DNA from: Pontiella desulfatans
GTDB taxonomy: Bacteria > Verrucomicrobiota > Kiritimatiellia > Kiritimatiellales > Pontiellaceae
Length of the DNA: 64,000 nucleotides
Direction: 5' to 3'
NCBI RefSeq assembly: GCF_900890425.1
Contig: NZ_CAAHFG010000004.1
Span: forward strand, 490,798-554,797
Shown: one piece after another, positions 1-64,000 of the stretch
How the letters are laid out: every line of letters begins with the position of its first letter
Position numbering within the stretch: position 1 is the first letter of the stretch
Program-made: the position numbers and the translations under genes
Notes under the pieces: model-generated
What the model saw: only the letters and a program-made list of their open reading frames with translations
Databases searched by the model: none
Told to the model about the DNA's origin: nothing

Positions 1-893
1 CCCACATCGCCCCCGACCATCCGGTTGTGGATGGTGATTTCCGGGGAGTGGAGCACATGGTCGAGCGGGATGCGCAGGAACCGGTTGTTCGCCGGCCACG
101 TGGGTTGGAAGCCGAATCCCTTCATGCTGTTTTTCAATCCCATTTCCGTCACTCGCCTAAACCAATAGGAAAACGGTGTAACGTTCAGGTCGCCGAGCAG
201 CAAAACCGGATGCTTCTGTTTTTGGGCCACGTAGGGAAGATCGGCAAGCTGGCTGTTCCGATGCGAGGAATAGGTTGCGCCAATCGGCGGCAGGGGATGG
301 GTGCCGATAATGGACACCGTGCCCTGCGGAAAATGGCCCTCGGCGATGATCGTTGGAACGCCTGCGGTGCCGATTTCAACCACCGTTGCGTGCTCCAGCG
401 GATATTTTGAAATCATCATGATCCCGAAACACCCCTCCTGCGGTTCGGCGATGCGGTATGCATAGTCGCTGTCCAGCACGGCGAGTTCCGCCGCCCACTT
501 CGGGGTGACTTCCTCGAGCAGCAGTAGATCCGGGTTGGCCTCGCGGATGGCTCCGAGCACCTGTTCCGTGTTCCCGTTCCCGGCATTGAGGTTCATCAGC
601 ATGGCGCGGATCGGTTTGCCCGTTCCCGGATCGGGCTTGCCGAAATAGAGCGGGAGCACGAAGGCATAGTTCAGCAGGGCCAGCAGGATGATGGCCACCG
701 CCCGTTGATTCATCCGCTTCCAAAGCGCGATCCCGACCAGGGGCAGGCACAGCTGCATATACTGCACCCGGAAATGCGAGAATAGGTCGAAGAACCAAAC
801 GAACCGGCCGAGCAAACCTAGCAGCGTTGCAATGCCGAGGCTAATCGCCAGGAAATCAAGGGCTCCAAATAAACCAATCCGTGTTTTTTTCAT
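1..893 (-). CDS. endonuclease/exonuclease/phosphatase-family membrane protein, 3' end outside window
   Basis: The reading frame starts at the ATG complementary to 891-893 (MKKTRIGLFG) and runs off the left edge, so about 297 residues are visible. The N-terminus is hydrophobic and looks like two or three membrane segments. The rest carries the EEP-fold landmarks: a Glu in LLLLEEV, GTHPLPP (His), LLGDLNVTPFS (the Asp-Asn pair) and LDHVLHS (the final Asp-His). These place it with Mg-dependent phosphodiesterases of the YafD type. The family includes nucleases and lipid phosphodiesterases, and the substrate cannot be read from the sequence. It lies 80 bp downstream of prmA on the same strand, separated by a perfect palindrome that probably ends prmA transcription. 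Confidence 0.85.
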   Translation of the reverse strand, partial: MKKTRIGLFGALDFLAISLGIATLLGLLGRFVWFFDLFSHFRVQYMQLCLPLVGIALWKRMNQRAVAIILLALLNYAFVLPLYFGKPDPGTGKPIRAMLMNLNAGNGNTEQVLGAIREANPDLLLLEEVTPKWAAELAVLDSDYAYRIAEPQEGCFGIMMISKYPLEHATVVEIGTAGVPTIIAEGHFPQGTVSIIGTHPLPPIGATYSSHRNSQLADLPYVAQKQKHPVLLLGDLNVTPFSYWFRRVTEMGLKNSMKGFGFQPTWPANNRFLRIPLDHVLHSPEITIHNRMVGGDV

Positions 894-910
894 TGTGTAA
901 CACCCCATCT

Positions 911-956
911 AAACGCCGTTTCTAAATCGACGGCCGTCGATTTAGAAACGGCGTTT
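911..956. repeat. 46-bp perfect palindrome, probable terminator
   Basis: Two 23-base arms (911-933 and 934-956) are exact reverse complements with no loop; the left arm begins AAACGCCGTTTC. It lies between the end of prmA and the start of the EEP gene, where a transcription terminator would be expected. No strong T-run follows it, so a repeat-element origin is equally possible. Confidence 0.8.
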
Positions 957-973
957 CATTTGTTGGGCAGACC

Positions 974-1834
974 CTATACATCGATCACGATCCCGCACCA
1001 TTGGCCATCGCCATCGCGCGACACTTCCTTGCATCCGAGCTGGATGAAGGTGTCGGCCACGGCGTCGGCTTCGATTTCCCGGATGCCGCTGAGCAATATC
1101 CGCTTTTTCGCCGCGCGCTTGATCAACGGCGCGGCTTCGAGCAGCACCGAGGTCAGGATGTTGGCGCAGACGAGGTCGGCGGGTTGGGTATGCCAGCCGG
1201 GTTCCAGCACGTCGGCCTGGAAAAAATGGATCTTGCCCCCGACCCCGTTGCGCGCGGCGTTTTCGTTGCACTGTTCAACGCAAACCGGATCGTAGTCGAA
1301 CGCAACGATGTCGGGGATGCCCAGCTTGCGGGCGGCGATCGAAAGAATCCCGCTGCCGGTTCCGGCATCGATCATGGTTTGGATGTCCAGCGTTCGAAAG
1401 GCATCCTCCAGCGCCTCCAGGCAAAACTTCGTTGTAAAGTGCCCTCCGGTGCCAAAGCTCAGGCCGGGATTAATGATGATGTTGGTTTTTCCGTCTACCG
1501 GCGCCTCTTCCCATTCAGGAACAATGCGCAGGTTCTGCCCGAGCTCCATTGTTTTAAAATGGTGGTGCCAAAAGGTCGTCCAGTCCTGCTCCAGATATTC
1601 TTTCGCCTCCGCCGTCTGGACCGGGAGCGTTTCCGGCAGGGCCTTCAGCGCAATCTCGGCTTCCAGCAGCGAATCAAAATAGATTTCGAGCAGCGATTCC
1701 TCGGCCAGCGGCCGGGTGACTTCGACCGGCTCCTTTACCAGCGCCCCGCGCACCCATTCGCAAACGGCATCGACCTGTTCGGTGGCAACCAGCAGGTTCA
1801 ATTGCCCGCCGCTGTGTTTGTTTTCTTCGCTCAT
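974..1834 (-). CDS. prmA: ribosomal protein L11 methyltransferase
   Basis: This 286-residue SAM-dependent methyltransferase would trimethylate ribosomal protein L11 in the cytoplasm. An N-terminal substrate-recognition domain (residues 1-110) is followed by a Rossmann methyltransferase domain with SFGTGGH at 135-141 and the SAM-binding DAGTGSG at 156-162. A later CANILTS matches the family's NIL motif. The chosen start (MSEENKHSG) has AAAGGAT just upstream. A longer in-frame ATG at 2014 would overlap most of the next gene's tail and add low-complexity repeat-derived residues, so it was rejected. The gene starts 4 bp after the radical SAM gene and is probably co-transcribed with it. Confidence 0.9.
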   Translation of the reverse strand: MSEENKHSGGQLNLLVATEQVDAVCEWVRGALVKEPVEVTRPLAEESLLEIYFDSLLEAEIALKALPETLPVQTAEAKEYLEQDWTTFWHHHFKTMELGQNLRIVPEWEEAPVDGKTNIIINPGLSFGTGGHFTTKFCLEALEDAFRTLDIQTMIDAGTGSGILSIAARKLGIPDIVAFDYDPVCVEQCNENAARNGVGGKIHFFQADVLEPGWHTQPADLVCANILTSVLLEAAPLIKRAAKKRILLSGIREIEADAVADTFIQLGCKEVSRDGDGQWCGIVIDV

Positions 1835-1838
1835 AAAA

Positions 1839-3563
1839 CTAATCCTTTTGATGGCGCGCCTGGCGCGGCAGGCGGGCGGTATGTGTATCGCAGGCGTCTC
1901 GCCTGCTCTCCGCCTGGTCTTCTTTGGGTTCAAACGGTTTAAGGAAGCCCGGAACATCGGGACGGTTGCCGCGTTGATAGTCGAACCACAGCGCTTCCGC
2001 AACCGTTTTTTCATCCAAGCCCTTTTCCTCCACCAGATATTCGAGCAGGAGCTTGGCGAGGCGCACCATGTGCAGGTTGCCGGTGGTGTGGGTCGTGGCG
2101 TAGAGCCAGTCGGAAAAGGCCATGAATTCCGCGAAGGGGGAGTTGGGTTGTACCACCGCCGGCTCGGCGGCCCCGTGTACCGGTTCTTCGTCCGGGAGCA
2201 GGCCGGCGGCCTGCGGTACGGCGGATGCTTCGGGCAGGCCGGCGGCCTGCGGTACAGTGGTCGTATCGCAGGCGGCCCGCCTGCTCCAGATGAGCGGTGC
2301 GGTGTTGATGAACTGGCCGTTGTTCACAACCAAATTCCAGTAGCGTGCGAAGCGCTGGACACGCTGCATCTGCTCAAAGGGAATCTGGCTCGTGCTGAGG
2401 ATTTCGTAGGGGGCATGGGGGCTGTAGACCATCTTCCAGTCCGTGGAATGCCGATCAATCGGCGCGCCCCGCAGCCGTTTGAGGATGCCGAGCTGGATCT
2501 CCTGCGGGTCGAGGGTCAGCAGGCGGTTGAACCCGGCTTCGAAGCTTTCGAGGTCTTCGCCCGGCAGGCCGGCGATCAGGTCGGAATGGATATGCACGCC
2601 GGTCTCTTCGCGCAGTCGCCGCACGTTGGCCTCGATCTTCTCGATGTCGAGGGGCCGTTTGATCCGGTGCGCGACTTCCTCGTTGAAGGTCTGGATGCCG
2701 ATTTCGAATTGCAGCATGCCGGGGGGGCAAGCCGCAACGGCTTCCATCAGTTCGTCCGGCAGACGGTCGGGGATCACCTCGAAGTGCAGCATCATGCCCG
2801 GCTCGTAGCGTTCGTGGAAAAAGCCGAGCACTTTGAGCGCAAAGGGAATGTCGATGTTGAAGGTGCGGTCGACGAACTTAAAGTTGCGCGCCCCGCGGTC
2901 GAGCAGGTTGGTGAAGGCGGCAAACAGCTTTTTTTCCGGGAAGTAGCGTACGCACGGATCGAGCGACGACATGCAGTATTCACAGCGGAACGGGCACCCG
3001 CGCGAAGCCTCCACATAGATGGCGCGGTGCTTGATATCCTCGTCCGTGTATAGATCGTACGGCAGTTCGACCTCCGCCACATCCACTGGTTCGGCATGGA
3101 TAATTTTACCACGAAGACTCGAAGAGCACGAAGGAGCACCAAGCCTCCCCTTCTTAGAGTTCTTTGTGTCTTTGTGGTTAAAAACCCGTCGGCAGAGCCT
3201 CGGGAACTCGGTTTCCCCTTCGCCGCAGATGACGTAGTCGGCATATCGGAAGATTTCCTGCTCTTCGGTTTCGTGGCTGGTTTCCGGGCCGCCGAGAACA
3301 ACCACGGTTTCGGGGCTGACGCTTTTGAGCAGGGCGGCCACCTTGGTGGCGAGCTCGATGTTCCAGATATAGCAGCCGATGCCCACGATGCGCGGTTTGT
3401 GCGCGAGGATCTTTTCAACGGCGACGCGCGGCTGCACCTGGAGGTCGAACTCCATCAATTCCGTCCGATCCTTCAGTTCGCCCAGGTTGGCGAGCAGGTA
3501 GCGCGCGCCGAACGAGGTGTGGGCGTAGCGCGCGTTGAATGCGGCTAGGACAATCTCAGCCAT
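1839..3563 (-). CDS. B12-binding domain / radical SAM protein
   Basis: This 574-residue protein has an N-terminal cobalamin-binding-like Rossmann domain (about 1-125, with VVVLGGPETS). It is followed by a radical SAM core with the cluster motif Cys190-x3-Cys194-x2-Cys197 (CPFRCEYC) and a C-terminal extension resembling the DUF4080 family. Such proteins bind a 4Fe-4S cluster and make a 5'-deoxyadenosyl radical; the substrate of this subfamily is not established. Residues about 129-153, the stretch around CDTTTVPQAAG, and the last 20 or so residues are encoded by interspersed repeat DNA. They look like in-frame insertions that the protein tolerates. It overlaps the aldolase gene by 8 bp. Confidence 0.88.
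   Translation of the reverse strand: MAEIVLAAFNARYAHTSFGARYLLANLGELKDRTELMEFDLQVQPRVAVEKILAHKPRIVGIGCYIWNIELATKVAALLKSVSPETVVVLGGPETSHETEEQEIFRYADYVICGEGETEFPRLCRRVFNHKDTKNSKKGRLGAPSCSSSLRGKIIHAEPVDVAEVELPYDLYTDEDIKHRAIYVEASRGCPFRCEYCMSSLDPCVRYFPEKKLFAAFTNLLDRGARNFKFVDRTFNIDIPFALKVLGFFHERYEPGMMLHFEVIPDRLPDELMEAVAACPPGMLQFEIGIQTFNEEVAHRIKRPLDIEKIEANVRRLREETGVHIHSDLIAGLPGEDLESFEAGFNRLLTLDPQEIQLGILKRLRGAPIDRHSTDWKMVYSPHAPYEILSTSQIPFEQMQRVQRFARYWNLVVNNGQFINTAPLIWSRRAACDTTTVPQAAGLPEASAVPQAAGLLPDEEPVHGAAEPAVVQPNSPFAEFMAFSDWLYATTHTTGNLHMVRLAKLLLEYLVEEKGLDEKTVAEALWFDYQRGNRPDVPGFLKPFEPKEDQAESRRDACDTHTARLPRQARHQKD
1866..1925. repeat. palindromic repeat of the GCAGGC..GCCTGC family, inside CDS
   Basis: GCAGGCGTCTCGCCTGC forms a hairpin. 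The same kind of sequence recurs near 2200-2290, 27500-27535 and 41905-41985. Here it supplies the last codons of the radical SAM gene (residues such as RRDACDTHTARLP). Confidence 0.7.
2196..2290. repeat. tandem palindromic repeats of the GCAGGC family inside CDS
   Basis: Two near-identical units containing GCCGGCGGCCTGCGGTAC, followed by GCAGGCGGCCCGCCTGC, lie in frame in the radical SAM gene. They encode a duplicated VPQAAGL peptide, which indicates repeat insertion rather than conserved protein. Confidence 0.75.
3105..3184. repeat. 'accacgaag' imperfect inverted repeat inserted in frame in CDS
   Basis: The left end TTTTACCACGAAGACTCG and the right end (complement of TTTTAACCACAAAGACAC) form an imperfect inverted repeat. 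The sequence type matches intergenic copies at 39126-39210 and 40561-40624. Translated in the radical SAM frame it gives NHKDTKNSKKG and the residues after it, a composition unlike the flanking protein. Confidence 0.8.
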
Positions 3564-4188
3564 TGCGTCCCATCATGGTTGCAATTTCGCGGAGCTGGTC
3601 ATTATCGAGCTCAACGCCGCCTCCGAGCCGACCGATGTTCAAGTTGATCTTGGCAATATTTTCAAGCACCTCGATGCGGTCGAAGGCCTGCAGCAGGGTT
3701 GCGCCCGTGCAGAGTACGCCGTGGTTTTCCATCAGGATGCAGCAGGTGTGTTTCTTGAAACTACCGGCAACGGAGTCGGCCAGCGCATCCGAACCCATCA
3801 GTTCATAGGGGGCGTATTCCGGTTCGCCGACGATGGCGTAGGCCTCGGCGATCAGGCGGACGTTGATGGGCTTGCGGGCGGCCACGAAGGTGCTGGCCAT
3901 CGGCGGGTGCGCATGGACGATGGCGTGCACCTGCGGGTGGCGCCGGTAGATTTCCAGGTGCATCGAGGTTTCGATGCTCGGTTTCAGGTTCGGTGTATGG
4001 TTGGTGCCGTCCATGCCGATTTCCGCTATTTCCTCGGCCTTCATGTTCCCTTTGTCGGTGGCCGAGGGGGTGAGTAGGATCAGGTCGCCGGGAACGCGCA
4101 TGGAAATATTGCCGCCGGAGGTGGTGGTGAGCCCCTGCCGGTAGAGCCTGTTCATGCAGTCGGCCACAGCTTGTTTTAGGTCAATCAT
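3556..4188 (-). CDS. class II aldolase/adducin-family protein, possible 5-(methylthio)ribulose-1-phosphate aldolase or dehydratase
   Basis: This 210-residue protein has the class II aldolase fold: SGGNIS at 24-29 for phosphate binding, Glu73, and the zinc ligands His92 and His94 in VHAHPP, with a further His in ENHGVL. Length and motifs fit L-fuculose-phosphate aldolase, MtnB (methylthioribulose-1-phosphate dehydratase) and Ald2. The start MIDLKQ has AAAGG seven bases upstream; a longer in-frame start at 4254 would overlap the mtnA promoter region. It is divergent from mtnA with only 69 bp between them. That suggests it takes the MtnA product, cleaving it to dihydroxyacetone phosphate plus an aldehyde (DHAP shunt) or dehydrating it (methionine salvage). 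No other methionine-salvage enzymes are adjacent, which favours the shunt by inference. Confidence 0.8.
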   Translation of the reverse strand: MIDLKQAVADCMNRLYRQGLTTTSGGNISMRVPGDLILLTPSATDKGNMKAEEIAEIGMDGTNHTPNLKPSIETSMHLEIYRRHPQVHAIVHAHPPMASTFVAARKPINVRLIAEAYAIVGEPEYAPYELMGSDALADSVAGSFKKHTCCILMENHGVLCTGATLLQAFDRIEVLENIAKINLNIGRLGGGVELDNDQLREIATMMGRNG

Positions 4189-4257
4189 TGGAACCTTTCT
4201 TTCGCGTTGCGAATCCGAAATGGTATAACGCGAATCCTTAACGAAAGGAACCATTCT

Positions 4258-5283
4258 ATGTTGGAAACCGTACGCTGGATCACTGCCGAAGGAAACGTGC
4301 TCGCCGGTTTTGAGGAGGGAGTGCCGCTATTGCCCGGCAAGTTGCGCATCATCGACCAAACCCGGTTGCCGCAGGAACTCGTCTATCTCGAACTCGACGA
4401 CGTGGATGAAATCGTGGCCGCCATCCGGCGCCTTTCCGTTCGCGGTGCGCCCGCCATCGGTTGCGCGGCGGCCTTGGGCCTTGCGGCATGTGCGCAACAT
4501 CTGGAGGAAAAGGAGCTGCTCGAAAAGGCCCAAGAGATCGCCGATCAACTCGCGGCCTCGCGCCCGACGGCGGTCAACCTCTTCTGGGCGCTGGAGCGGT
4601 GTTTATCACACCTCACAAGGTGTGATAAAGCGACGGCCGAGGAGCTGGTGCGGGAGGGGTTGGCCATCCTTGAAGAGGATATCCAGATGTGCCGGGCCAT
4701 TGGTTCGCATGGTGCGCCTTTGATCAAGGAGGGCATGGGCGTGCTGACCCACTGCAATGCCGGGGCCTTGGCGACCGGCGACTTTGGAACGGCGCTGTCG
4801 CCCATGTATGTGGCGCACACCGCCGGTCGCAAGTTCACGGTCTATTCCGACGAAACGCGCCCGCTCAACCAAGGCTCGCGCCTGACCGCGTGGGAGCTTC
4901 AGCGGGCCGGCATCGACGTGGTGACGATCTGCGACAACATGGCGGCGCAGGTGATGAAGGAGGGGAGGATCGATCTGATTATTGTCGGTTCCGACCGCAT
5001 CGCGGCCAATGGCGACGCGGCCAACAAGATCGGCACCTATGGCCTGGCGGTGCTGGCGAAGCACCACGGCATTCCGTTCTATGTCGCCGCACCGACTTCG
5101 ACCATCGATTCATCCCTTGCGACGGGCGACCTGATCCCGATCGAGATCCGCGATCCGGCGGAAGTCGGCGCGGCCGAGGGGGTGCGGGTTTATAACCCCG
5201 CGTTCGATGTCACGCCCAACGAACTGATTTCGGGCATCATAACGGAGGGCGGTTTGCACCGCCCTCCGTATGGCTTTGCGTGA
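4258..5283 (+). CDS. mtnA: S-methyl-5-thioribose-1-phosphate isomerase
   Basis: This 341-residue enzyme isomerises methylthioribose-1-phosphate (and often 5-deoxyribose-1-phosphate) to the ribulose form. It belongs to the eIF2B-like fold: RGAPAIG at 62-68, the catalytic Cys166 in THCNAG, and the catalytic Asp in GSDRIAANGD are all present. Length is normal for the family. The start MLETVRW has GAAAGGAAC upstream; an upstream in-frame ATG at 4207 would overlap the aldolase gene start. Residues 114-125 (RCLSHLTRCDKA) are encoded by a 28-bp hairpin that looks like a small in-frame insertion. The divergent class II aldolase is the likely pathway partner. Confidence 0.92.
   Translation: MLETVRWITAEGNVLAGFEEGVPLLPGKLRIIDQTRLPQELVYLELDDVDEIVAAIRRLSVRGAPAIGCAAALGLAACAQHLEEKELLEKAQEIADQLAASRPTAVNLFWALERCLSHLTRCDKATAEELVREGLAILEEDIQMCRAIGSHGAPLIKEGMGVLTHCNAGALATGDFGTALSPMYVAHTAGRKFTVYSDETRPLNQGSRLTAWELQRAGIDVVTICDNMAAQVMKEGRIDLIIVGSDRIAANGDAANKIGTYGLAVLAKHHGIPFYVAAPTSTIDSSLATGDLIPIEIRDPAEVGAAEGVRVYNPAFDVTPNELISGIITEGGLHRPPYGFA
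4602..4629. repeat. hairpin inside mtnA
   Basis: A perfect 12-bp inverted repeat (TTTATCACACCT with its complement) surrounds a 4-base loop within coding sequence. It lies where family members normally run straight from ALER into a helix, suggesting a small inserted palindrome. Confidence 0.75.
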
Positions 5284-5287
5284 TGTG

Positions 5288-5309
5288 GCGCAGGCTTTCT
5301 TGCCTGCGC
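5288..5309. repeat. hairpin downstream of mtnA
   Basis: GCGCAGGC, a 6-base loop and GCCTGCGC form an 8-bp stem. It lies between convergent mtnA and the secreted-protein cluster and may stop transcription from either side, although no T-run follows. Confidence 0.5.
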
Positions 5310-5371
5310 AGGGCAGGCTGGAACGCGAAGCGAGTCTGAGCTGCGCGTAAGACAACCCTGCCCCACAAGCT

Positions 5372-6331
5372 CTACTTCGACGATTTGACGCGGAAAAACT
5401 GCTTATCGCCGTCAACCGTCCAGCTCCAGACCTGCGCCGGGCCGGCGTTCGACCAGGACTGAAGATCGTCGGAGGTTTCGAGCTGGAGGCTCAGCGTGGC
5501 TTCCGTGCCCGCCACATCCATCAGCATTTCACCGAGGGCAACATCGAGCACCGCGTTCGACGGGTAGAGTCCGTAGGTTTCCGGGTTGTCCTGGATGTGG
5601 GTCAGGAACGCGGAGCTGTCGCGGGTGGGCGAGAGGCCCTGGGCGAACTCGAAAGCATCGTTAAATCCATCGCTGTCGGTATCCACGAGCCACGGATCGG
5701 CACCGGACTCCCATTCATCGACGTTTTTGAGGCCGTCGCCGTCCGGGTCGTCGGAGAAGGAGGCGAGGATGTTGGTTGGTGCGGTCGGTACGAAGTAGAT
5801 ATCGGTGGCTCCCGGCCCGGTGGTGTAGCCGCCGCTCCAGCCGGTCAGCAGCCAGCCATATTGCGGGACTGCCCGGAGGTGGTGGCTGTCGTTTTCGGCG
5901 CACCAGGCCCCGTTTCCGGAATAGGCCATGTTGACCGGCTGGATTTCGCCCAGGCCGGAAACGGCCCAGGTAATCCAATGGAGTGTGCTCCAATCCCACG
6001 TCAGCGTCGATGTCACATTGGTTAGCTTTACCCAGGCGGTTCCGCTTCCCGAGGCCGGATCGGTTCCCTCTCCGGAAAAGCCGGCCAGGCTATGCAGCGT
6101 GGTTCCGCTGGGTTCATATTCCGGCGAGCCGCTGACCGAGCTATAGACCATGCTGTGCCAGGAGTTGGTCGAGACCCCGCTTTCCGGATTGGAAACCGTT
6201 CCATAGGGCGACGTGACCGTCAGGATATAATCGCGGGTGTCCACCGGTCCCGAAACCGTGTAGGTGTTATGCATGGCGGAGACACTCAGCGCTACTCCGA
6301 GAGCGACGAAGATGGATATTGTTTTTTTCAT
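5372..6331 (-). CDS. secreted protein with InlB-like repeat, Ca-binding TSP3 repeats and shared C-terminal module
   Basis: This 319-residue protein starts MKKTISIFVALGVALSVSA, a clear signal peptide, with GAGGAG upstream. The start was chosen for these two features; the frame extends further upstream without support. The middle resembles a divergent InlB B-type repeat (GWLLTGWSGGYTTG, then ILASFSDD). Next are acidic DxDxDG repeats (DDPDGDGLKNVDEW, DTDSDGFNDAFEF) typical of calcium-binding thrombospondin type 3 units. The last 75 residues, from YPSNAVLDVALGEML to FFRVKSSK, are almost identical to the ends of three other proteins in this cluster. It is the last gene of a leftward series, 19 bp after the DUF1566 protein. 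The function is unknown; a surface or extracellular location is inferred. Confidence 0.85.
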   Translation of the reverse strand: MKKTISIFVALGVALSVSAMHNTYTVSGPVDTRDYILTVTSPYGTVSNPESGVSTNSWHSMVYSSVSGSPEYEPSGTTLHSLAGFSGEGTDPASGSGTAWVKLTNVTSTLTWDWSTLHWITWAVSGLGEIQPVNMAYSGNGAWCAENDSHHLRAVPQYGWLLTGWSGGYTTGPGATDIYFVPTAPTNILASFSDDPDGDGLKNVDEWESGADPWLVDTDSDGFNDAFEFAQGLSPTRDSSAFLTHIQDNPETYGLYPSNAVLDVALGEMLMDVAGTEATLSLQLETSDDLQSWSNAGPAQVWSWTVDGDKQFFRVKSSK

Positions 6332-6350
6332 GATGATGGATCTCCTCAGC

Positions 6351-9300
6351 TTAATTTCCGCCGCGAACCGGCCAGACATACCGCGGGTTTTCTTTATACT
6401 GCGGGCCCTGCCGACCGGTATCGAACTTGAATTCAACGGCGAGGGCGGCATTGCCGGCAGCGGTGGTTGAGGACCAATACGCGGCCCCGGAGGTGAATTT
6501 CACGTTGTCAAACATGTCCGGAGTGACCGGCGCGTTGGTTGAATAAGTGATCAGGCTTTCGAGTTCGCGGGCATTGGGCAACCGCCAGTCGCTGTAGTTG
6601 CCGAAGTGCATGGATTCGCAGGCGGCCACCGCATTGCTCCAATTCATGCGGTTCAGGGAGGCGGCATCCTTCAACCAGACCAGTCCCGTTTGGTTGTCAT
6701 TCACCGTTCCATTCCCGTTGTCGGCGAACCGCTCTCCGGCCACGGCCACGCCCTTCTGATAGAAGCCGTCGTCTCCGTCCCTCAACGAGAAGGTCTGCCC
6801 GGTTTTCGGGACCGCGGCAACATCGACCGGTTCCGTCATCCAGCGGACCAGACAGAAGCAATTCTGGCCGAATCCCCGGTGGCTGGAGAATACGGTTCCG
6901 TCGTTCAGGTTCACCGTCAGCGCATAGTCGGTGCTGTGCGGCGAAACCGTGCTGGTCCAATAGACGACGTTGGTCCAATCCGCGAACGGGTGCCCTTCCG
7001 GCAGCATCGGGGTGGATTGGCCGTAGTCGAGCAGGCTGAGCATTTCGCGCACATTCGGAAGGCGCCAGTCGGTCGCACCTGCCGAGCTTGAATATTCGCA
7101 GGCGACTATGGCCGCAGTCCAGGAGGTGTTGTATCCGTCGGAGACGTACCATTCCAGTCCGGTCCGCGAGTCATGGAAACGGCCGGAGCCTGAATGGCCA
7201 AAGCGGGGAATATATTCGTTTGTGAATTCCTTCACGCCTTTTTGCAGGTCGCCGTCGTCGCCGACCGCAAAGCTGTTGGTCTGCCCGGTAACCGGCAGCG
7301 GTTCATAGGTGGTTGGCTCCGAAATCGTTTCCTGAATTTCCACCCCGCCGCGGCAGGCCATCACATAGCAACTGTTGCCCTTCGAGTAGGCATCAATATG
7401 GCCGTTATAAAAATCAACAATATATCCATAGCCGGTGCTATACGGTGTCGAACTGGACCATACCCTAACGGCCGTGCCGCCCGGGAAGCTAACGAAGGGA
7501 TGGTCCGCCGGAAGCGTCGGGCTCGGGTATTTCTCTCCGTAATCCACCAGCGTTTCAAGCTCATTGATGTTCGGAAGACGCCAGTCGGTGTGCCCAGCAG
7601 CCGTCAGGCCATTACACGCATTAAGAGCCCCTGCCCAATAGGTAGAGCCGAGTTGGGTTTTGCACCACATCAACCCGGTAAGATGATCGGTGGCCGTGCC
7701 GTCGCCATGATCTGTGAAGCGCGGTTCGGGCCACGCCTGCCCGGTCTGAAGATCCCCGTCTTCTGTCGACCGAGCAGCGTCCCAACTGTTGGCCTGGCCG
7801 GTTTTTGCAATGGCAACCATTCCGGTGGAAGAGCCGCGCACCGGAAGGTATCCATACGAACTCCCCAGGCTCAGTGGGAGTGTATAGCCGTAGTTCCCAT
7901 AGACCGCATACGCGTATCCCGTATTGTATTCAAGCCGCGTGCTGGTCCAGTAATTATTTCCGGTTGAAAAATTAGAAAACACCCCGAGCTCCACAACGGG
8001 ATAGCTGCGACTGAAGTTTGAAAGGAGTGAGCGCATCTCGCGGACATTGGGCAGTCGCCAATCGTCATGTCCGGCCAAAGAAAGATTCTCACAGGCGCTC
8101 ATGGAGTTATACCAGGATGTATAACTGGCGGTCTTGCCCCACTGAAGACCCGTCATGTTATCCGTAACCGTGCCGTCGCCGTTATCTGCAAAACGAGGCG
8201 AGGGCCAAACCATACCAGCCTGAAGATCGCCATCCTCACCATCAATACCCATATAATAGTCCAGCGTGATTTGAGTTTTTGGGATAGCCCATGGTCCTGG
8301 CGTGTAAGGCGCATAGAACGGCAGGCCGTCTTCGGAGAGCAGATTAAACGTCAGCTCGTCCACGTTCAGATTCCAGTCCGTGCCGGCATTCCAGGTGATT
8401 GTATTGCTGGGTCCGGCGCTTACCATGCCGACCGCGCCGGATAGCGCGGAGGCATTCAGGTTCGAACCGTTTTGGAATACCTCCAGGTCAACCAGCAGGC
8501 TGCGGGTACCGGCCACATCGTAGGTCACCTCCACCTCACGCGCGCCTTCAACCTGCGCTACGGACAGGTTGGCAATCGATGCTGGAACCGAGAACGTGGC
8601 GATTGCGCTCTTTGGCGCATCCATCGTCAGCGGCGCAGAGCCGGTTCCGGTGGCATCGCCGCTCCAGCCGTCGAACACCCAGCCTTCGGCCGGTGTGGCG
8701 GTCAGCGTCTGGACCGATCCCTCATCATAGAAACCGGAGGCCTGGCTGACCGTTCCGCTTCCTTCCACCTGAATATCCAGCCGGTGGTCGGTCTCCCACA
8801 GCCAGGTTAGCCGGAGATCGGGGGAATTCAGCTCCAGTTCCGTCCAGTTCGTCGTTCCGGCGGTGATATAATAATACGAGCCAATATAATGAGAGTAGCC
8901 ATGCTTTTGCCAGCCGGTGCAATAATGGCGGGTTTCCGGACCGACCACATTCTCCACCGAGCAGGTCACCACGGTTCCCGGGGCGTACATATCGTCGCCA
9001 ACAGCCGGAACCGGATCGCCATGGGCCGAAACGACCGCCAGTCTGGATTCCAGATTCTCCCAGATCCAGGTGATCGACGAGGTTGCTCCGACGGTGACGA
9101 CCACAGAATTGGCGCTGCCGGAGGCCGGCACCGATCCGGAGCCGGTCCAACCGGCACACCGGTAGCGAATGCCGTTGACCGTCACTTCATTCTGAACCGA
9201 ACAGGTCAGCTCTGTGCCGATTGAATACGACCGGCTGCCGACCGTTGGGTACGGGGACCCGAAACCGGAGCTGACCGTAAGAACAGCATCCAAGGGCTCC

Positions 9301-10193
9301 CAGTTCCAGGTAATGGAGGAGTCTTCATTCAGCGCGACCGCCACCGCATTGGTGGCGCCGGAGGCCGGCACCGATCCGGTTCCGTTCCAGCCGACACACG
9401 CGTAGCGCACCTGGGTCGGGGTGAAGAAGCCGGTGTAGGCCAGGTTTGTCGCCGAGCAGTCGATAACGGTGCCTGCGGAATAGACCGAATCGCCCACGGA
9501 GGGAGAGGGTGCTCCATAGGCGGAAGCCACCGTCAGCGTATGCACTTCTGCCTGCGAAGCCGTAAAGTCCACGATGGCTTTGTAGTCCGTTGCGCTTCCG
9601 ACTGCGTAGGCGCTGCCCCGCAGGTAAACATGGGTTGTTCCGGCAGGAAGCGGGGTTCCCGTAATCGTTGTGGATCCGTTTGCACTCGAATAGGAACCCT
9701 GTCCTGTGGCCGGATCGTAGGTGATGGTTTCATCAAAGAAAGCGTCCCAGGTGGCCGGCACCAGCGTATCATCGAAGCCGCCAAAGCCATAGCGGTTGGT
9801 CCCGCCATCGCTGTAGTAATGATATCCCCACCGAAGCAGAACCGTACCATCTTCCGCCACGATCTCGTCCGGCCGGGAAACGAGTGTGCCGCTGCCTCTC
9901 GAAACATAAAGGTTTCGATCAATGACAATCTCCCCGTACCCGTTTACAGGGAGCAGTATGGATTTAAAAGCGCCGGCGGCATTCTGGATCCACAGGTAGC
10001 CGGACGTCTCGGTCACGATGCCGCCGGCCGAGGATTCGTCAAAACCTGTGTGACCGCTTGCTGTAATCAGGGCCCATTTTGACGGATCAATCGAGGCATC
10101 CTCGAAATCATCCGTCAGCAGTACGGTGTTCGCGGCCTGCGCGTTGTGATGTGCCGCAGCAAGGAGCAGTGCTGCCAATAGTCGCTTTTTCAT
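6351..10193 (-). CDS. large secreted protein with four DUF1566 (Lcl C-terminal-like) units
   Basis: This 1280-residue protein begins with a signal peptide (MKKRLLAALLLAAAHHNAQA). About 200 residues follow that resemble a beta-sandwich, then three copies of a 75-residue module (LTVSSGFGSPYP, TELTCSV, CAGWTGSGSVP). An InlB-like module (VFDGWSGDATGTG) comes next. The C-terminal half holds four DUF1566/Lcl units, each with a version of FADNGDGTVTD-TGLQW and DWRLPNVREM, at roughly residues 680, 830, 1000 and 1160. It ends with WPVRGGN and lacks the shared SSK tail of its neighbours. DUF1566 domains are found in surface or collagen-like-linked proteins and are thought to mediate protein or glycan interactions; the role here is unknown. 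Confidence 0.85.
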   Translation of the reverse strand: MKKRLLAALLLAAAHHNAQAANTVLLTDDFEDASIDPSKWALITASGHTGFDESSAGGIVTETSGYLWIQNAAGAFKSILLPVNGYGEIVIDRNLYVSRGSGTLVSRPDEIVAEDGTVLLRWGYHYYSDGGTNRYGFGGFDDTLVPATWDAFFDETITYDPATGQGSYSSANGSTTITGTPLPAGTTHVYLRGSAYAVGSATDYKAIVDFTASQAEVHTLTVASAYGAPSPSVGDSVYSAGTVIDCSATNLAYTGFFTPTQVRYACVGWNGTGSVPASGATNAVAVALNEDSSITWNWEPLDAVLTVSSGFGSPYPTVGSRSYSIGTELTCSVQNEVTVNGIRYRCAGWTGSGSVPASGSANSVVVTVGATSSITWIWENLESRLAVVSAHGDPVPAVGDDMYAPGTVVTCSVENVVGPETRHYCTGWQKHGYSHYIGSYYYITAGTTNWTELELNSPDLRLTWLWETDHRLDIQVEGSGTVSQASGFYDEGSVQTLTATPAEGWVFDGWSGDATGTGSAPLTMDAPKSAIATFSVPASIANLSVAQVEGAREVEVTYDVAGTRSLLVDLEVFQNGSNLNASALSGAVGMVSAGPSNTITWNAGTDWNLNVDELTFNLLSEDGLPFYAPYTPGPWAIPKTQITLDYYMGIDGEDGDLQAGMVWPSPRFADNGDGTVTDNMTGLQWGKTASYTSWYNSMSACENLSLAGHDDWRLPNVREMRSLLSNFSRSYPVVELGVFSNFSTGNNYWTSTRLEYNTGYAYAVYGNYGYTLPLSLGSSYGYLPVRGSSTGMVAIAKTGQANSWDAARSTEDGDLQTGQAWPEPRFTDHGDGTATDHLTGLMWCKTQLGSTYWAGALNACNGLTAAGHTDWRLPNINELETLVDYGEKYPSPTLPADHPFVSFPGGTAVRVWSSSTPYSTGYGYIVDFYNGHIDAYSKGNSCYVMACRGGVEIQETISEPTTYEPLPVTGQTNSFAVGDDGDLQKGVKEFTNEYIPRFGHSGSGRFHDSRTGLEWYVSDGYNTSWTAAIVACEYSSSAGATDWRLPNVREMLSLLDYGQSTPMLPEGHPFADWTNVVYWTSTVSPHSTDYALTVNLNDGTVFSSHRGFGQNCFCLVRWMTEPVDVAAVPKTGQTFSLRDGDDGFYQKGVAVAGERFADNGNGTVNDNQTGLVWLKDAASLNRMNWSNAVAACESMHFGNYSDWRLPNARELESLITYSTNAPVTPDMFDNVKFTSGAAYWSSTTAAGNAALAVEFKFDTGRQGPQYKENPRYVWPVRGGN

Positions 10194-10253
10194 ACCTCGT
10201 CCTCGTGGAAGCCGACCGAACCGAACAGCCCGGTCGGTGAATGGGTTTGATCG

Positions 10254-13100
10254 TTATTTTGAAGAGCGCACGCGGAAATATTTCTTCTCGCCGTCCACCG
10301 TCCAGCTCCAGACCTGCGCCGGGCCGGCGTTCGACCAGGACTGAAGATCGTCGGAGGTTTCGAGCTGGAGGCTCAGCGTGGCTTCCGTGCCCGCCACATC
10401 CATCAGCATTTCGCCCATCGCCACATCGAGCACCGCGTTGGACGGATACAGGCCGAAGGCATCAACGTTGGCGGCGATGTGGTCGACCACCCACTGATCC
10501 GACACCGTCGGGTTCCAGTTATGATCCACTTCCAGCTTGTCATCAAACCCATCGCCGTCCGTATCGGATTTCCAAGGATTGGAACCGATGGCGGTTTCAT
10601 TAGAGTTGAGCAACCCATCGCCGTCCGCATCGTCGGAGAAGGTGGCGGTGACGGCTTTCGGCCCGTCCATCATGATGAAGGCGTCGTTGGTTCCGGAGGC
10701 ATCGCCGCTCCAGCCCATGAAGAGCCAGCCTTCATCCTTCGTTGCAGTTAAGGTTTGCACGGAACCGGCGAGGAAGAACGCTTCATCAGGGTCCACGGAT
10801 CCGCTACCCGTAATGTTGATATCGAGTAGGTAGTTGGTCGCCCAGTTCCAGGTGATAGAGGAATCTTCGGTCAGGGTGACTTCAACGCTGTTGGAAGTTC
10901 CAGAGGTTGGAACCGATCCGGTACCGGTCCAGCCGATGCATTCGTATTGCGTGGTGCCGGCATTTACATGGGCGACGGAGCAGGTGACTTCGGTGCCCCA
11001 AGCATTCGAGGTGGTTCCAATGCTTGGAACCGGCGAGCCGTGAATGGAGGCAACGGTCAGTGCGACGTCATCCATCGGGATGCCAAGGATGGAGAGATGG
11101 GCATCGTCGAGTCTGGCGTAGCCTGAAAGCTCAGTGCGGTATCGGATGGATCGTGTTGAAGGCGGAACTGTGTTGGTGGCCATCTGCTCAACCCAGGCCC
11201 CACCTGTATTTTCCACAACGGGCAGACTGTTTGTACTGATGGGCTGCTCGTTCATGTCCAGATATTCGATCTCAATCTGCCCCGCTGAGCCGTTGCCGCC
11301 AAATTGCCATCCTCCAAATGAGGCGCGGTAGATCCCGGCATCGATATCCTCAGCGGTCAATCCCTCATTCAACAAATTAATAACCTGATAGACCTCTGCG
11401 GTATATGAGCTGCGGCAGGTAACGTACGGACCATTATGATAAGGCAGGTTGTGAGGAAGAGAGCTATAAGAAATGTCCGTGCGCCCCTGACCATCGCGAC
11501 GCCATGTTGTGTCATAAAGGTCGAAAGAGGGGCGGATCAGCAGATTGGTTCCGGCACCACGGTTGGCGTTTTCTCCGGTGCAGAAGCGAATGTCATCCAG
11601 GAACGGTTGAAACCCAAAATAACCCCAATAGGATGACCAGGAGCAGTGCCCGATTCCACCAAGCTTCGTAATCGATGCCGGGTCATCAATTTTCATCTCG
11701 ACCTGAGTTAGGCCGGCGACAGCAGACCACTGCGTGGCGCCTTCCATTTTCATAAAAACGCTGCACAATCCATACTTCCCGTCTGGGCCGACATAGCTGA
11801 AGTCAAAGTCCAGCCGAAACTCAACCCAGGTATTAATATCCGGGGATACGGTGCTGTGCACAGGCGTTTCTTCTGCATCGTAGATGCGCAGATAGGCATC
11901 ATCGCTTGTGGGAGCATGTGCTCCCATTCCAAACTCAAAAAAACGGGCTCCGTCATTGGTAAAGGAGTGGTCAGACAACGTGATTCCACTAAAACCGGAA
12001 CTGTCGCTTTTAACTTTCGGTCCCAGTTTTGAGAAGTACTGGATCGACATGTGCGTGTTGGTGGTGACGCTGAAGGGCAGGTTCCGGTAGGATGCCTTTC
12101 GGTAGTACATAAAGTCCGCCCCGGTCATCACCGAATTCGAGGGCGACTCGGTTACCTGCTTCAGTCCTGACCAGGTTTCACCGGGCACGGCCTCCCAGGC
12201 CCAAGACATATATTCTCCATCACAATCATCCAGCGTGGTGAAAGTCAGATTTTCTTTGAGGGTGGTGAACGAAAGTGATTCAGCGGTCTGGACGATGCCG
12301 GAGGCACTCAGGCCGTAAACCAGCAATTCATCGCCCGGCTCGACCATTTGTTCAAAATCGAACGACAGGCTGTTGGTGGAAGAATAGAGGGTTGTATTGT
12401 TGTATTTAACCAGCACCTCTTGCACTCCGGCGGGATACGTTCCCTGAACCCGCACCCGGGACAGGCCGTCTTCCGCCGGAGCCACCCAGCGCGCAACTGC
12501 CGGATCCCAGGATTCGCTGATGATAATATTATCCAGCCCGATCGTGTCATTATCGCTGGTTGCCGCCGCAGTTTGAAGATCCAGTATTAGCGTCAACGAT
12601 TGCCCGGTTACCGCGCCGAAGTTTATATTCGTATGGCCACTCGTGCTTCCATCAATCGCCATATTGTTCTGCTGGAACGGAACGGCTCCGCTTTCATTGG
12701 TTATGGTCATGCTGTCAATCGGAATAAGCCCCGTACCATAGATGCCCATATCCAGACTGTGCAGGGTAACCTGATGCGCGGTTTCGGCTTCAAAATGAAC
12801 GATGGTCCAGCGTTCGCCGTCATCTTCGTTTTCCAGCACACCGATCAGGTCGCCATAGCTGTTATGCCAATAATGCAATCCATCGCCGACCCCGATATAT
12901 TCCACCGTGACATTCGGCGTGAAGCCCTCACCGGCTTCTCCGTAGGAGTAGGCCCCCATGTTTGTACTGGTTACGTTGTCGCCATAATCCTGCGGCATCA
13001 GCTCATAGTTACTCACCCCAGCATCGAAGGTCAAAATGGTTGCCGATGCGGTTCCGCATGCCAGTACCGCCAGGGCGGTCAGTAGTTTGACTATATTCAT
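10254..13100 (-). CDS. large secreted multi-domain protein with shared C-terminal module
   Basis: This 948-residue protein has a signal peptide (MNIVKLLTALAVLACGTASA). The region after it (TILTFDAG, YGEAGEGFTPNVTVEY) looks like a PEP-CTERM-type or carbohydrate-binding beta-sandwich. Two further beta-rich segments follow around residues 280-480 and 490-650, the second resembling a carbohydrate-binding module with a LIRPSFDLYDTTW-like start. The last 250 residues repeat the cluster's modules in order: GSPVPSIG..CIGWTGTGSVP, LFMGWSGDASGTN, DDADGDGLLNSNE and DTDGDGFDDKLE, then the YPSNAVLDVAMGEML..YFRVRSSK tail. It may bind polysaccharide at the cell surface; that is inference. Its N-terminal 60 residues recur in the pseudogene at 16064-16301. 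Confidence 0.83.
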   Translation of the reverse strand: MNIVKLLTALAVLACGTASATILTFDAGVSNYELMPQDYGDNVTSTNMGAYSYGEAGEGFTPNVTVEYIGVGDGLHYWHNSYGDLIGVLENEDDGERWTIVHFEAETAHQVTLHSLDMGIYGTGLIPIDSMTITNESGAVPFQQNNMAIDGSTSGHTNINFGAVTGQSLTLILDLQTAAATSDNDTIGLDNIIISESWDPAVARWVAPAEDGLSRVRVQGTYPAGVQEVLVKYNNTTLYSSTNSLSFDFEQMVEPGDELLVYGLSASGIVQTAESLSFTTLKENLTFTTLDDCDGEYMSWAWEAVPGETWSGLKQVTESPSNSVMTGADFMYYRKASYRNLPFSVTTNTHMSIQYFSKLGPKVKSDSSGFSGITLSDHSFTNDGARFFEFGMGAHAPTSDDAYLRIYDAEETPVHSTVSPDINTWVEFRLDFDFSYVGPDGKYGLCSVFMKMEGATQWSAVAGLTQVEMKIDDPASITKLGGIGHCSWSSYWGYFGFQPFLDDIRFCTGENANRGAGTNLLIRPSFDLYDTTWRRDGQGRTDISYSSLPHNLPYHNGPYVTCRSSYTAEVYQVINLLNEGLTAEDIDAGIYRASFGGWQFGGNGSAGQIEIEYLDMNEQPISTNSLPVVENTGGAWVEQMATNTVPPSTRSIRYRTELSGYARLDDAHLSILGIPMDDVALTVASIHGSPVPSIGTTSNAWGTEVTCSVAHVNAGTTQYECIGWTGTGSVPTSGTSNSVEVTLTEDSSITWNWATNYLLDINITGSGSVDPDEAFFLAGSVQTLTATKDEGWLFMGWSGDASGTNDAFIMMDGPKAVTATFSDDADGDGLLNSNETAIGSNPWKSDTDGDGFDDKLEVDHNWNPTVSDQWVVDHIAANVDAFGLYPSNAVLDVAMGEMLMDVAGTEATLSLQLETSDDLQSWSNAGPAQVWSWTVDGEKKYFRVRSSK

Positions 13101-13161
13101 GTTTTTCTCCTGCTTCCTGTTATCCGATCTGTAATATGCACTGACAACTTATTGGTGGAGA

Positions 13162-13198
13162 GTCGCACGCCGTGCGACCGGGCGGACAGCGTCCGCCC
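13162..13198. repeat. double hairpin repeat
   Basis: GTCGCACGCCGTGCGAC is followed by GGGCGGACAGCGTCCGCCC, two adjacent hairpins just after the LRR gene stop. The same two-hairpin layout with different bases occurs inside the coding region at 38843-38889. It may act as a terminator for the LRR gene. Confidence 0.6.
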
Positions 13199-13206
13199 TT
13201 CCATTC

Positions 13207-15987
13207 CTACTTTGACGATCTAACGCGGAAGTATTTCTTCTCACCGTCCACCGGCCAGCTCCAGACTTCCGCCGGGCCGGCATTGGTCCAGGTGACGAGA
13301 TCTTCCGACTCCTCGAGCTGGAGGCTGAGGGTGGCTGTCCCGCCCGCTGTTTCAATGACCATCTCACCGACCGCCACATCGAGAACGACGTTCGACGGAT
13401 AAAGGCCGAAGGTTTCGTCGTTGTCCTGAATGTAGGTTGCGACCTCGGAGTTATCGATCGTGAGCGGCATGCTTTGCTGCGCTTCAAACAGGTCGTCAAA
13501 TCCATCGCCGTCCGTATCCGCTTTCCATGGGTTGGAGCCATAACCAGCTTCCTCGGTGTTGGTGAGGCCGTCGCCATCGGCATCGTCAGAGAAAGTTGCT
13601 GAGATCGCCTTCGCAGAGGACATGGTTACCATCGTGCTGAGGTTTGTGCCTGATGCATCGCCTCCCCAATACATGAACAGATATCCCGCCGACGGTGTGG
13701 CAATGATGGTTTGGTCTGAACCTGCAAGGAAGTAACCATCCGCATGGCTCAATGATCCGCCGGTTCCAACGGTGACATCGAGGTAATGGTTGGTTTGCCA
13801 GAGCCATGTAATGGAGGAATCTTCGGTCAGCGTTACGCCTACGGCATTACTGAGGCCGGATGCAGGAATCGATCCGGTACCAATCCACCCATTACATTCA
13901 TACTGTGTGCCGGATGACTCCACGTTGGCGACGGAACAGGTTACGATGGTGTTGTAGACAATCGTGTGCGATCCGACTACCGGGGAAGGGGAACCCAGAA
14001 TGGAGTTTACTTGAAGCTGCACCTCTTCGACAGGCGGCACCCAATACGCGGTCGGACGTCCGCCCCACGCATCGGGAACATCCGGCCAGCCGGTAGACTC
14101 CGCAGTTCGGTAAACCGTCGCGGATGTACTGTAAAAAGGCGATGATCCTATGGATGGCGCATTTCCTCTGAAGTAGACTCCGCTCAGCACGTTGCAAAAT
14201 TGAAACGCATAATCATCAAGTCGGGTCACACTTGCGGGGAGTATGACCGACGTCAGCGCGTCGCATTCTTGAAATGCCCTGACACCGATGGTTGCGACTC
14301 CCGAAGCGACCGTTAAATTGGTCAGCCCGCTGCAGTTGCCAAAGGCGTTGTTGCCAAGCGTCGTCACGCTCCCCGGAATCGTTAGCGATGTCAACGCGCT
14401 ACAATTCTGAAAAGCATTATCTGAAATGTTCTTCACGCTCGTGGGAATAGAGAATTGCATCAATCCACTACAGCCGTTAAACGCGGATGCGCCAATATTC
14501 GTAACTGTGTTTGGAATCGTGATGGAGGTCAACCCGCTTCTGCCACTGCAGAGGCCTGGGTTAACGGATGAAATACTATAGTGAAGCGTCACAGATCTTA
14601 GCGCGTTGCACCAGTAGAAGGTATTATCGATACTCGTTACACTGGCAGGGATGGTCACCGACTCCAGCAAATCGCAATATTGGAACGCATAGACACCAAG
14701 ACTAGTCACACTCAAAGGGACTTCCAGTGTCGTTAGTGCGTCGCAATCGCCAAATGCTCTTTGGCCGATGGTTTCTACACCCGAAGAGAGCGTTAGATTG
14801 GTTGCCCCGCTGCAGGTGCCAAAAGCATCGGCACCGATCGTCTTTACCGTCCCGGGGATCATCAACGAGGTCAACGCAGTGCACCCCTGAAATGCTACGT
14901 CGTCGATCTTTGTTACGCTGGCAGGGATGGACAGTGAATCCAATCCGCTACAGTATCTAAACGCGGAACTCCCGATATTTGTTACACTGTTTGGAATCGT
15001 CACCGACGTTAATGTACTGACAGAACTACAAAGCCCTGGAGCAACGGATGTCACGCCATCGTGAAGTGTCAGCGATGTTAATGCGGGGCAAGCATAAAAG
15101 ATATTTCCAACGCTAGTTACGCTCGCAGGAATGGTCACCGATTCCAGTAGGTCGCAATATTGAAATGCATAGCTGCCAAGGCTGGTCACACTTGTGGGAA
15201 TGGTCACCGACGTCAATCCGTCGCAATCACCAAATGCTCTTGTGTTGATGGTCGTTATTCCCTGGGAGAGCGTCAGCGATGTGAGCCCATTACAGCCTCC
15301 AAACGCGTCGTCACCGATCGTCTTAACTGTCCCGGGGATCGTCAATGATGCCAACGAAGTACACCCTTGAAATGCCACGTTGCCGATTGCGGATACATTG
15401 GCCGGGATGCTCAGGGACTCCAATCCGCTACAGTATCTAAACGCGGAACTCCCGATGTTTGTCACACTGTTTGGAATCGTGATCGACGTCAATGTACTGA
15501 CCGAAGCACAAAGGTTCGGAGCAATGGATGTCACGCCATCATGAAGCGTTACGGATGTTAATGCGTTGCACCAGTAGAAGGTGTCACCAAAGCTGGTTAC
15601 ACAGGCCGGAATGGTCACCGAGTCCAGCAAGTCGCAATACTGAAATAAGTAGACACCAATGGAAGTTACGCTCGTGGGAATCGTCACCGAGGTTAGCGCG
15701 TCGCAATTGCTAAACGCTCTATCGCCGATGCTTGTCACGCTGGTCGGGATTGTCAGCGATGTTATTCCTGTGCAGTCTGCAAACGCGTTGACGCCGATAC
15801 TGGTTACTGGATCGCCATAAATCGTTGCCGGAATATCCATCGCCCCGGTAGCCGCAGTTTCACAATCGGTAATCGTGACCTCTCCGCCGCTTTCAGTATA
15901 AATCAAATGCCCGTAGTCTGCTGCGCTGGTCACGCCAACCCAAGAGCCAAACAATATGCTGGCGATCAGTTTTTTATCGATTCTCAT
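13207..15987 (-). CDS. secreted BspA-type leucine-rich repeat protein with shared C-terminal module
   Basis: This 926-residue protein has a signal peptide (MRIDKKLIASILFGSWVGVTSA). About 25 tandem repeats of 22-24 residues with the consensus C-xxLTSVTIPxSVTSIGxxAF follow, the LRR_5 (TpLRR/BspA) pattern, over residues 45-640. After that come the cluster's modules: NSILGSPSPVVG..CNGWIGTGSIP, an InlB-like GYLFMYWGGDASGTN, TSP3-like DDADGDGLTNTEE and DTDGDGFDDLFE, and the YPSNVVLDVAVGEMV..YFRVRSSK tail. BspA-like proteins bind host or matrix proteins or other cells; here an adhesin is inferred. The repeats are also very similar at the DNA level, so the repeat number may vary between strains. Confidence 0.87.
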   Translation of the reverse strand: MRIDKKLIASILFGSWVGVTSAADYGHLIYTESGGEVTITDCETAATGAMDIPATIYGDPVTSIGVNAFADCTGITSLTIPTSVTSIGDRAFSNCDALTSVTIPTSVTSIGVYLFQYCDLLDSVTIPACVTSFGDTFYWCNALTSVTLHDGVTSIAPNLCASVSTLTSITIPNSVTNIGSSAFRYCSGLESLSIPANVSAIGNVAFQGCTSLASLTIPGTVKTIGDDAFGGCNGLTSLTLSQGITTINTRAFGDCDGLTSVTIPTSVTSLGSYAFQYCDLLESVTIPASVTSVGNIFYACPALTSLTLHDGVTSVAPGLCSSVSTLTSVTIPNSVTNIGSSAFRYCSGLDSLSIPASVTKIDDVAFQGCTALTSLMIPGTVKTIGADAFGTCSGATNLTLSSGVETIGQRAFGDCDALTTLEVPLSVTSLGVYAFQYCDLLESVTIPASVTSIDNTFYWCNALRSVTLHYSISSVNPGLCSGRSGLTSITIPNTVTNIGASAFNGCSGLMQFSIPTSVKNISDNAFQNCSALTSLTIPGSVTTLGNNAFGNCSGLTNLTVASGVATIGVRAFQECDALTSVILPASVTRLDDYAFQFCNVLSGVYFRGNAPSIGSSPFYSTSATVYRTAESTGWPDVPDAWGGRPTAYWVPPVEEVQLQVNSILGSPSPVVGSHTIVYNTIVTCSVANVESSGTQYECNGWIGTGSIPASGLSNAVGVTLTEDSSITWLWQTNHYLDVTVGTGGSLSHADGYFLAGSDQTIIATPSAGYLFMYWGGDASGTNLSTMVTMSSAKAISATFSDDADGDGLTNTEEAGYGSNPWKADTDGDGFDDLFEAQQSMPLTIDNSEVATYIQDNDETFGLYPSNVVLDVAVGEMVIETAGGTATLSLQLEESEDLVTWTNAGPAEVWSWPVDGEKKYFRVRSSK

Positions 15988-16063
15988 AGTTTTGCTGCTC
16001 CTATTGTTTCTTCTGGCAGGATGACCTGAATTTCAGGCTCCTTCTCTTTGTCAATCCAAATTC

Positions 16064-16301
16064 CACCTTTGACGACTTCACACGGAAGAATTTCTTTTCA
16101 CCATCCACGGTCACATTAGGTAGGGGTAAACCCCTCGCCGTTTTCTCCGTAGGTATAGGCTCCCATCGTTGTGTTCGTCACGTTATCACCAGAGTTCTGC
16201 GGCATGGCGGCTCCGTCGGTCAATCCGGCATCGAAGGTCAAAATGGTTGCCGATGCGTTGCCGCAGATCAGCGCAGTAGCGATAAGTGTTGCTACTTTCA
16301 T
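16064..16301 (-). pseudogene. collapsed copy of a cluster secreted protein (N-terminus joined to C-terminal tail)
   Basis: The visible 61-residue frame starts MKVATLIATALICGNASATILTFDAG, the same signal peptide and first domain as the 948-residue neighbour, and stops at GEGFTPT. Directly beyond the stop, one frame over, the sequence encodes TVDGEKKFFRVKSSK, the tail shared by the cluster, with its stop codon mutated. About 2.5 kb of gene has been lost. The join is at a short similarity between the codons for NVTVE in the full gene and WTVDGE in the tail, so deletion by microhomology is the likely cause. Confidence 0.8.
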
Positions 16302-16316
16302 TGTTGTACTCCAAAG

Positions 16317-16372
16317 AAGAGCCGCCTCGTAGCGGCGACTCTACTGGATTAACCGGCGCTACGAACCGGTTG
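16317..16372. repeat. palindromic repeat between pseudogene and Gly-rich gene
   Basis: AGAGCCGCCTCGTAGCGGCG forms an imperfect hairpin. It is followed by a second short inverted segment around AACCGG..CCGGTT. The two-hairpin style resembles the other interspersed repeats of this window. Confidence 0.45.
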
Positions 16373-16392
16373 AAGCAAACAGTTCGCTTATT

Positions 16393-19300
16393 CTACTTTG
16401 ACGATTTAACGCGGAAATATTTCTTCTCACCGTCCACCGGCCAGCTCCAGATCTGCGCCGGACCCGCATTACTCCACGTGTTCAAATCTTGGGAGGTTTC
16501 GAGCTGGAGGCTCAGCGTGGCTTCCGTGCCCGCCACATCCATCAGCATTTCACCGAGGGCAACATCGAGCACCGCGTTCGACGGATACAGGCCGAAGGTG
16601 GATCCGTTGGCGGCGATGTGGTCGACCGCCCACTGATCCGACACCGTTGGGTTCCAGTTGTGATCCACTTCCTGCTTGTCGTCGAATCCATCGCCGTCGG
16701 TATCAACCAACCACGGATTGGAGCCGACGTTTGCTTCCTCGATGTTGGTGAGTCCGTCTCCATCCGCATCATCCGAGAAGACGGCCATCACAACCCTGGG
16801 GGCATCCATCGTCAGAACGGCATTGTTGGTTCCGGAAGCATCACCGCTCCAGCCCATGAAGAGCCAGCCTTCACCGGGAGTCGCGACGAGGTTTTGTACG
16901 GAGCCCTCGGCATACCAGCCATCAGAATGGCTGACCGATCCGTTGCCGGTCACATTGACGTCCAGCCAGACATTGGTCTGCCAGAGCCAGGTGATGGAAG
17001 AGTTCTGGGTGATAACCACCTCCACGGAGTTGCTGTTGCCGGATACCGGGACAGAACCCGTTCCAGTCCAGCCGATGCATTCATACTGCATATTGCCGCT
17101 GATGACGTCGGCCACGGAGCAGGGGACAACCGATCCGCCGGTGTATGGGCGGGAGCCAACCGAAGGAACCGGGCTACCGAGAGCAGACTGTACGGTCAGA
17201 TTAACCGAAATAACGACCTCCTCAAGATGCACTGTACCAACCTGTCCGCCGTTCGATCCTCCATCGGCGGTGAGGATTCCGGAGAACTGATTGCTCTGGT
17301 AATAGATGGCAATACGGCCGCCACCGCCGCCGCCGCTGTCTTCCTCGCCAACAACCCAGCCCGCGCCGCCAACGGCCTGGATGGAACCGAGGGAACCGGA
17401 GAGGGTCGGGGTGGTAATCCAGATGCTTCCGCCGGCACCGCCGCCGCTGGCACCCCAGCTGTGAACCAAGCCATCTACACCGTTGGCGGAAAGAAGTCCC
17501 TCAACCACGACTTCGTCTGTGGCAATGATGCGGATTGCACCGCCGCCGCCACCGCCCCGTCCGGCATAGCCGGCACCGCCGGCTGACCCCAGATCGACCG
17601 GTGCAGTTTCCGAGCCGTAGGTTCCTCCGCCCGGCTGGCCTTGACCCGGATAACCGGCACCGCCGTAGCCACCGCCGCCGCCGCCACCGTTATTGTCGGA
17701 GCGCGTTCCCGAGCCGCCGCCCGGACCGTTGCCTTTGGCATCTGTGCTCGTATAGCCCAGTCCCGTTGCCGTAAGAACACCGCCGACGTCAATGGTAAGC
17801 GTGCCGACCTGCAGCCCGGCACCATATCCAACCCAGTTGCTGTTGACCGTGGCTGAGTTGTCGGCAGACTCGCAAAGAACGACTCCGTCATCCTCGATGG
17901 TCAAGGCATCCGCATAGAGCACGGCACCGCCCTGAACGGCGACCGTTGCGTTGCTCTTAACCGTCATGGTTGCAACTGAATTTGATACTCCGGGCATTTG
18001 TTCGAGAATGCCTGCATTTAGCACCTGGACATGGTCATACGACTCGTCATTACTCAGCACCGTGCGCGCACCGGTCTGATCGCCATTATCAACAAACACG
18101 TCACCGACCGTTTGCGGCGCTGTCCGGATATAGATCGTGCCGGCACCCCCACGCTCGAACCCGCCTCCGCCTTGTGCCAGAAGAGAGCCTGAAAAGGTGT
18201 TGGCATCCGCTTCAACCGCAATGCGGCCGCCGCCTCCTCCGCCGCCATCCTGTTCGCTGACCACGGCACCATTTCCTCCGCGTACGTCCACCGAACCGCT
18301 GCCCGTAATGGAGCCGGTCGCAATCCAGACACTTCCGCCCGCGCCGCCGCCCCCGCCGCCGAAACTATGCGAGGGTCCGTTGAGGCCTCTGGCAGTGATC
18401 AGTCCGTCAAGTGAACATACTCCACTGACCACCAGGCGGAATGCGCCGCCCCCGCTTACACCGTCACCGGCATAGCCGGCGCCGCCGGCCGAGCCGAGGT
18501 CAAGCGGTTGGGCCACAGAGCCGTAGCCGATGCCGCCTTCCAGCGGGCTTTCGGGATTGCCGCCATGGCCGCCGTAGGCTCCTCCGCCTCCGCCGCCGGG
18601 CCAATCCTGCCGGGTGCCGGTGGCTCCGCCGGGACCGAATCCATTGGTGCTGGTTCCCGTATAGCCAAGGCCATCGGCCGTGATGACCGCACCGGATCCA
18701 ATGTCGGCGCTCTGCGCTTCAAGTGTGACGCCGCGGCCGGCCCATTCGCCATCAACGAGTGCAGATGTGTTCATGCCGTGGCAATAGACCAGCGCATTGG
18801 AGGCCATGATGAAGGAATCCAGAACCAGGGTCGCAGCATCGCGCATGTGCATGGTGCCGCCATCGGTGATGTTCAACGAAGAGCCGGCCCATGAGTTCGT
18901 GCCGCTGACCTCCAGAATACCACCGCTTCCCACGGTCGTTTCGTCCAGTGCAAGACCGTAAGGCCATGGAGTGGCTGCGCCATTTGTGGCCAGATTGTCA
19001 ACGATCAGGTTGCCTGCAGTTTGTGCATCCGATTCCAGATAGATTGTGCCGGCACCGCCTGCCTGGCCTTCCGTAACACCGTTGCCGCACAGACCTCCAT
19101 AGGCCTGGAGCTGTCCCGCAAAGGTATTCGATGCATAATGGATTGCAATACGTCCGCCACCGCCGCCGCCGCCATCTTCTTCGCCTACTATATAGGCATC
19201 GCCGCCGTTAACGGAAAGAAGGCCGCTGCCGGAAAAGGTGTCCAGTTCCAGCCATACGCTGCCGCCGGCTCCTCCGCCGGAGGCGCCATAACTGTGGGCG

Positions 19301-20781
19301 GCTCCAGTCGATCCGTTCGCCTGAATATCCCCTTCGAGTTCGAGCGTCTCGGCCACGATCTTTATCGCCCCGCCGCCCGAAGCCCCGTCGGCGGGATAGC
19401 CTGCACCGCCGGCTGATCCAAGGTCCAGTGGTTGTGTAACAGAGCCATAGGCGATTCCTCCGGCGTAGGGGCTTTGCGGGTTACCGCCATTACCGCCCAG
19501 TGCGCCGCCACCGCCACCGCCGGGCGTGTCGCTGCGGGTTCCTGTACCGCCGCCGGGGCCGTTACCGGTGGTTGATGTGCCGGTGTAGCCCTGGCCGTTC
19601 GCCGAGATTAAACCGCCGACTTCGACCCGCAGGGTGCTGCCGGTAATGGTCACGCCCGTACCCTGCCACGCATTGTCCACCTGCGCATCAGTATTAACAG
19701 AGCGGCAAAGGATCGAAGCCGTGTCATCGATCAGAATGTCGCCCGGAACGAGCATGCTGTCGGCGCCAAGCAGTTCGACATTGGCCGCATTATCAATACT
19801 GAGGTCACCAAATCCGGTGGTCTGAACCCACGTTGATATTCCGCCTTCCAGCCCGCCGTTTTCGATCAGGAGCAGCCCGGTATCGGCTGCTGAAGACTTG
19901 TAGAAAACCGTACCTGCGCCACCGCTGCCCTCGGTCCGGATTCCACACGCCCCTCCGTGTGCAGTCATTGTTCCGTTAAAGGTGGAACTCTGGCAGATCA
20001 CGGCAATGCGTCCGCCGCCGCCGCCGCCGCTGTCCTCTTCGCCCACTTCATGTCCCGCACCGCCATTGGCCGAGACTTGGCCGGAGCCGGCCAACTGGTT
20101 TGCGCTCAGCCAGATGCCGCCGCCCGCGCCGCCGCCCGCCGCGCCGTAGCTATGGCTGAGACCACTCAAACCATCAGCCAGAATCTGACCATTGAGCTGC
20201 AGGGTACCGCCGACATCGATCCGCACGTAGCCACCGCCCGGGCCGCCAATGCCGGCATATCCTGCGCCGCCGGCAGAGCCGTGCTGTACCGGTTCGGTTG
20301 CGTTGCCATAGGCTTGCCCGCCCGCAAAGATACTCTGCGGTGCGCCGCCGTTACCGCCAAAGGCGCCGCCACCGCCACCGCCGTTGCCGTCACCCCGGGT
20401 TCCGGTTCCGCCTCCCGGACCGTTGCCTGTGGACGAAGTGCCCACGTAACCCCGGCCGCTGGCGTCCACACGGCTCGAGGCATCCACCGTCATGTTGCCG
20501 CTGATCGTCAGGTCCAGTCGGAGGGTGGAATTACTTCCTGTCCCATAGGGGGAATGGGTCAGTACCGCGCTGTTATTGAGCGTCAAGCTGGCAAAAGCGT
20601 GCGAGCCGTCGACCGTCAGCGTGCAACCCGACACCACGATATCGGCATTATCATTTACTGCGTTGCCCAACCCTATATAGGTGTCGGTTGTGATAGTAAT
20701 AGTCGCCGCGTGAGCAGTAAAGTTTAGCCCGAAAAACAGAGTTAAGGACCATGTGATATTCAGAAGTAGTTTAATTTTCAT
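16393..20781 (-). CDS. giant secreted glycine-rich repeat protein with shared C-terminal module
   Basis: This 1462-residue protein starts with a long signal peptide (MKIKLLLNITWSLTLFFGLNFTAHA) preceded by GGGGAAG. Four long repeats of about 270-300 residues each contain the glycine-rich stretch GPGGGTGTR followed by GGGGGGAYGG, a YGS..PLDLGSAGGAGY segment and SGGGAGGSVW..GGGGGGRIAI. These Gly-rich blocks resemble those of beta-helical or adhesin-like surface proteins. The C-terminal quarter carries the cluster modules (GSPVPSVG..CIGWTGTGSVP, WLFMGWSGDASGTN, DDADGDGLTNIEE, DTDGDGFDDKQE) and the YPSNAVLDVALGEML..YFRVKSSK tail. It is the first gene of the leftward series and is divergent from def. 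An extracellular matrix or cell-surface role is inferred. Confidence 0.85.
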   Translation of the reverse strand: MKIKLLLNITWSLTLFFGLNFTAHAATITITTDTYIGLGNAVNDNADIVVSGCTLTVDGSHAFASLTLNNSAVLTHSPYGTGSNSTLRLDLTISGNMTVDASSRVDASGRGYVGTSSTGNGPGGGTGTRGDGNGGGGGGAFGGNGGAPQSIFAGGQAYGNATEPVQHGSAGGAGYAGIGGPGGGYVRIDVGGTLQLNGQILADGLSGLSHSYGAAGGGAGGGIWLSANQLAGSGQVSANGGAGHEVGEEDSGGGGGGRIAVICQSSTFNGTMTAHGGACGIRTEGSGGAGTVFYKSSAADTGLLLIENGGLEGGISTWVQTTGFGDLSIDNAANVELLGADSMLVPGDILIDDTASILCRSVNTDAQVDNAWQGTGVTITGSTLRVEVGGLISANGQGYTGTSTTGNGPGGGTGTRSDTPGGGGGGALGGNGGNPQSPYAGGIAYGSVTQPLDLGSAGGAGYPADGASGGGAIKIVAETLELEGDIQANGSTGAAHSYGASGGGAGGSVWLELDTFSGSGLLSVNGGDAYIVGEEDGGGGGGGRIAIHYASNTFAGQLQAYGGLCGNGVTEGQAGGAGTIYLESDAQTAGNLIVDNLATNGAATPWPYGLALDETTVGSGGILEVSGTNSWAGSSLNITDGGTMHMRDAATLVLDSFIMASNALVYCHGMNTSALVDGEWAGRGVTLEAQSADIGSGAVITADGLGYTGTSTNGFGPGGATGTRQDWPGGGGGGAYGGHGGNPESPLEGGIGYGSVAQPLDLGSAGGAGYAGDGVSGGGAFRLVVSGVCSLDGLITARGLNGPSHSFGGGGGGAGGSVWIATGSITGSGSVDVRGGNGAVVSEQDGGGGGGGRIAVEADANTFSGSLLAQGGGGFERGGAGTIYIRTAPQTVGDVFVDNGDQTGARTVLSNDESYDHVQVLNAGILEQMPGVSNSVATMTVKSNATVAVQGGAVLYADALTIEDDGVVLCESADNSATVNSNWVGYGAGLQVGTLTIDVGGVLTATGLGYTSTDAKGNGPGGGSGTRSDNNGGGGGGGYGGAGYPGQGQPGGGTYGSETAPVDLGSAGGAGYAGRGGGGGGAIRIIATDEVVVEGLLSANGVDGLVHSWGASGGGAGGSIWITTPTLSGSLGSIQAVGGAGWVVGEEDSGGGGGGRIAIYYQSNQFSGILTADGGSNGGQVGTVHLEEVVISVNLTVQSALGSPVPSVGSRPYTGGSVVPCSVADVISGNMQYECIGWTGTGSVPVSGNSNSVEVVITQNSSITWLWQTNVWLDVNVTGNGSVSHSDGWYAEGSVQNLVATPGEGWLFMGWSGDASGTNNAVLTMDAPRVVMAVFSDDADGDGLTNIEEANVGSNPWLVDTDGDGFDDKQEVDHNWNPTVSDQWAVDHIAANGSTFGLYPSNAVLDVALGEMLMDVAGTEATLSLQLETSQDLNTWSNAGPAQIWSWPVDGEKKYFRVKSSK

Positions 20782-20954
20782 TGGACTTCCCCATGTGGTT
20801 TGTGTTTATCACTCACCAAGTGCGCCTACCCCTAAGCGACTCGCATTCAGACACGTTTTAAACTAAAAGGGATACAGCCAACAAGGGTTTTTAATCTCTC
20901 TTTGACCTATTCGATGTTGACATCCAAAGTGATCTCCACGAAAACCTTGCGGCT

Positions 20955-21506
20955 ATGAGTTTACCCATTTGCACCTACGGAAACCCGGTTCTGCGGCAGA
21001 AAGCCGTGGAAGTGATGAATGTCGATGCCGAGATCCACGAGCTGGTCAAAGACATGTTCGAAACCATGTATGCCGAAAAGGGCGTCGGCCTGGCCGCCGA
21101 GCAGGTCGGCCGCACCGAGCGCATCTTCATTGTCGATATCCCGGCCGATAGCGATGTTGGCGACGACGGGCGGCGCGAAAACCCGGCGGTGGAAATGCCG
21201 CTGGTCTTCATCAACCCGAAAATCACGGGCCACACCGAAGAGATCCAGGTGGGGCCGGAAGGTTGCCTGAGCTTTCCGGACATCTTCGCCAATGTGGAGC
21301 GCTGGTACGAGGTGGACGCCGAATACATCGACCGCGACGGCCTTCCGCGGACCATCCACGCCAAGGGGCTGCTCGCCCGCGCCATCCAGCACGAGCTCGA
21401 CCACCTCGATGGCGTCCTGCTGGTCGACCGCATGTCGCACGTCAAGAAGGTTGCCATCGGCGGCAAGCTCAAGCGCCTCGTCAAAGAAACCAAGAAGGCG
21501 CTTTGA
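20955..21506 (+). CDS. def: peptide deformylase
   Basis: This 183-residue metalloenzyme removes the formyl group from nascent proteins. All three family motifs are present: GVGLAAEQVG (42-51), EGCLSFP with the metal-binding Cys, and QHELDHLDG with the two His ligands and catalytic Glu. Family members usually have GLAAxQ, as here. The start MSLPICTYG aligns with the usual N-terminus; no strong ribosome-binding site is seen just upstream. It is divergent from the Gly-rich gene and is followed by a gene for N-acetylglutamate synthase after an 84-bp gap filled by a repeat. Confidence 0.95.
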   Translation: MSLPICTYGNPVLRQKAVEVMNVDAEIHELVKDMFETMYAEKGVGLAAEQVGRTERIFIVDIPADSDVGDDGRRENPAVEMPLVFINPKITGHTEEIQVGPEGCLSFPDIFANVERWYEVDAEYIDRDGLPRTIHAKGLLARAIQHELDHLDGVLLVDRMSHVKKVAIGGKLKRLVKETKKAL

Positions 21507-21510
21507 TTCA

Positions 21511-21582
21511 AACCACTAATCGACACTAATCCGCACTAATGAATCTGTTCTGGCGAATTAGTGAAGATTCGTGCTAATTAGG
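21511..21582. repeat. 'ccactaat' imperfect inverted repeat
   Basis: The left part CCACTAATCGACACTAATCC and the right part (complement of TAATTAGCACGAATCTTCAC) form a long imperfect hairpin filling the def-NAGS gap. It belongs to the class of short interspersed palindromes seen elsewhere in the window but has its own sequence. Confidence 0.65.
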
Positions 21583-21590
21583 GGCTTCCT

Positions 21591-22688
21591 ATGAATGCGC
21601 TGAATAAAACCATACGGCTGTTTCTCGACAGCATTGGGCGCCGGGACGAGTATGAGTTCTACCTCAACAAGTTCCAGTCCGACAAGGCGGCCTGCTTTGC
21701 CCTGTTGTGCCCGGATCTCGGCAGCATCGAGGCCGGGGCCGAGGTGCTGGCGTTCGATCTGCACTTCCTGCTGCGGCTGGAACTGGTTCCCGCCATCCTC
21801 CTTTGCGGCGAAAAGGCGCTCGAAATGAAAGAGGCCTTGTCGTCCGAACCCATCTTCGCCTTCCAGCCGCTTGAGCAGGGTTCGGTGCCGTTGTTCATCC
21901 AGCAGTCGCGCATGGCGGAAAAGGTTCCGGTGCTGGTCGGCGAGCGCCATGGCCTTGAAGAATCGTTGCTGACGCTTCTGCCCGAAACCGCAACGCGCGT
22001 TCACTTTGTCCGGGCGGCGGGCGGGTTGAAAAACCCGGCCGGCGAGCTGCTGCCCTACATCTACACCCATCGGAAAAACGCGCCGGAGATCGAGGAGCTG
22101 GAGTTCGACTATCCGGCACTGGGGCGCAAGCTGCTCGAGCAGCGCCCGGGCGTCCATCTTTCCGTCACCTCGCCGATCAACCTGCTGCAGGAAATCTTTA
22201 CGGTGAAGGGGGCCGGCACGCTCTTCCGGAAGGGAAGCGAGCTGCGGCACTTCGTGGCCATGGAAGGGGTGGAGCGCGCCCGTTTGCTCGTACTGCTTGA
22301 GGCGAGTTTCCGCAAAAACCTTTCCAGCACGGGGTTTCTGGAAAACGTTTCCCATGCCTATATTGAAAAGGACTACCGCGGGGCGGTGCTGCTCGAGGAG
22401 CATCCGGCCGGGTTGTACCTTTCCAAGTTCGCGGTCGGTCGCGAGGCGCGCGGCGAGGGGCTGGCGCTGGAGCTCTGGCGCGAGGTGTGCGAAAACCACG
22501 GGGCCCTCTTCTGGCGTTCCAACGTGGCGAACCCGTTCAACTCCTGGTACGACAAACAGGCCGACGGCTACCACACCTGCGGCAAGTGGCAAATCTTCTG
22601 GCGCGGCATCCCGGCCAGCTCGATTTCCGATTGCATTGCCTACTGCTGTGCGCGGGATGAAGATTTCCAATCGACCCCGCCATCATGA
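21591..22688 (+). CDS. N-acetylglutamate synthase, amino-acid-kinase-like plus NAT (DUF619) domains
   Basis: This 365-residue protein probably makes N-acetylglutamate from glutamate and acetyl-CoA, the first step of arginine synthesis. Residues 1-205 resemble a degenerate amino acid kinase fold (it includes GSIEAGAEVLAFDL and VPVLVGERH). Residues about 225-355 match the DUF619/NAT acetyltransferase domain, with YLSKFAVGREARGEGL (the acetyl-CoA pyrophosphate loop), LFWRSNVANPFNSWY and GKWQIFWRG. This arrangement is that of the Xanthomonas/vertebrate-type NAGS, not of E. coli ArgA with its ordinary GNAT domain. No other arg genes are nearby. A weak AGGGGC precedes the ATG. The next hairpins at 22750-22895 probably end the transcript. 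Confidence 0.82.
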   Translation: MNALNKTIRLFLDSIGRRDEYEFYLNKFQSDKAACFALLCPDLGSIEAGAEVLAFDLHFLLRLELVPAILLCGEKALEMKEALSSEPIFAFQPLEQGSVPLFIQQSRMAEKVPVLVGERHGLEESLLTLLPETATRVHFVRAAGGLKNPAGELLPYIYTHRKNAPEIEELEFDYPALGRKLLEQRPGVHLSVTSPINLLQEIFTVKGAGTLFRKGSELRHFVAMEGVERARLLVLLEASFRKNLSSTGFLENVSHAYIEKDYRGAVLLEEHPAGLYLSKFAVGREARGEGLALELWREVCENHGALFWRSNVANPFNSWYDKQADGYHTCGKWQIFWRGIPASSISDCIAYCCARDEDFQSTPPS

Positions 22689-22780
22689 ACCCATTCAACG
22701 ATCCCCCCGAAAAGCTCCGGGTGGAATAATCCTTCGCCCCGAGCCTCTTGCAAAACCCTTCGAGTTTGCGAGGCGGTTTT

Positions 22781-22895
22781 TTGTTAAAAGTTATTGGTTG
22801 TTGGGCTAACCCGCTGGTTGCGTATGACTTGTCCTGATAACCAATAACCAGTACCTGATAACTGGAACGGCAAAACCAGAGGTTTTGCAAGTTCC
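22781..22895. repeat. 'ataaccaataacc' repeat and adjacent hairpin
   Basis: GTTATTGGTTGTTGGGCTAA and GATAACCAATAACC are the arms of an imperfect inverted repeat like that at 32983-33042. From 22864 a hairpin (GGAACGGCAAAACC with GGTTTTGCAAGTTCC) follows. The stretch before it, about 22740-22785, also has an AAAACC..GGTTTTTT stem that may end the NAGS transcript. Confidence 0.55.
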
Positions 22896-22972
22896 TTGCC
22901 CCGACTAGAATTAGTTGCTGGCAATTCTGCCGGAGTGCGTTACGCTACCGGTGAATTCGATGGAGGCAGGTG

Positions 22973-23191
22973 ATGACGATTGCCGAACTGATTAGCCAGC
23001 AAGTAAAGAAGCTTTCCGATGCGGGGCAGCTTGAGGTCTTGGACTATGTCGAATTCATAGAGCAAAAATATCAAGCCAGATCCTTCGTTGCGGAAAACAA
23101 CGACTGGAGCGAAATGTCGGTTGGTGCGGCGATGCACGGAATGGAGGATGAGCCTTCCCTCTACTCTTTGGACGACATTATCGAGGCATGA
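22973..23191 (+). CDS. DUF2281-like antitoxin
   Basis: This 72-residue protein begins MTIAELISQQVKKLSDAGQL, with the helical LEVLDYVEFIEQKY segment typical of DUF2281-type antitoxins; the acidic C-terminus is the usual toxin-binding part. GGAGG sits 6 bases before the ATG at 22973; a GTG three bases earlier is a poorer choice. The downstream gene, 3 bp away, is a broken PemK/MazF-type toxin, so this looks like an orphan antitoxin still intact after its partner decayed. Confidence 0.7.
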   Translation: MTIAELISQQVKKLSDAGQLEVLDYVEFIEQKYQARSFVAENNDWSEMSVGAAMHGMEDEPSLYSLDDIIEA

Positions 23192-23194
23192 ATC

Positions 23195-23435
23195 ATGATT
23201 AAACCTGGTCAAGTTGTTCTTTTCCGGTTTCCCCATGCCGATGCTCCTTTTCTTCGTTTTGGTCGATGTAGAATAAGGTTCATTCTGGCATGGGGTTCTT
23301 CTTGCTCCAATTTCGGACAGTTTGATTTACAGTCTACCGAGTCAAGATGTGGTACTGGGTGCCATCGGCAATGTTTCCGAGGATCGGTTGGGCAGGGTGA
23401 AGGCCACGATGGCTTCATGGATCCAAGGCCGTTAA
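23195..23435 (+). pseudogene. degraded MazF/PemK-type toxin
   Basis: The frame opens MIKPGQVVLFRFPHAD, the usual MazF/PemK start (beta strands at the N-terminus). It then loses resemblance at about 23245. A different frame near 23325-23435 encodes LIYSLPSQDVVLGAIGNVSE followed by a helical end and a stop, which looks like the C-terminal half of such toxins. The middle, which should hold the KxRPxxVL and catalytic segments, is deleted and shifted, so no active toxin is made. Confidence 0.65.
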
Positions 23436-23520
23436 GTTTGTTTTTCCCTGCTCATTGACACCCCGCCGCCCAATCACTAGGTTTGCTGTATTTCCGAATT
23501 AACAAAAGGATGATCGTGTT

Positions 23521-26079
23521 ATGAGCCAATTCTTCGAAGAGTATTACGCACATGTGGAAGAACGCGCCAAGGAGGGCATTCCGCCGCTTGCCCTGAGCCA
23601 GGAACAGACGGTCGAAGTGATTGAGTTGCTGAAAGCGCCGCCGGCCGGCAAAGAGGACGAGCTGATCGAGCTGATCACCAACCGGGTGAACCCGGGGGTT
23701 GACCCGGCCGCGCAGTTGAAGGCCGAGTTTTTGTTCAAGGTGGCCCATGGCGAGGAATCCAGTTCGCTGCTTTCGCCCGACCGCGCCGTTGAGTTGCTCG
23801 GAACCATGGTGGGCGGATACAACCTCGACGGGCTGATCCGTCTGGTCGATGAGCAGGGCGAACTGGCGGCCACCGCCGCCACCGCCCTGAAAAACATGGT
23901 GCTCTCCGTCAACCGTTTCGAGGATATCCAGGCGCTGGCCGACGGCGGCAATGGCGTGGCCAAGGAAATCATTACCTCGTGGGCGAACGGCGAATGGTTC
24001 ACCTCGCTCCCGGCCATCGACGAAAAAATTGAAACCGTGGTCTACAAGGTCGACGGCGAAATCAACACCGACGATTTTTCCCCGGCCTCTTTCGCCTACA
24101 CCCGTGCGGATATCCCGCTGCACTCCACCTGCATGGGCGGATCGCTCTTCCCCAACGGTCCGCAGGAAATCGCCGACCTGAAGGAAAAGACCGGCCTGCC
24201 GGTTACTTTCGTGGGCGATGTGGTCGGAACCGGTTCATCCCGCAAATCGGCGATCAACTCCCTGCTCTGGCATATTGGCAACGACATCCCGTGCATTCCC
24301 AACAAGCGCCGCGGCGGGGTGGTGATCGGCAGCACGATTGCCCCGATCTTCTTCAATACCGCCGAGGACTCCGGCTCCCTGCCGATCCAGACCGATGTCG
24401 CAAAACTCACCACCGGAACCGTCATCAACGTTTATCCGGCCAAAGGGCTGATCACCGATGCGGACGGCAACGAGCTCACCAGCTACGCCGTAAAGCCCGA
24501 CACGATTCTCGACGAATACCGCGCCGGCGGCCGTGTGCCGCTGATTATCGGCAAACAGCTCACCGAGCGCGCGCGCAACGTGCTGGGCATGAGCTCCATC
24601 GATGAATCCGGCATCTTCGTGGTGCCGAACAACCCGCAGCCGAAGGAAGGGCAGGGCTATACGCTGGCCCAGAAAATGGTGGGGAAAGCCTGTGGCGTCG
24701 CAGGCATTCTGCCGGGCACCTCCTGCCTGCCGAAAATGACCACCGTCGGTTCCCAGGATACCACCGGCCCAATGACCGCCGGGGAAATTACCGAACTCGC
24801 CTGCCTGAAGTTCAATGCCGACCTCGTAATGCAGTCGTTCTGCCACACGGCGGCCTATCCGAAGCCGTCCGACGTGATCACCCACGCCACGCTTCCGGAC
24901 TACATCATGGACCGCAAGGGCGTGTCGCTCCGCCCGGGCGACGGCGTGATCCACTCGTGGCTCAACCGCCTGCTGGTGCCCGACACCGTCGGCACCGGCG
25001 GCGACTCGCACACCCGCTTCCCGATGGGCATCTCGTTCCCGGCCGGTTCCGGTCTGGTGGCCTTTGCCGCCGCACTCGGCGTGATGCCGCTCGATATGCC
25101 CGAGTCGGTCCTCGTTCGCTTCAAGGGCGAGCTGCAGCCGGGCGTCACCCTGCGCGACATCGTCAACGCCATTCCCTACCAGGCCATCCAGGAAGGCCTG
25201 CTGACGGTGGAGAAAAAGAACAAGAAAAACATCTTCGCCGGCCGCATCCTAGAGATGGAAGGCCTGCCGGATCTCAAGGTCGAGCAGGCCTTCGAGCTGA
25301 CCGATGCCGCCGCCGAGCGTTCCGCCGCCGCGGCCTCCATCAAGCTGGGCCGCGAATCGACGGTTGAATACCTTCAGTCGAACGTCACCCTCATGCAAGA
25401 GATGATCAAGGGGGGCTACGGCGATGCCGAGACCCTCGCCAAGCGCATCGAGGACGTGAAGGAGTGGATCGAAAACGGCGAGCTGATGGAAGCCGATGCC
25501 AACGCGGAATATGCCGCCGTCATCGAGATCGACCTCAACGAAGTCAAGGAGCCGATCCTCTGCTGCCCGAACGACCCGGACGATGTGAAGGTGCTCTCCG
25601 ACGTCCAGGGCGCCAAGATCGACGACGTGTTCATCGGCAGCTGCATGACCAACATCGGCCACTTCCGCGCAGCCGGTGAAGTGCTCGACGGCGAAGGCTT
25701 TGCCAACGTCAACCTGTGGGTCTGCCCGCCGACCAAGATGGATGAAGCCCAGCTGACCCGCGAGGGCTACTACTCGAAATTCAGCGCCGCCGGTGCACGG
25801 ATTGAGATTCCGGGATGCTCGCTCTGCATGGGCAACCAGGCGCGGGTTCGCGACAACGCGGTTGTGTTTTCAACCTCCACCCGCAACTTCAACAACCGCA
25901 TGGGAACCGGAGCCCAGGTCTATCTGGGTTCCGCCGAGCTCGCCGCCGCGGTTGCGCTGCTGGGCAAGCTGCCGACCCCGGCGGAATACATGCAAATCGT
26001 CGGCCCGAAACTCGAAGGCCGAACCGAGAATGTCTACAAATACCTCAACTTCCACCAAATGACCGAGTTTTCGGTATGA
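23521..26079 (+). CDS. acnB: aconitate hydratase B (bifunctional with 2-methylisocitrate dehydratase)
   Basis: This 852-residue enzyme interconverts citrate and isocitrate in the TCA cycle. The AcnB order is seen: an N-terminal helical HEAT-like domain (1-160), then the swivel domain ([33 protein letters not shown]), then the large catalytic domains. Cluster-binding cysteines are in [11 protein letters not shown]-adjacent [12 protein letters not shown] and in [28 protein letters not shown] carries substrate-binding residues. Length is close to the E. coli protein (865). It starts with ATG after GGATGATCG and is followed by a strong terminator at 26108-26136. No other TCA genes are adjacent. 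Confidence 0.95.
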
Positions 26080-26084
26080 ACGCA

Positions 26085-26110
26085 TGACGATTGATTCGTG
26101 AAACGTGAAA
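26085..26110. repeat. 'gattcgtgaaacgtgaa' repeat fragment
   Basis: GATTGATTCGTGAAACGTGA recurs, with changes, at 60578-60600 as GTGATTCGTGAAACGTGAG. It is one arm of a dispersed palindromic family. Confidence 0.5.
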
Positions 26111-26136
26111 GGCGGCCTCTCCGGGCCGCCTTTTTC
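26108..26136 (+). terminator. Rho-independent terminator of acnB
   Basis: The stem AAAGGCGGCC with GGCCGCCTTT around a CTCCG-type loop, followed by TTTTTCC, lies 29 bases after the acnB stop. Confidence 0.85.
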
Positions 26137-26282
26137 CTTGGCTAGGCCGGTTCCGATGAAAGCGCCGTCCTGAGGGTCGGCTCCCCGGGTGGTAAGGCTT
26201 TCCATTTGAAATCATAATTGCATATGGTTTTACTAAACGAAAATAGACTTGCGTTTGGTACTTTATGTGCGACACTGCTTTC

Positions 26283-27431
26283 ATGATTAAGCGGTTGATC
26301 TGGATGGAACGCATTGAAGAGGCGTGGCGGGAGCGCAGCATAATCTGGTTGAGCGGTGTTCGCCGGGTCGGAAAAACCTGTTTGTGCAAATCTCTTGATA
26401 GCGTTGAATACTTTGATTGCGAGTTGCCCCGCATCCGGCGCTTGCTGGATGATCCCGAAGCGTTTCTTGAGCAATTTTCAAAATCAAGGGTGGTACTGGA
26501 TGAAATCCATCGTCTTCCTGATCCGTCGGAACTCCTTAAAATCGCGGCAGATCATTATCCGGATATTCGGATTGTTGCCACTGGCTCTTCGACATTAGGC
26601 GCTTCTGCGAAATTCAAAGATACCTTGGCCGGGCGGAAGCGCGACATCTGGCTATCCCCGATTATTCAGCAGGAACTCGAGGAATTCAGTGATAAAGGAA
26701 TGGATCATCGGTTCCTGCGTGGCGGACTGCCTCCGTTCTTCCTCGCCGGGGAATATCCCGAACGGGACTACCAGGAATGGTTGGACGCATTCTGGGCAAA
26801 GGATATCCAGGAACTCTACCGGTTGGAGCGGCGCGATTCGTTCATGAAGTTTTTCGAGCTGCTGATGCAGCAAAGCGGCAGTGTTTTCGAGGCCAGCTTC
26901 ATGGCCTCGCCCTGCGGGGTGAGCCGGACAACCTTGCAGAACTATCTTCGCGTGCTTGAAGACACCTATGCGATGACGGTGATCAAGCCCTACTTTTCGA
27001 ACAAGACGAAAGAGATTGTCTCTGCCCCGAAGGTGTATGGCTTTGACACGGGTTTTGTGGCCTTCAACCGGGGATGGCTGGATATCCGCCCGGAAGACCG
27101 GGGAATCCTCTGGGAGCATGTGGTCTTGAATGAATTGCTTGCCTTCGGTTTCAAGCAGCAGATTCGATACTGGCGAACAAAACAGGGACGGGAAATTGAC
27201 TTTGTTATTGTCCGGCGAGGTAAACCACCGGTGGCCATTGAAGTGAAATGGAATTCCACGGGCAAAGGTGATCATAAGCACCTCGTTTCGTTTGCCCGAA
27301 GCTACCCCGATGCGGAATTGTTTGTTGTTGCCGGCAACATCGACCGATCATTTTCCCGGAAACACGGTGAACATACCGTTTATTACATGGGACTTGCCCA
27401 ACTGGTTGCCGAACTAAGCACTTCTTCGTGA
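26283..27431 (+). CDS. AAA ATPase with DUF4143 domain
   Basis: This protein of about 382 residues has an N-terminal AAA domain with Walker A GVRRVGKT and Walker B VVLDEIHRL, then a sensor GSSTLG. The C-terminal part matches DUF4143, with the PD-(D/E)xK-like core near YWRTKQGREIDFVI and VAIEVKW. Such proteins are common in bacteria and archaea, and their function is unproven; nuclease or regulatory roles have been proposed from the restriction-enzyme-like residues. The frame also opens at 26265 (MCDTAFMIKRL). The inner ATG at 26283 is preferred because it aligns better with family starts, but no good ribosome-binding site decides it. It sits alone between acnB and a repeat-rich gap and has its own terminator. 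Confidence 0.85.
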   Translation: MIKRLIWMERIEEAWRERSIIWLSGVRRVGKTCLCKSLDSVEYFDCELPRIRRLLDDPEAFLEQFSKSRVVLDEIHRLPDPSELLKIAADHYPDIRIVATGSSTLGASAKFKDTLAGRKRDIWLSPIIQQELEEFSDKGMDHRFLRGGLPPFFLAGEYPERDYQEWLDAFWAKDIQELYRLERRDSFMKFFELLMQQSGSVFEASFMASPCGVSRTTLQNYLRVLEDTYAMTVIKPYFSNKTKEIVSAPKVYGFDTGFVAFNRGWLDIRPEDRGILWEHVVLNELLAFGFKQQIRYWRTKQGREIDFVIVRRGKPPVAIEVKWNSTGKGDHKHLVSFARSYPDAELFVVAGNIDRSFSRKHGEHTVYYMGLAQLVAELSTSS

Positions 27432-27434
27432 CTT

Positions 27435-27463
27435 AAAAAGGCGGTCTCCGGGCCGCCTTTTTG
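27435..27463 (+). terminator. Rho-independent terminator
   Basis: The stem AAAAAGGCGGTC..GGCCGCCTTTTTG lies just after the DUF4143 gene. It is nearly the same as the acnB terminator. Confidence 0.8.
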
Positions 27464-27483
27464 CGTAGACGCGCGTCCAACTG

Positions 27484-27749
27484 CGTTACGCAGGATTCTC
27501 GATATGTATCGCAGGCAGCCTGCCTGCCCCGCCGCTCAGTTCTGTGGCATCGTCTACATTCTCACCTGCCTGACCGTGCAGGATTTCCACCTGCTTGTTC
27601 GGTTAAGGGTCTTCAACACCGAGCAAATGAACCAGGCCGTGTTCGCCTTCCGTCGCTATGAAGATGCATCGCTCCGTTACACCGGAATCGAAAGCCACAA
27701 AGGCTTAACTCATTACGGCTTGTACAACACCGTGGTGGGGATTGAGTAG
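27484..27749 (+). other. unrecognised short open frame, probable remnant
   Basis: A frame from 27504 to 27749 (81 codons) starts inside a GCAGGC-type palindromic repeat (MYRRQPACPA). The later part (RVFNTEQMNQAVFAFRRYED and on to YNTVVGIE) has normal-looking protein composition but no family I recognise. It is most likely the 3' remnant of a lost gene whose start was replaced by a repeat. I do not call it a functional gene. Confidence 0.3.
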
Positions 27750-27799
27750 CGGGATTGAGTTTGCTTCCATTGTAATGCGACATTGGGAACTTCAGAAAT

Positions 27800-28119
27800 A
27801 GAGCATCCGGGCAACAGTCTTTCCTCTGAGCCTCAGTGTACTCATACCTAATTAAACTGATTCGTTTTTTTACCACAGAGGGCACTGAGGCACAGAGGAG
27901 CGGGATTGCTATATTTCTCTGTGCCTCCGTACTACTATCCGTCAATTTCTTGTTTTCCTGACAAGTTTTCACCACCCGCTGCGCTAGAGGACACTGAGGC
28001 TCAGAGGATTAGGATGCTCTGTGTCTCTGAGTTCTCTGTGGTAAAAAAAATCTGTGTCTTCGGTGTTCATCAGTGGTTCTAAATTTGGTTGCGGCTATGC
28101 CGCGCTAGGTCCTCTGTGG
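27800..28119. repeat. cluster of 'accacagagg' palindromic repeats
   Basis: Several degenerate copies lie side by side: TTTTACCACAGAGGGCACTG (27870s) with CTCTGTGCCTCCGTACTA, GAGGACACTGAGGCTCAG with CTGTGTCTCTGAGTTCTC, and GGTCCTCTGTGGTGAGACC. The ends resemble the element at 39126-39210. No coding signal is seen in 27750-28248, so this stretch is a repeat accumulation site between two convergent genes. Confidence 0.75.
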
Positions 28120-28222
28120 TGAGACCATTCAAGCTAAGTTCCCATCAGTGGTAAAATATTATTCGGTTAAATGGTTTTTCCGAGCACGCTGCCCGGAGGG
28201 TCGGATCCCGTGGCGTTCGTGC

Positions 28223-28243
28223 GGACGGTTCGTCGAACCGTCC
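28223..28243. terminator. palindrome at the 3' end of the PhyH gene
   Basis: GGACGGTTCG and CGAACCGTCC are exact reverse complements around one base. It lies 6 bp beyond the stop of the leftward dioxygenase gene, so it may end that transcript; there is no clear T-run. Confidence 0.5.
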
Positions 28244-28248
28244 CTGCT

Positions 28249-29010
28249 TCAAGCTTTCCAGTCCAGGATGGCGTCGTCGTCGACGCGGTCGAGCGGATAG
28301 TAGACGGCCGAGTTTTCGGCGAAGGCCTGGTTGCTGATGGCGTTGTAGGCGCAGATCATGGACCAGCGAGGCTCCGTACTCCGGTTCTGGTTGGATTTGT
28401 GCAGCAGGTTGCAGTGGAAGAAGAGGGTGTCGCCGGGATCGAGTTCCACATGGACCAGCTCGTGGTATTTCATGGCTTCTTCGACAAACCGCATGTCCGC
28501 GCCCTTTTGGTCGCCGGTGCTTTGGTGGTCGAGCCGGCCGATGTGGTGGGAACCTTTGAGCACCTGGAGGCATCCGTTTTCCACGGTGGCCTGGTTGATG
28601 GCGACCATGCAGCTGATCGCCTTGGGGTAGAGCATGAGGTTGTCGAGGTGCCAGTAGCCGAAATCCTGGTGCCATTCCCACGCGCCGCCGACGAAGGGCT
28701 CCTTCATCATGATCTTGGTGCTGGTGTGGTAGGTCGGCTCGCCAATGATGCGCTCGCAGGAATCGACCAACCGGCGACTGCGCGAAAACATGCTATAGAA
28801 ATCGTCGCCCGTCTTTTGCCAGAGGCAGACCTTGCTGACCGTGCCCGTGGCATCCTTCCGCCGCCATGCGCGCTCATCGAGGCTGTCGTCGCTGAAGGCC
28901 GCCTCCTGCAGGCGCGCAATCTCCTCGGGACGGAAGTAGCCCCTGGCAATCACATAGCCGTTTTCGTGGTATTCCTTGATCTGCTCATCCGATAATCCAA
29001 TGGTTTCCAT
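28249..29010 (-). CDS. phytanoyl-CoA dioxygenase (PhyH) family protein
   Basis: This 253-residue Fe(II)/2-oxoglutarate-dependent oxygenase has WHQDFGYWHLDN, which supplies the His-x-Asp iron ligands, and a distal His in LLHKSNQNRS with the Arg that holds 2-oxoglutarate. The start METIGLSDEQ is 9 bases after GGAG; an ATG three codons earlier and a longer frame to 29046 are less likely. PhyH proteins in bacteria hydroxylate diverse small molecules, and the substrate here is unknown. It is divergent from fkp with 158 bp between them, which may share regulatory DNA; a link to fucose is only positional. Confidence 0.85.
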   Translation of the reverse strand: METIGLSDEQIKEYHENGYVIARGYFRPEEIARLQEAAFSDDSLDERAWRRKDATGTVSKVCLWQKTGDDFYSMFSRSRRLVDSCERIIGEPTYHTSTKIMMKEPFVGGAWEWHQDFGYWHLDNLMLYPKAISCMVAINQATVENGCLQVLKGSHHIGRLDHQSTGDQKGADMRFVEEAMKYHELVHVELDPGDTLFFHCNLLHKSNQNRSTEPRWSMICAYNAISNQAFAENSAVYYPLDRVDDDAILDWKA

Positions 29011-29168
29011 CGCATGCATCTCCGATTTAATACCACAACGGTACACTAGCTCGGGGAAGATCGTAGCGAAATCCCATGGACCCTTTGGCCAGGTCGGGCG
29101 GGATAAAGGGGTGCGGACAATTTGGGCGCGGTGGTTGTAATTCCATGTGGGTCTGCTACCGTTCGAGC

Positions 29169-32060
29169 ATGAAAACGCATACCTCTTTCGATCTGCTGCT
29201 CTCGCTGCCCCCCAACATGTGCGGGCATTTGGCCGACTGCGAACCCGCCGTTGCGGGGCGGGCCTTTTCCACGTTCGATCCCCCCGGCCAGCAGCTGGGG
29301 TCCGGTGGGGGCACGGCCTATGTGCTCGAACAGGCGTGGCGGAATTCCGGGTCGGCCTCCTTTGCCGAATGGCTGTCCGGGTCGGGCAAGCTGATCATCC
29401 ATGGCGGGGGCGAAAGCCGGCGTCTTCCGCCCTATGCCGCCCCCGGCAAGCTGTTCATCCCGATGCCCGTGTTCCGCTGGTCGCTCGGCCAACGGCTCGA
29501 CCAAACCCTGCTGGATCTTGCCGAGCCCACCCTGCAGCGCATGGCCACGGCGGCTTCGGACAACGCGCGCGTGATGGTCGCCAGCGGCGATGTGCTGGTG
29601 CGGCTCGAAAAGGAACTGCCGCCCATTCCGGATGCCGACGTCGTATTTTTCGGCCTCTGGGTGAAGCCGGAGGAGGCGCAAAACTTCGGCGTCATGTTCT
29701 GCAATCCCGATACCCCGGAGCAACTCGTCACGTTCCTGCAAAAACCAACCCCCGACACCATCCGCGAAAAATCGCGCAACAGCGCCTTCCTGATCGATGT
29801 CGGCATCTGGCTGCTGAGCGAGCGGGCGGTGGACTGCCTCATGAAAAAGAGCGGGTGGGATGCCGCATCGCAGGCCTTCGGCCACGGCGTCCCCGACACC
29901 TACGACCTCTACGGCAGCTGGGCGCTCAACCTCGGTTCCGATCCGGTCGAGTCCGATCCCGAGGTCGGTCAGTTGACCACCGCCGTGGTGCCGTTGCCCG
30001 ATGCCGGTTTCTACCACTTCGGCACCTGCAACGACATGATCCATTCGATCTACGAATTGCAGAACCTCGTCTCCGACCAATCCAAGCTCGGCGCCGTTGC
30101 CTCCTTGGCGCAACCCAACCAGTTCGTGCAGAACTGCGTTTTCGAAGCGCCCCTGCGCCGCCAGGCAAACGATCATCTTTGGGTTGAAAACAGCTACATC
30201 CCTTCAACCTGGAAAATCGCCTCCAAAAACATTTTGACCGGCGTGCCGAAAAACGATTGGACGCTCGAACTCGAAGAGGGCGTCTGCCTCGATTTTGTTG
30301 CGGTCGAGGAACAGACCGCCCTACGTGTCTATGGCTATGCCGACGCCTTCCGCGGCGAAATGGGCGATCCGGCAACAACCTGGATCAACCGTCCGGTGGT
30401 GCGGTGGCTCGAGCAGCGCGGCATCACGCTGGAGCAGGCCGGCATCGATCCGGCAACCGACCTGCAAACGGCGCCGCTCTTCCCGCTGCTCGACGAATTC
30501 GCCCCCGGCTTCGTGAAATGGATGTTCGCCGCGGAACCGGAAGCAACGGACGAATGGAAGCGGCTTTGGCTGGAGTCGCCCCGTCGGTCGGCGCGCCAAT
30601 TGGGGCAGCAGGCCAACCTGCGCAACATGTATGAACGCCGCAACGCCCTGCGCAAGGATGCCCTGCCGCTGATGGCAAAGCATGCGGAGCACAGCGTCTT
30701 CTACAAGCTCGATCTCGAAGCCACCGCCGACCTCTATGCCGACAGCCCGCATGAGCTGCCGGAACTGCTCGACGTGTCGAGCCTGCGCAATCCGATGATC
30801 GCCCTGCACGACCGCATGTTCCGCGCCGCCGTGCGCCGCCGCCGCGGCGACGCCGGGTGGGATGTGCGCGAGAAGGAGGCGTTCGCGGTGTTGCGCGACC
30901 TGATCGTGGATCGCTACAAGGCCCAACCCGTCGTGCCCGACTGCACGCTGCTTGCCGACCAGATTGTCTGGGGGCGCTGCCCCGTCCGGCTCGACTTTGC
31001 CGGCGGCTGGGCGGATACGCCGCCCTACAGTCTGGAGCATGGTGGTTCGGTCTTGAACATTGCCGTCGAGCTCAACGGCCAGCCGCCCATCCAGGTGTTT
31101 GCCCGCCGGACGGAACAGCCCGTGCTGACCATCCGCTCCATCGATCTCGGCCTTGCCGAAACCCTGGACACCTACGACGATGTCCGCGCCTACGACCAGC
31201 TCGGCAGCGGCTTCACGCTCGCCCGGGCGGCATTCGCCCTGTGCGGATTCCACCCCGACTTCAACGGAGCCGCATTCGGCTCGCTGGAGGAGCAGCTGAA
31301 GGCCCTAGGCGGCGGGGTGGAAATTTCGATGCTCGCCGCCATCCCGAAGGGGTCCGGCCTGGGCACCAGCAGCATTCTGGCCGCCACCATTCTCGGCGTG
31401 CTCTCCGACCTCGCCGGGCATAACTGGGACAAGGTGGAGATTACCCAGCGTACGCTGGCCTTGGAGCAAATGCTCACCAGCGGCGGCGGTTGGCAGGACC
31501 AGGTGGGCGGGGTCTTCCCCGGCATCAAGCTGGTGCAAACCGTGCCCGGCCTTGAACAGGTGCCGGTGGTGCGCTGGTTGCCGGGCCGCTTTTTCCACGG
31601 TGCGGAAAAGGCGCGCATGTTGCTCTACTACACCGGCATCACCCGCGTCGCGCACGACATTCTCGGCGAGATTGTCCGCGGCATTTTCCTCAACGCCGGC
31701 GCCCGTCTCGAAACCGTCCACGGCATTGCCCGTACCGCGGTCTTCTGCCACGACGCCATCCAGCGCGACGACTTCGAAGCCTTCACCGAGGCGGTGCACC
31801 GCAGCTGGACGCTCAACCGCCAGCTCGACAGCGGAACCAATCCGGACGGGGTGCAGGAAATCTTGGATATCGCGGGCGGCGACCTCGCGGCCGCGAAGCT
31901 GCTCGGTGCCGGCGGCGGGGGCTATCTCTATATGATTGCCAACGATGCCGATGCCGCGTTGCGGATCAAGGAGCGGCTGGAAAGCAACCCGCCCAACGCC
32001 GGCGCCCGCTTCGTCGAGTTCGCCCTTTCCGAAACCGGCTTGCAGGTGACGCGAAGCTGA
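29169..32060 (+). CDS. fkp: bifunctional fucokinase / fucose-1-phosphate guanylyltransferase
   Basis: This 963-residue protein makes GDP-L-fucose from free L-fucose, ATP and GTP. The order matches Bacteroides Fkp (about 950 residues). An N-terminal guanylyltransferase domain has the nucleotide-binding LGSGGGTAYVLEQAW near residue 43 and GGGESRRLPPYAAPGKLF. A middle beta-helical part follows, and then a GHMP kinase domain with RCPVRLDFAGGWADTPPYS near 601 and the phosphate loop PKGSGLGTSS near 726. GAGGGGYLYM supplies the last GHMP motif. The ATG at 29169 was chosen because it aligns with the family start; earlier in-frame ATGs add unrelated residues. GDP-fucose would feed glycan or capsule fucosylation. 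No glycosyltransferases are adjacent. Confidence 0.93.
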   Translation: MKTHTSFDLLLSLPPNMCGHLADCEPAVAGRAFSTFDPPGQQLGSGGGTAYVLEQAWRNSGSASFAEWLSGSGKLIIHGGGESRRLPPYAAPGKLFIPMPVFRWSLGQRLDQTLLDLAEPTLQRMATAASDNARVMVASGDVLVRLEKELPPIPDADVVFFGLWVKPEEAQNFGVMFCNPDTPEQLVTFLQKPTPDTIREKSRNSAFLIDVGIWLLSERAVDCLMKKSGWDAASQAFGHGVPDTYDLYGSWALNLGSDPVESDPEVGQLTTAVVPLPDAGFYHFGTCNDMIHSIYELQNLVSDQSKLGAVASLAQPNQFVQNCVFEAPLRRQANDHLWVENSYIPSTWKIASKNILTGVPKNDWTLELEEGVCLDFVAVEEQTALRVYGYADAFRGEMGDPATTWINRPVVRWLEQRGITLEQAGIDPATDLQTAPLFPLLDEFAPGFVKWMFAAEPEATDEWKRLWLESPRRSARQLGQQANLRNMYERRNALRKDALPLMAKHAEHSVFYKLDLEATADLYADSPHELPELLDVSSLRNPMIALHDRMFRAAVRRRRGDAGWDVREKEAFAVLRDLIVDRYKAQPVVPDCTLLADQIVWGRCPVRLDFAGGWADTPPYSLEHGGSVLNIAVELNGQPPIQVFARRTEQPVLTIRSIDLGLAETLDTYDDVRAYDQLGSGFTLARAAFALCGFHPDFNGAAFGSLEEQLKALGGGVEISMLAAIPKGSGLGTSSILAATILGVLSDLAGHNWDKVEITQRTLALEQMLTSGGGWQDQVGGVFPGIKLVQTVPGLEQVPVVRWLPGRFFHGAEKARMLLYYTGITRVAHDILGEIVRGIFLNAGARLETVHGIARTAVFCHDAIQRDDFEAFTEAVHRSWTLNRQLDSGTNPDGVQEILDIAGGDLAAAKLLGAGGGGYLYMIANDADAALRIKERLESNPPNAGARFVEFALSETGLQVTRS

Positions 32061-32257
32061 CCGGAGGCGAGGCCGCCCGCCGTGGAGGAATGCATGGGCA
32101 GGGCTGATGGAAGACCAATAAAAACAGGGGCTTCGGAGTTTTTACCGCTTGAGGTCCGCGTTTGTTTTTCGTACAACTAACCACAACTAAAGTCCGATTC
32201 GGTGCGTGCCGGGGGGATCAAACGTAATGAGCCGCATAAACTCAAAGGAGAAAGAGA

Positions 32258-32548
32258 ATGGCTGTAACAAAAACTCAGATCATCGCTAAAATCGCTGACG
32301 ACGCCGATATCACCAAGGTACAGGCGAAAGCGGCTTTGGAATCCCTGGTTACGCAGGCTTACAAAGGCGCTAAATCCGCAGACGGATTCACGATTCCCGG
32401 CATCGGCAAACTGATCAAGGTGAAGCGCAAAGCACGTATGGGCCGCAACCCGGCCACCGGCGAAAGCATCAAGATCAAAGCCAAGACCGTTCTTAAGTTC
32501 CGCCTCGCAAAAGCGGCCAAGGACGCCATCACTCCCACCAAGAAATAA
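32258..32548 (+). CDS. HU-family DNA-binding protein
   Basis: This 96-residue, lysine-rich protein has the HU/IHF fold: an N-terminal helix pair (KTQIIAKIADDADITKVQ), then the beta arm with GIGKLIKVKRKARMGRNPATGE, the usual PAT/GRNP tip that bends DNA. Charge and length suit a nucleoid protein. The ribosome-binding site AAAGGAG is strong. It stands alone with a 198-bp upstream region and a terminator just after. Confidence 0.93.
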   Translation: MAVTKTQIIAKIADDADITKVQAKAALESLVTQAYKGAKSADGFTIPGIGKLIKVKRKARMGRNPATGESIKIKAKTVLKFRLAKAAKDAITPTKK

Positions 32549-32570
32549 TCGCTTCTTGCGAGTGCATGAA

Positions 32571-32601
32571 AAAGGGCGACCCTCGGGCCGCCCTTTTTTT
32601 T
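32571..32601. terminator. bidirectional terminator between HU and PII genes
   Basis: AAAGGGCG, ACCCTCGGG and CGCCCTTTTTTT form a stem with a T-run rightward. On the other strand the stem is followed by CTTTTTC, so it can also serve the leftward PII gene that ends at 32620. Confidence 0.85.
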
Positions 32602-32619
32602 ATGTCCGGATGGTTTGAA

Positions 32620-32961
32620 TTAACCAATCGCATCCGAGCCGGTTTCGTCGGTGCGGATGCGGATGCATTCGTCCATCGGCATCACGAAGATTTTCCCGTC
32701 GCCGATGTTTCCGCTCTTGGCGCCCTTGACGATGGCCTTGATGGTATCATCGACAAACTCGTCGTTGACGGCGATTTCGATGCGGATTTTTTCGAGCAGG
32801 TTGACGGAGCGCACCTGGCCGCGGTAGTGCTCGGTGAAGCCCATCTGGGTTCCGCAGCCGCGCACGCGGCTGACGGTCATCTTGCAGACCTCGGCGTTGA
32901 AGAGCGCTTCCTTCACATCGTCGAGTTTTTCGGGTTGGATAACGGCAATAATCATTTTCAT
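32620..32961 (-). CDS. PII nitrogen regulatory protein (GlnB/GlnK family)
   Basis: This 113-residue trimer-forming signal protein has the PII start [20 protein letters not shown], the T-loop region [18 protein letters not shown], the B-loop [14 protein letters not shown] and the C-loop ECIRIRTDE. Tyr46 is present, but the position of the uridylylated Tyr51 is Arg51. Classical GlnD uridylylation at that site is therefore not possible. It follows amtB by 87 bp on the same strand, so it is the GlnK-type partner that would gate that transporter. A repeat element lies in the gap, and a good -24/-12 promoter precedes amtB. Confidence 0.9.
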
Positions 32962-32982
32962 GGAACGTTCCTTTCAGGTTTT

Positions 32983-33042
32983 GGTTATCGGTTATTCGTT
33001 ACCAGGAACCTGATAGCCAATGGCAATTAACCGATAACCGGT
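32983..33042. repeat. 'ggttatcggtta' inverted repeat in the amtB-PII gap
   Basis: GGTTATCGGTTA and TAACCGATAACC are exact 12-bp arms around an imperfect middle containing CAGGAACCTGATAGCCAATG. A degenerate copy is at 22781-22860. In the amtB-PII message it would fold as a hairpin and could lower PII translation or stabilise the upstream mRNA. Confidence 0.75.
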
Positions 33043-33048
33043 TTTCCT

Positions 33049-34335
33049 CTACATCGCCTCTTCGGGGTTGGCTTCGATCATGTGAACGGTGAGGTCCGAG
33101 CCGCGCAGCTCTTCGTGGTGGTCGAGGCGGATGCCGACGGTGATTTTCAGCAGGCCGTAGACGACGGTACTGGCCACCACGCAGAACACGACAACAAGGG
33201 CGGTCACGATCAGCTGCGAGAAGAAGGAAACCCCGCCGATTCCGCCGAGCGCCTTCTGGCCGAAGATGCCGGCGGCGATGCCGCCCCAGGCTCCGCAAAT
33301 GCCGTGCAACGGCCACACGCCGAGTACGTCGTCGATCTTCCACTTTTCGGTTTCGATCTCGAACATGAAGACGAAGATTCCGCCGGCGAAGGCGCCAACC
33401 ACCGCCGCGCAGACGGGGTGGTAGAGGTCGGAACCGGCGCAGACGGCAACGAGTCCGGCCAGTGCGCCGTTGTGAACGAAGCCGGCGTCGTTCTTGGAGA
33501 TGGCCATTGCGGCAATCGTTCCGCCCACCATCGCCATCAGCGAGTTCATCGCCACCAGTCCGGAAACGGCGGTCAGCTCGCCGGCGCTCATGACGTTGAA
33601 GCCGAACCAGCCGACGATCAGGATCCAGCTGCCGAGCGCCAGGAAGGGGATCGAGCTGACCTTGATCGAGTTGGAATCATAGCGCTTGAGACGTGCGCCC
33701 AGCAGCATGACGGCCGGCAACGCGAGCCATCCGCCCGTTGCATGCACGACCACCGAGCCGGCAAAATCGTGGAACGGGGCGCCGAACGTGCTGGCCAGCC
33801 AGCCTTCCGCCCCTCCCAGGCCGTTGTTGAACCTGCCCCAGGTGACGCCCTCGATCAACGGATAGACGAGGCCGACAAAGATGCCGCCGGCCACCGAGTT
33901 CGTCCAAAACTTGGCGCGCTCCGCAACGCCGCCGGAAATGATGGCGGGGATACAGGCGGCAAAGCCGAGCAGCAGGAAAAACTTCACATACTCGAATCCG
34001 TGGTTGACCGCCATTTCCTCCACGGGAACCAGGAACGACACGCCTCGGGCGAGCGGGTAGCCGATCAGGAAGTAGACGATCGTGGAAAAGCCCCACTCGC
34101 AAATAATCTTGTTGAGCGCATTCACCTGGTTCTTGCGGCGGACGGATCCGACCTCCAAGAAGGCGAAGCCGCCGTGCATGGCAAGAATCATTACTGCGCC
34201 GAGCAGAATGAAAAGGGTATTCGATGAACTTGCCAGTTCCCCCGCGGCATCCCCCTCCGCGGCCATCGCTGTTCCGGACAGGCAAAGGCCTGCCAGGAAA
34301 GTGACCGCAAGGGCCACCTTCTTGCTTAATTGCAT
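33049..34335 (-). CDS. amtB: ammonium transporter
   Basis: This 428-residue inner-membrane protein has a signal peptide (MQLSKKVALAVTFLAGLCLSGTAMA), then eleven predicted membrane segments. The twin-histidine pore residues are in VVVHATGGW and WPLHGICGAWG. GEL-type gate residues such as FAFLEVG and the NHG-like region are seen near the start. The start was chosen from CAGGAGAGAGAG directly upstream; the frame runs further upstream without coding character. It is followed by a PII gene and preceded by a sigma-54-type promoter, the standard nitrogen-limitation arrangement. Confidence 0.92.
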   Translation of the reverse strand: MQLSKKVALAVTFLAGLCLSGTAMAAEGDAAGELASSSNTLFILLGAVMILAMHGGFAFLEVGSVRRKNQVNALNKIICEWGFSTIVYFLIGYPLARGVSFLVPVEEMAVNHGFEYVKFFLLLGFAACIPAIISGGVAERAKFWTNSVAGGIFVGLVYPLIEGVTWGRFNNGLGGAEGWLASTFGAPFHDFAGSVVVHATGGWLALPAVMLLGARLKRYDSNSIKVSSIPFLALGSWILIVGWFGFNVMSAGELTAVSGLVAMNSLMAMVGGTIAAMAISKNDAGFVHNGALAGLVAVCAGSDLYHPVCAAVVGAFAGGIFVFMFEIETEKWKIDDVLGVWPLHGICGAWGGIAAGIFGQKALGGIGGVSFFSQLIVTALVVVFCVVASTVVYGLLKITVGIRLDHHEELRGSDLTVHMIEANPEEAM

Positions 34336-34425
34336 CTCTCTCTCCTGATGTGTTTGCACCCCGGCTCCGTCCACCTCGTTAAAGGCTCTCTCTGGACGGA
34401 ACCAACAAAAAACGGAGTAAGGCAC

Positions 34426-34440
34426 GCACAAGACGTGCCA
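34426..34440 (-). promoter_or_regulatory. sigma-54-type -24/-12 promoter of the first amtB-PII operon
   Basis: Read leftward the sequence is TGGCACGTCTTGTGC, giving GG-N10-GC with the consensus TGGCACG block. The 5' leader to the amtB ATG would be about 80 bases. An almost identical site precedes the second amtB. Confidence 0.8.
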
Positions 34441-34454
34441 TTGGGGAGGTGGTA

Positions 34455-34560
34455 GTCGGCAAGTGCTAGGTGCCAAGTGGATTGCAAAAATAGAGGATCT
34501 TCGCCATGGAGCCGTCTGATACAACGGATCTGACAGATATGTTGGAAGGAGCACAATATT
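34455..34560. repeat. degenerate repeat with 'gatctgacagat' arms
   Basis: It contains AAGTGGATTGCAAAAATAGA and GTCTGATACAACGGATCTGA. The same order, with changes, follows the second promoter at 36513-36612 (CGGATTGCAAAAAATATAG, then CGGTCTGATCCGACAAATCC). Both lie upstream of the sigma-54 sites, so regulatory duplication is an alternative to a mobile repeat. Confidence 0.55.
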
Positions 34561-34574
34561 GTTTGTTTGTGGGT

Positions 34575-34606
34575 GTAAAAAAGGGCGGCTCGGAGGCCGC
34601 CCTTTG
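34575..34606 (-). terminator. terminator of the second PII gene
   Basis: Read leftward, AAAGGGCGGCCTCCGAGCCGCCCTTTTTT is a GC-rich stem with a T-run, 39 bases beyond the PII stop. Confidence 0.85.
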
Positions 34607-34644
34607 GGAAGGTGGGGTCGGGAGTCCTCTCCCGGCCCGGCGCA

Positions 34645-34989
34645 TCAGATCGCCTCGCCACCCCGTTCGCCGGTGCGGATGCGGATGCATTCCTCCAGCG
34701 GGGTGATGAAGATTTTTCCGTCGCCGATCTTGCCGTTTTCGCCGTGGCGGGCGGCCTTGAGGATGGCATCGATGGTGACATCGACAAACTCGTCGTTGAC
34801 GCCGATCTTGACCTCAACCTTGGGGATCAGGTTGGGGGCAACCACTTGGCCGCGGTAGATTTCGGTGCCTTCCTGGCGGCCGTGGCCATCGACGCGGGTG
34901 ACGGTGATGCGGCCGATTTCGGCAGCGGTGAGGGCCTCGCGCACTTCGTCGAGTTTGTCTTCCTGGATAATTGCGGTAATCAGTTTCAT
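34645..34989 (-). CDS. second PII nitrogen regulatory protein
   Basis: This 114-residue PII protein (MKLITAIIQEDKLDEVREAL) has a T-loop (GHGRQEGTEIYRGQVVAPN) that is one residue shorter than in the other copy. It carries Val at the place of the uridylylated Tyr51. The B-loop (NGKIGDGKIFI) and C-loop (ECIRIRTGE) are intact, so ATP, ADP and 2-oxoglutarate binding should be normal. It follows the second amtB by 123 bp, with a different repeat family in the gap. It ends at a strong terminator before the first operon's promoter, so the two operons are separate units in tandem. Confidence 0.9.
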   Translation of the reverse strand: MKLITAIIQEDKLDEVREALTAAEIGRITVTRVDGHGRQEGTEIYRGQVVAPNLIPKVEVKIGVNDEFVDVTIDAILKAARHGENGKIGDGKIFITPLEECIRIRTGERGGEAI

Positions 34990-35005
34990 GTCAAAAGTTC
35001 CTTCA

Positions 35006-35112
35006 AATTAAGAATTAAGATTTAGGAATGTAGAATGGATGGCGGGGATGCCCCGCACCCCTATAGGAAATGCGTCGCAGACCCACCATTCTGAATTCTA
35101 CATTCTTCATTT
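35006..35112. repeat. 'gaatgtagaatgg' inverted repeat in the second amtB-PII gap
   Basis: GAATGTAGAATGG near 35027 and CCATTCTGAATTCTACATTC near 35085-35105 are imperfect complementary arms, enclosing GGCGGGGATGCCCCGC, a second hairpin. The sequence fills the whole gap. The first operon has another repeat family in the same position. Confidence 0.7.
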
Positions 35113-36417
<1,305 letters not shown>

Positions 36418-36488
36418 TCTCTCTCTCCTGTTTGTTGCATCCTCGATCCCGCTCTCCAACGGAACCTACTAAAAGTGGGGGCCTTAAT

Positions 36489-36503
36489 GCACAAGGCGTG
36501 CCA
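36489..36503 (-). promoter_or_regulatory. sigma-54-type -24/-12 promoter of the second amtB-PII operon
   Basis: Read leftward it is TGGCACGCCTTGTGC, the same as the first operon's site but for one base, with GG-N10-GC spacing. The leader to the ATG is about 60 bases. Confidence 0.8.
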
Positions 36504-36512
36504 TATGGCGGG

Positions 36513-36612
36513 CGGTCGGTGGCAAGTCTCTAGTGTGAAACGGATTGCAAAAAATATAGCGGAAATGGAAGATCGGTCTGATCCGACAAATCCGACAGAT
36601 CTGTCGGCTTGT
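36513..36612. repeat. degenerate repeat with 'gatctgtcgg' arms
   Basis: It contains CGGATTGCAAAAAATATAG and CCGACAAATCCGACAGATC. It resembles 34455-34560 in order and position relative to the promoter. Confidence 0.5.
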
Positions 36613-36623
36613 TTCCAAAATTG

Positions 36624-36869
36624 TCATTTCCTGCGTTGCTTGATCCATTCCAGGCCGATCCGGCTCAGGATGAAGCCGGGCAGCAGCACCACATAGAGGC
36701 GGCACAGGATGAACAGGGCAATCATGACGGGATAGTGGTGCGGCAGGTGGTCGCCGGGGCAAAAGATGCCGGCTACAATGTTGGTGCCGACCAGCACCCG
36801 CAGCTGAATGGAGTAGACCAGCAGGATCAGCGCGGCTTGGATCAACATTTTCAAAACGATCCGTTTCAT
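36624..36869 (-). CDS. small membrane protein
   Basis: This 81-residue protein (MKRIVLKMLIQAALILLVYS) has two hydrophobic segments and a basic C-terminus (EWIKQRRK). Its ATG overlaps the stop of the upstream gene as ATGA, so it is translationally coupled to that gene. I do not recognise a family. It is the last gene of the leftward membrane-protein run. Confidence 0.7.
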   Translation of the reverse strand: MKRIVLKMLIQAALILLVYSIQLRVLVGTNIVAGIFCPGDHLPHHYPVMIALFILCRLYVVLLPGFILSRIGLEWIKQRRK

Positions 36870-38014
36870 GGAGCGAATCCTCCGGGTTGCGCGGTGAGCA
36901 TGGCGAACAGGATGGCATCGCCCAGCGAAGCGCCGGTCACAAAGTTGAAGCGCTCCCGTGTTTGCAGTGGAGCGCCGGCGGCGTGGGCGGTGGCGTAGAG
37001 GTGCTTGAAATAGTCGCGGTCGCCGTGGATTCGCGCGCCGCCGAGGGCGAAGCCGGTCGGCGAGAGGCCGTATCCAAAAATGACCGCGCCCGAATCGATG
37101 TCGCCATTTTGTCCGTGCACACCTCGGGCATATTCGCGCACCAGCCCGAAGCCGCAGACGTTGCCAGCCAATTCGTTTTTCACCGCTTGGTAGAGATCTT
37201 CCGAAAGATGCGGATCCATGAAGGAAAGGAAGAAGAGACCGAGGGTGGTGCCGGATCCGCGCGGGAAATCGTATATGGCTCCGGTCTTCCCGTTCACCGC
37301 TTGGAAGAGGAGTCCGGATTTCGGCTCCATGTACTTCCGGCGGCATCGCCCTGCCCAGCGTCCGGCTAGATCGTCGAAGCCTATGTTGTTCAAGCGACCG
37401 TTCAGTACAACCGAGGCAATCACGGCGCAGTTGTCGACCGGATAGGTTTCGTGCGGATAGGATTCGAGGAGCAGGGTGGGGCTGGTCTCGATGCGGCGGC
37501 GTAGCGCGGCGGAGATGCGGTCGTTGAGGTCGGCGAACTTGGAGTCGGGATTGAGATGCCGATGCAGCCCCATCGCCAGATTGACGTAACCGAGATAGGC
37601 GGCGTGGCCATCTTTGGTGTCGAGCGTTTCGAGCGGATCGCTTTTCCACATCTCAATGTCGAATTGGCGGACGCGGTCAGACAGCACTTCATCAATCGCT
37701 TCTTCCATCAACGCGAGGTAGTGTTCCTTGTTTTCCGGTTGCTGCGCGGCCAGCTGACCGAAGCCGATCGCCGCCATCACATAGGTGCCATAGAGCCACT
37801 CGCCGTCGAAAAGTTTCGAGCCGGTGGCGAAGTCGTCGCGGTCGAGTCCCTCGCGCATCCAGAACTCCACGCCGTTCGCCAGCTTGCTTTGCAATTCGGC
37901 ATCGCCCCCGTACCACCGATCCGCCAGCCGCGAATGCCACGCATACGGAATCCATGCGATGCCTGCCAGGAACAATGCGCAACCCACCAGCTGTCGAAGA
38001 AGCAACCTACGCAT
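36866..38014 (-). CDS. uncharacterised protein, possible alpha/alpha-barrel
   Basis: This 382-residue protein has one N-terminal membrane anchor (LLLRQLVGCALFLAGIAWIPYAW), then a large soluble part with conserved-looking Gly, Trp and acidic residues (FDGEWLYGTYVMAAIGFGQL, YPHETYPVDNCAVIAS, FDFPRGSGTTLGLFFLS-like stretch). The helical pattern suggests an alpha/alpha toroid, and linalool dehydratase/isomerase-like or DUF-type domains are possible relatives; none is certain. It overlaps the upstream gene by 8 bp and the downstream one by 4 bp, so it belongs to the same operon. Confidence 0.7.
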   Translation of the reverse strand: MRRLLLRQLVGCALFLAGIAWIPYAWHSRLADRWYGGDAELQSKLANGVEFWMREGLDRDDFATGSKLFDGEWLYGTYVMAAIGFGQLAAQQPENKEHYLALMEEAIDEVLSDRVRQFDIEMWKSDPLETLDTKDGHAAYLGYVNLAMGLHRHLNPDSKFADLNDRISAALRRRIETSPTLLLESYPHETYPVDNCAVIASVVLNGRLNNIGFDDLAGRWAGRCRRKYMEPKSGLLFQAVNGKTGAIYDFPRGSGTTLGLFFLSFMDPHLSEDLYQAVKNELAGNVCGFGLVREYARGVHGQNGDIDSGAVIFGYGLSPTGFALGGARIHGDRDYFKHLYATAHAAGAPLQTRERFNFVTGASLGDAILFAMLTAQPGGFAP

Positions 38015-39107
38015 GTCGTCTCCGGATTAGGTCGGCGATCACGGCGCACTCGAGGCCGAACGGGAGATAGCCGGCATAGCCGAGCAGCGGCATCTCGAAA
38101 ACCTGGAAGCGGTGCACGAAGGGAACTTCATAGATCCACTTGGCCAGGCTGTGCCAATTCCACAACTCCCAAAAGAAGCCGCAAATGAGCGCCGCCAGCG
38201 CAAGGCGGTAGATGCGGCGCCAGTCGCCCTGCTCCAGTTCCGGAAAAAACGAGGGCTGGTTTGCGAGACGCCCGAAAGCCATCAGCAGCAGGAGCGGGGC
38301 AACCCACAGCAAGGGGAAAAGATAGTCCGGGAACCAGCCGATGAACAACAATCCCAGTCCCGAAACAAGCAGGGTGATCCATGCACCACGTTTCGGCTTG
38401 GTGCACCAGATGATGGTTCTGAATTCGAGCCCGGCGCTGGTGCGGGGATTGGCCGCCAGCCATTCCTCGGTCGAGAGCACGGCGGGCAGGACGGTGGCGA
38501 AGGGCAGGGTGGCGGCGATGAAATATTGCAGCGGCGTGAAATCGGCACCCGAGGTGTACCACCAGTTTTGCACGAAACGGTTGAGGTATTCAAAGAACCA
38601 CCAGAAGACGGCGCTCAGCGGAAACAGCCAAAGGAAAAAACGGGTTTCGTGCGTCAGCAAACAGCGCCCCGTCTTTCGCCAGGTGAGCGCATTGACCACC
38701 ACGATGTAGGCGATCCACTGCGGCGTGAAGGTATAGAGCTGAACCGGTTCCATCCACCCGAAGCGCGTCCACGCCAGAAGCCAAAACAAAACGCCAAACC
38801 CCACGACCATCCATCCCCACGGCGGGAAGGACCTTTGTGCTGGAGGGGCGGAGGCCGCTCCGCCCGGGCAGACGGCGTCTGCCCCTCCACGAATGACTCG
38901 CACAAGAAAAGGAACCATCACCGCCAAAATCACGACAGCCAATCCAATGAACACCGGCCACGAAAACGGTGCGTGTTCCACATGCCGCGTGCGCGGCGGA
39001 AATTCGAGGAAGGCGTCAACGTCGCGCCCGGCCAGCCAAACGCCGCACAGCGGCAGGCCAATCAGTAGAAGTGCCAGTGGCAGGAAAAATGTGACGATCC
39101 TTTTCAT
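38007..39107 (-). CDS. polytopic membrane protein
   Basis: This 366-residue protein has about nine hydrophobic segments rich in Trp (FFLWLFPLSAVFWWFFEYLN, LICGFFWELWNWHSLAKWIY). I do not recognise the family. Residues about 76-96 (RGGADAVCPGGAASAPPAQR) are encoded by a double-hairpin repeat at 38843-38889 and interrupt a loop between two membrane segments, so the insertion is probably harmless. The start (MKRIVTFF) aligns with the first membrane helix. It overlaps its downstream neighbour. Confidence 0.75.
   Translation of the reverse strand: MKRIVTFFLPLALLLIGLPLCGVWLAGRDVDAFLEFPPRTRHVEHAPFSWPVFIGLAVVILAVMVPFLVRVIRGGADAVCPGGAASAPPAQRSFPPWGWMVVGFGVLFWLLAWTRFGWMEPVQLYTFTPQWIAYIVVVNALTWRKTGRCLLTHETRFFLWLFPLSAVFWWFFEYLNRFVQNWWYTSGADFTPLQYFIAATLPFATVLPAVLSTEEWLAANPRTSAGLEFRTIIWCTKPKRGAWITLLVSGLGLLFIGWFPDYLFPLLWVAPLLLLMAFGRLANQPSFFPELEQGDWRRIYRLALAALICGFFWELWNWHSLAKWIYEVPFVHRFQVFEMPLLGYAGYLPFGLECAVIADLIRRRHA
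38843..38889. repeat. double hairpin repeat inside CDS
   Basis: GGAGGGGCGGAGGCCGCTCC is followed by GGGCAGACGGCGTCTGCCCC, two hairpins in the same layout as 13162-13198. Both are in frame with the membrane protein gene. Confidence 0.7.
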
Positions 39108-39125
39108 GGCATTTTATCTAACGTG

Positions 39126-39210
39126 GTTTTTACCACAGAGAACAAGGAGGCACAGAGGGTGTGATGTTGCAACGGACTCTCTGTGGCTCCGTGCTCTCTG
39201 TGGTGAGACC
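39126..39210. repeat. 'accacagag' imperfect inverted repeat
   Basis: TTTTTACCACAGAGAACAAG and the complement of GGTCTCACCACAGAGAGCAC form the arms around a GTGATGTTGCAACG centre. It lies between two leftward genes of the membrane-protein run. The ends match the cluster at 27800-28119. Confidence 0.8.
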
Positions 39211-39227
39211 AGTCCAGTAGTTTCATC

Positions 39228-39839
39228 TCATGCGCCTCCAAAGAGAGTGTGCCACAAATATTCGTAGAAGTTGCCCGAAAATGCGGCTGGGTTGAAGAAC
39301 GGTTCGGGGCGGTCGGGCATTGCAAGGAATGGGCTGAAAATCCACGAGAGCTGGCAGCCCACAAAGCCCGAAACCAGGAACCATGCGGTGAGGACGCGGT
39401 TGGGCATGGTGGTCAACGTGCGTAGCAGACGGTGGAGGTGAATGATGCCGACGGTGCCGCAAAGCCCGACGAGTGCCGTGTGGCCGAGCAGTACCCATGG
39501 GTAGGCGGCCGAGCTGACCGGCAATTGCACCGCAAAGAAAAGCGCCACCGGGCTGAGCGCGCCGAGCAGTGCGGCGGCGATCGCCATGCCGATGGCAATG
39601 CAACGGAAGACCTGCCGGAACGATAGTCCGGCGCCAAGCGCCTGCGACAGCATGGCATTGGCCGTTCCGCTCGTGGCAACGATGGAAAGGAAGAGCAGGG
39701 GCATCTTGATGGCGGAGTAGCACGCTTGCAGCGGTGAGCGCCAGATGCCGAACGCAACTCCATACAAGGCTGAGCCGGCGAGGACCATGCCGAGGCATTT
39801 CAATACGGAGGTTGCCGGCGTTGGCCGCAGGATGTTCAT
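39228..39839 (-). CDS. membrane protein, paralogue C of a three-member family
   Basis: This 203-residue protein has five to six hydrophobic segments and ends with FSPFLAMPDRPEPFF and GNFYEYLWH. The same C-terminal pattern (R/S-PF-I/L, then GNFYE) is in the next two upstream genes, so the three are diverged tandem copies. Its ATG overlaps the stop of the upstream paralogue (ATGA). The chosen start MNILRPTP fits that coupling; a longer frame to 39968 overlaps the neighbour heavily. Function unknown. Similar proteins are sometimes labelled 'actin-binding WH2 domain-containing' in databases, which I regard as unreliable. Confidence 0.75.
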   Translation of the reverse strand: MNILRPTPATSVLKCLGMVLAGSALYGVAFGIWRSPLQACYSAIKMPLLFLSIVATSGTANAMLSQALGAGLSFRQVFRCIAIGMAIAAALLGALSPVALFFAVQLPVSSAAYPWVLLGHTALVGLCGTVGIIHLHRLLRTLTTMPNRVLTAWFLVSGFVGCQLSWIFSPFLAMPDRPEPFFNPAAFSGNFYEYLWHTLFGGA

Positions 39840-40540
39840 GGTCTCGGCTCCGTGGCGAAGCGGAGGGCGGAGCGGTAGACCGATTCGTAGAAGTTGCCGT
39901 TGAACGGATCGGGGCGCAGGAACTGGATGGCAAGGCCGGGCGAGCCGATGAAGGGCCGCAGGTTCCACGAAAGCTGCGCGCCGACCAGCAGGTTGCCGGC
40001 GAGCCAGGCTAGCAATACCTTTTGGGCAAGGATGCGCTGTCCGGTCTTCCGCAGCAGGAATTGGTGAAGCCGGATGTTCGCAACGATCCCGGCGAAGGCC
40101 AATGCGCCGACATTGATGAGCAGGAAAAAGCTATGCCCGAAGGTGTTGCCGCTCATTAGCGACGGCGTGTTGAGGAGAATGAAGAGGGTGATCGGCGCGA
40201 GCGCCGCCAGGCAGAGCGATGCCACGGTGAAGCTCATCAGCTGCGCCAGCAGGGTTTGGCGAAAGGTGAAGCCGGTGCCCATCGCGGCGGCGAGCATCCA
40301 GTTCAGGGTTCCGTTGCAGAGCGTGGTCAGGAAGATCAGCAGGGGAAACTTGAGGGCGACATAGAGCGCCATCAACCCGGCTCTCCAAAGACCGATCGTT
40401 GCGCCGTAGAGGCCGGAGCAGACGGCGATGGTCAGCATGCAGAACAGGATCCATTGCCCGCTCTGCTCGCCGAGCCATCGGTCGATTGCTTCCGAATCGC
40501 CGCGGCACAACACCGGTAGTCTGGCAGTAAATATTTTCAA
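39836..40540 (-). CDS. membrane protein, paralogue B of a three-member family
   Basis: This 234-residue protein has a short soluble N-terminus (ARLPVLCRGDSEAIDRWLGE), then about six hydrophobic segments. It shares ALKFPLLIFLTTL..GFTFRQTL with paralogue C (AIKMPLLFLSIVA..GLSFRQVF) and ends NLRPFIGSP..PFNGNFYESVYRSA. The overlapping start and stop with paralogue C point to one transcript and perhaps a heteromeric membrane complex. Confidence 0.75.
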   Translation of the reverse strand: MKIFTARLPVLCRGDSEAIDRWLGEQSGQWILFCMLTIAVCSGLYGATIGLWRAGLMALYVALKFPLLIFLTTLCNGTLNWMLAAAMGTGFTFRQTLLAQLMSFTVASLCLAALAPITLFILLNTPSLMSGNTFGHSFFLLINVGALAFAGIVANIRLHQFLLRKTGQRILAQKVLLAWLAGNLLVGAQLSWNLRPFIGSPGLAIQFLRPDPFNGNFYESVYRSALRFATEPRP

Positions 40541-40560
40541 TGCGGATCCTTCATTATCTT

Positions 40561-40624
40561 TTTTTAACCACTAAGGCACCAAGAACACCAAGCTTCGTGT
40601 GCTTTGTGTCTTCGTGGTTATTTA
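40561..40624. repeat. 'aaccactaaggc' imperfect inverted repeat
   Basis: TTTTTAACCACTAAGGCACC and the complement of TAACCACGAAGACACAAAGC are the arms. It lies upstream of paralogue B and downstream of paralogue A, and is the same type as the in-frame copy at 3105-3184. Confidence 0.8.
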
Positions 40625-40642
40625 TTCCCGCAACGAAATGGT

Positions 40643-41335
40643 TCATCGATCCATGGTTTCCGCCCAGTGCACGAGGAAAAATTTCTTTTCGCTGAACTGC
40701 GGGGCTTCATATTCGCCGATGATGGGGCGGAGGGTGGTGCTCATTTGCAGCACGACGAGGGTAAAGATGAAAAACCAGAGGTTCAGCGTGCCGGCCTTCT
40801 TTTTGTTCAGGAAGCGGAAGGCGGTCTTCATGAGCCGCAGGCCGAAGAAGAGGCCGATGCCCCAGACGAGCAGGTAGAGGAAGCCCATGAAGGCGACCGA
40901 CTCCGTCGCCTGCGAAAAGATCCACGCCACCGGCATGAAGCCCACAAACAAAATGCCGGCCAGCACGAGGCCGAGCAACAAAATCCGCGCCACCTCCGGG
41001 AAGCTCTGTTCGCCGCCCGAAAGGCAGAGCAGGATGAAGAGGCTCGGCATGCAGATGAGCACGCTCAGCAAGGTGCCGAACATCACCTTCACCGGTGCCG
41101 CCCAACATTGCGCGCCGCCGCTGAAGCTACCCATCATCAAGCCCAGCCCGGCCAGGCAGGCCAGCAACAGCAGGGTCAGGATGGCCGGTATGTTCCGGCT
41201 TTTCCGGTTCATCAATTCATGCACAACCTGTGCGGGGCGCTTCAGCGTGGCATCGACCACCGGGAACAGCCCCTGTTTTTCCAGCGGTTGGAAGTGGGCA
41301 TCGAACGGATTTAGTTCAGGGGGATGTGCTTTCAT
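40643..41335 (-). CDS. membrane protein, paralogue A of a three-member family
   Basis: This 230-residue protein begins MKAHPPELNPFDAHF after a good AAGGAG. It has about six hydrophobic segments and ends LRPIIGEYEAPQFS..FFLVHWAET, the position of the paralogues' LRPF and GNFYE motifs, though less similar. A soluble head of about 45 residues precedes the first segment. It overlaps the upstream gene by 4 bp. Confidence 0.75.
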   Translation of the reverse strand: MKAHPPELNPFDAHFQPLEKQGLFPVVDATLKRPAQVVHELMNRKSRNIPAILTLLLLACLAGLGLMMGSFSGGAQCWAAPVKVMFGTLLSVLICMPSLFILLCLSGGEQSFPEVARILLLGLVLAGILFVGFMPVAWIFSQATESVAFMGFLYLLVWGIGLFFGLRLMKTAFRFLNKKKAGTLNLWFFIFTLVVLQMSTTLRPIIGEYEAPQFSEKKFFLVHWAETMDR

Positions 41336-42015
41336 GGCTGGCTCCTTGGTTGGCGGGATTGCGGTTTCCTGGTTGCCCAGATGAGAAAGAGGATGATGCC
41401 GGCCGCCGCTGAAATTGAATAGAGCAGGCCTTGGATGCGCCGGGGGGTGAAGCCCATGGAGCAGATGTATTGAATGAGCCACAGCACCGGCCAACTGAGG
41501 ATGCTAAGCAGCATGAAGCCGAGGACGAACGTGTTCACCGAAAAAGCGATCCGCCCAGCCTTGCTCGTTCGGTTGGCCAGCCAGCCGACGCCGGCCGTGC
41601 AGGGGAGTGCAGTGGCCGCCATGACCGTGAACCAGAACAACCATTTCCCGATGGTTGGCTGATCCAATGCCGAGCCGGCGTGGATGATGCTGAAGCGCTC
41701 CGTGCACATCCGCCCACTCAGAATAAAGGTTGGAACGGCTCCGTTGAGCACCGACAACACCGGGTTTTCTGCCGCCAGCCACACCCAGGCATGCACGGGT
41801 AGGAGCAAGGCCGTTGTCCAAATCCAGCCCAGCCGATGGCGCAATTTTTTAGATTTGGAAAGAGCTTTGCATTGCAAAGTATGGCGGCATGAAAAACGAG
41901 TGCGGCGGGGCAGGCGAGCCGCCTGCGGTACAACCGGTTCGCCGACGAGTGTATCGCAGGCGGCTCGCCTGCCCCGCCGAACAGTCTCCGAAACTCCGGG
42001 TTTGTCCGTGTTCAT
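41332..42015 (-). CDS. membrane protein with repeat-derived N-terminus
   Basis: The 227-codon frame starts MNTDKPGVSE with GGGAG seven bases upstream. Residues about 13-42 (RRGRRAACDTLVGEPVVPQA and on) are encoded by GCAGGC-type palindromes at 41905-41985. The recognisable protein begins near ALSKSKKLRHRLGW and has four to five membrane segments. If translation starts at a TTG at 41877 instead, the product is 181 residues and lacks the repeat-coded part. The ribosome-binding site favours the longer form. Family not recognised; its position between the regulator and the paralogue trio suggests it belongs to that operon. Confidence 0.65.
   Translation of the reverse strand: MNTDKPGVSETVRRGRRAACDTLVGEPVVPQAARLPRRTRFSCRHTLQCKALSKSKKLRHRLGWIWTTALLLPVHAWVWLAAENPVLSVLNGAVPTFILSGRMCTERFSIIHAGSALDQPTIGKWLFWFTVMAATALPCTAGVGWLANRTSKAGRIAFSVNTFVLGFMLLSILSWPVLWLIQYICSMGFTPRRIQGLLYSISAAAGIILFLIWATRKPQSRQPRSQP
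41905..41985. repeat. paired GCAGGC-type palindromes
   Basis: GGGGCAGGCGAGCCGCCTGC and GTATCGCAGGCGGCTCGCCT lie about 55 bp apart in opposite orientation around CGGTTCGCCGACGAG. They form nested hairpins and fall within the 5' part of the preceding gene. Confidence 0.75.
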
Positions 42016-42029
42016 CCGTGGCTCCCTGC

Positions 42030-42401
42030 TTATGCGGTTGCTTCTTTTCCATTGGACACCGTCTTGACGACCTTATCTTTCGGCAGCGCCTTACGGGCTT
42101 GCTTCATCACGTCGGCCAAGGCTTCGAGATAGTCGTTGAAGCGGCCGAGCCCTTGGGCGGTGATGAATACCGTCGTGCGCGGCTTGTCGTCGACAAACGC
42201 CTTCTTCACCCGCACCACCTGGCTTTCCTTCAGCACCTTCAAATGGCGGTTAAGGTTGCCGTCGGTCAGTTCGCACTCGGCCTTGAGCTCGGTGAAGGTT
42301 AGCCCATCGGTCGCCATGCAGAGGGCCGACATGATGGCCAGGCGGCTCGGTTCGTGGAATATTTTTTCCAGTGCCTGGAAGGCGTTTTCTTTTTTAGTCA
42401 T
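42030..42401 (-). CDS. winged-helix transcriptional regulator
   Basis: This 123-residue protein has an ArsR/PadR-like winged helix: HEPSRLAIMSALC, FTELKAECELTDGNLNRHLKVLKESQVV (recognition helix) and a wing with KPRTTVFITAQGL. No metal-binding cysteines are placed as in ArsR sensors. It overlaps the upstream membrane-protein gene by 8 bp. Such small regulators paired with a membrane protein are common in this kind of genome; it probably controls this membrane-protein operon. Confidence 0.82.
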   Translation of the reverse strand: MTKKENAFQALEKIFHEPSRLAIMSALCMATDGLTFTELKAECELTDGNLNRHLKVLKESQVVRVKKAFVDDKPRTTVFITAQGLGRFNDYLEALADVMKQARKALPKDKVVKTVSNGKEATA

Positions 42402-43005
42402 CGGTATATTCCTCCATGGCCTCGGTTTTGTGGCGGTGGAAAACCAGTCCGCCGATCCATTCGCCCACCAGGAATACGACCCCGGCCGGCCATGGATTCA
42501 TGAACGACGTTCCCGGCCAGAGCAGGAAAAACGCGCCGCAGGCGAGATAGTAGAATCCCAGCCACCCATTTTCCTTTGGCAGGGCGGTGCGGCAGGTGGT
42601 ATGCGCCAGGCCATAGAGGCACATCCACGAACCGAACAGCAAATCCGGGTGGCCCTTCAGGAGCAAGGCCGCCGTAAACAACGCGCCAACCGCCAGGGGC
42701 GGGATGGCATCCAGCGCCGGGGATATCGTCCGCAGCGTGCGCTCGCGGTCCGGCAGCTGGACAAACCAGAGCACCAGCGCGCCATAGTTCACCGCCAGCC
42801 CCACCGAAAGAATGAAGCCCCAGCCCAGCAGGTGCATCCCGTAGCCCTCAACGTAGAGCCCCATCAGCACGCAACCGAACAGCGCCACCGACCCGCCCAG
42901 CATGCGGGCGGTTCCCGAATAGCCCGTAAACTTGCGCTTCTCCAGGATCAAGGCCTGCAGCCGGCGTACTTGCCCGAGCGCGTCATGGATGTGGTTTGCA
43001 ATCAT
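42394..43005 (-). CDS. membrane protein paired with winged-helix regulator
   Basis: This 203-residue protein has a soluble N-terminal helix (MIANHIHDALGQVRRLQALI) and about six hydrophobic segments (ARMLGGSVALFGCVLMGLYV, LLGWGFILSVGLAVNYGALV). It ends with an acidic tail, EYTDD. I do not recognise a characterised family. It is the first gene of the leftward run and is coupled to the regulator, so a membrane-sensor role is possible but unproven. Confidence 0.75.
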   Translation of the reverse strand: MIANHIHDALGQVRRLQALILEKRKFTGYSGTARMLGGSVALFGCVLMGLYVEGYGMHLLGWGFILSVGLAVNYGALVLWFVQLPDRERTLRTISPALDAIPPLAVGALFTAALLLKGHPDLLFGSWMCLYGLAHTTCRTALPKENGWLGFYYLACGAFFLLWPGTSFMNPWPAGVVFLVGEWIGGLVFHRHKTEAMEEYTDD

Positions 43006-43230
43006 TTCCCGTCTTCCAATGTCCAGAACCTAGTCAATGGGAAAGCACTTTGCAACACAAAGTTGAGGGAAAGATGATCGCAGGTGGTTACGCCTTTAGG
43101 TGGTTGCACCCGATGCGTTTAGGCAGGGAAGCCGCCTAAAGGCGGAACAACATGCCTTTGCCGCCAAAATTTTCCGTTAAAAACGGTTGATTTTCCGACG
43201 GCGGACGCTATCTTTTGCCTCTTCTCAGTT

Positions 43231-43308
43231 GGTGATTGTAGCTCAGTTGGTTAGAGCGCGTGATTGTGGTTCATGAGGCCGCGGGTTCGAATCCCGTCTT
43301 TCACCCCA
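43231..43308 (+). tRNA. tRNA-His (GTG)
   Basis: The D-arm AGCTCAGTTGGTTAGAGC, the anticodon arm CGTGA-TTGTGGT-TCATG (anticodon GTG) and the T-arm GCGGG-TTCGAAT-CCCGT are seen, with CCA encoded. An extra 5' G at 43231 suits tRNA-His. The acceptor pairing GTGATTG/CTTTCAC has two U-U mismatches. The 3' part is the island's attachment site. Confidence 0.88.
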
Positions 43309-43312
43309 ATTT
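43290..43312 (+). other. left attachment site (attL)
   Basis: This 23-bp sequence covers the T-arm 3' strand, the acceptor 3' strand and CCAATTT. It is identical to 59528-59550. Confidence 0.88.
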
Positions 43313-43318
43313 TTTTGT

Positions 43319-43366
43319 AAAGCCTTGAAACTGCGGTAAAACGCATGTTCTCAAGGCTTTATTTTT
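43319..43366 (+). terminator. hairpin after tRNA-His in island DNA
   Basis: AAAGCCTTGA (43319-43328) pairs with TCAAGGCTTT (43351-43360) and is followed by ATTTTTG. It probably ends the tRNA transcript in place of the host terminator now displaced to 59553. Confidence 0.7.
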
Positions 43367-43408
43367 GCCCTTGGTACAAATTCTGGTACAAAATCGGAGG
43401 TACTAAAG

Positions 43409-45217
43409 GTGGTCATAATGCAGAAAGTCCCGAATTTAACCAATCCTTCTGAAGGCAAGTACAAGTACAGGAAGGTTGTTCCCGATGACGTGCAGGCGTA
43501 CATCGGGCAAACGGAATGGAAGTTTACCCTTGATACGGATGATGAAAATCATGCGGTAGCTTGGGGAAAAGGACTCAATAAAAAATACGGTAAGGAAGTT
43601 CGTGAAGCACGGCAGGCTATCAGGAAAGAATCTTCAACTGGTGTGCCTGCTTCAAAGAAACCCACTTCCAAACCATTTGACCTGTCCAGTATTGAGTCAG
43701 AGATCCATCAATTGTCCGAAAATCTGGAATGTAAAAAGAACGCTGATCTAAACACTTTGCACCTCCAGCTTGGAAATATCGGGCATAGTATGCAATACGC
43801 TGTTGAGAAGGATTTAAGTGAACAGGCTTTGGCAGGAGTTGATTTGTGTCCTGTTTCTCAGCAAACGCTACTGGAGCTATGCACACATGTGGCACAGGTT
43901 GAAAACCTAGCCGATGGTGACCTGCGACGAAAAACCGCTCGTTTTGTTATTCACAAACTCCAGCCTCTGCTGGAAGAGATGGAGGACAGCATTCCCCCGC
44001 TGATGGGAAAACCTGTGCCAGTTCGGACAACACATAAATTGATTGATGGGCGTTGGGAGGATGTTCCGGTTGAAAAGCCTGCTGTTGCGACGACTCCATC
44101 AACTAATGCCCATGGTGAAAAAATACCTACACTTTCCGAGGCTCTTGAAAAGCACATAGCGTTCAAGGACGGGGATGTTAAAGATGGCACCGCCGAAACT
44201 AAAAGGGCTGGTGTTGCTCTGTTTATTGAGTGGGCGGGTGATAGACCTGTTTCCGATTATTCTCCCGATGAATTGGTTGATTACCGAAATAACTGCCTTA
44301 GGAAGTACCCGAAAAACCGCCAGCAGTCTCCAAAGTTTGACGGGAAGAGTTTGGCAGAAGCGCTAAAGATTGGTGCCAATGATAAACACATCGGGCAATC
44401 TAGAATTAACACCTTAATAAGCAACGTCAGCTCAGTTTTTAATTTTTCCGTACAGAGAAGGTGGATAACTCTCAACCCTGCATCTGGACTGAAAGAGACT
44501 AAGCCGAATGTATTGAGCGAAGAGGATGACAAAGCATTTGAACAGCATGAATTAGAAAAGTTGTTTGAGATCCTTCCATACAAAGAGAGTAAGCCGTCTT
44601 GGTATTGGTCTGTCATAATCTCCCTTTACAATGGTTGCCGACAATCAGAGATCTGTCAGCTATTCGTTGATGACATTATAACTTATCAGGAACTCCCTTG
44701 TTTCAAATTAACCGAGGAGGGGGAGGTCGGTGCAGATAAGAGCCTTAAAAATCGTCAATCGTGCCGAATCGTGCCTATTAATCCTAAGTTGATAGAAATA
44801 GGGTTTATGCGATTTGTGGAAAATCGGCGAAGGGAACTCAATGGCAAAAATGATTTGTTGTTTTCCAATGTTCGTCGCACGGCAAATGGAAAATATAACA
44901 AGAGTCTCAGTGACTGGTTTAACCAGCGATTCAAGCATAAGTTTATAGATAAAAAGATTCAGGCTGTTCGCAGGCGTACATTCCACGGGTTGAGGCATAG
45001 CTTCGCCCATTATTCACAAAATAATGCGAGGATGGACTTTCAGGTTCGCCATGAATTAATGGGACATGAACTCAAAGGCTATAACCCTGTGAATGCTGAT
45101 TATACGGGAAAACTACCAATGGCACGGTTGCTGGAGGATCTTGTGAAAATGGACTTTGGAGACTATGATTTAACAATCCCTGCCAATCCGTTCATGAAAA
45201 AAAAGGCGACCAAATGA
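43409..45217 (+). CDS. tyrosine integrase of the island
   Basis: This 602-residue site-specific recombinase has an N-terminal part beginning KVPNLTNPSEGKYKYRK that resembles arm-binding/DUF6538 regions of phage-like integrases. A SAM-like core-binding domain (about 270-370) and the catalytic domain follow. Catalytic residues are Arg near 411 in NGCRQSEICQL, HGLRHSF near 527, His in RHELMGHE near 550, and Tyr in NADYTGKL near 564. The GTG start at 43409 lies 8 bases after GGAGG; an ATG three codons on is the alternative. Its position next to tRNA-His and its inward direction make it the enzyme that integrated the island. Confidence 0.92.
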   Translation: MVIMQKVPNLTNPSEGKYKYRKVVPDDVQAYIGQTEWKFTLDTDDENHAVAWGKGLNKKYGKEVREARQAIRKESSTGVPASKKPTSKPFDLSSIESEIHQLSENLECKKNADLNTLHLQLGNIGHSMQYAVEKDLSEQALAGVDLCPVSQQTLLELCTHVAQVENLADGDLRRKTARFVIHKLQPLLEEMEDSIPPLMGKPVPVRTTHKLIDGRWEDVPVEKPAVATTPSTNAHGEKIPTLSEALEKHIAFKDGDVKDGTAETKRAGVALFIEWAGDRPVSDYSPDELVDYRNNCLRKYPKNRQQSPKFDGKSLAEALKIGANDKHIGQSRINTLISNVSSVFNFSVQRRWITLNPASGLKETKPNVLSEEDDKAFEQHELEKLFEILPYKESKPSWYWSVIISLYNGCRQSEICQLFVDDIITYQELPCFKLTEEGEVGADKSLKNRQSCRIVPINPKLIEIGFMRFVENRRRELNGKNDLLFSNVRRTANGKYNKSLSDWFNQRFKHKFIDKKIQAVRRRTFHGLRHSFAHYSQNNARMDFQVRHELMGHELKGYNPVNADYTGKLPMARLLEDLVKMDFGDYDLTIPANPFMKKKATK

Positions 45218-45233
45218 TCGCCTTCATGTGTCC

Positions 45234-45851
45234 TTAAATCAGATCCACCACTTTTCGCTGTGATTCGCTGTCGTGGTCAATGTACCGCTGTGTAGTTTGC
45301 AGGGTGCTGTGTCCTGCCAGATACTGGATGTCCCGTAGTGATCCGCCAACCGTGGATACCTTACGTGCGGTATTGGTGATAAAGGTTCTCCGCCCTGAAT
45401 GGGATGAGTAGCCAATAAGACCAAGGTCTTTATACAGGGTGTGGAAGAAATTCACGATGACCTGTGGGGTAGAGGACTTTGATCGTTCCGTTTGAATAAG
45501 GGATGTTTCATATAGGGCGGTCTTGTTACCCCTGATCCGTTTGGAATGAATTTCCAATAGTTCCTGAAGAAGCGGCTTTAGCGTTTTATGGATCGGGATC
45601 ACCCGTCCGCCATTCTTGCCCTTTGAAATATCGTTGGTCAGATGGATCGTGTCACCGACTTCAATTTCATCGGTCAGAATGTTCTTCCACTTCAGACCTG
45701 AGATTTCTTTCGCCCGTAAACCTGATTTGCAGGAAAGCAGAAACATTATCCGGTTCCGCAGTGAATTTCTACGATCCGCCAAGTATCCGAGGATCATGGA
45801 TTCCTGTTTCGGGGTGAGAGTCTTTGCTTGATTTGTCAGTCCAGTCGTCAT
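45234..45851 (-). CDS. second, short tyrosine recombinase
   Basis: This 205-residue protein consists mainly of a catalytic domain: SGLRAKEISGLKW (Arg I), GGRVIPIH (Lys/beta hairpin), SSHSGRRTF (HxxR) and AGHSTLQTTQRYID (His and Tyr). The core-binding domain is very short (LTPKQESMILGYLADRRNSL). It is convergent with the main integrase, 16 bp apart. The ATG at 45851 was chosen; a TTG two codons earlier is possible. Small XerD-like proteins of this size occur on mobile elements, where they may resolve dimers or act in excision. Confidence 0.88.
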   Translation of the reverse strand: MTTGLTNQAKTLTPKQESMILGYLADRRNSLRNRIMFLLSCKSGLRAKEISGLKWKNILTDEIEVGDTIHLTNDISKGKNGGRVIPIHKTLKPLLQELLEIHSKRIRGNKTALYETSLIQTERSKSSTPQVIVNFFHTLYKDLGLIGYSSHSGRRTFITNTARKVSTVGGSLRDIQYLAGHSTLQTTQRYIDHDSESQRKVVDLI

Positions 45852-46232
45852 AGTCAATCCCGTTATGAAAAGTTAGATATATAAGATAACATAATGAGTA
45901 TAGAATGCAAGGCAATTCAGGTAATATGCAACATGTTAAATACAAGTGGTTTGTGAGTACTCATTATAAAACACTGATTTTATAACGAGATGATTGTTCT
46001 CCTAGAATCAAGCCAGAGGGTTGGGATTGGTCTGATTTACTGCATATTACCGGGTTATTACGAAACCCCCATATAGAGGGGTTTGCCGATCAATTTATTT
46101 GGCGGTCATTTTTCCATTAGTCATGGTGTGGGTTGACGCAGTTCTGTGAAACTCACTTATTTCCCGCACTTTCTTATTTGAACCTAATATAATTAACCTG
46201 TTTTTTTTTAATATGGTCGATGAGTAAGGGTT
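45852..46232. other. AT-rich divergent intergenic region
   Basis: No coding frame is convincing over these 381 bases. It is very AT-rich, with TTTTATAACGAGATG and ATATAGAGGGG stretches. It should hold the promoters for the leftward recombinase and the rightward 1053-residue protein. I see no clear operator, although repeated TGAGTA and ATTACC words occur. Confidence 0.4.
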
Positions 46233-49200
46233 TTGTCTGATATTAATAAAGTAGTTTGCATAAGAGATTTGCGGTCATCAATGGATAATAAAACGCCAAT
46301 ATCAGTTCTGAAGCTTGGGGTGAAAGCTCACAGGGCTTTGCACCGTCTTCACATCAAGAGTATCGGTGAGTTTATCGACCTAGATATGAAGGATGTTTTG
46401 CGATTAGATGGTGTCGGCAAAAAAACTGTGGTCTGCTTAGGAGTTTGGCAGAAAAAAGTAGCGTCCATTCTAGGTTCAGGGGTCGTCGATGAGGCGGTGT
46501 CCGATGCTGATTGGAAGTTTTATCAGGAATGCCTTTCGGAGGTGAGTCAAAATCGTCTGACATCTTTAGGGATTTGCTCTCTAGAAAAATTCTTTGCCTT
46601 AAGTAAGTACACATTTTTAGGACGTCAGGATGTTGGTGCAATCTACTGGGAGGAAGTCGATTATCTTCAGGAAGTACTTAGCGGCGGATTTGAATATAGT
46701 TATGATATAGGTTGTGAACCGAATGAAGAGGAACGTTCTGAGAAACATGGACTAGAGCATGAGTGGCGACTTGCGTATGCATCCTTTTCTGTGCGGACAA
46801 AAAATGGTTTAGATCGTCTATCGGTTACATCGCCCAAGCCTTTTCTGAAGTTGACTAAGGATGTTTTTTTAGGTCAGCGAGGTGTAGGAAAGAAATGCTG
46901 GAAAGAGATTGAGGGCGTTCAGAAAAAACTATTCCCCCTCCTTTCCTCGGGAGAGGTGTCACTATGGGAGCCAGACCCATATTTATTAAGTGATTATCCT
47001 TTATATAGTGGGCTTGATCTCAACGTCACTTCCTTGCCAGACGAGTTCTATCCCGATGCTCCAGTGACGTCATTTGTGACAAATGTAAGGGCTAAAAAAG
47101 CACTGGCTAATCTTGGGGTAAAAACATTAGGTGAATTATTGCTGGTTCGCTCCAACGTTTTTTTTGGCTTGAAAAATTGCGGTAAAAATACAGTTCGTGA
47201 ACTGCGAAAAAATGTTGAGGAATTTTTAGAGTATCGCCGCAACCCTGAAACAAATATTTCCATGGGAGAGAGTATAAGCGACCTCATAAAGCAAATGTGC
47301 TTGGAGGTAGGAATGTCTGTCAGAGATGCTGATATTTCTTCGTGTCGAATTTGTCATGGGCGAACTTTAGAATCGGTTGCTCACGATTATGGGTGCACTA
47401 GAGAGCGCATCCGTCAAGTTGTAGCAAAATCAACCGACTTGGTAGAAACGTGTTTCAAAACTCGCATCGCATTAGACTATGTTGGAGAGGCGATGGCTGA
47501 TGTTGTTAATTCCAATCGGGGCATTATTGAGATGCATGCGCTCGGCACTTTATTGGCTGAAAAACTGAACTGGAATACCCCTGTAGATGAAGGAGGGGTA
47601 AAAGAATTGATTCGGAATTTTCCTTCAATGAAAGCCCGATTTGCTTTTGAGGGAGATGTTGTTTTTCGTCCGCATCAATGCCGAGATTGTGACGAGATAA
47701 CTCAGTTGTTCAAAAGGCTTGTCCGTGACTCGGAGGATAAACCTTTTACCTTGAATGCAGAAGCTCTTGAGGAACTACAAGAGATATGTCGGAAAAGAAC
47801 TTTTTTTGGTTGTGAGTTTGCTGACTTGCCATTTTCATCAGGGTATGTTGATGAGCTATGTGAACGTAGTGGCTACAGAAAAGACGGTGACACTGTTTGG
47901 TCTGATGAGGCTCATGCTCTTGCCAGGGGTGGGTTGATGAGGAAAGCTGAAGCATTGCTCCAGATGTATGGGGGTGCTTGCTCAATCACCGAACTTTGGT
48001 CTTCTATTGAAGCTTTGTCTGATACAACAATTCTAAAACTGAGACAGGTTTTGTCAAATTCTAACCAGTGTTTCCGCTGGGGGAAAGATGAGTTTATTCA
48101 CAAGGATTTCATCAAAGTTCGGGATGATATTTTGTCGATTATTGGGAATGAGATTAATCAACGCCTGAAGGAAAACTCAATCACCAGTGTAATCGGAATA
48201 TTTAAAGAATATCAATTCACTTTCTCTGATGCAGGTGTGCCAAATGAGTATGCTTTGGCGTCTGTTGTTGCAAATTTATTTAGTGATACATGTTATGTAG
48301 ACAAGTTTCGGTATATTCACTCTGAGCGACCTAGTGATGGGCGAAGCTCGATTACTTATTATGTTCAGCAGTGGGTATTGGATCAAGACGGAGCGGTTCG
48401 TTCTGACGAGATTAAAAACCAGCTTGTGAATGGTTTTGGAATGAGAGAAGCAACAGTGCCCAGTTGTTTTAGCCGCCTCGATGAGGTGATCCCATTGGGA
48501 GAGGATAAGTTTATTCATGTCGATAATCTGGGGCTAAATAAGAGTGACTTACAATCGTGTGCGGACTTGATAGAATTAACCCTTCAGTCTCATAAGCAAA
48601 TTGGTGTTCATCGCTTGTTTAAGAAGAAGGAGATCGTTTGCTTTGAACTTGGCATTGAATCTCCCAACATGCTCCATGCGCTGATTCAACATTTTTTTTC
48701 TGATCAATATGAATGTCGCAGGTTCCCTCATATTTCTAGGCAGGGAAGAAGTGCAATGTCATTAAACGAGACTATCGAAAGATATCTTATAGAGAGGAAT
48801 GGTGTTGTTTCTGTCGATGACTGTTCAGATCACTTCGAGAGTGTTGGGTATAATGCCGCACAAATGAAGGCACGTTTGCCTCAAACAGCTAACGTATTTG
48901 TTTATTACCCCCGGTGTTTGATTCACTCAAGCGTACTTGGATGGAGCGAGAACAAAAGTAGGGAAATCTTTAAGGTTCTGGAAGCATCGTATGAGCAAAG
49001 TCTCCGTGCTGGTGGATTCGTTGGTGATCTACAGGATGTTTTTGATCTTATGGAGGATGATCTTCCTGAATTAGAAAATGGATATGGGTGGACTGCTGAT
49101 TTGCTAGCCTCAATTGCCGGGAAAATTGATGGAGTTCAGATTTTAGGTAATGCAAAGAGGGCATTCACGATAAAGGGCTCAAAGGGAGAATTAGCCAAAC

Positions 49201-49394
49201 TAGGCGATTTGGTTTCATCTGTAGTTAAGAATGTTTTTAATGGTGGCTGTAGCCGTGATCAACTTTCTGAGTGGATGCGGGAGCATGGAGTTGTCAGAAA
49301 GAAACTCTCTTTATCCATGTTTCAGCCAAAAGATGGACTAATTATGAGTGAATATGAGTGTTATCTTGAATCAGGCGAGGTCGTAAATGGGTGA
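46233..49394 (+). CDS. large regulator-like protein with alpha-CTD-like HhH repeats and a sigma-region-4-like HTH
   Basis: This 1053-residue protein has at least two clear copies of an RNA-polymerase-alpha-CTD-like helix-hairpin-helix: residues 22-66 (SVLKLGVKAHRALHRLHIKS, LDGVGKKTV) and 278-333 (VRAKKALANLGVKTLGELL, LKNCGKNTVREL). Two more are degenerate, near 103-150 and 187-237. At 377-397 RTLESVAHDYGCTRERIRQV matches the sigma-70 region 4 helix-turn-helix. The C-terminal half holds two related segments with IHSERPSDGRSS..DGAVRSDEI and HISRQGRSAMSL..NGVVSVDDC, probably winged-helix-like. It starts at TTG 46233 (AAGGG adjacent) or ATG 46281. It overlaps the PLD gene by 8 bp. It is likely a DNA-binding component of a defence or regulatory system; this is inference from domains and context. 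Confidence 0.75.
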   Translation: MSDINKVVCIRDLRSSMDNKTPISVLKLGVKAHRALHRLHIKSIGEFIDLDMKDVLRLDGVGKKTVVCLGVWQKKVASILGSGVVDEAVSDADWKFYQECLSEVSQNRLTSLGICSLEKFFALSKYTFLGRQDVGAIYWEEVDYLQEVLSGGFEYSYDIGCEPNEEERSEKHGLEHEWRLAYASFSVRTKNGLDRLSVTSPKPFLKLTKDVFLGQRGVGKKCWKEIEGVQKKLFPLLSSGEVSLWEPDPYLLSDYPLYSGLDLNVTSLPDEFYPDAPVTSFVTNVRAKKALANLGVKTLGELLLVRSNVFFGLKNCGKNTVRELRKNVEEFLEYRRNPETNISMGESISDLIKQMCLEVGMSVRDADISSCRICHGRTLESVAHDYGCTRERIRQVVAKSTDLVETCFKTRIALDYVGEAMADVVNSNRGIIEMHALGTLLAEKLNWNTPVDEGGVKELIRNFPSMKARFAFEGDVVFRPHQCRDCDEITQLFKRLVRDSEDKPFTLNAEALEELQEICRKRTFFGCEFADLPFSSGYVDELCERSGYRKDGDTVWSDEAHALARGGLMRKAEALLQMYGGACSITELWSSIEALSDTTILKLRQVLSNSNQCFRWGKDEFIHKDFIKVRDDILSIIGNEINQRLKENSITSVIGIFKEYQFTFSDAGVPNEYALASVVANLFSDTCYVDKFRYIHSERPSDGRSSITYYVQQWVLDQDGAVRSDEIKNQLVNGFGMREATVPSCFSRLDEVIPLGEDKFIHVDNLGLNKSDLQSCADLIELTLQSHKQIGVHRLFKKKEIVCFELGIESPNMLHALIQHFFSDQYECRRFPHISRQGRSAMSLNETIERYLIERNGVVSVDDCSDHFESVGYNAAQMKARLPQTANVFVYYPRCLIHSSVLGWSENKSREIFKVLEASYEQSLRAGGFVGDLQDVFDLMEDDLPELENGYGWTADLLASIAGKIDGVQILGNAKRAFTIKGSKGELAKLGDLVSSVVKNVFNGGCSRDQLSEWMREHGVVRKKLSLSMFQPKDGLIMSEYECYLESGEVVNG

Positions 49395-50145
49395 TCTTCA
49401 ATCTCTCTCGCTGGAAGCTGTATATGACAGTTCAGAGTACCACTTAGTGCGGGACTTGATGGTTCCATTGTTGGCACAGTCCAAGTTGTATTGCCGTGGT
49501 GTCGGGTACTTTTCTAGCGGATGGTTAAGAATAGCTTCAGAAGGGCTTGAGGAGCTTATCTCCTCTGGAGGACGTGCCCGGTTAATTATGTCGCCCATTC
49601 TTGATGAAAAGGATTGGCAAGCAATTGAACTCGGGCAACAAGCTCGTGAAAATGAGATGCTCAAAAAGTGTCTTCACTCATCCGTGGATGAAATTTCTTC
49701 ATCGCTCGAATCTAACACCTTGAATACGTTTGCTTGGTTAATCGCTGATGAGCTGTTGGATGTTCGGTTCGCAGTCCCACGGGCGGGTTTTCGTGGTGGG
49801 GATTACCATGATAAAGTAGGATATTTTGCGGATGAGTCAGATAATTATGTAGCCATTCATGGGTCATATAATGACTCAATCAAGGGAACACTTAATGGAG
49901 AGGCGTTTTCTGTCTTTCGATCTTGGTATGAGGGGCAACTCCCGTTTTTGGACAAGCATGTTGCTCGGTTAAACCAGCTATGGGATGATGAAAACGCTCA
50001 GTTTCACACCTTTAAATTGCCCGATGCGGTAAGGCAACAAATAGTCCAGCTACGATCAACGGATTATAGACCGTACACTACATTATCTGGCGGAAAAATA
50101 ATGCGGATTCTGCTAAGGAATGGAGAAAGCTATATCACCGCATAG
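49387..50145 (+). CDS. PLD-like N-terminal domain of a helicase-type defence protein, truncated
   Basis: This 252-residue protein matches the phospholipase-D-like module usually found at the N-terminus of large PLD-SNF2/DEAD helicases. Landmarks are YDSSEYHLVRDLMVPLLAQS, GVGYFSSGWLRIASEGLEEL, and the HKD-like HDKVGYFADESDNYVAIHGS then GEAFSVFRSW. In complete proteins a helicase follows directly after the RPY segment. Here the frame after TDYRPYTTLS changes to a few unrelated residues and stops, and no helicase motifs follow. The gene has therefore probably lost about 600 codons. It is translationally coupled to the 1053-residue gene (GTAAATGGGTGA overlap), so the two were one functional unit. 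Confidence 0.75.
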   Translation: MGDLQSLSLEAVYDSSEYHLVRDLMVPLLAQSKLYCRGVGYFSSGWLRIASEGLEELISSGGRARLIMSPILDEKDWQAIELGQQARENEMLKKCLHSSVDEISSSLESNTLNTFAWLIADELLDVRFAVPRAGFRGGDYHDKVGYFADESDNYVAIHGSYNDSIKGTLNGEAFSVFRSWYEGQLPFLDKHVARLNQLWDDENAQFHTFKLPDAVRQQIVQLRSTDYRPYTTLSGGKIMRILLRNGESYITA

Positions 50146-50318
50146 GCTCCAATCAGAAACAACGTCTACTGGAAGTATTGTCTGAGGGGAAAATTAAAGA
50201 GCATCATTGTGCTTCTGAAACTGGCTTGCTCACTCCAATGCTGAAGTCGATTGAGTTGGCTTTGTTCTGTGTTTTGGAAAATGGCGAGGTACGAGCTACA
50301 TATCCAGAGGGTACATGA
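50088..50318 (+). pseudogene. remnant frame after the truncated PLD gene
   Basis: From 50088 a different frame reads WRKNNADSAKEWRKLYHRIG, then KQRLLEVLSEGKIKEHH, then a stop at 50316-50318. It has no start codon near its beginning and continues through the PLD gene's stop. It is protein-like in composition and helical, and probably belongs to the lost gene's 3' end or to a second gene fused by deletion. Confidence 0.5.
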
Positions 50319-50340
50319 ATGATTTTTTGTGGATGGCCGT

Positions 50341-50952
50341 ATGACCGACATAATCAATACGCTGAATCCGATTATCACCCCCGAATTGTTCGGGAGGATA
50401 CTTGAGGGCTACCCTCTAGATCCTCTGGGTATCCATGGGATTTACCACTGGCTGAAGGTTGCCGAGAATGCCCGTCATCTTGCCAAGGAGGAAGGAATCC
50501 AAAGCGATGTATTTCCCCTGTTTGCCGTATTCCATGATTCCCGCCGCCTCAATGATGGCCGTGATCCCGATCATGGGAAGCGTGGGGCCTCTTTCGCCAG
50601 AGAACTGCATGGAACGTGGTTCACTCTTCCCGAAGCTGATCTGGAGCGATTATGTTACGCCTGTGAGCACCATACTGACGTGGTACGTCACAAAGATCCA
50701 GTGATCGGGATCTGTTGGGATGCTGATAGAATGGATTTGCACAGAGTCGGGATCATGCCTGACGTAAAATACCTGAATAGCAAGACCGCTAAATCCGAAT
50801 ACTACGGTGCCAAATTTAAGTATGAACAACCCTGTCCCAGATGTGGACGGGATACAGAACTATTCTCAGGCATCTGCGCTGAATGCCGTGTGGAGATGGA
50901 AATCCAGTTATCGGAAACCAATATCGGATGGAAGACCGACATCTTTGATTAA
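50341..50952 (+). CDS. HD-domain protein with C-terminal zinc ribbon
   Basis: This 203-residue protein begins MTDIINTLNPIITPELFGR. The HD superfamily metal ligands appear in order: HGIYHWLKV, FHDSRRLNDG, CEHHTDVV and CWDADRMDLHR. It ends with a CPRCGR..CAEC zinc-ribbon-like pair near residues 175-192. HD proteins hydrolyse phosphate esters of nucleotides such as (p)ppGpp, dNTPs or cyclic nucleotides, or act on RNA. Here the LNDGRDPDHG insert after HDSRR resembles the uncharacterised HD proteins found in defence loci. A GTG at 50329 is an alternative start. It follows the broken PLD gene by 22 bp. Confidence 0.78.
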   Translation: MTDIINTLNPIITPELFGRILEGYPLDPLGIHGIYHWLKVAENARHLAKEEGIQSDVFPLFAVFHDSRRLNDGRDPDHGKRGASFARELHGTWFTLPEADLERLCYACEHHTDVVRHKDPVIGICWDADRMDLHRVGIMPDVKYLNSKTAKSEYYGAKFKYEQPCPRCGRDTELFSGICAECRVEMEIQLSETNIGWKTDIFD

Positions 50953-51344
50953 GGGTGGTTTCGGGCTGAAGTTTAGATCGGATTAACTGCCCGAAATGAA
51001 TCAAATTCCTTCTTTTTGACTTTGCTGAGACGGAATCTAAATTCATTTTCAAACTTTTTTAAGCCCCTTTTTCTAAAACCTGTCGAGGCTGAAAATGCAT
51101 TTTTTGTGACAGGGGCTAACTTGGTAAAAATCCATGAAGGGCAATAATGCCAAAAACATTAAGTTTTCTAGCAAAACCGCATATTTGAGGCTCCTCTTAT
51201 GCGTCCCTACTACAGAATTCTGAAATCTCAAAATGGTTTTTTCGCCTGAAAAATATCGGTTGCGCATCTGAAAATCTGTGGTCCCATAAGACCGTGGCAC
51301 TACCGCCCGCAACCAAAACTGAAAATTAACCAAGGAGACCGGAT
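50953..51344. other. intergenic, no gene seen
   Basis: The stretch is AT-rich and has many short A and T runs but no frame with protein character. It ends with the ribosome-binding site (CCAAGGAGACC) of the next gene. It may carry a promoter around 51240-51320 that I cannot define. Confidence 0.4.
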
Positions 51345-51854
51345 ATGAAAAAAGCTAAGAAACAGAACAACAAATACTGCTGGCACTACACTACTGGGGA
51401 GAAGTTTCAGGCTATCTCGGAATCCGGTGCAATTTATACTGAGGGAAAAACTACGCCGGTACAGATTCCGGGGCTGATCAATGCCGTATGGTTTTCCACG
51501 AATCAAAAATGGGAGCCTACGGCAACCAAAGCCGAGATGGATGGTGCCGGAGGAATGAAGCAATTTAGCTTTGGGAGGATGAGGCAACTTGGCGGCGGGC
51601 TGGTTCGGTTCGGCATTTCTGCTGATTCAAGTTTCTTGATGACATGGGACGAGTGGAAGCGGAAATGTAAATGTTCCGTAGGCATTATTGAAGGTATGGA
51701 GCAAACTGCTTTGTCGCAGGGATCAAATGTGAAGAATTTCAGGGCATGTCTTTCTGATGTCCCTCGTGAACTGTGGGAAGTTGTTGATGTGTGGGAAAAT
51801 GGCAAGTGGGTGCGAGTATTCACTAGGGATGAGGAAGCTTCAGCCGCCGCTTAA
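51345..51854 (+). CDS. unrecognised 169-residue protein, possible ADP-ribosyltransferase-like
   Basis: The start MKKAKKQNNKYCWHYTTGEK has AAGGAG upstream. The segment YCWHYTTGEKFQAISESGAI followed by NAVWFSTNQKWEPTA resembles the two active-site strands (HYT/S and WFST) of small ADP-ribosyltransferase-like or RES-type toxins and effectors. I cannot identify a catalytic Glu with confidence. The rest is mixed alpha/beta with a basic KRKCKCS patch. It stands alone, followed by a hairpin at 51881. Its role could be a toxin or defence effector; this is a weak inference. Confidence 0.6.
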   Translation: MKKAKKQNNKYCWHYTTGEKFQAISESGAIYTEGKTTPVQIPGLINAVWFSTNQKWEPTATKAEMDGAGGMKQFSFGRMRQLGGGLVRFGISADSSFLMTWDEWKRKCKCSVGIIEGMEQTALSQGSNVKNFRACLSDVPRELWEVVDVWENGKWVRVFTRDEEASAAA

Positions 51855-52297
51855 TCTTTGGGTTTCCTTGTTAGAATACTTCCCCGCCAGAGGCGGGGAT
51901 GTCCTTTTCAGAAACTGTCATTTTGCCGAACATAAAAAATAATTTTTGAAATTTTTGCATTTTTGAATGACCGGATATCTGGGGGGCAGATTCCAAAACT
52001 GCCATTTTGGGTTCCTGAAAATCTCGGTATGAAAAAAATATAAAATTTTGATTTTTGGATGGTGAAAAGGTGATTTGCACATTTTCAAAATTCTATGCCC
52101 TGACGCTAAAAGGTCAGAATCCATGTGTCATATATTTTTTTCACGGTCGCCTTATTGAATCTGAATCGAGTCATTTTTTCAGCCACCGCCGGAACTTCCA
52201 AATCTGAAATTGAACCTCTTTTCTGAATGTAAACCTCCAGCCGTCCGGGGAGAACACTACACCTCTGTTCTTTGACATATTATTTAACCGGTTCATC
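51855..52297. other. intergenic, AT-rich, one hairpin, no gene seen
   Basis: Apart from the hairpin at 51881-51899 there is no protein-like frame. Long T and A runs (TGCATTTTTGAATG, GAAAAAAATATAAAATTTTG) dominate the middle. Confidence 0.4.
51881..51899. terminator. hairpin after the 169-residue gene
   Basis: TCCCCGCC pairs with GGCGGGGA around AGA, 27 bases beyond the stop. The following TGTCCTTTTC gives only a weak T-run, so termination is likely but not strong. Confidence 0.55.
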
Positions 52298-52684
52298 TCA
52301 TGCTCCCAGAATATTGGCGGCTACTTCATCCCAGTTGATGCCGGTTGCTTTTGGAAACTGAATAATCCGACCTTCATTGGCTTCTTCCGGGTTATATTCC
52401 TCCAGCCTTTCCACTTCAATCCACGGCGTATGGTTAAGGCTTTTTTCCCATGCCCATTCCAAAGCACGTCTGGCTTTTGCCTCCTTTGATGCCGGGACTA
52501 TCAATTCATCAAAAACCTGAACTGAAGGTACATCGCACTTCTGAAGGATCTCCATTGCTTTGAATAGAATGGATGCTTCAATCTCCACGGCATTACGGCA
52601 GGCAGACTGATAAAACTGATGTTTGATCTTTGGGTTCAGGGCTTCAACTTTGTTGAATACATCCCGGTAACCACTTTGTGTTTG
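52298..52684 (-). pseudogene. 3' fragment of a phage-type replication gene
   Basis: The open frame between a stop at 52685 and the end at 52298 encodes SGYRDVFNKVEALNPK, ACRNAVEIEASILFKAMEIL and PSVQVFDELIVPAS. The last resembles the HDEL(I)V motif C region of family A phage DNA polymerases with Phe in place of His; this assignment is tentative. Only a GTG at 52588 could start a 96-residue product. The 5' part is missing, cut by the junction with the rightward secreted-protein gene that overlaps it. Confidence 0.5.
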
Positions 52685-53350
52685 CTATCAGCTTGGGCTG
52701 AAGCTCAGGACTACACCAATATGGCATCCTCATTTGCTGTAGGTGGAATATCTACCAATGGCGAGTATTCAAATGTATCCTCATGGCAACAGCCGGTAGA
52801 TCCTACTCAGTCCACAGGTGGTGATTATGTCAATCAGTCTGGATTCTTGGCAGGATTCATTGAACAGGATGGATCTGATATCGATGGTGATGGTCTTGTA
52901 GATACACTTGATCCAGATAACGACAATGACGGGATTCTAGATCTGGCTGAAATTTCAGGATCTACATTCAATCCTCCAGTTCCTACAGATCCGAACAAGG
53001 ATGATAGTGATGGGGATGGCAGTAGTGACATGGCGGAATTTCTATTTGGGTATGACCCGACCAATCCAGATTCCCGTTTCCAGATATCGCCTGATGTAGG
53101 TGCGAGTAATGGGGCGTATCAATTGACGTTCCAAACTCTGAAAGATCGTATGTACGTTCCTCTGTACTGCGACGACCTCGCAACTGCTAATTGGGTCGCT
53201 TTTACCAATGTTGGCAACAGTGTATGGATAGAAAGTCGTGGTGGAACAAACTCCCATACAGTTGTTGATGATTTCACAGTGAATACATCAGGGACGACAC
53301 CAACGAATAGCGTTCGATTTTACAGAGTATCTGTACAGAAGATCTACTAG
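52619..53350 (+). CDS. secreted TSP3-repeat protein with foreign N-terminus
   Basis: This 243-residue protein contains QDYTNMASSFAVGGIS, then calcium-binding acidic repeats (DIDGDGLVDTLDPDNDNDGI, DDSDGDGSSDMAEF) typical of thrombospondin type 3 units. A C-terminal part ends SVRFYRVSVQKIY, which resembles the tails of the chromosomal secreted cluster. The first 20 or so codons (MFDLWVQGFNFVEYIPV) are antisense to the phage-like fragment, while TTLCLLSAWAEAQ looks like the second half of a signal peptide. The gene's original start was therefore probably cut off and replaced at the junction near 52680. It leads a two-gene unit with the next gene, 9 bp apart. Confidence 0.72.
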   Translation: MFDLWVQGFNFVEYIPVTTLCLLSAWAEAQDYTNMASSFAVGGISTNGEYSNVSSWQQPVDPTQSTGGDYVNQSGFLAGFIEQDGSDIDGDGLVDTLDPDNDNDGILDLAEISGSTFNPPVPTDPNKDDSDGDGSSDMAEFLFGYDPTNPDSRFQISPDVGASNGAYQLTFQTLKDRMYVPLYCDDLATANWVAFTNVGNSVWIESRGGTNSHTVVDDFTVNTSGTTPTNSVRFYRVSVQKIY

Positions 53351-53359
53351 GGAGATATT

Positions 53360-54211
53360 ATGAAGAAATATATAGTTCTAATTTCGCTTTTGGTATTACT
53401 CCCTCTTTTATGCACTGCTGGTACAGAGCGATTGAACTATCAGGGCAAATTGGCTCATGGTAACTCTCCTGTTACGGGAACTATTCCTATGATCTTCCAA
53501 ATCTTCGATGGACAGTCTGGAACAAACGTCCTCTATGAAGAATCCATGAGTGTTGATGTCGTGGATGGATATTATTCAATTGAGCTTGGTGAATATCCGA
53601 ATTTTGGGCAATTGGTCAGTGCCATTAAGCGTCAAGATGCTCATATTCAAGTGACTGTTAATGGGAAGAAATTGAAGCCTAGAGAGAAGGTTGGGAAACC
53701 GCCTTTTGCTGAGAAAAGCAAAGAAACTATTCATGATTTCTATATGAACAACAATGTGTTTCCCAAGTCGTACTGGGATAATCAAATAGCGAATACCAAC
53801 TTCTTCGGCGGCTATTTTTACTCGGTGCATAATTATTCCCTGTATTTCTATAATTGTGAATCGCAACAACATTTTATGTTTGTATCTCCATCGGTGATGG
53901 AGAGGAAAACCGTCTCTCAGATAGGTATTTGGGCGAGAAATATAACAACTAATGTGCCAACAGATGTAGTCATCCAAGCTTATGCAAGAGGCTTTGATGA
54001 TGATCAAATAGAAAGAGTGTTGTCGGATCAAGTTAGATTAGATCAGATGATTCCGCTCGAATGGTTCTATTTGCCAGTTATCTCTCCAGAGAATAAGGCA
54101 TACATTAATTCAGATGAATACATCCATATAGAGCTTTCATTGCCAGAAGGACAAACTCAAACGAACAGATTTGATCTGACATGTATTCGTGCAAGCGTAG
54201 AATTGAAATAG
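53360..54211 (+). CDS. secreted protein with 'LNYQGKL' domain, copy 1
   Basis: This 283-residue protein has a signal peptide (MKKYIVLISLLVLLPLLCTAG), then ERLNYQGKLAHGNSPVTGTI and a beta-rich domain (FQIFDGQSGTNVLYEE, VDGYYSIELGEYPN) of a type common in secreted proteins of Kiritimatiellota-like and other bacteria. Residues 1-105 are close to identical to copy 2, including KKLKPREKVGKPPFAE; the C-terminal half is different. No function is known. It may bind other surface structures, with the variable half as the specific part. Confidence 0.72.
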   Translation: MKKYIVLISLLVLLPLLCTAGTERLNYQGKLAHGNSPVTGTIPMIFQIFDGQSGTNVLYEESMSVDVVDGYYSIELGEYPNFGQLVSAIKRQDAHIQVTVNGKKLKPREKVGKPPFAEKSKETIHDFYMNNNVFPKSYWDNQIANTNFFGGYFYSVHNYSLYFYNCESQQHFMFVSPSVMERKTVSQIGIWARNITTNVPTDVVIQAYARGFDDDQIERVLSDQVRLDQMIPLEWFYLPVISPENKAYINSDEYIHIELSLPEGQTQTNRFDLTCIRASVELK

Positions 54212-54232
54212 TACCAAGCATTAAAAATACAT

Positions 54233-54322
54233 ATGAACGAAATTTTCGATCCAACACAAATATCTGGTGTGTCACCAACTAACGGTGTTCGTTTTTATAG
54301 AGTGTCTGTCGAAATCAATTAA
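54233..54322 (+). pseudogene. 3' remnant of a second TSP3-type gene
   Basis: A 29-residue frame ends SGVSPTNGVRFYRVSVEIN, matching the end of the TSP3 protein (SGTTPTNSVRFYRVSVQKIY). It lies just before copy 2 of the LNYQGKL gene, in the same place relative to it as the full gene is to copy 1. It is thus the leftover of a tandem duplication of the two-gene unit. Confidence 0.75.
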
Positions 54323-54332
54323 GGAGTTCGAA

Positions 54333-55205
54333 ATGCAAAAACTACTTTTACTGGCGACTTTGGTCTTCCCTTTATTGTCCTACTCAGGAACTGAGCGGCT
54401 TAACTACCAAGGCAAACTTGCCCATGGGAATAACCCCGTAACGGGCAATGTCCCGATGACCTTCCAAATCTTCGATGGACAGAATGGTACCAATGTCCTT
54501 TATGAAGAATCCATGGATGTTGATGTCGTGGATGGTTACTACTCCATTGAACTTGGTGAGTATCCAAACCTTGGGCAGTTGGTAAGTGCCATAAAAAGAC
54601 AGGATGCCCACATACAAGTGACTGTTAATGGGAAAAAAATGAAGCCTAGAGAAAAAGTCGGTAAGCCACCTTTTGCAGAACACAGCGAGGAAACATGGAC
54701 AGAATTTAGTTTAGAGCAGTCGGTTGATGGAGATCCTATATTTGAGCAATGGATATCGTATCAAACGAATCCATTTATTGATACTGCGGACACTCACATG
54801 AAGTACTTGGGCGGATATCGACCAAGTGAGGGATCTGCAATGTCTTTTTATTTCAACCCAGTCACCGTTTCGAAAAAAGTTAGAGAGGTTAGAGTTTTAG
54901 CGTTAAAAAATAATACTGGGTATTACAATGACGTGAATCCTATTCTTCAAAATACAAAGCTAGAAGTAGTGGTGAGATCCCTAACGACAAACGAAAAGAC
55001 TCGATCTCTTTCAGAGCCTACTGATGTAAGCGAAATTATTTCAGGTGAATGGTTCAGCGTCCCGCTTACTAACAGCATAAAGGATTCTGTCGTAAATGCA
55101 GGAGAGTACCTCTGCATAGATGCATATTCCCCATACGTTGATAATGGAGTGTTTGAAAAAGGGTCTCATCTACAGGGAATCTTTATAAATGTCATTGTGT
55201 ATTGA
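54333..55205 (+). CDS. secreted protein with 'LNYQGKL' domain, copy 2
   Basis: This 290-residue protein has a signal peptide (MQKLLLLATLVFPLLSYSG) after AGGAG. The first part (ERLNYQGKLAHGNNPVTGNV, VDGYYSIELGEYPNLGQLVS) is nearly the same as copy 1. The rest (DTHMKYLGGYRPSEGSAMSF and on) shares little sequence with it, although both end with a similar beta pattern. The frame opens earlier at 54267, but those codons belong to the remnant. Confidence 0.72.
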   Translation: MQKLLLLATLVFPLLSYSGTERLNYQGKLAHGNNPVTGNVPMTFQIFDGQNGTNVLYEESMDVDVVDGYYSIELGEYPNLGQLVSAIKRQDAHIQVTVNGKKMKPREKVGKPPFAEHSEETWTEFSLEQSVDGDPIFEQWISYQTNPFIDTADTHMKYLGGYRPSEGSAMSFYFNPVTVSKKVREVRVLALKNNTGYYNDVNPILQNTKLEVVVRSLTTNEKTRSLSEPTDVSEIISGEWFSVPLTNSIKDSVVNAGEYLCIDAYSPYVDNGVFEKGSHLQGIFINVIVY

Positions 55206-55580
55206 TGAAGTTGACAGGTGAAGGCAAGGTCAGGTGTGTAAACTTGATCTACAAAAATGGGCTTCACTAGAATGGTAATCAATATCTAACTACAAGGGTG
55301 GTAGTCCCAATGCTGGCTGATCCAAAAACATTTGATTATGGATCACCCGAAAAGGGCTACTTCTGTAACGGTTATGGGGTGATCTGGGATGAGGGTTTTT
55401 GGATCACCTGAATCGGGTAGGGTTTTTGAATCAGTCAAACAATTCTTTAATCCTAAACCTAAGACAATGGCGTCGGCTTGCTGAGATATAGGCTAAATAT
55501 CTTGATAGCCTTGTTGGGCTAATAGTTTCCTGTAATATGGATCTGGTATAGCCTTATTAAGATATGGGAATGGAGTTACT
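55206..55580. other. intergenic, two related short repeats
   Basis: GGATCACCCGAAAAGGGCTA and GGATCACCTGAATCGGGTAG lie about 60 bp apart and resemble each other. No coding frame is seen. The segment should hold the promoter of the HEPN gene. Confidence 0.45.
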
Positions 55581-57401
55581 ATGAGATTCAGGAACCTGAG
55601 AAAATGGGAAAATCCCAACCAATGTGAAGGATTGCTTTTTTTTGCTCAACGAATGGAGGAACTTCTATTCGACTATTCTTTGGATAGTTACAAACCCCCA
55701 GCCTTGAATTCTCTCTTTCTGTGTAAAGAAGCTCTTAGTCTCATTGAAGATATTGAGAACAGGATAATTGATCCTGAGAACCTTGTTCCTGTTCTAGAGG
55801 AACTCGATTGGAGTCTAAAGAACGACAGAGTCGCTAAATCGTTATTAGATGCAGAGCCTGAAAAATATATATTGCTGGATGAAGCGACTCAGCTAAAGGA
55901 TAAGAAGATTCGGCTCGAAGTTCTTGCTAGAACATTGGGTGTGCAAAGGTACGTGGATCGATGCTCTGAGCTTCTTGCGTTAGCTATTCAGGAAAAGAGC
56001 AAAATAGAAATATCTAAGCTGTCAACGCTGTTGACGACAACACTCCTTAACTGCGGTCTCAGCAAGCAGTATCTTTATACAAAAACACTCGATTACTTCT
56101 ATATTGGATCAACACCCAAGATAACTGGAAATGACAATATCAAAGAGTTCCTGGAGTCAATTTATCCAATCGGGCACGAATTTGAGGTATATTTCACCTG
56201 TTCAAGGTTGATCGCTGAAGTTAGAGATTCAATATCAGCATTTAACGTCATCATACTGGACGAACTTCCAGAGGACTTGCACGAGATATCTGATCAACAG
56301 GGGTTTAAGAAATCTGATGACGAAGTGTATGTCGAAGTAAGCGAAATTCAGTGTGCTGATGTGTTTACAGCCAGAGAGCTAGCAGAAAGACGATTAGACC
56401 AACTGCGAGATCTATTTACCCTCTTTAATCACAAAAATCAGATCTCATGGAATGAGAAAGCACTTATAAAGCAATGTTGCGTAGAAGGTCCCAAATGTGT
56501 TCTCCCGCCCAAGAGTGCTATGGAGAAAGGATTTGATATGAAGCCAGAAATGGCTTCGAGGGAATTGAATCGCTTGATTAAACAAGTATCTCTGTCAGAC
56601 AGCTCTTTAGAAAAATTCAATAGGGTTGTTGATTTCCACGGCATCGGGGTTACGAATGATGTGCCAGAAAACCAACTGCTTAATATTTGGATAGCTATTG
56701 AGACCTTGTTGCCTACTCACTCGGGAGGATCGAAGATCAATGTAATTAACGATCTCATGCGACCATTCCTGTCGGTAAATTACATTAGTAGATTGGTTGA
56801 GCGATTTGCGGCGGATCTCTTGTTATGGAATAAGTTTAAGACCCGATTCGTCTTGAGGAAAATACCAGACTCAAAAGGTATGACCGTTTACCAAAAGGTA
56901 CTTCGATTGCTCGCTCTAAATGAAAATGACGCTGTGTTGCAAGAGTTGTACGGGTCACTTCGAGATTTTCATTTGCTTAGGTTCAGAGCGTTCCAGTTGT
57001 CGGAAATGCTAAGAGATTTGGAAAAAATTCGTGCGCATATCGAACAACATCGAAAAAAGATTGCTTGGCAGGTTCGGCGAATTTACAGAACGAGAAATCT
57101 CATTGTTCACTCTGGGAAGAAGCCTAAGTACATCCTTTCTCTCATAGAAAATGGTCATGACTACCTTGATCAAACCCTCTTTGAGGTCATAAAAATGTCT
57201 ACGGGTAGTTATTGTGTGGAGACATTTGATCAGGCTTTTGAACTAGCACGGTTAAAGTATTCGATTTACTGGAAAAACCTAAACTCTATTGAATCATTCT
57301 CCTCCGACAACATTGATTTTCTTTTGCGAGAGTCTTGGGGTTTGGAGAGGTTGAGTAATAGTCGGTCAGCTGATAAAGCAACTGACGAGACTCAATGTTA
57401 A
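55581..57401 (+). CDS. HEPN-domain (Apea-like) protein
   Basis: This 606-residue protein starts MRFRNLRKWENPNQCEG. The N-terminal two-thirds is helical and matches no family I know. Its C-terminal part (about 460-560) is a HEPN domain: RNLIVH near residue 505 supplies the R-x4-H RNase motif within RRIYRTRNLIVHSG, preceded by an all-helical segment (RAFQLSEMLRDLEKIRAHIE). The earlier stretch NQLLNIWIAIETLLPTHSGG also fits the Apea_HEPN family. Apea-type HEPN proteins are found in defence islands and are thought to cleave RNA after phage sensing. It is flanked by promoter-like AT-rich DNA and a convergent resolvase, so it may act alone. Confidence 0.75.
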   Translation: MRFRNLRKWENPNQCEGLLFFAQRMEELLFDYSLDSYKPPALNSLFLCKEALSLIEDIENRIIDPENLVPVLEELDWSLKNDRVAKSLLDAEPEKYILLDEATQLKDKKIRLEVLARTLGVQRYVDRCSELLALAIQEKSKIEISKLSTLLTTTLLNCGLSKQYLYTKTLDYFYIGSTPKITGNDNIKEFLESIYPIGHEFEVYFTCSRLIAEVRDSISAFNVIILDELPEDLHEISDQQGFKKSDDEVYVEVSEIQCADVFTARELAERRLDQLRDLFTLFNHKNQISWNEKALIKQCCVEGPKCVLPPKSAMEKGFDMKPEMASRELNRLIKQVSLSDSSLEKFNRVVDFHGIGVTNDVPENQLLNIWIAIETLLPTHSGGSKINVINDLMRPFLSVNYISRLVERFAADLLLWNKFKTRFVLRKIPDSKGMTVYQKVLRLLALNENDAVLQELYGSLRDFHLLRFRAFQLSEMLRDLEKIRAHIEQHRKKIAWQVRRIYRTRNLIVHSGKKPKYILSLIENGHDYLDQTLFEVIKMSTGSYCVETFDQAFELARLKYSIYWKNLNSIESFSSDNIDFLLRESWGLERLSNSRSADKATDETQC

Positions 57402-57416
57402 GTGGGTCATTTGGCG

Positions 57417-58031
57417 TCATCCTGCCATCTGAATTTGAGGAATATCCTTCAAAGTCCGATAGACAGTCCCGTAAGACACCCCAAGCTGTTTGGCAATCCG
57501 TCTAACCCCAAGACCTTCTTCACGAAGCTTGAGAGCCTTGGAGACATCGAATCCCACACGAGGTCGTCCCAGAGTCTTACCTTCCTTGCGGGCACGATCA
57601 AGACCGCTCATTACACGCTCCCGAATGACTGATTTCTCCAATTCAGCAAATGCAGAGATGATCTGGAACATGCATTTACCCATCGGGGAACTGGTATCGA
57701 TATTTTCGCTGTAGCTGATGAAGTCGATTCCGAGGTGATCGAATTCTTCCAAGCCTTCGATGAGCATCTTTGTGCTTCGTGCAAACCTGTCGAAGCGATA
57801 CACAATCACCGCTGAAAAATGACGTTTCTTGGCATCTGCCAAAAGGGCGAGATATTCAGGTCTCTTGTCTGATGATCCGGACATCTGATCAACGTATTCC
57901 TTATGGATCTCAAAGCCTCTTTGGGAACAATACTGACGCAATAGGGATAGCTGGGTTTCTACATTCTGTTTGCCGTCAGAAGTGGATGTGCGGGCGTAAA
58001 TGGCGATCTTCTGGACATGATTTGTAGTCAT
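57417..58031 (-). CDS. serine recombinase (resolvase/invertase family)
   Basis: This 204-residue protein has the catalytic N-terminal domain KIAIYARTSTSDGKQNVETQ with the nucleophile Ser in ARTST, then the conserved VYRFDRFARS and MGKCMFQIISAFAELE-KS helix E. A C-terminal Hin-type helix-turn-helix contains GVRRIAKQLGVSYGTVYRTL. The start MTTNHVQK is about 10 bases after AAGGAG; a longer frame reaches 58151 without support. It is divergent from a 54-residue gene, 112 bp apart, an arrangement usual for plasmid or transposon resolvases with a small accessory protein. Confidence 0.9.
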   Translation of the reverse strand: MTTNHVQKIAIYARTSTSDGKQNVETQLSLLRQYCSQRGFEIHKEYVDQMSGSSDKRPEYLALLADAKKRHFSAVIVYRFDRFARSTKMLIEGLEEFDHLGIDFISYSENIDTSSPMGKCMFQIISAFAELEKSVIRERVMSGLDRARKEGKTLGRPRVGFDVSKALKLREEGLGVRRIAKQLGVSYGTVYRTLKDIPQIQMAG

Positions 58032-58143
58032 TGGGATAGATGCTCCTTGGTCTATTTGGGCTTGTCGTCTCATGTGAATATATGTATATACAATATATAG
58101 GCGAAATGCAAGCTTTATTGTATATACAAATAATTGAGATGAT

Positions 58144-58308
58144 ATGGACAAACCTAAAAAACGGGGCAGACCGTCTCTGACTGATCCTGAACGTAAGCGA
58201 ATAATGCTTCCCGTTCGGTTTACTGAAGCAGAGAAAGCGAAGATTCAGCAGGATGCAAAAGATAGTGGGCTAAGTCTGACCGAATATGTGCGGCGAAAAC
58301 TACTCTGA
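58144..58308 (+). CDS. small ribbon-helix-helix protein, MobC/CopG-like
   Basis: This 54-residue protein (MDKPKKRGRPSLTDPERKRI) has an AT-hook-like KRGRPS start. It continues MLPVRFTEAEKAKIQQDA and SLTEYVRRKLL, the plan of plasmid-mobilisation MobC-type and CopG-type RHH proteins. It is divergent from the serine recombinase. It may repress its own and the recombinase's transcription or bind an origin of transfer. No relaxase gene is in the island. Confidence 0.7.
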   Translation: MDKPKKRGRPSLTDPERKRIMLPVRFTEAEKAKIQQDAKDSGLSLTEYVRRKLL

Positions 58309-58428
58309 CTCTATTGGGCGTGATCTATTGCCTATCTGACCTCTGTTCACAACATTACTTCAGCTTAGGCAGGAAACCCCCTTGATAATTGGTACGTCTC
58401 GTGGTACAAAAACCGCTAAATTCAAATA

Positions 58429-59438
58429 GGGGTATTCACTTCGCTGGACTAAGTCTGTATCTTGTGGTTTCTTCCCCTGACCGACAGGGATATTTCCTTG
58501 AACCGAACGGGTTCCATAGCGACTGCATTTTGTAGCAGACGGTAAAACAGCATTCCCCGCGAGCGGGAAGTGCGCCGGTTGAAGCGGAACGTGTATTCGT
58601 CGAGATAGTATGCCAAATGCTCGTGACTTACTGCGCCCTGATGTGTTCCGCCAAGCCACCGCTTAAGCAAACTGGCGACTCGATGGCAAAGGGGGAGCAG
58701 GTTCGCGCCAACATCCTCGGATTTCCGAACGACTTTATGGTCGTAGCCCAAAGCTCCCAAACCATTGTACCCCTTCCACCCGTCCGTCTTCACCTGCGTA
58801 CCCGGATCAACTGTTTCTCGGATGGCCCCTTCAAGACTTTTGGATGAGGCATCGGGTATTTTTACAAGGCGAATGCGACCGACGGCCTTACCATTCTCCT
58901 GCGCCACGATCAGCACAAGGGTCTTGCCTTCGGCTCCGCGCCCCCGTTTCCCGGGCCTTGTGCCGCCTATGAAGGTTTCATCCACCTGCACGGTTCCGGT
59001 CAGTCTTTCCCGTCCCGGACGTACCATCGCCCGGCGGAGCTTGTGCAGCCACGTCCATGCGGTCTTGTAGCTTCCGAGGCCGAGAACGCGCATCAGTCCC
59101 AGGGCGCTGGCTCCGTTCTTCTGGCTTGTCACCCACCAGATCGCCCTGAACCAGGACGCCAGCGGTTTGCGGGTGCCCTCAAAGATCGTACCCGAGGTTA
59201 CAGATGTTTTACGACTGCACTTCTTGCACTTGAAAAGGCCGTCTGCCAGTCGCCACGACTCCCCATGGCCACAGGCCGGGCAAAGGAAGCCGTTCGGCCA
59301 TCGCAATGATGCAAGATAGTCGCGACATGCTTCTTCACTTGAAAAGTTCAGTTCCAATTCTTCCAGATCCTTTGGATACGCTTCCATGAAACGTGTGTAC
59401 CACAACATGTGGGTCTAGTCCAGCGAAGTGAATACCCC
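58429..59438. mobile_element. IS1595-family insertion sequence
   Basis: The ends are exact inverted repeats of 23 bases beginning GGGGTATTCACTTCGCTGG. A 12-bp direct repeat TAAATTCAAATA flanks both sides (58417-58428 and 59439-59450), so the copy is recent and probably intact. It carries one transposase. It lies about 80 bp from the right attachment site. Confidence 0.9.
58449..59408 (-). CDS. IS1595-family transposase (ISXO2-like)
   Basis: This 319-residue transposase has an N-terminal zinc-binding part (CPACGHGESWR, FKCKKCSRKTS) and then the ISXO2 DDE-type domain: VQVDETFIGGTRPGKRGRG, KTDGWKGYNGL and the C-terminal RFNRRTSRSRGMLFYRLL. A start at 59387 (MEAYPKDLEE) is the alternative; no ribosome-binding site favours either, and the stop lies inside the left terminal repeat. 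The family length is typical, so the element may still be active. Confidence 0.9.
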   Translation of the reverse strand: MLWYTRFMEAYPKDLEELELNFSSEEACRDYLASLRWPNGFLCPACGHGESWRLADGLFKCKKCSRKTSVTSGTIFEGTRKPLASWFRAIWWVTSQKNGASALGLMRVLGLGSYKTAWTWLHKLRRAMVRPGRERLTGTVQVDETFIGGTRPGKRGRGAEGKTLVLIVAQENGKAVGRIRLVKIPDASSKSLEGAIRETVDPGTQVKTDGWKGYNGLGALGYDHKVVRKSEDVGANLLPLCHRVASLLKRWLGGTHQGAVSHEHLAYYLDEYTFRFNRRTSRSRGMLFYRLLQNAVAMEPVRFKEISLSVRGRNHKIQT

Positions 59439-59527
59439 TAAATTCAAATATGTACCGAGGTTTTAGAAATAGCAAAAACCCCTTTAAAAATGGCTATTTC
59501 TGGCAGAATCAATGCGGTGGAAACTGA

Positions 59528-59550
59528 AATCCCGTCTTTCACCCCAATTT
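59528..59550 (+). other. right attachment site (attR)
   Basis: This exact copy of the left 23-bp sequence ends CACCCCAATTT. It is followed at 59553 by what is probably the original terminator of the tRNA-His gene. Confidence 0.88.
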
Positions 59551-59552
59551 AA

Positions 59553-59588
59553 GAGGCTTGGATTTCGGTCCAAGCCTCTCTTTTTTTG
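59553..59588 (+). terminator. terminator just outside the island
   Basis: GAGGCTTGGA, a TTTCGG loop and TCCAAGCCTC followed by TCTTTTTTT make a strong terminator. It begins 3 bases past attR. It most likely served tRNA-His before the island inserted. Confidence 0.88.
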
Positions 59589-59619
59589 GCAATCACCATA
59601 GACGGGGGGAGGGCGGTTT

Positions 59620-60528
59620 TCATTTTGTGTTCGAGCTGGAATCCCATACCAGTGCCTTCAAGTGTTCACCGGTTGTGCCGCAACATCCCCCGAGCATTTT
59701 GATTCCTGCTGTTCGGTGCAGGTTGTGCATGCAACGACTCCAATCTTCAACCGGATCGGCTTTAACCGTTCCCGCGCCTTCGAGCTCGTCGTGGGAAAGC
59801 GACGAAGCGTTGGCTTGTATGGAAAGCAGGCGCTTGGCGGCATCCCCGGAAAGTTCCGATGCCTGGAGAAATGAGGGATAGCAGCAGTTGACGCCATAGC
59901 CGATGGGCGACCGGTTGGTTTCCGCATCGATCCTTGAAATGGCTTCCTCAAGGGTTGTTCCATCAAGGATGCAACCGTCTTTTCCGATGACGAAGCTGAT
60001 GATGTAGGGCTTTCCGGTTGCGGCCATGGCCTGGGCAATGCCGAGGGCTTCGCCAACCTCCGGAAGGGTGACGGCGTATAGAAAGTCGGCTTCGGTCAGC
60101 CGCTCGATCTGCCAGGCGTGGAAGTCGTAGGCTTCGGAGGTGGTGATGGCTTCCTCGGGTTGATAACAGTCGTTTTTGCAGCCGAGCTGCCCGGCGATGA
60201 GGACGCTGGCATAGTCCTGTTTGAATTCCATTTCAAACTGAACGGCCGCTGCATTGAGATCGGTTGCGATGTTTTCCTCGGTACAACGCAGTTTATCAAC
60301 CCGCCAGGTCGGCGTACCCAGAACGATTGGCAGGCCGGCTTCTTTGGCAATGGCGATGTATTCGCGAACAAACCCGCGCAGTATATCGCGCCCTTCCAGG
60401 GTTTGGGTCAGCAGGGAGGTGGCAAGCCTGGGATGCAGCAGGTCGGGATGCGCGCGGCGCACCCGCTCCGCGATGGCGGCTTCCATCAGGATCGTTGGAC
60501 AGGATTGGAGGGTCTGTTCAAAGTTCAT
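59620..60528 (-). CDS. homocysteine S-methyltransferase-family protein
   Basis: This protein of about 302 residues has the TIM-barrel homocysteine methyltransferase form. The zinc-binding cysteines are in GVNCCYP and GGCCGTTGEH. The N-terminal ILMEAAIAERVRR takes the place of the usual LDGG/GATG start, so the substrate end differs from MmuM/MetH. EMEFKQDYASVLIAGQLG supplies the core strands. The start MNFEQTL is tentative; ATG 60543 (MFNGIMNF) is 5 codons upstream. Likely methyl donors are S-methylmethionine or betaine; other methylated donors are possible. A terminator separates it from pfp upstream. Confidence 0.8.
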   Translation of the reverse strand: MNFEQTLQSCPTILMEAAIAERVRRAHPDLLHPRLATSLLTQTLEGRDILRGFVREYIAIAKEAGLPIVLGTPTWRVDKLRCTEENIATDLNAAAVQFEMEFKQDYASVLIAGQLGCKNDCYQPEEAITTSEAYDFHAWQIERLTEADFLYAVTLPEVGEALGIAQAMAATGKPYIISFVIGKDGCILDGTTLEEAISRIDAETNRSPIGYGVNCCYPSFLQASELSGDAAKRLLSIQANASSLSHDELEGAGTVKADPVEDWSRCMHNLHRTAGIKMLGGCCGTTGEHLKALVWDSSSNTK

Positions 60529-60543
60529 GATGCCATTAAACAT

Positions 60544-60570
60544 AAAAAGCGCCCCGAATGGGACGCTTTT
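60544..60570 (-). terminator. terminator between pfp and the methyltransferase gene
   Basis: Read leftward, AAAAGCGTCCC-ATT-CGGGGCGCTTTTT is a stem with a T-run. It lies about 65 bases beyond the pfp stop and just before the next start codon. Confidence 0.75.
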
Positions 60571-60637
60571 CTGACGAGTGATTCGTGAAACGTGAGCCGT
60601 GAAATGGATCACGCCTCACTCGTCACTTTTCACGCCT
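60571..60637. repeat. 'gattcgtgaaacgtga' inverted repeat
   Basis: GACGAGTGATTCGTGAAACG and GTGAAAAGTGACGAGTGAGG (read on the other strand) are the arms, with TGAGCCGTGAAATGGATCAC at the centre. It fills the gap between pfp and its terminator. A partial copy follows acnB. Confidence 0.7.
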
Positions 60638-61862
60638 AGTGGCTGACTTCCACCTTGGCGCCTTTGGCCTGGCCGATGTCGGCGAGGAGCTCGCCGAACC
60701 AGGGCTCGTCGATGTCGAACGGCTTGCCGCCGGCAATGCGCGGGAACTCGCAGGCGCGCAGCTCGTCGTTCTTATCCTCGTCGTGGCCAACCACGCCGCC
60801 GATGCCTTCCATCGCGGATTCAACGGCCTTGTCGCAGCAATCCTTGATGAGCTTGAGGTCGGCCGCGTTGGAGGCGGCGGCCCGGGCAAAGTAGCCGGAC
60901 TTCTGGATGAGCACCTTTTCGGCACCGAGCAGCTTGGCGAACTGTTTGCCGAACCAGGCGCCGGGATTGACGGCGTCGAGCTTGACGTGGCCGAAGGCAT
61001 CGCGCGGGACTTCTTCGCCGGCGGCTTCCATTTCCCTGATGATGGCATCCACGCCGGCCCCTTCGGAGATGAAGATGTTCACGTTGTCGACATCGTCCAT
61101 CACCTGCCCGAGGCGGGCGGCTTCGGCGGCGATGTCGATTTCCATTTCCGGAACGAAGATGGCGTGGACATCCTTGCGCTCCTTGGAGAGGCCGATGTTC
61201 GGCAGGAAGTCGAGTTCCTCGAGGTTTTCGTGGTAGACCTTGGCGGTGTAGGCGGTGAGCCATCCGCAGTTGCGGCCCATGACTTCGTGGATGATGAGCA
61301 TGCGCGGGTTGGCGTTGTGCTCGGCGACGACGTTGGAGAAATATTTGGCGCCCTCTTCGGCGGCCGTCCAGGCGCCAAGGCTCTGCTTGATCGGGAAGAC
61401 ATCGTTGTCGATGGTCTTCGGCAGGCCAACGACGATCAGCTTGTAGTTGTTTTCGGCCAGGAACGCCGCGAGGTCGGCGGCGGTGGTGTTGGTGTCGTCG
61501 CCACCGATGGTGTGGAGGACGTCGACGCCATCCTTGACGAGCTGGTTGGCCGCAACCTCCAGCGGGTTTTCGCCGGGTTGCACGAGGCCGCGTTTTTCGC
61601 AGTCCTTGACGTTGGTGAGTTTGACGCGGCTGTTGCCGATCGGGCTTCCGCCGTGCTTGTAGAGGACGGCCGCGTTTTCGCGGATCTCGCCGTTGATCTT
61701 GATCGAGTTGCCCTGGAGCAGGCCTTTGTAGCCACCCACGTAGGCGATGATTTCGGTTTCGGGGGAAACTTCGGTGTAGCGCTCGATGAGGCGACCGATT
61801 GCGGTGGAAAGGCAGGGGGCCAGTCCGCCGGCGGTAAGCAGGGCAACTTTCTTCACAGACAT
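60636..61862 (-). CDS. pfp: pyrophosphate-dependent 6-phosphofructokinase
   Basis: This 408-residue enzyme phosphorylates fructose 6-phosphate using PPi. GGDDTN at 120-125 has Asp where ATP-dependent enzymes carry Gly (GGDGS). PKTIDND at 148-154 has the Lys/Thr pattern of PPi-type phosphofructokinases. The fructose-6-phosphate residues are in MGRNCGWLTAYTA and SEGAGVDAI. The start is MSVKKVALLT with GAAAGGAATT upstream. PPi-PFK is reversible and typical of fermentative bacteria with PPi-based glycolysis. It stands alone in its transcript, with the methyltransferase behind a terminator. Confidence 0.92.
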   Translation of the reverse strand: MSVKKVALLTAGGLAPCLSTAIGRLIERYTEVSPETEIIAYVGGYKGLLQGNSIKINGEIRENAAVLYKHGGSPIGNSRVKLTNVKDCEKRGLVQPGENPLEVAANQLVKDGVDVLHTIGGDDTNTTAADLAAFLAENNYKLIVVGLPKTIDNDVFPIKQSLGAWTAAEEGAKYFSNVVAEHNANPRMLIIHEVMGRNCGWLTAYTAKVYHENLEELDFLPNIGLSKERKDVHAIFVPEMEIDIAAEAARLGQVMDDVDNVNIFISEGAGVDAIIREMEAAGEEVPRDAFGHVKLDAVNPGAWFGKQFAKLLGAEKVLIQKSGYFARAAASNAADLKLIKDCCDKAVESAMEGIGGVVGHDEDKNDELRACEFPRIAGGKPFDIDEPWFGELLADIGQAKGAKVEVSH

Positions 61863-61998
61863 GTTTAATTCCTTTCAGTTGAAGTGGTTGAAAATGAAGC
61901 GGACATAATGGGAATCGACGCACAAAACGCAAGCGGGAATTAAGGGCAATCGAAACGGGGATTGCAGGAATGCCGCGTCTTTTGTACAAAGCTCGGCT

Positions 61999-63351
61999 AT
62001 GGCGGATTTATTCATTGTTAAGGAGCGGCTTAAGCTTTCGTTGAAGTTGGCGGCAACCGGCGTTGCCCTCGGCGCACTGGCGACCTGGCATTTCTGGACG
62101 CGGATCGAATTTGAAAGCGACCGGGCCAATTTCCTGCTTTCGGCCACCGTGACGGGGGCGTTGGCATTGGCCTGGCTGGGGTTGCTGGTGTCCTATCTGG
62201 CCGCCCGGCGCGTGATGGATCCCGGCCACCATAATCCGGGCGCGCGGGGCCACTTTCCTTGGTGGGCGGTGAAACTACTGCTGTTTGCCGGGGTGCTTGT
62301 GGCGGGGGGCATTGCCCTGAATAAATATGCGAAAGCCGTCGAAGGCGAATTTGCCCTGCTGCGCGGGAACGATCTCCCGATGCTGGAAGCACGAATCCTG
62401 GCCGATCCGGCCCTGCTGGAAAAACCCGAAGGGAAAAACGGCGGAACGCTTTTGCAGGTGGCCTTCCGGGAAAACCACCCCGAAGCGGTCGCCCTGCTGC
62501 TGGCCAACGGGGCATCCCGGGAGGGGCTGGAGCAGGACGGGATGAATATAGTCGTGGCCTCGCTCGAAAACCTTCCCATGCTCAATGCCCTGCTGAATGC
62601 GGGCTTCGATCCGGACAAGCCGGATGCCAAGGGCGTTCCGCCCATCCACCATGCCGTGGCCAAGCGGCTGGTTGACGCCGTTAAGGTTTTGCTCGAGGCC
62701 GGGGCCCAGGTGGATGCACGCGACCAAACCTTCCGCACCCCGCTCATGCGGGTGGTCGAGGCGGACGATCTGGAAATGGCCGCACTCCTGCTGGATCACC
62801 GGGCCGATGTGAATGCCTTCGACCGGCGGGGCGAGTCGCCGCTCCACCGTTCGGTGCGCAAACGCAGCGCCGAGGGCAGCCGGCTGTTGCTCGAACGCGG
62901 GGGCGACCCGCGCCAATTCAATTTTTTCCACATGACCCCGCTGCACATTGCCGTGAACGGTGGCCATACCAATCTGGTTTCCATCCTCCTCGAGCGGCCC
63001 AACATGGCCGGCCTGTACGATGAAGGCGGCCGGGTTCCGCTCGACCATGCGCTCAAGGGCCATTCGTTCGAGACCGCCGACCTGCTGATCGGGGCCGGCG
63101 CGGATGTCGATTTCATTTTGGCCAACGGCGAGACGCTGATGCACGAGACCATCCTTTCGCGCGACTACCAAACCGCCCGCTACCTCATCCGTGCCGGCGC
63201 CAGCGTGCACATCCCCAACGCCAAGGGCGAAACCGCCCACGCCATCATGCGCCGCAAGCAGCTTCACGGCCTGCTTGAGCTCGTTGAAATGCGCGACAAT
63301 CCCGAGGCGTTCACCAATGCGGTGGATTCGGCGGAACTGTCCGTGGAGTAG
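61999..63351 (+). CDS. ankyrin-repeat membrane protein
   Basis: This 450-residue protein has a soluble N-terminal stretch, two or three hydrophobic segments in residues 15-105 (LKLAATGVALGALATW, LLLFAGVLVAGGIAL), then about nine ankyrin repeats from residue 125 on. Examples are GGTLLQVAFRENHPEAVALL, TPLHIAVNGGHTNLVSILLE and GETLMHETILSRDYQTARYL. Ankyrin repeats bind other proteins; the partner and role are unknown. The start MADLFIVKERL has no strong ribosome-binding site but is the first ATG in the frame. It is divergent from pfp. Confidence 0.85.
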   Translation: MADLFIVKERLKLSLKLAATGVALGALATWHFWTRIEFESDRANFLLSATVTGALALAWLGLLVSYLAARRVMDPGHHNPGARGHFPWWAVKLLLFAGVLVAGGIALNKYAKAVEGEFALLRGNDLPMLEARILADPALLEKPEGKNGGTLLQVAFRENHPEAVALLLANGASREGLEQDGMNIVVASLENLPMLNALLNAGFDPDKPDAKGVPPIHHAVAKRLVDAVKVLLEAGAQVDARDQTFRTPLMRVVEADDLEMAALLLDHRADVNAFDRRGESPLHRSVRKRSAEGSRLLLERGGDPRQFNFFHMTPLHIAVNGGHTNLVSILLERPNMAGLYDEGGRVPLDHALKGHSFETADLLIGAGADVDFILANGETLMHETILSRDYQTARYLIRAGASVHIPNAKGETAHAIMRRKQLHGLLELVEMRDNPEAFTNAVDSAELSVE

Positions 63352-63455
63352 TATAAAATACTAATTTTATACCCCGGGTTTTTTTATCGACGCATCATCT
63401 GTTCCCGTGCCATAAACTTTTCAAATTCTTTGTATATCAAACAATGGGGGTTGTT

Positions 63456-64000
63456 ATGGTGGGGAAATTCGGCGTTATGCCATCGCTTTGCGCGTTGGTC
63501 GTTTTCACGTTTTGTTCAGCAGGTTTTGCGCAGTCCAACCCGATTGAGAACCAGGGTATAGTGACGGTCTCGGGAGCCTGGAATGTTTCCACGAACCTTT
63601 GGGTTGGCCTATATACGGGCGGGAATGGCCTGGTCGTCACCAACGGCGGAGAGGTTTCGACGGCCTATTATACCTATGTGGGGCACGATGCCGCTTCCGA
63701 CAGCAACCGGGTTGTCATTGCCGGGGCGGGTTCCGAAATCAGGTGCAATGGAACCCGGGTGGGCCTTTACGGATCGAACAACTCCCTGAGAATCGAGGAC
63801 GGCGGCAAGTTCTACAGCTCCATATCCGGCTACTATTCAGCCGTCGGGGATTGGCAGGGGAGCGATCACAACACGCTCGTTGTCGATGGAGCCGGTTCGC
63901 TATGGGATGCGAACTATGTCGCGATTGGCAACAACAGCTCCTTCAACAGCCTCATTGTCACCAATGGCGGATATGTCTTTGCCGACGTTTCCATGCTGGT
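63456..64000 (+). CDS. secreted protein with repeated beta-strand units, 3' end outside window
   Basis: The frame opens at 63444 (MGVVMVGKFG) or 63456 (MVGKFGVMPSLC); GGGGG before the second ATG favours it. A signal peptide (ALVVFTFCSAGFAQ) is followed by units of about 40 residues with NxLVVTNGGEVSTAY, NRVVIAGAGSEIRCN, NSLRIEDGGKFYSS, NTLVVDGAGSLWD and NSLIVTNGGYVFAD. This is the autotransporter-associated or T5-like beta-helix repeat seen in many secreted proteins. The window ends before any C-terminal anchor can be seen. Confidence 0.8.
   Translation, partial: MVGKFGVMPSLCALVVFTFCSAGFAQSNPIENQGIVTVSGAWNVSTNLWVGLYTGGNGLVVTNGGEVSTAYYTYVGHDAASDSNRVVIAGAGSEIRCNGTRVGLYGSNNSLRIEDGGKFYSSISGYYSAVGDWQGSDHNTLVVDGAGSLWDANYVAIGNNSSFNSLIVTNGGYVFADVSML

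What the first reader, a model, noticed from the sequence alone, without database searches (positions are those of the whole stretch)
46233..50318. Alpha-CTD/sigma-4-like 1053-residue protein coupled to a PLD-helicase fragment
One island protein combines two clear (and two weaker) helix-hairpin-helix units like the RNA polymerase alpha CTD with a sigma-region-4-like HTH and duplicated C-terminal wHTH-like segments. It overlaps a PLD module normally joined to a helicase. A protein imitating the DNA-contacting parts of RNA polymerase could mark or sense transcription starts and direct the helicase. I do not know a characterised system with this pairing. Domain calls are from motifs; the system role is inference.
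Basis: partly seen in the sequence, partly recalled or inferred. Interest (0 to 1): 0.78.

Follow-up and report, generated by a model that had tools for sequence, protein, structure and literature searches.

The report
Promoter-mimic protein of broken phage-defence operon
A bacterial DNA island carries a large DNA-binding protein built from the promoter-reading parts of RNA polymerase; in related bacteria the same protein sits in front of an intact PbeABCD-type phage-defence operon, of which only a stump remains here.

Summary
ORF 46233-49394 (1053 aa) carries four alpha-CTD-like units (three clear, one degenerate), a sigma-4-type HTH and a long array of alternating winged helices. The neighbouring PLD ORF is the first 232 residues of PbeA, the HKD nuclease-SF2 helicase of PbeABCD (CxC-ABC/DndE) defence systems. 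Full-length orthologues (22-23% identity) lie directly upstream of intact pbeA in all five closest relatives, followed by pbeC, pbeD and a B12-type radical-SAM gene. More divergent alpha-CTD/sigma-4 proteins adjoin pbeA in several other PbeA lineages, some with dndBCDE. The sigma -35-reading helix TRERxRQ is invariant in every relative aligned, while most of the rest is not. The window copy is broken: helicase, pbeB, pbeC, pbeD and the radical-SAM gene are gone, apparently by one internal deletion. Most likely mechanism (inferred): the protein is a DNA-binding specificity or sensor subunit that places PbeA on promoter-like DNA. Autoregulation and RNA-polymerase sensing remain rivals. The papers I could read do not describe this component or the radical-SAM association with PbeABCD. 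I class it as a new variant of a known kind.

The parts
46233..49394 (+). alpha-CTD/sigma-4/tandem-wHTH protein, 1053 aa, intact ORF, TTG start
   Evidence: full-length orthologues in L021-L024 and L136
46284..46472 (+). alpha-CTD-like unit 1 (residues 18-80), GVGKKTV loop kept, Lys at the R265 position
   Evidence: Pfam best stretch 18-66; Z 8.0-8.4 to solved alpha-CTDs
46500..46682 (+). alpha-CTD-like unit 2 (residues 90-150), degenerate DNA-contact loop
   Evidence: helix pattern in the models; alignment
46746..46940 (+). alpha-CTD-like unit 3 (residues 172-236), VR...N and GVGKKCW kept
47043..47240 (+). alpha-CTD-like unit 4 (residues 271-336)
   Evidence: Z 9.2, rmsd 1.4 over 57 residues to 7vpd_S
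47265..47462 (+). sigma-region-4-like HTH (residues 345-410)
   Evidence: Pfam Sigma70_r4 E 0.0033 here, above cut-off in relatives L022, L017, L020
47397..47417 (+). -35-reading recognition helix TRERIRQ (residues 389-395)
   Evidence: TRERxRQ shared by E. coli sigma70 and all 12 family members aligned; T389 R390 E391 R392 R394 Q395 invariant among the five orthologues in A2
47454..47678 (+). winged-helix-like unit w0 (residues 408-482)
   Evidence: DSSP of model
47916..48122 (+). wHTH unit A1 (residues 562-630)
   Evidence: Z 9.4 to Zalpha 1j75_A; repeat of A2 and A3
48123..48338 (+). wHTH unit B1 (residues 631-702)
48339..48539 (+). wHTH unit A2 (residues 703-769)
48540..48755 (+). wHTH unit B2 (residues 770-841)
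   Evidence: 95% profile match to B1
48756..48947 (+). wHTH unit A3 (residues 842-905)
   Evidence: 96% profile match to A2
48948..49382 (+). further wHTH-like units B3 and A4 (residues 906-1050)
   Evidence: secondary structure only; no profile match to the other units
49387..50082 (+). pbeA fragment: HKD/PLD nuclease part, codons 1-232; the ORF runs on out of homology to 50145
   Evidence: PADLOC PbeA E 5e-62; 52% identity to L021 PbeA 3-229
50097..50318 (+). probable 3' remnant of the B12/radical-SAM gene, out of frame with pbeA
   Evidence: Smith-Waterman score 60 to L024 radical-SAM residues 399-432, 0 of 500 shuffles as good; no match to the other system proteins
43290..43312 (+). attL: tRNA-His 3' end, 23-bp direct repeat
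59528..59550 (+). attR: second copy of the 23-bp repeat, so the island is about 16.2 kb
   Evidence: matches the low-GC stretch
43409..45217 (+). tyrosine integrase of the island
   Evidence: Pfam Phage_integrase E 4.7e-10

Best explanation
The 1053-aa protein is the DNA-binding accessory subunit of a PbeABCD-type (CxC ABC-ATPase/DndE/HKD-nuclease-helicase) defence operon. It is built from duplicated RNA-polymerase alpha-CTDs, a sigma region 4 and a winged-helix array. Shown: fold and motif content, orthology, conserved position and translational coupling in front of pbeA, and truncation of the operon in this window. Inferred: in intact relatives the sigma-4 helix and alpha-CTDs bind -35 and UP-element-like DNA, and the wHTH array adds contacts or docks partners. 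The protein would thereby place the PbeA nuclease-helicase (with PbeC-PbeD checking for self-modification) on promoter-bearing DNA that is unmodified or abnormally active. In the window the remaining protein could at most bind DNA or regulate; it has no helicase, ATPase or DndE partner left.
For: Orthologues directly upstream of intact pbeA in L021, L022, L023, L024 and L136, with start/stop overlaps of 1-20 nt in seven of eight pairs checked. PbeA of the window forms a fully supported group with these five. Divergent family members adjoin pbeA in other lineages, with dnd genes in Ruegeria, Pontibrevibacter, Rhizobium NXC14 and same-genus G001, and at least 6 changes of the label on the PbeA tree. 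In 80 PbeA-anchored loci the sigma motif occurs in 5 of 287 genes at positions -1 to +3 and 0 of 704 others. The -35 helix is invariant in a set otherwise about 23% identical. Multi-wHTH DNA-binding subunits are typical of such systems (DndG, BrxA; PMC10853773, PMC12839542), and PglW of BREX type 2 also joins an alpha-CTD to three wHTH domains (PMC12839542).
Against: No binding, interaction or phage data. Most PbeABCD systems lack the protein (75 of 80 loci), so it is not needed by the core. In L015, L096 and L128 the gene is downstream, so coupling to pbeA is not universal. A large HTH protein encoded first in an operon could be only a regulator. The sigma-4 fold was not recovered by structure search.
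Confidence: 0.5

Rival explanations
1. It is a transcription regulator of the operon. It binds the operon's own promoter region through sigma-4, alpha-CTD and wHTH modules, keeping the toxic nuclease module off or switching it on during infection, without being part of the effector complex.
For: All modules are DNA-binding; the gene is first in the operon; same-phylum G194 carries a genuine sigma-70-type protein (MzaA-like) directly upstream of pbeA, and a sigma factor is a component of the MZA system (PMC9523054).
Against: 1000 residues with four alpha-CTDs and seven or more wHTH units is far larger than typical autoregulators; the gene also occurs at the 3' end of the cluster (L015, L096, L128).
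Confidence: 0.27
2. It binds host RNA polymerase (sigma-4 to the beta flap, alpha-CTD to activators or DNA) and senses phage takeover of transcription, then triggers PbeA.
For: Two different RNA-polymerase-derived module types in one protein.
Against: Only the DNA-reading helix of sigma-4 is invariant; the rest of region 4 is poorly conserved. No RNA-polymerase-binding element was tested.
Confidence: 0.15
3. Neutral relic: chance neighbour of a pbeA pseudogene, with no functional link.
For: The window system is broken.
Against: Recurrent adjacency and coupling in intact relatives across several phyla.
Confidence: 0.08

Closest known systems
PbeABCD / CxC ABC-ATPase-DndE systems (PMC6459918, PMC10853773)
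   Same: PbeA HKD nuclease-helicase, PbeB-like small protein, PbeC, PbeD in the same order in intact relatives; dnd modification genes beside some
   Different: An alpha-CTD/sigma-4/wHTH subunit is added and, in the window's clade, a B12-type radical-SAM gene; neither is mentioned for PbeABCD in the text of these papers. The window copy lacks the helicase and PbeB-D
PglW of BREX type 2 (PMC12839542)
   Same: alpha-CTD followed by several wHTH domains in a defence protein
   Different: No NERD nuclease, kinase or iSTAND matched here; four alpha-CTDs plus a sigma-4 HTH
MzaA of the MZA system (NCBIfam NF041931; PMC9523054)
   Same: Sigma-derived DNA-binding protein encoded with a defence operon; MORC/HSP90-type ATPases are also found next to it (L021, L136)
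   Different: Only the region-4 part matches (residues 328-400, E 3e-4); no sigma region 2; different partners
DndG, SspB and BrxA multi-wHTH subunits (PMC10853773, PMC12839542)
   Same: Several tandem winged helices in a non-enzymatic subunit of a restriction-like system
   Different: Those have three wHTH domains and are not described with alpha-CTD or sigma-4 parts

Membership tests
PbeABCD system (window copy) | PbeA with HKD nuclease and SF2 helicase | tested here: not met
   Only PbeA residues 3-233 present in the whole genome at this place; helicase absent
PbeABCD system (window copy) | PbeC CxC ABC-ATPase | tested here: not met
   No match of the L021 PbeC in the window's genome; assembly 95% complete
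PbeABCD system (relatives L021-L024, L136) | PbeA, PbeC and PbeD in one operon | tested here: met
   PADLOC PbeA 2.5e-222, PbeC 6e-163, PbeD 1e-4 in L021; profile matches in L022-L024 and L136 (L022-L024 gave the profiles their seeds)
PbeABCD system (relatives) | anti-phage activity | not testable with these tools
   needs experiments
RNA polymerase alpha subunit | N-terminal assembly domain | tested here: not met
   Only the CTD matches; the host has its own rpoA elsewhere
RNA polymerase alpha CTD fold | alpha-CTD fold and DNA-contact loop | tested here: met
   Pfam 2.2e-15; Z up to 9.2; GKK loop kept in units 1 and 3, GKN in unit 4
Sigma-70 factor | region 2 plus region 4 | tested here: not met
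   Only region 4 is matched at E up to 1
Sigma region 4 HTH | region 4.2 recognition helix and fold | tested here: inconclusive
   Recognition helix identical and Pfam above cut-off in relatives, below cut-off in the window protein; fold not recovered because alpha-CTD rows fill the structure lists
PglW (BREX type 2) | kinase and NERD nuclease domains | tested here: not met
   PADLOC/NCBIfam PglW matches only the alpha-CTD stretch; no kinase or nuclease domain in Pfam
MZA system | MzaA with MzaB-E | tested here: inconclusive
   MzaA matches only at residues 328-400; MzaB-E not matched among the island proteins scanned, which were not all of them

The most novel reading that the evidence does not exclude
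A restriction-like immune system that finds its target through promoter architecture instead of a fixed restriction site: a protein assembled from duplicated alpha-CTDs, a sigma-4 reader and a winged-helix array loads the PbeA nuclease-helicase on promoter-dense DNA, while self DNA is marked by an unknown B12/radical-SAM-dependent modification.
Probability: 0.22. Interest if true: 0.87.

Novelty: new variant of a known kind. Interest (0 to 1): 0.62.

Why it matters
How PbeABCD picks its target is unsettled: the original report saw replication block without DNA cleavage (PMC6459918), the reannotation argues for nuclease action (PMC10853773). A recurrent, translationally coupled subunit made of RNA-polymerase promoter-reading parts gives a direct, mutable handle on that question. 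The radical-SAM gene that travels with it, and elsewhere with DndB-like, MORC-type ATPase or DNA-methylase genes, points to a possible DNA modification chemistry that has not been described for these systems.

Tried and rejected
(1) Close homologues by single-sequence search in genome contigs, 97 relatives, plasmids, phages and viral contigs: none; relatives appeared only via the PbeA partner. (2) Phylum-wide search with the family alignment matches ordinary sigma factors almost everywhere (386 of 388 genomes); only full-length hits were used. (3) Reading 50100-50318 as the PbeA C-terminus: rejected, no similarity to PbeA C-termini. Its link to the radical-SAM tail is clear with L024 only (0 of 500 shuffles); family-profile tests were weak. 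(4) The radical-SAM gene as an exclusive PbeABCD partner: rejected; orthologues also occur without pbeA. (5) Viral contigs with the family alignment gave only short matches over the sigma-4 part. (6) The E. coli IncHI1A plasmid protein (L019) is related but its locus has no pbeA profile match. (7) Structure search for sigma-4: no usable match, lists filled by alpha-CTD rows. (8) The 2020 ABC-ATPase classification paper and all supplements were not readable, so earlier mention of this component there cannot be excluded.
Full report
What is there. The window holds an integrative island of about 16.2 kb at tRNA-His: tRNA 43232-43308, a 23-bp repeat of the tRNA 3' end at 43290 and 59528, an integrase at 43409-45217, and GC falling from about 0.60 to 0.42. 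Within it ORF 46233-49394 encodes 1053 aa and overlaps ORF 49387-50145 by 8 nt.

Domains of the 1053-aa protein. Pfam finds RNA_pol_A_CTD (E 2.2e-15, three stretches) and a sub-threshold Sigma70_r4 at 374-398. AlphaFold2 with four orthologues (pLDDT 68, pTM 0.33, so domain placement is unreliable) gives four alpha-CTD-like units followed by a winged-helix array; a second model of residues 15-426 gives the same four units. Residues 271-333 match solved alpha-CTDs at Z up to 9.2 and residues 18-81 at Z about 8. Unit A1 matches Zalpha wHTH at Z 9.4, and the array as a whole resembles SelB and UFL1 winged-helix tandems. Profile comparison shows alternating repeats, A1-A2-A3 and B1-B2. Against E. 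coli alpha-CTD, units 3 and 4 keep the Arg at the R265 position and units 1 and 3 keep the GKK loop; that these residues contact UP-element DNA is general knowledge of RNA polymerase. In the sigma-4 part TRERxRQ is identical to E. coli sigma70 in all 12 family members aligned. That this helix reads the -35 element is likewise established for sigma70.

The partner. The PLD ORF is PbeA residues 1-232 (PADLOC E 5e-62; 48-52% identity to L021-L024). PbeA is the HKD endonuclease-SF2 helicase of PbeABCD, PbeB a small protein, PbeC the CxC ABC-ATPase and PbeD a DndE relative (PMC6459918, PMC10853773).

Relatives. A scan of genome contigs with a PbeA alignment gave four loci with PbeA at 49-52% identity. 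All four, and G321 (L136) from the phylum search, have a full-length orthologue directly upstream of pbeA, then pbeC and pbeD. All five also carry a radical-SAM gene with a CxxxCxxC motif (B12-binding domain weakly matched in three of the four scanned), after pbeD or before the sigma-like gene. L021 and L136 add an HSP90/MORC-type ATPase, L136 a DndB/DpdB-like gene.

Wider association. Divergent alpha-CTD/sigma-4 or sigma-4-only proteins adjoin pbeA in Ruegeria, Pontibrevibacter, two Rhizobium plasmids, Arthrobacter, same-genus G001 (beside dndC), and downstream in Aurantiacibacter, L096 and L128. G194 has a genuine sigma-70-like protein there. In the 80 PbeA-anchored loci the sigma motif appears in 5 genes, all at positions -1 or +3 of pbeA, and in none of 704 more distant genes (Fisher p 0.002). 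Four of these five loci belong to one PbeA clade, so they are not independent. On the PbeA tree the trait needs at least 6 changes, so it was gained or lost repeatedly.

State in the window. PbeA homology stops at codon 232. The genome has no PbeC, no PbeA helicase part and no orthologue of the radical-SAM gene. The out-of-frame tail 50097-50318 resembles residues 399-432 of the L024 radical-SAM protein (score 60, 0 of 500 shuffles; the other system proteins do not). One internal deletion from pbeA into the radical-SAM gene explains this best; it would be about 5.3 kb if the gene order was that of L024.

Mechanism. Promoter-reading modules, an invariant -35 helix, coupling to pbeA and the precedent of multi-wHTH and alpha-CTD subunits in DndFGH and BREX (PMC10853773, PMC12839542) favour a DNA-binding specificity or sensor subunit that positions PbeA. 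Regulation of the operon and sensing of RNA polymerase are live rivals. None of the functional steps is shown.

Novelty. The text of the two PbeABCD papers mentions neither this subunit nor a radical-SAM partner, and targeted literature searches found no description. Supplements and the 2020 ABC-ATPase paper could not be read. I therefore rate it a new variant of a known kind.

Noticed in passing
L021:3965-5560, L022:8940-10379, L023:11726-13114, L024:14801-16180, L136:16008-17612; also L153-L159: B12-type radical-SAM family (52% identity L024 to L022/L023) in all five intact operons of this clade; elsewhere without pbeA, next to MORC/HSP90-type ATPase, DndB-like or D12 adenine methylase genes. 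It could be a DNA-modifying enzyme.
   Followed up: partly
L127:3148-4752 (G194): A genuine sigma-70-like protein (RpoS/MzaA-type, 535 aa) directly upstream of an 860-aa PbeA.
   Followed up: partly
L019:9209-11659: Related sigma-4-like protein (816 aa) on an E. coli IncHI1A plasmid, followed by an AAA ATPase and a DUF4145 gene, without pbeA; similar matches on Salmonella plasmids.
   Followed up: no
L163:6089-10259: Roseomonas plasmid: sigma-70-family gene directly upstream of a 1012-aa helicase-related gene in a Vsr/cytosine-methylase cluster, a similar pairing in another system.
   Followed up: no
L137:7534-11166 (G139): 1211-aa protein with several alpha-CTD units and a sigma-4 part (E 3.6e-31 to the family) without pbeA nearby.
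   Followed up: no
window 55581-57401: 606-aa island protein with a weak PADLOC ApeA match (E 2.5e-6), a possible second defence gene.
   Followed up: no
window 50329-50952: HD-domain protein (207 aa, Pfam HD E 4.7e-4) directly after the broken operon.
   Followed up: no
window 53360-55205: Two adjacent genes (283 and 312 aa) whose N-terminal parts are nearly alike (TERLNYQGKLAHGN...), a likely duplication.
   Followed up: no

Follow-up and report, generated by a model that had tools for sequence, protein, structure and literature searches.

Which function is encoded by the gene at positions 55581 to 57401 of the DNA analysed here, a stretch of 64,000 nucleotides from Pontiella desulfatans (called the window in the following)? 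A sequence-only reading had described its product as a stand-alone protein of 606 residues with a C-terminal HEPN domain and the RNase motif RNLIVH, preceded by a long, unrecognised helical N-terminus, and had proposed a single-gene RNA-cleaving defence protein with a sensor region of its own. The open reading frame was confirmed exactly, from the ATG at 55581 through 57401. A frame of 606 codons greatly exceeds chance expectation: when the nucleotides of the island were shuffled 300 times (mononucleotide shuffles), the longest stop-free run had 219 codons. The motif was also found where it had been described, in the C-terminal part of the protein. The local features are:

55572..55575, forward strand: GGAG, putative ribosome-binding site, read from the sequence a few bases before the ATG
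55581..57401, forward strand: ApeA-family gene, 606 aa, assigned by its open reading frame and its homology to ApeA proteins
57093..57110, forward strand: RNLIVH, residues 505-510, with the putative catalytic residues Arg505 and His510 (sequence and alignment)

A promoter scan gave results that were no better than those obtained with shuffled sequences.

The family of the protein was determined by sequence comparison with the chains of the PDB. Using phmmer, Ec2ApeA was matched with an E value of 1.4e-90 over residues 1-581 and Ec3ApeA with an E value of 3.5e-81 over residues 1-569, while Ec4ApeA and Ec1ApeA were matched weakly and in the HEPN part only. Residues 1-298 on their own matched Ec2ApeA (E 1.2e-44) and Ec3ApeA (E 4e-34), so that homology extends to the sensor part. 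When the search was made with a profile built from 47 relatives, Ec1ApeA was reached with an E value of 1.3e-38 over profile positions 19-552 and Ec4ApeA with an E value of 1.4e-38 over positions 15-582; Thr1ApeA was matched at an E value of 0.012 only. Because of the full-length homology to Ec2ApeA and Ec3ApeA and the profile that extends to Ec1ApeA and Ec4ApeA, the protein is, judged by its sequence, almost certainly a member of the ApeA family. Pfam and PHROGs yielded no match for the 606-residue protein, and no Pfam model named after ApeA was found for the 47 aligned relatives. Thus, the N-terminus is indeed unrecognised as far as Pfam is concerned, but not when the solved structures of Ec2ApeA and Ec3ApeA are considered. 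The PADLOC ApeA model matched with an E value of 2.5e-6 and covered residues 362-526. Since Pfam misses the family and the PADLOC match is weak and partial, genome surveys probably underestimate how often ApeA occurs.

The structure was predicted with AlphaFold2 using 47 sequences (mean pLDDT 92, pTM 0.89), and the model revealed three domains:

55614..56159, forward strand: N-terminal helical domain, residues 12-193, putative sensor part 1 (AlphaFold2 secondary structure)
56169..56504, forward strand: central alpha/beta domain, residues about 197-308, putative sensor part 2 (model; ferredoxin-like arrangement)
56544..57203, forward strand: HEPN-like domain, residues about 322-541 (model; likeness to AbiA and Csm6; PADLOC ApeA model within it)

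The helical N-terminus, which had been estimated at about 450 residues, therefore had to be revised: about 320 residues precede the HEPN-like domain, and they are helical at residues 12-193, but not throughout. In the model, residues 322 to about 541 are all helical, and one long helix (480-511) bears the RNLIVH motif. When the model was compared with the PDB using VIA-align, AbiA occupied the first row (Z 8.3, 117 residues, model residues 331-544), and with the C-terminal domain alone two Csm6 structures were matched, one at rank 7 and the other at rank 1 (Z 5.8, 110 residues), values that helical bundles can reach by chance according to the aligner's own warning. For the central domain (197-308) ferredoxin-like domains yielded Z values of 4.3-5.7 only. 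Foldseek against the PDB gave no match for either the whole model or the model of the C-terminal domain at E values up to 0.001, and the 9hx entries of ApeA were not among the structure-comparison matches listed. AbiA and Csm6 both carry HEPN RNase domains. The C-terminal domain thus likely adopts a HEPN fold, as far as can be judged from a predicted model, and the structure prediction that the sequence-only reading had suggested as a check pointed, modestly, in the expected direction.

The conservation of single residues was analysed in an alignment of 55 full-length proteins. Arg505 and His510 were identical in 55 of 55 proteins, but for Arg505 this is partly built in, because the genome and viral scans were seeded with two conserved stretches, the motif's Arg being the last residue of one of them, and the scan patterns select for conservation inside these stretches. 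With Arg505 as the exception, the fixed residues His510, Glu374, Arg469, His490 and Glu27, all of them identical in all 55 proteins, are either located outside the scan patterns or left free by them. Asn506 was retained in 53 of the 55 proteins, and two residues of the sensor part, Asp82 and Glu50, in 54 each. Most of the invariant columns fall in residues 370-528, and across the family the HEPN part is far better conserved than the N-terminal part. In the Ec2ApeA construct 9hxe the residue aligned with Arg505 had been changed from Arg to Ala, which is consistent with a catalytic role of Arg505, a role proposed here from the alignment. The C-terminal HEPN-like domains of two copies would pair, and the RNA-cutting site would be composed of Arg505 and His510 of each chain.

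HEPN RNases with such a motif are common toxins, according to PMC3710099, and the gene might be the toxin of a toxin-antitoxin pair of the HEPN-MNT or RnlA-like type, whose partner is encoded elsewhere or has been lost. The stretch that holds the gene has a GC content of 40-43%. The upstream gene ends 375 bp before it and showed a weak NCBIfam match to an adhesive-fibre domain and no match to any Pfam model, while a convergent serine resolvase gene follows 15 bp downstream. When both neighbours were scanned with Pfam and NCBIfam, no antitoxin-like gene was found, in agreement with the earlier statement that no antitoxin is adjacent. Likewise, no partner family recurred among 185 genes that neighbour relatives of the gene (PADLOC families; the top counts were 4 of 91 and 4 of 94). 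The full-length homology to ApeA also speaks against a toxin, and a toxin-antitoxin pair is thus extremely improbable. HEPN-MNT in particular was rejected, based on this homology and on the absence of an adjacent nucleotidyltransferase from both neighbouring genes scanned. As separate observations, positions 53360-55205 encode two tandem paralogous, secreted-looking proteins with a common N-terminal part, the second of which is the one with the weak match to the adhesive-fibre domain, and positions 55314-55437, upstream of the ApeA-family gene, contain direct and inverted copies of GTTTTTGGATCA. This sequence has three matches in the window, all of them at this place, compared with 0.42 expected.

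On a larger scale, an integrated element of 16.2 kb, which extends from 43290 to 59550, carries the gene as cargo. The features that define the element are:

43232..43308, forward strand: tRNA-His (gtg), integration target
43290..43312, forward strand: attL, left end repeat, in the 3' end of the tRNA-His gene
43409..45217, forward strand: tyrosine recombinase, 602 aa, beside tRNA-His, likely the integrase of the element
45234..45857, reverse strand: second tyrosine recombinase, catalytic part only
59528..59550, forward strand: attR, right end repeat, exact copy of 23 bp

The assignment is based on the tRNA-His site, the exact end repeats, the low GC content and the adjoining tyrosine recombinase. 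The 23-bp repeat begins 19 bp upstream of the 3' end of tRNA-His, and an exact repeat of this length would occur by chance with a probability of about 5e-7 (simple estimate). The 16,238 bp between the end repeats have a GC content of 43.6%, compared with 59% on both flanks. An Rfam search found the tRNA alone. A hairpin and a T-run come after each of the two end repeats, as if the element had supplied tRNA-His with a new terminator and displaced the old one to the element's far end; relatives also show a hairpin and a T-run after tRNA-His. An empty integration site was not found in relatives. For the gene on the right flank, close relatives occur in five further genomes of the genus (59-79% identity), and in one of these, which consists of one contig (G383), the relative is located far from tRNA-His. 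An IS1595-type transposase gene (58449-59408) lies just inside the right end and has a GC content of 56%, unlike the rest of the element.

A second complete defence system that could be named was not found on the element, and the element's own neighbourhood is therefore weak evidence for the function of the gene. Positions 46233-50145 encode a protein of 1053 aa with parts that resemble the RNA polymerase alpha-CTD and sigma region 4, and its gene overlaps by 8 bp with a gene for a phospholipase D-like protein of 252 aa (49387-50145), whose match to the PbeA profiles is confined to the first third of these profiles and which looks truncated. The two genes are possibly a second, unnamed defence pair.

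The distribution of relatives was determined by scanning genomes and viral contigs with an alignment-based query. In 84,980 species genomes 56 loci were found to encode a relative, and a further 15 loci were present in viral contigs; the relatives are spread over many phyla. The same genome and viral contigs yielded nothing when scanned with the single sequence, because the chosen patterns are not conserved; the alignment query succeeded. The nearest relatives (43-49% identity) belong to Pseudomonadota and one Verrucomicrobiales genome. Within the phylum of the host, 3 of 387 genomes, including the host itself, matched at E values up to 1e-10, and the host genome contains one copy of the gene. 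In a search of plasmid proteins 71 of 72,556 records were matched, and among the matches listed these covered the HEPN part only, with 23-24% identity. A search of phage proteins found no relative, and a DNA search of E. coli genomes gave chance matches in tdcB only. In a quick tree the window gene groups with Pseudomonadota genes (support 97 for the set of 13 rows), and a homologue from another genome of the host's phylum (L003, genome G290) and one from a Lentisphaeria bacterium (L055) have an identical stretch of 190 residues in common, which makes it probable that the host belongs to the Verrucomicrobiota as delimited by GTDB. The window gene was probably acquired horizontally. The possibility that the homologues are housekeeping genes, which would have contradicted a defence function, was rejected on account of the three matching genomes of the phylum; the occurrence is sporadic, on mobile elements and in viral contigs.

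Not all relatives have complete genes. At 5 of 71 relative loci (L026, L033, L042, L044 and L074) the frame covers just 65-77% of the match and appears to be interrupted, through decay or an assembly error. Together with the sister gene at 49387-50145, which looks truncated compared with the PbeA profile, they would be expected if the window gene were likewise a decayed or catalytically dead copy that rides on the element. The window copy, however, has an intact frame and carries all the invariant residues of the family, which makes a dead copy very unlikely.

The sequence-only reading had also suggested that homologues should be counted in defence islands. To this end, the 185 genes neighbouring relatives were scanned with PADLOC in two sets (91 and 94 genes). 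At E values up to 1e-10, the matches listed, which were the best 25 of 155 and the best 25 of 302 families, included Zorya ZorD, DpdE, TIR effectors, PDC-M11A, type I restriction-modification, DISARM DrmA and DrmD, and BREX helicases. As a control, 72 neighbours of 18 relatives (18 of 56 loci) were compared with 72 distant genes on the same contigs at E values up to 1e-20. The neighbours matched 28 PADLOC models and the control genes 8, which is a rough contrast rather than a statistical test, since one gene can be described by several models. The best 25 of the 28 neighbour models included HerA, DUF4297, PDC-M11A, PDC-M11B, ATPase-Toprim, CapP, TIR and mad3, while the control genes matched RtcR-type regulators, DEDDh exonuclease, mad3, PDC-S13 and PDC-S48. 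The model mad3 was present in both sets and is thus not specific. Relatives therefore adjoin defence genes more than the controls from the same contigs do. One distant relative, encoded in another genome of the host's phylum (L002:352-3225), directly follows a type I specificity (HsdS) gene, with a few bases between them.

Taken together, the homology to ApeA, the motif, which is retained in 55 of 55 proteins, the likeness of the fold and the neighbours of relatives favour the proposal that the gene encodes a defence protein which acts alone, cleaves RNA and has a sensor of its own. By analogy with its relatives, the protein very probably acts in RNase-based phage defence. The complete reading, namely a single-gene abortive-infection ribonuclease of the ApeA family that is carried by the 16.2-kb element, has infection-sensing N-terminal domains and is most likely triggered by deoxydinucleotides, is proposed with good confidence. 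According to this model, the N-terminal helical and alpha/beta domains would hold the RNase off and would sense infection. The most likely trigger would be deoxydinucleotides, which would be released when the phage breaks down DNA, presumably that of the host, and would then be sensed by ApeA. The activated enzyme would cut cellular RNA, and the infected cell would stop before phages are released; the protein thus probably stalls or kills the infected cell.

The trigger deserves separate consideration. Sensing of deoxydinucleotides is regarded as most likely because of the homology to Ec2ApeA over the full length, and that they activate ApeA is stated in the title of a preprint (Juozapaitis 2026, reference 19 in PMC13405049). 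Furthermore, nucleases specific for deoxydinucleotides occur in genomic islands near defence genes, according to PMC11706625, which fits a role of deoxydinucleotides in immunity. For the window protein itself, activation by deoxydinucleotides is therefore slightly favoured, again by analogy. Alternatively, it could be an ApeA-type HEPN RNase that responds to a phage protein, a DNA end or another nucleotide. The much lower conservation of the N-terminal part compared with the HEPN part, with its invariant columns mostly at 370-528, and the identity to Ec2ApeA of only about 35% would be in line with such a different trigger, as would the fact that the known activation is taken from a title. However, homology to Ec2ApeA includes the N-terminal part, and three residues of this part are almost fixed (Glu27 in 55, Asp82 in 54 and Glu50 in 54 of 55 proteins), which suggests a common ligand or fold. 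A different trigger thus seems unlikely, and deoxydinucleotides remain the preferred one.

Several known systems can be compared with the window protein. The HEPN domains of Csm6 and AbiA were the best rows in the fold comparison, and their HEPN active site is of the same kind; however, their sensor parts differ, and the PDB searches detected no sequence similarity to them. The fusions of ApeA-NTD1 and HEPN described by Anantharaman et al. 2013 (PMC3710099) bear the same ApeA HEPN name and are also large and stand-alone, but according to that study their N-terminal domain comprises about 300 aa and is mostly composed of beta strands, whereas that of the window protein is mostly helical in the model. 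An assignment to these fusions was therefore rejected, as the model is helical at residues 12-193 and contains one alpha/beta domain.

The closest known systems are those for which ApeA structures have been deposited. Ec2ApeA from E. coli strain 2-156-04_S4_C1 (PDB 9hxb, 9hxd, 9hxe-9hxi) has the same sensor region and one HEPN motif (RTRNLIVH); the identity is about 35% in the A1 alignment. Ec3ApeA (PDB 9hxj) is about 31% identical. Ec1ApeA (9hxn) and Ec4ApeA (9hxm), which were matched by the profile over nearly their whole length, represent distant branches, because the search with the single sequence reached their HEPN part only. One difference concerns a pair of charges:

57240..57251, forward strand: Glu554 and Arg557, charge-reversed compared with Arg551/Glu554 of Ec2ApeA (alignment; putative role in assembly)

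In the construct 9hxd of Ec2ApeA, Arg551 had been changed to Glu, and this entry contains 2 chains compared with 10 in 9hxb and 9hxi, while 9hxj contains 12, although such counts may also reflect the deposited assembly. If the chain counts are read in this way, Arg551 would be an oligomer contact of Ec2ApeA. Ec3ApeA also has an Arg at the column of Glu554, whereas nearly all members of the branch of the window protein have an acidic residue there. In 36 rows both columns are charged, and in 32 of them the charges are opposite (19 plus/minus, 13 minus/plus), compared with 3 plus/plus and 1 minus/minus. On the tree, no more than 3 changes of the charge at 554 are needed, and an independent-pairs test gave p ~1 and is without power; a proven compensation is therefore not claimed. 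It is a tentative and rather doubtful idea that a branch of ApeA has reversed the charges at the contact that holds the oligomer together. If this were true, the branch would assemble via a mirror-image salt bridge and could coexist with Ec2-type ApeA without mixing, so that one cell could operate several ApeA sensors in parallel. No new kind of system is revealed by the window protein; the ApeA family was already known, and the gene is a good but ordinary further example. It shows that a full-length ApeA is carried by an integrated element in a bacterium whose phylum includes Lentisphaeria, and the 55 aligned full-length proteins, with their fixed residues and the charge pair reversed relative to Ec2ApeA, point to specific mutants for sensing and assembly.
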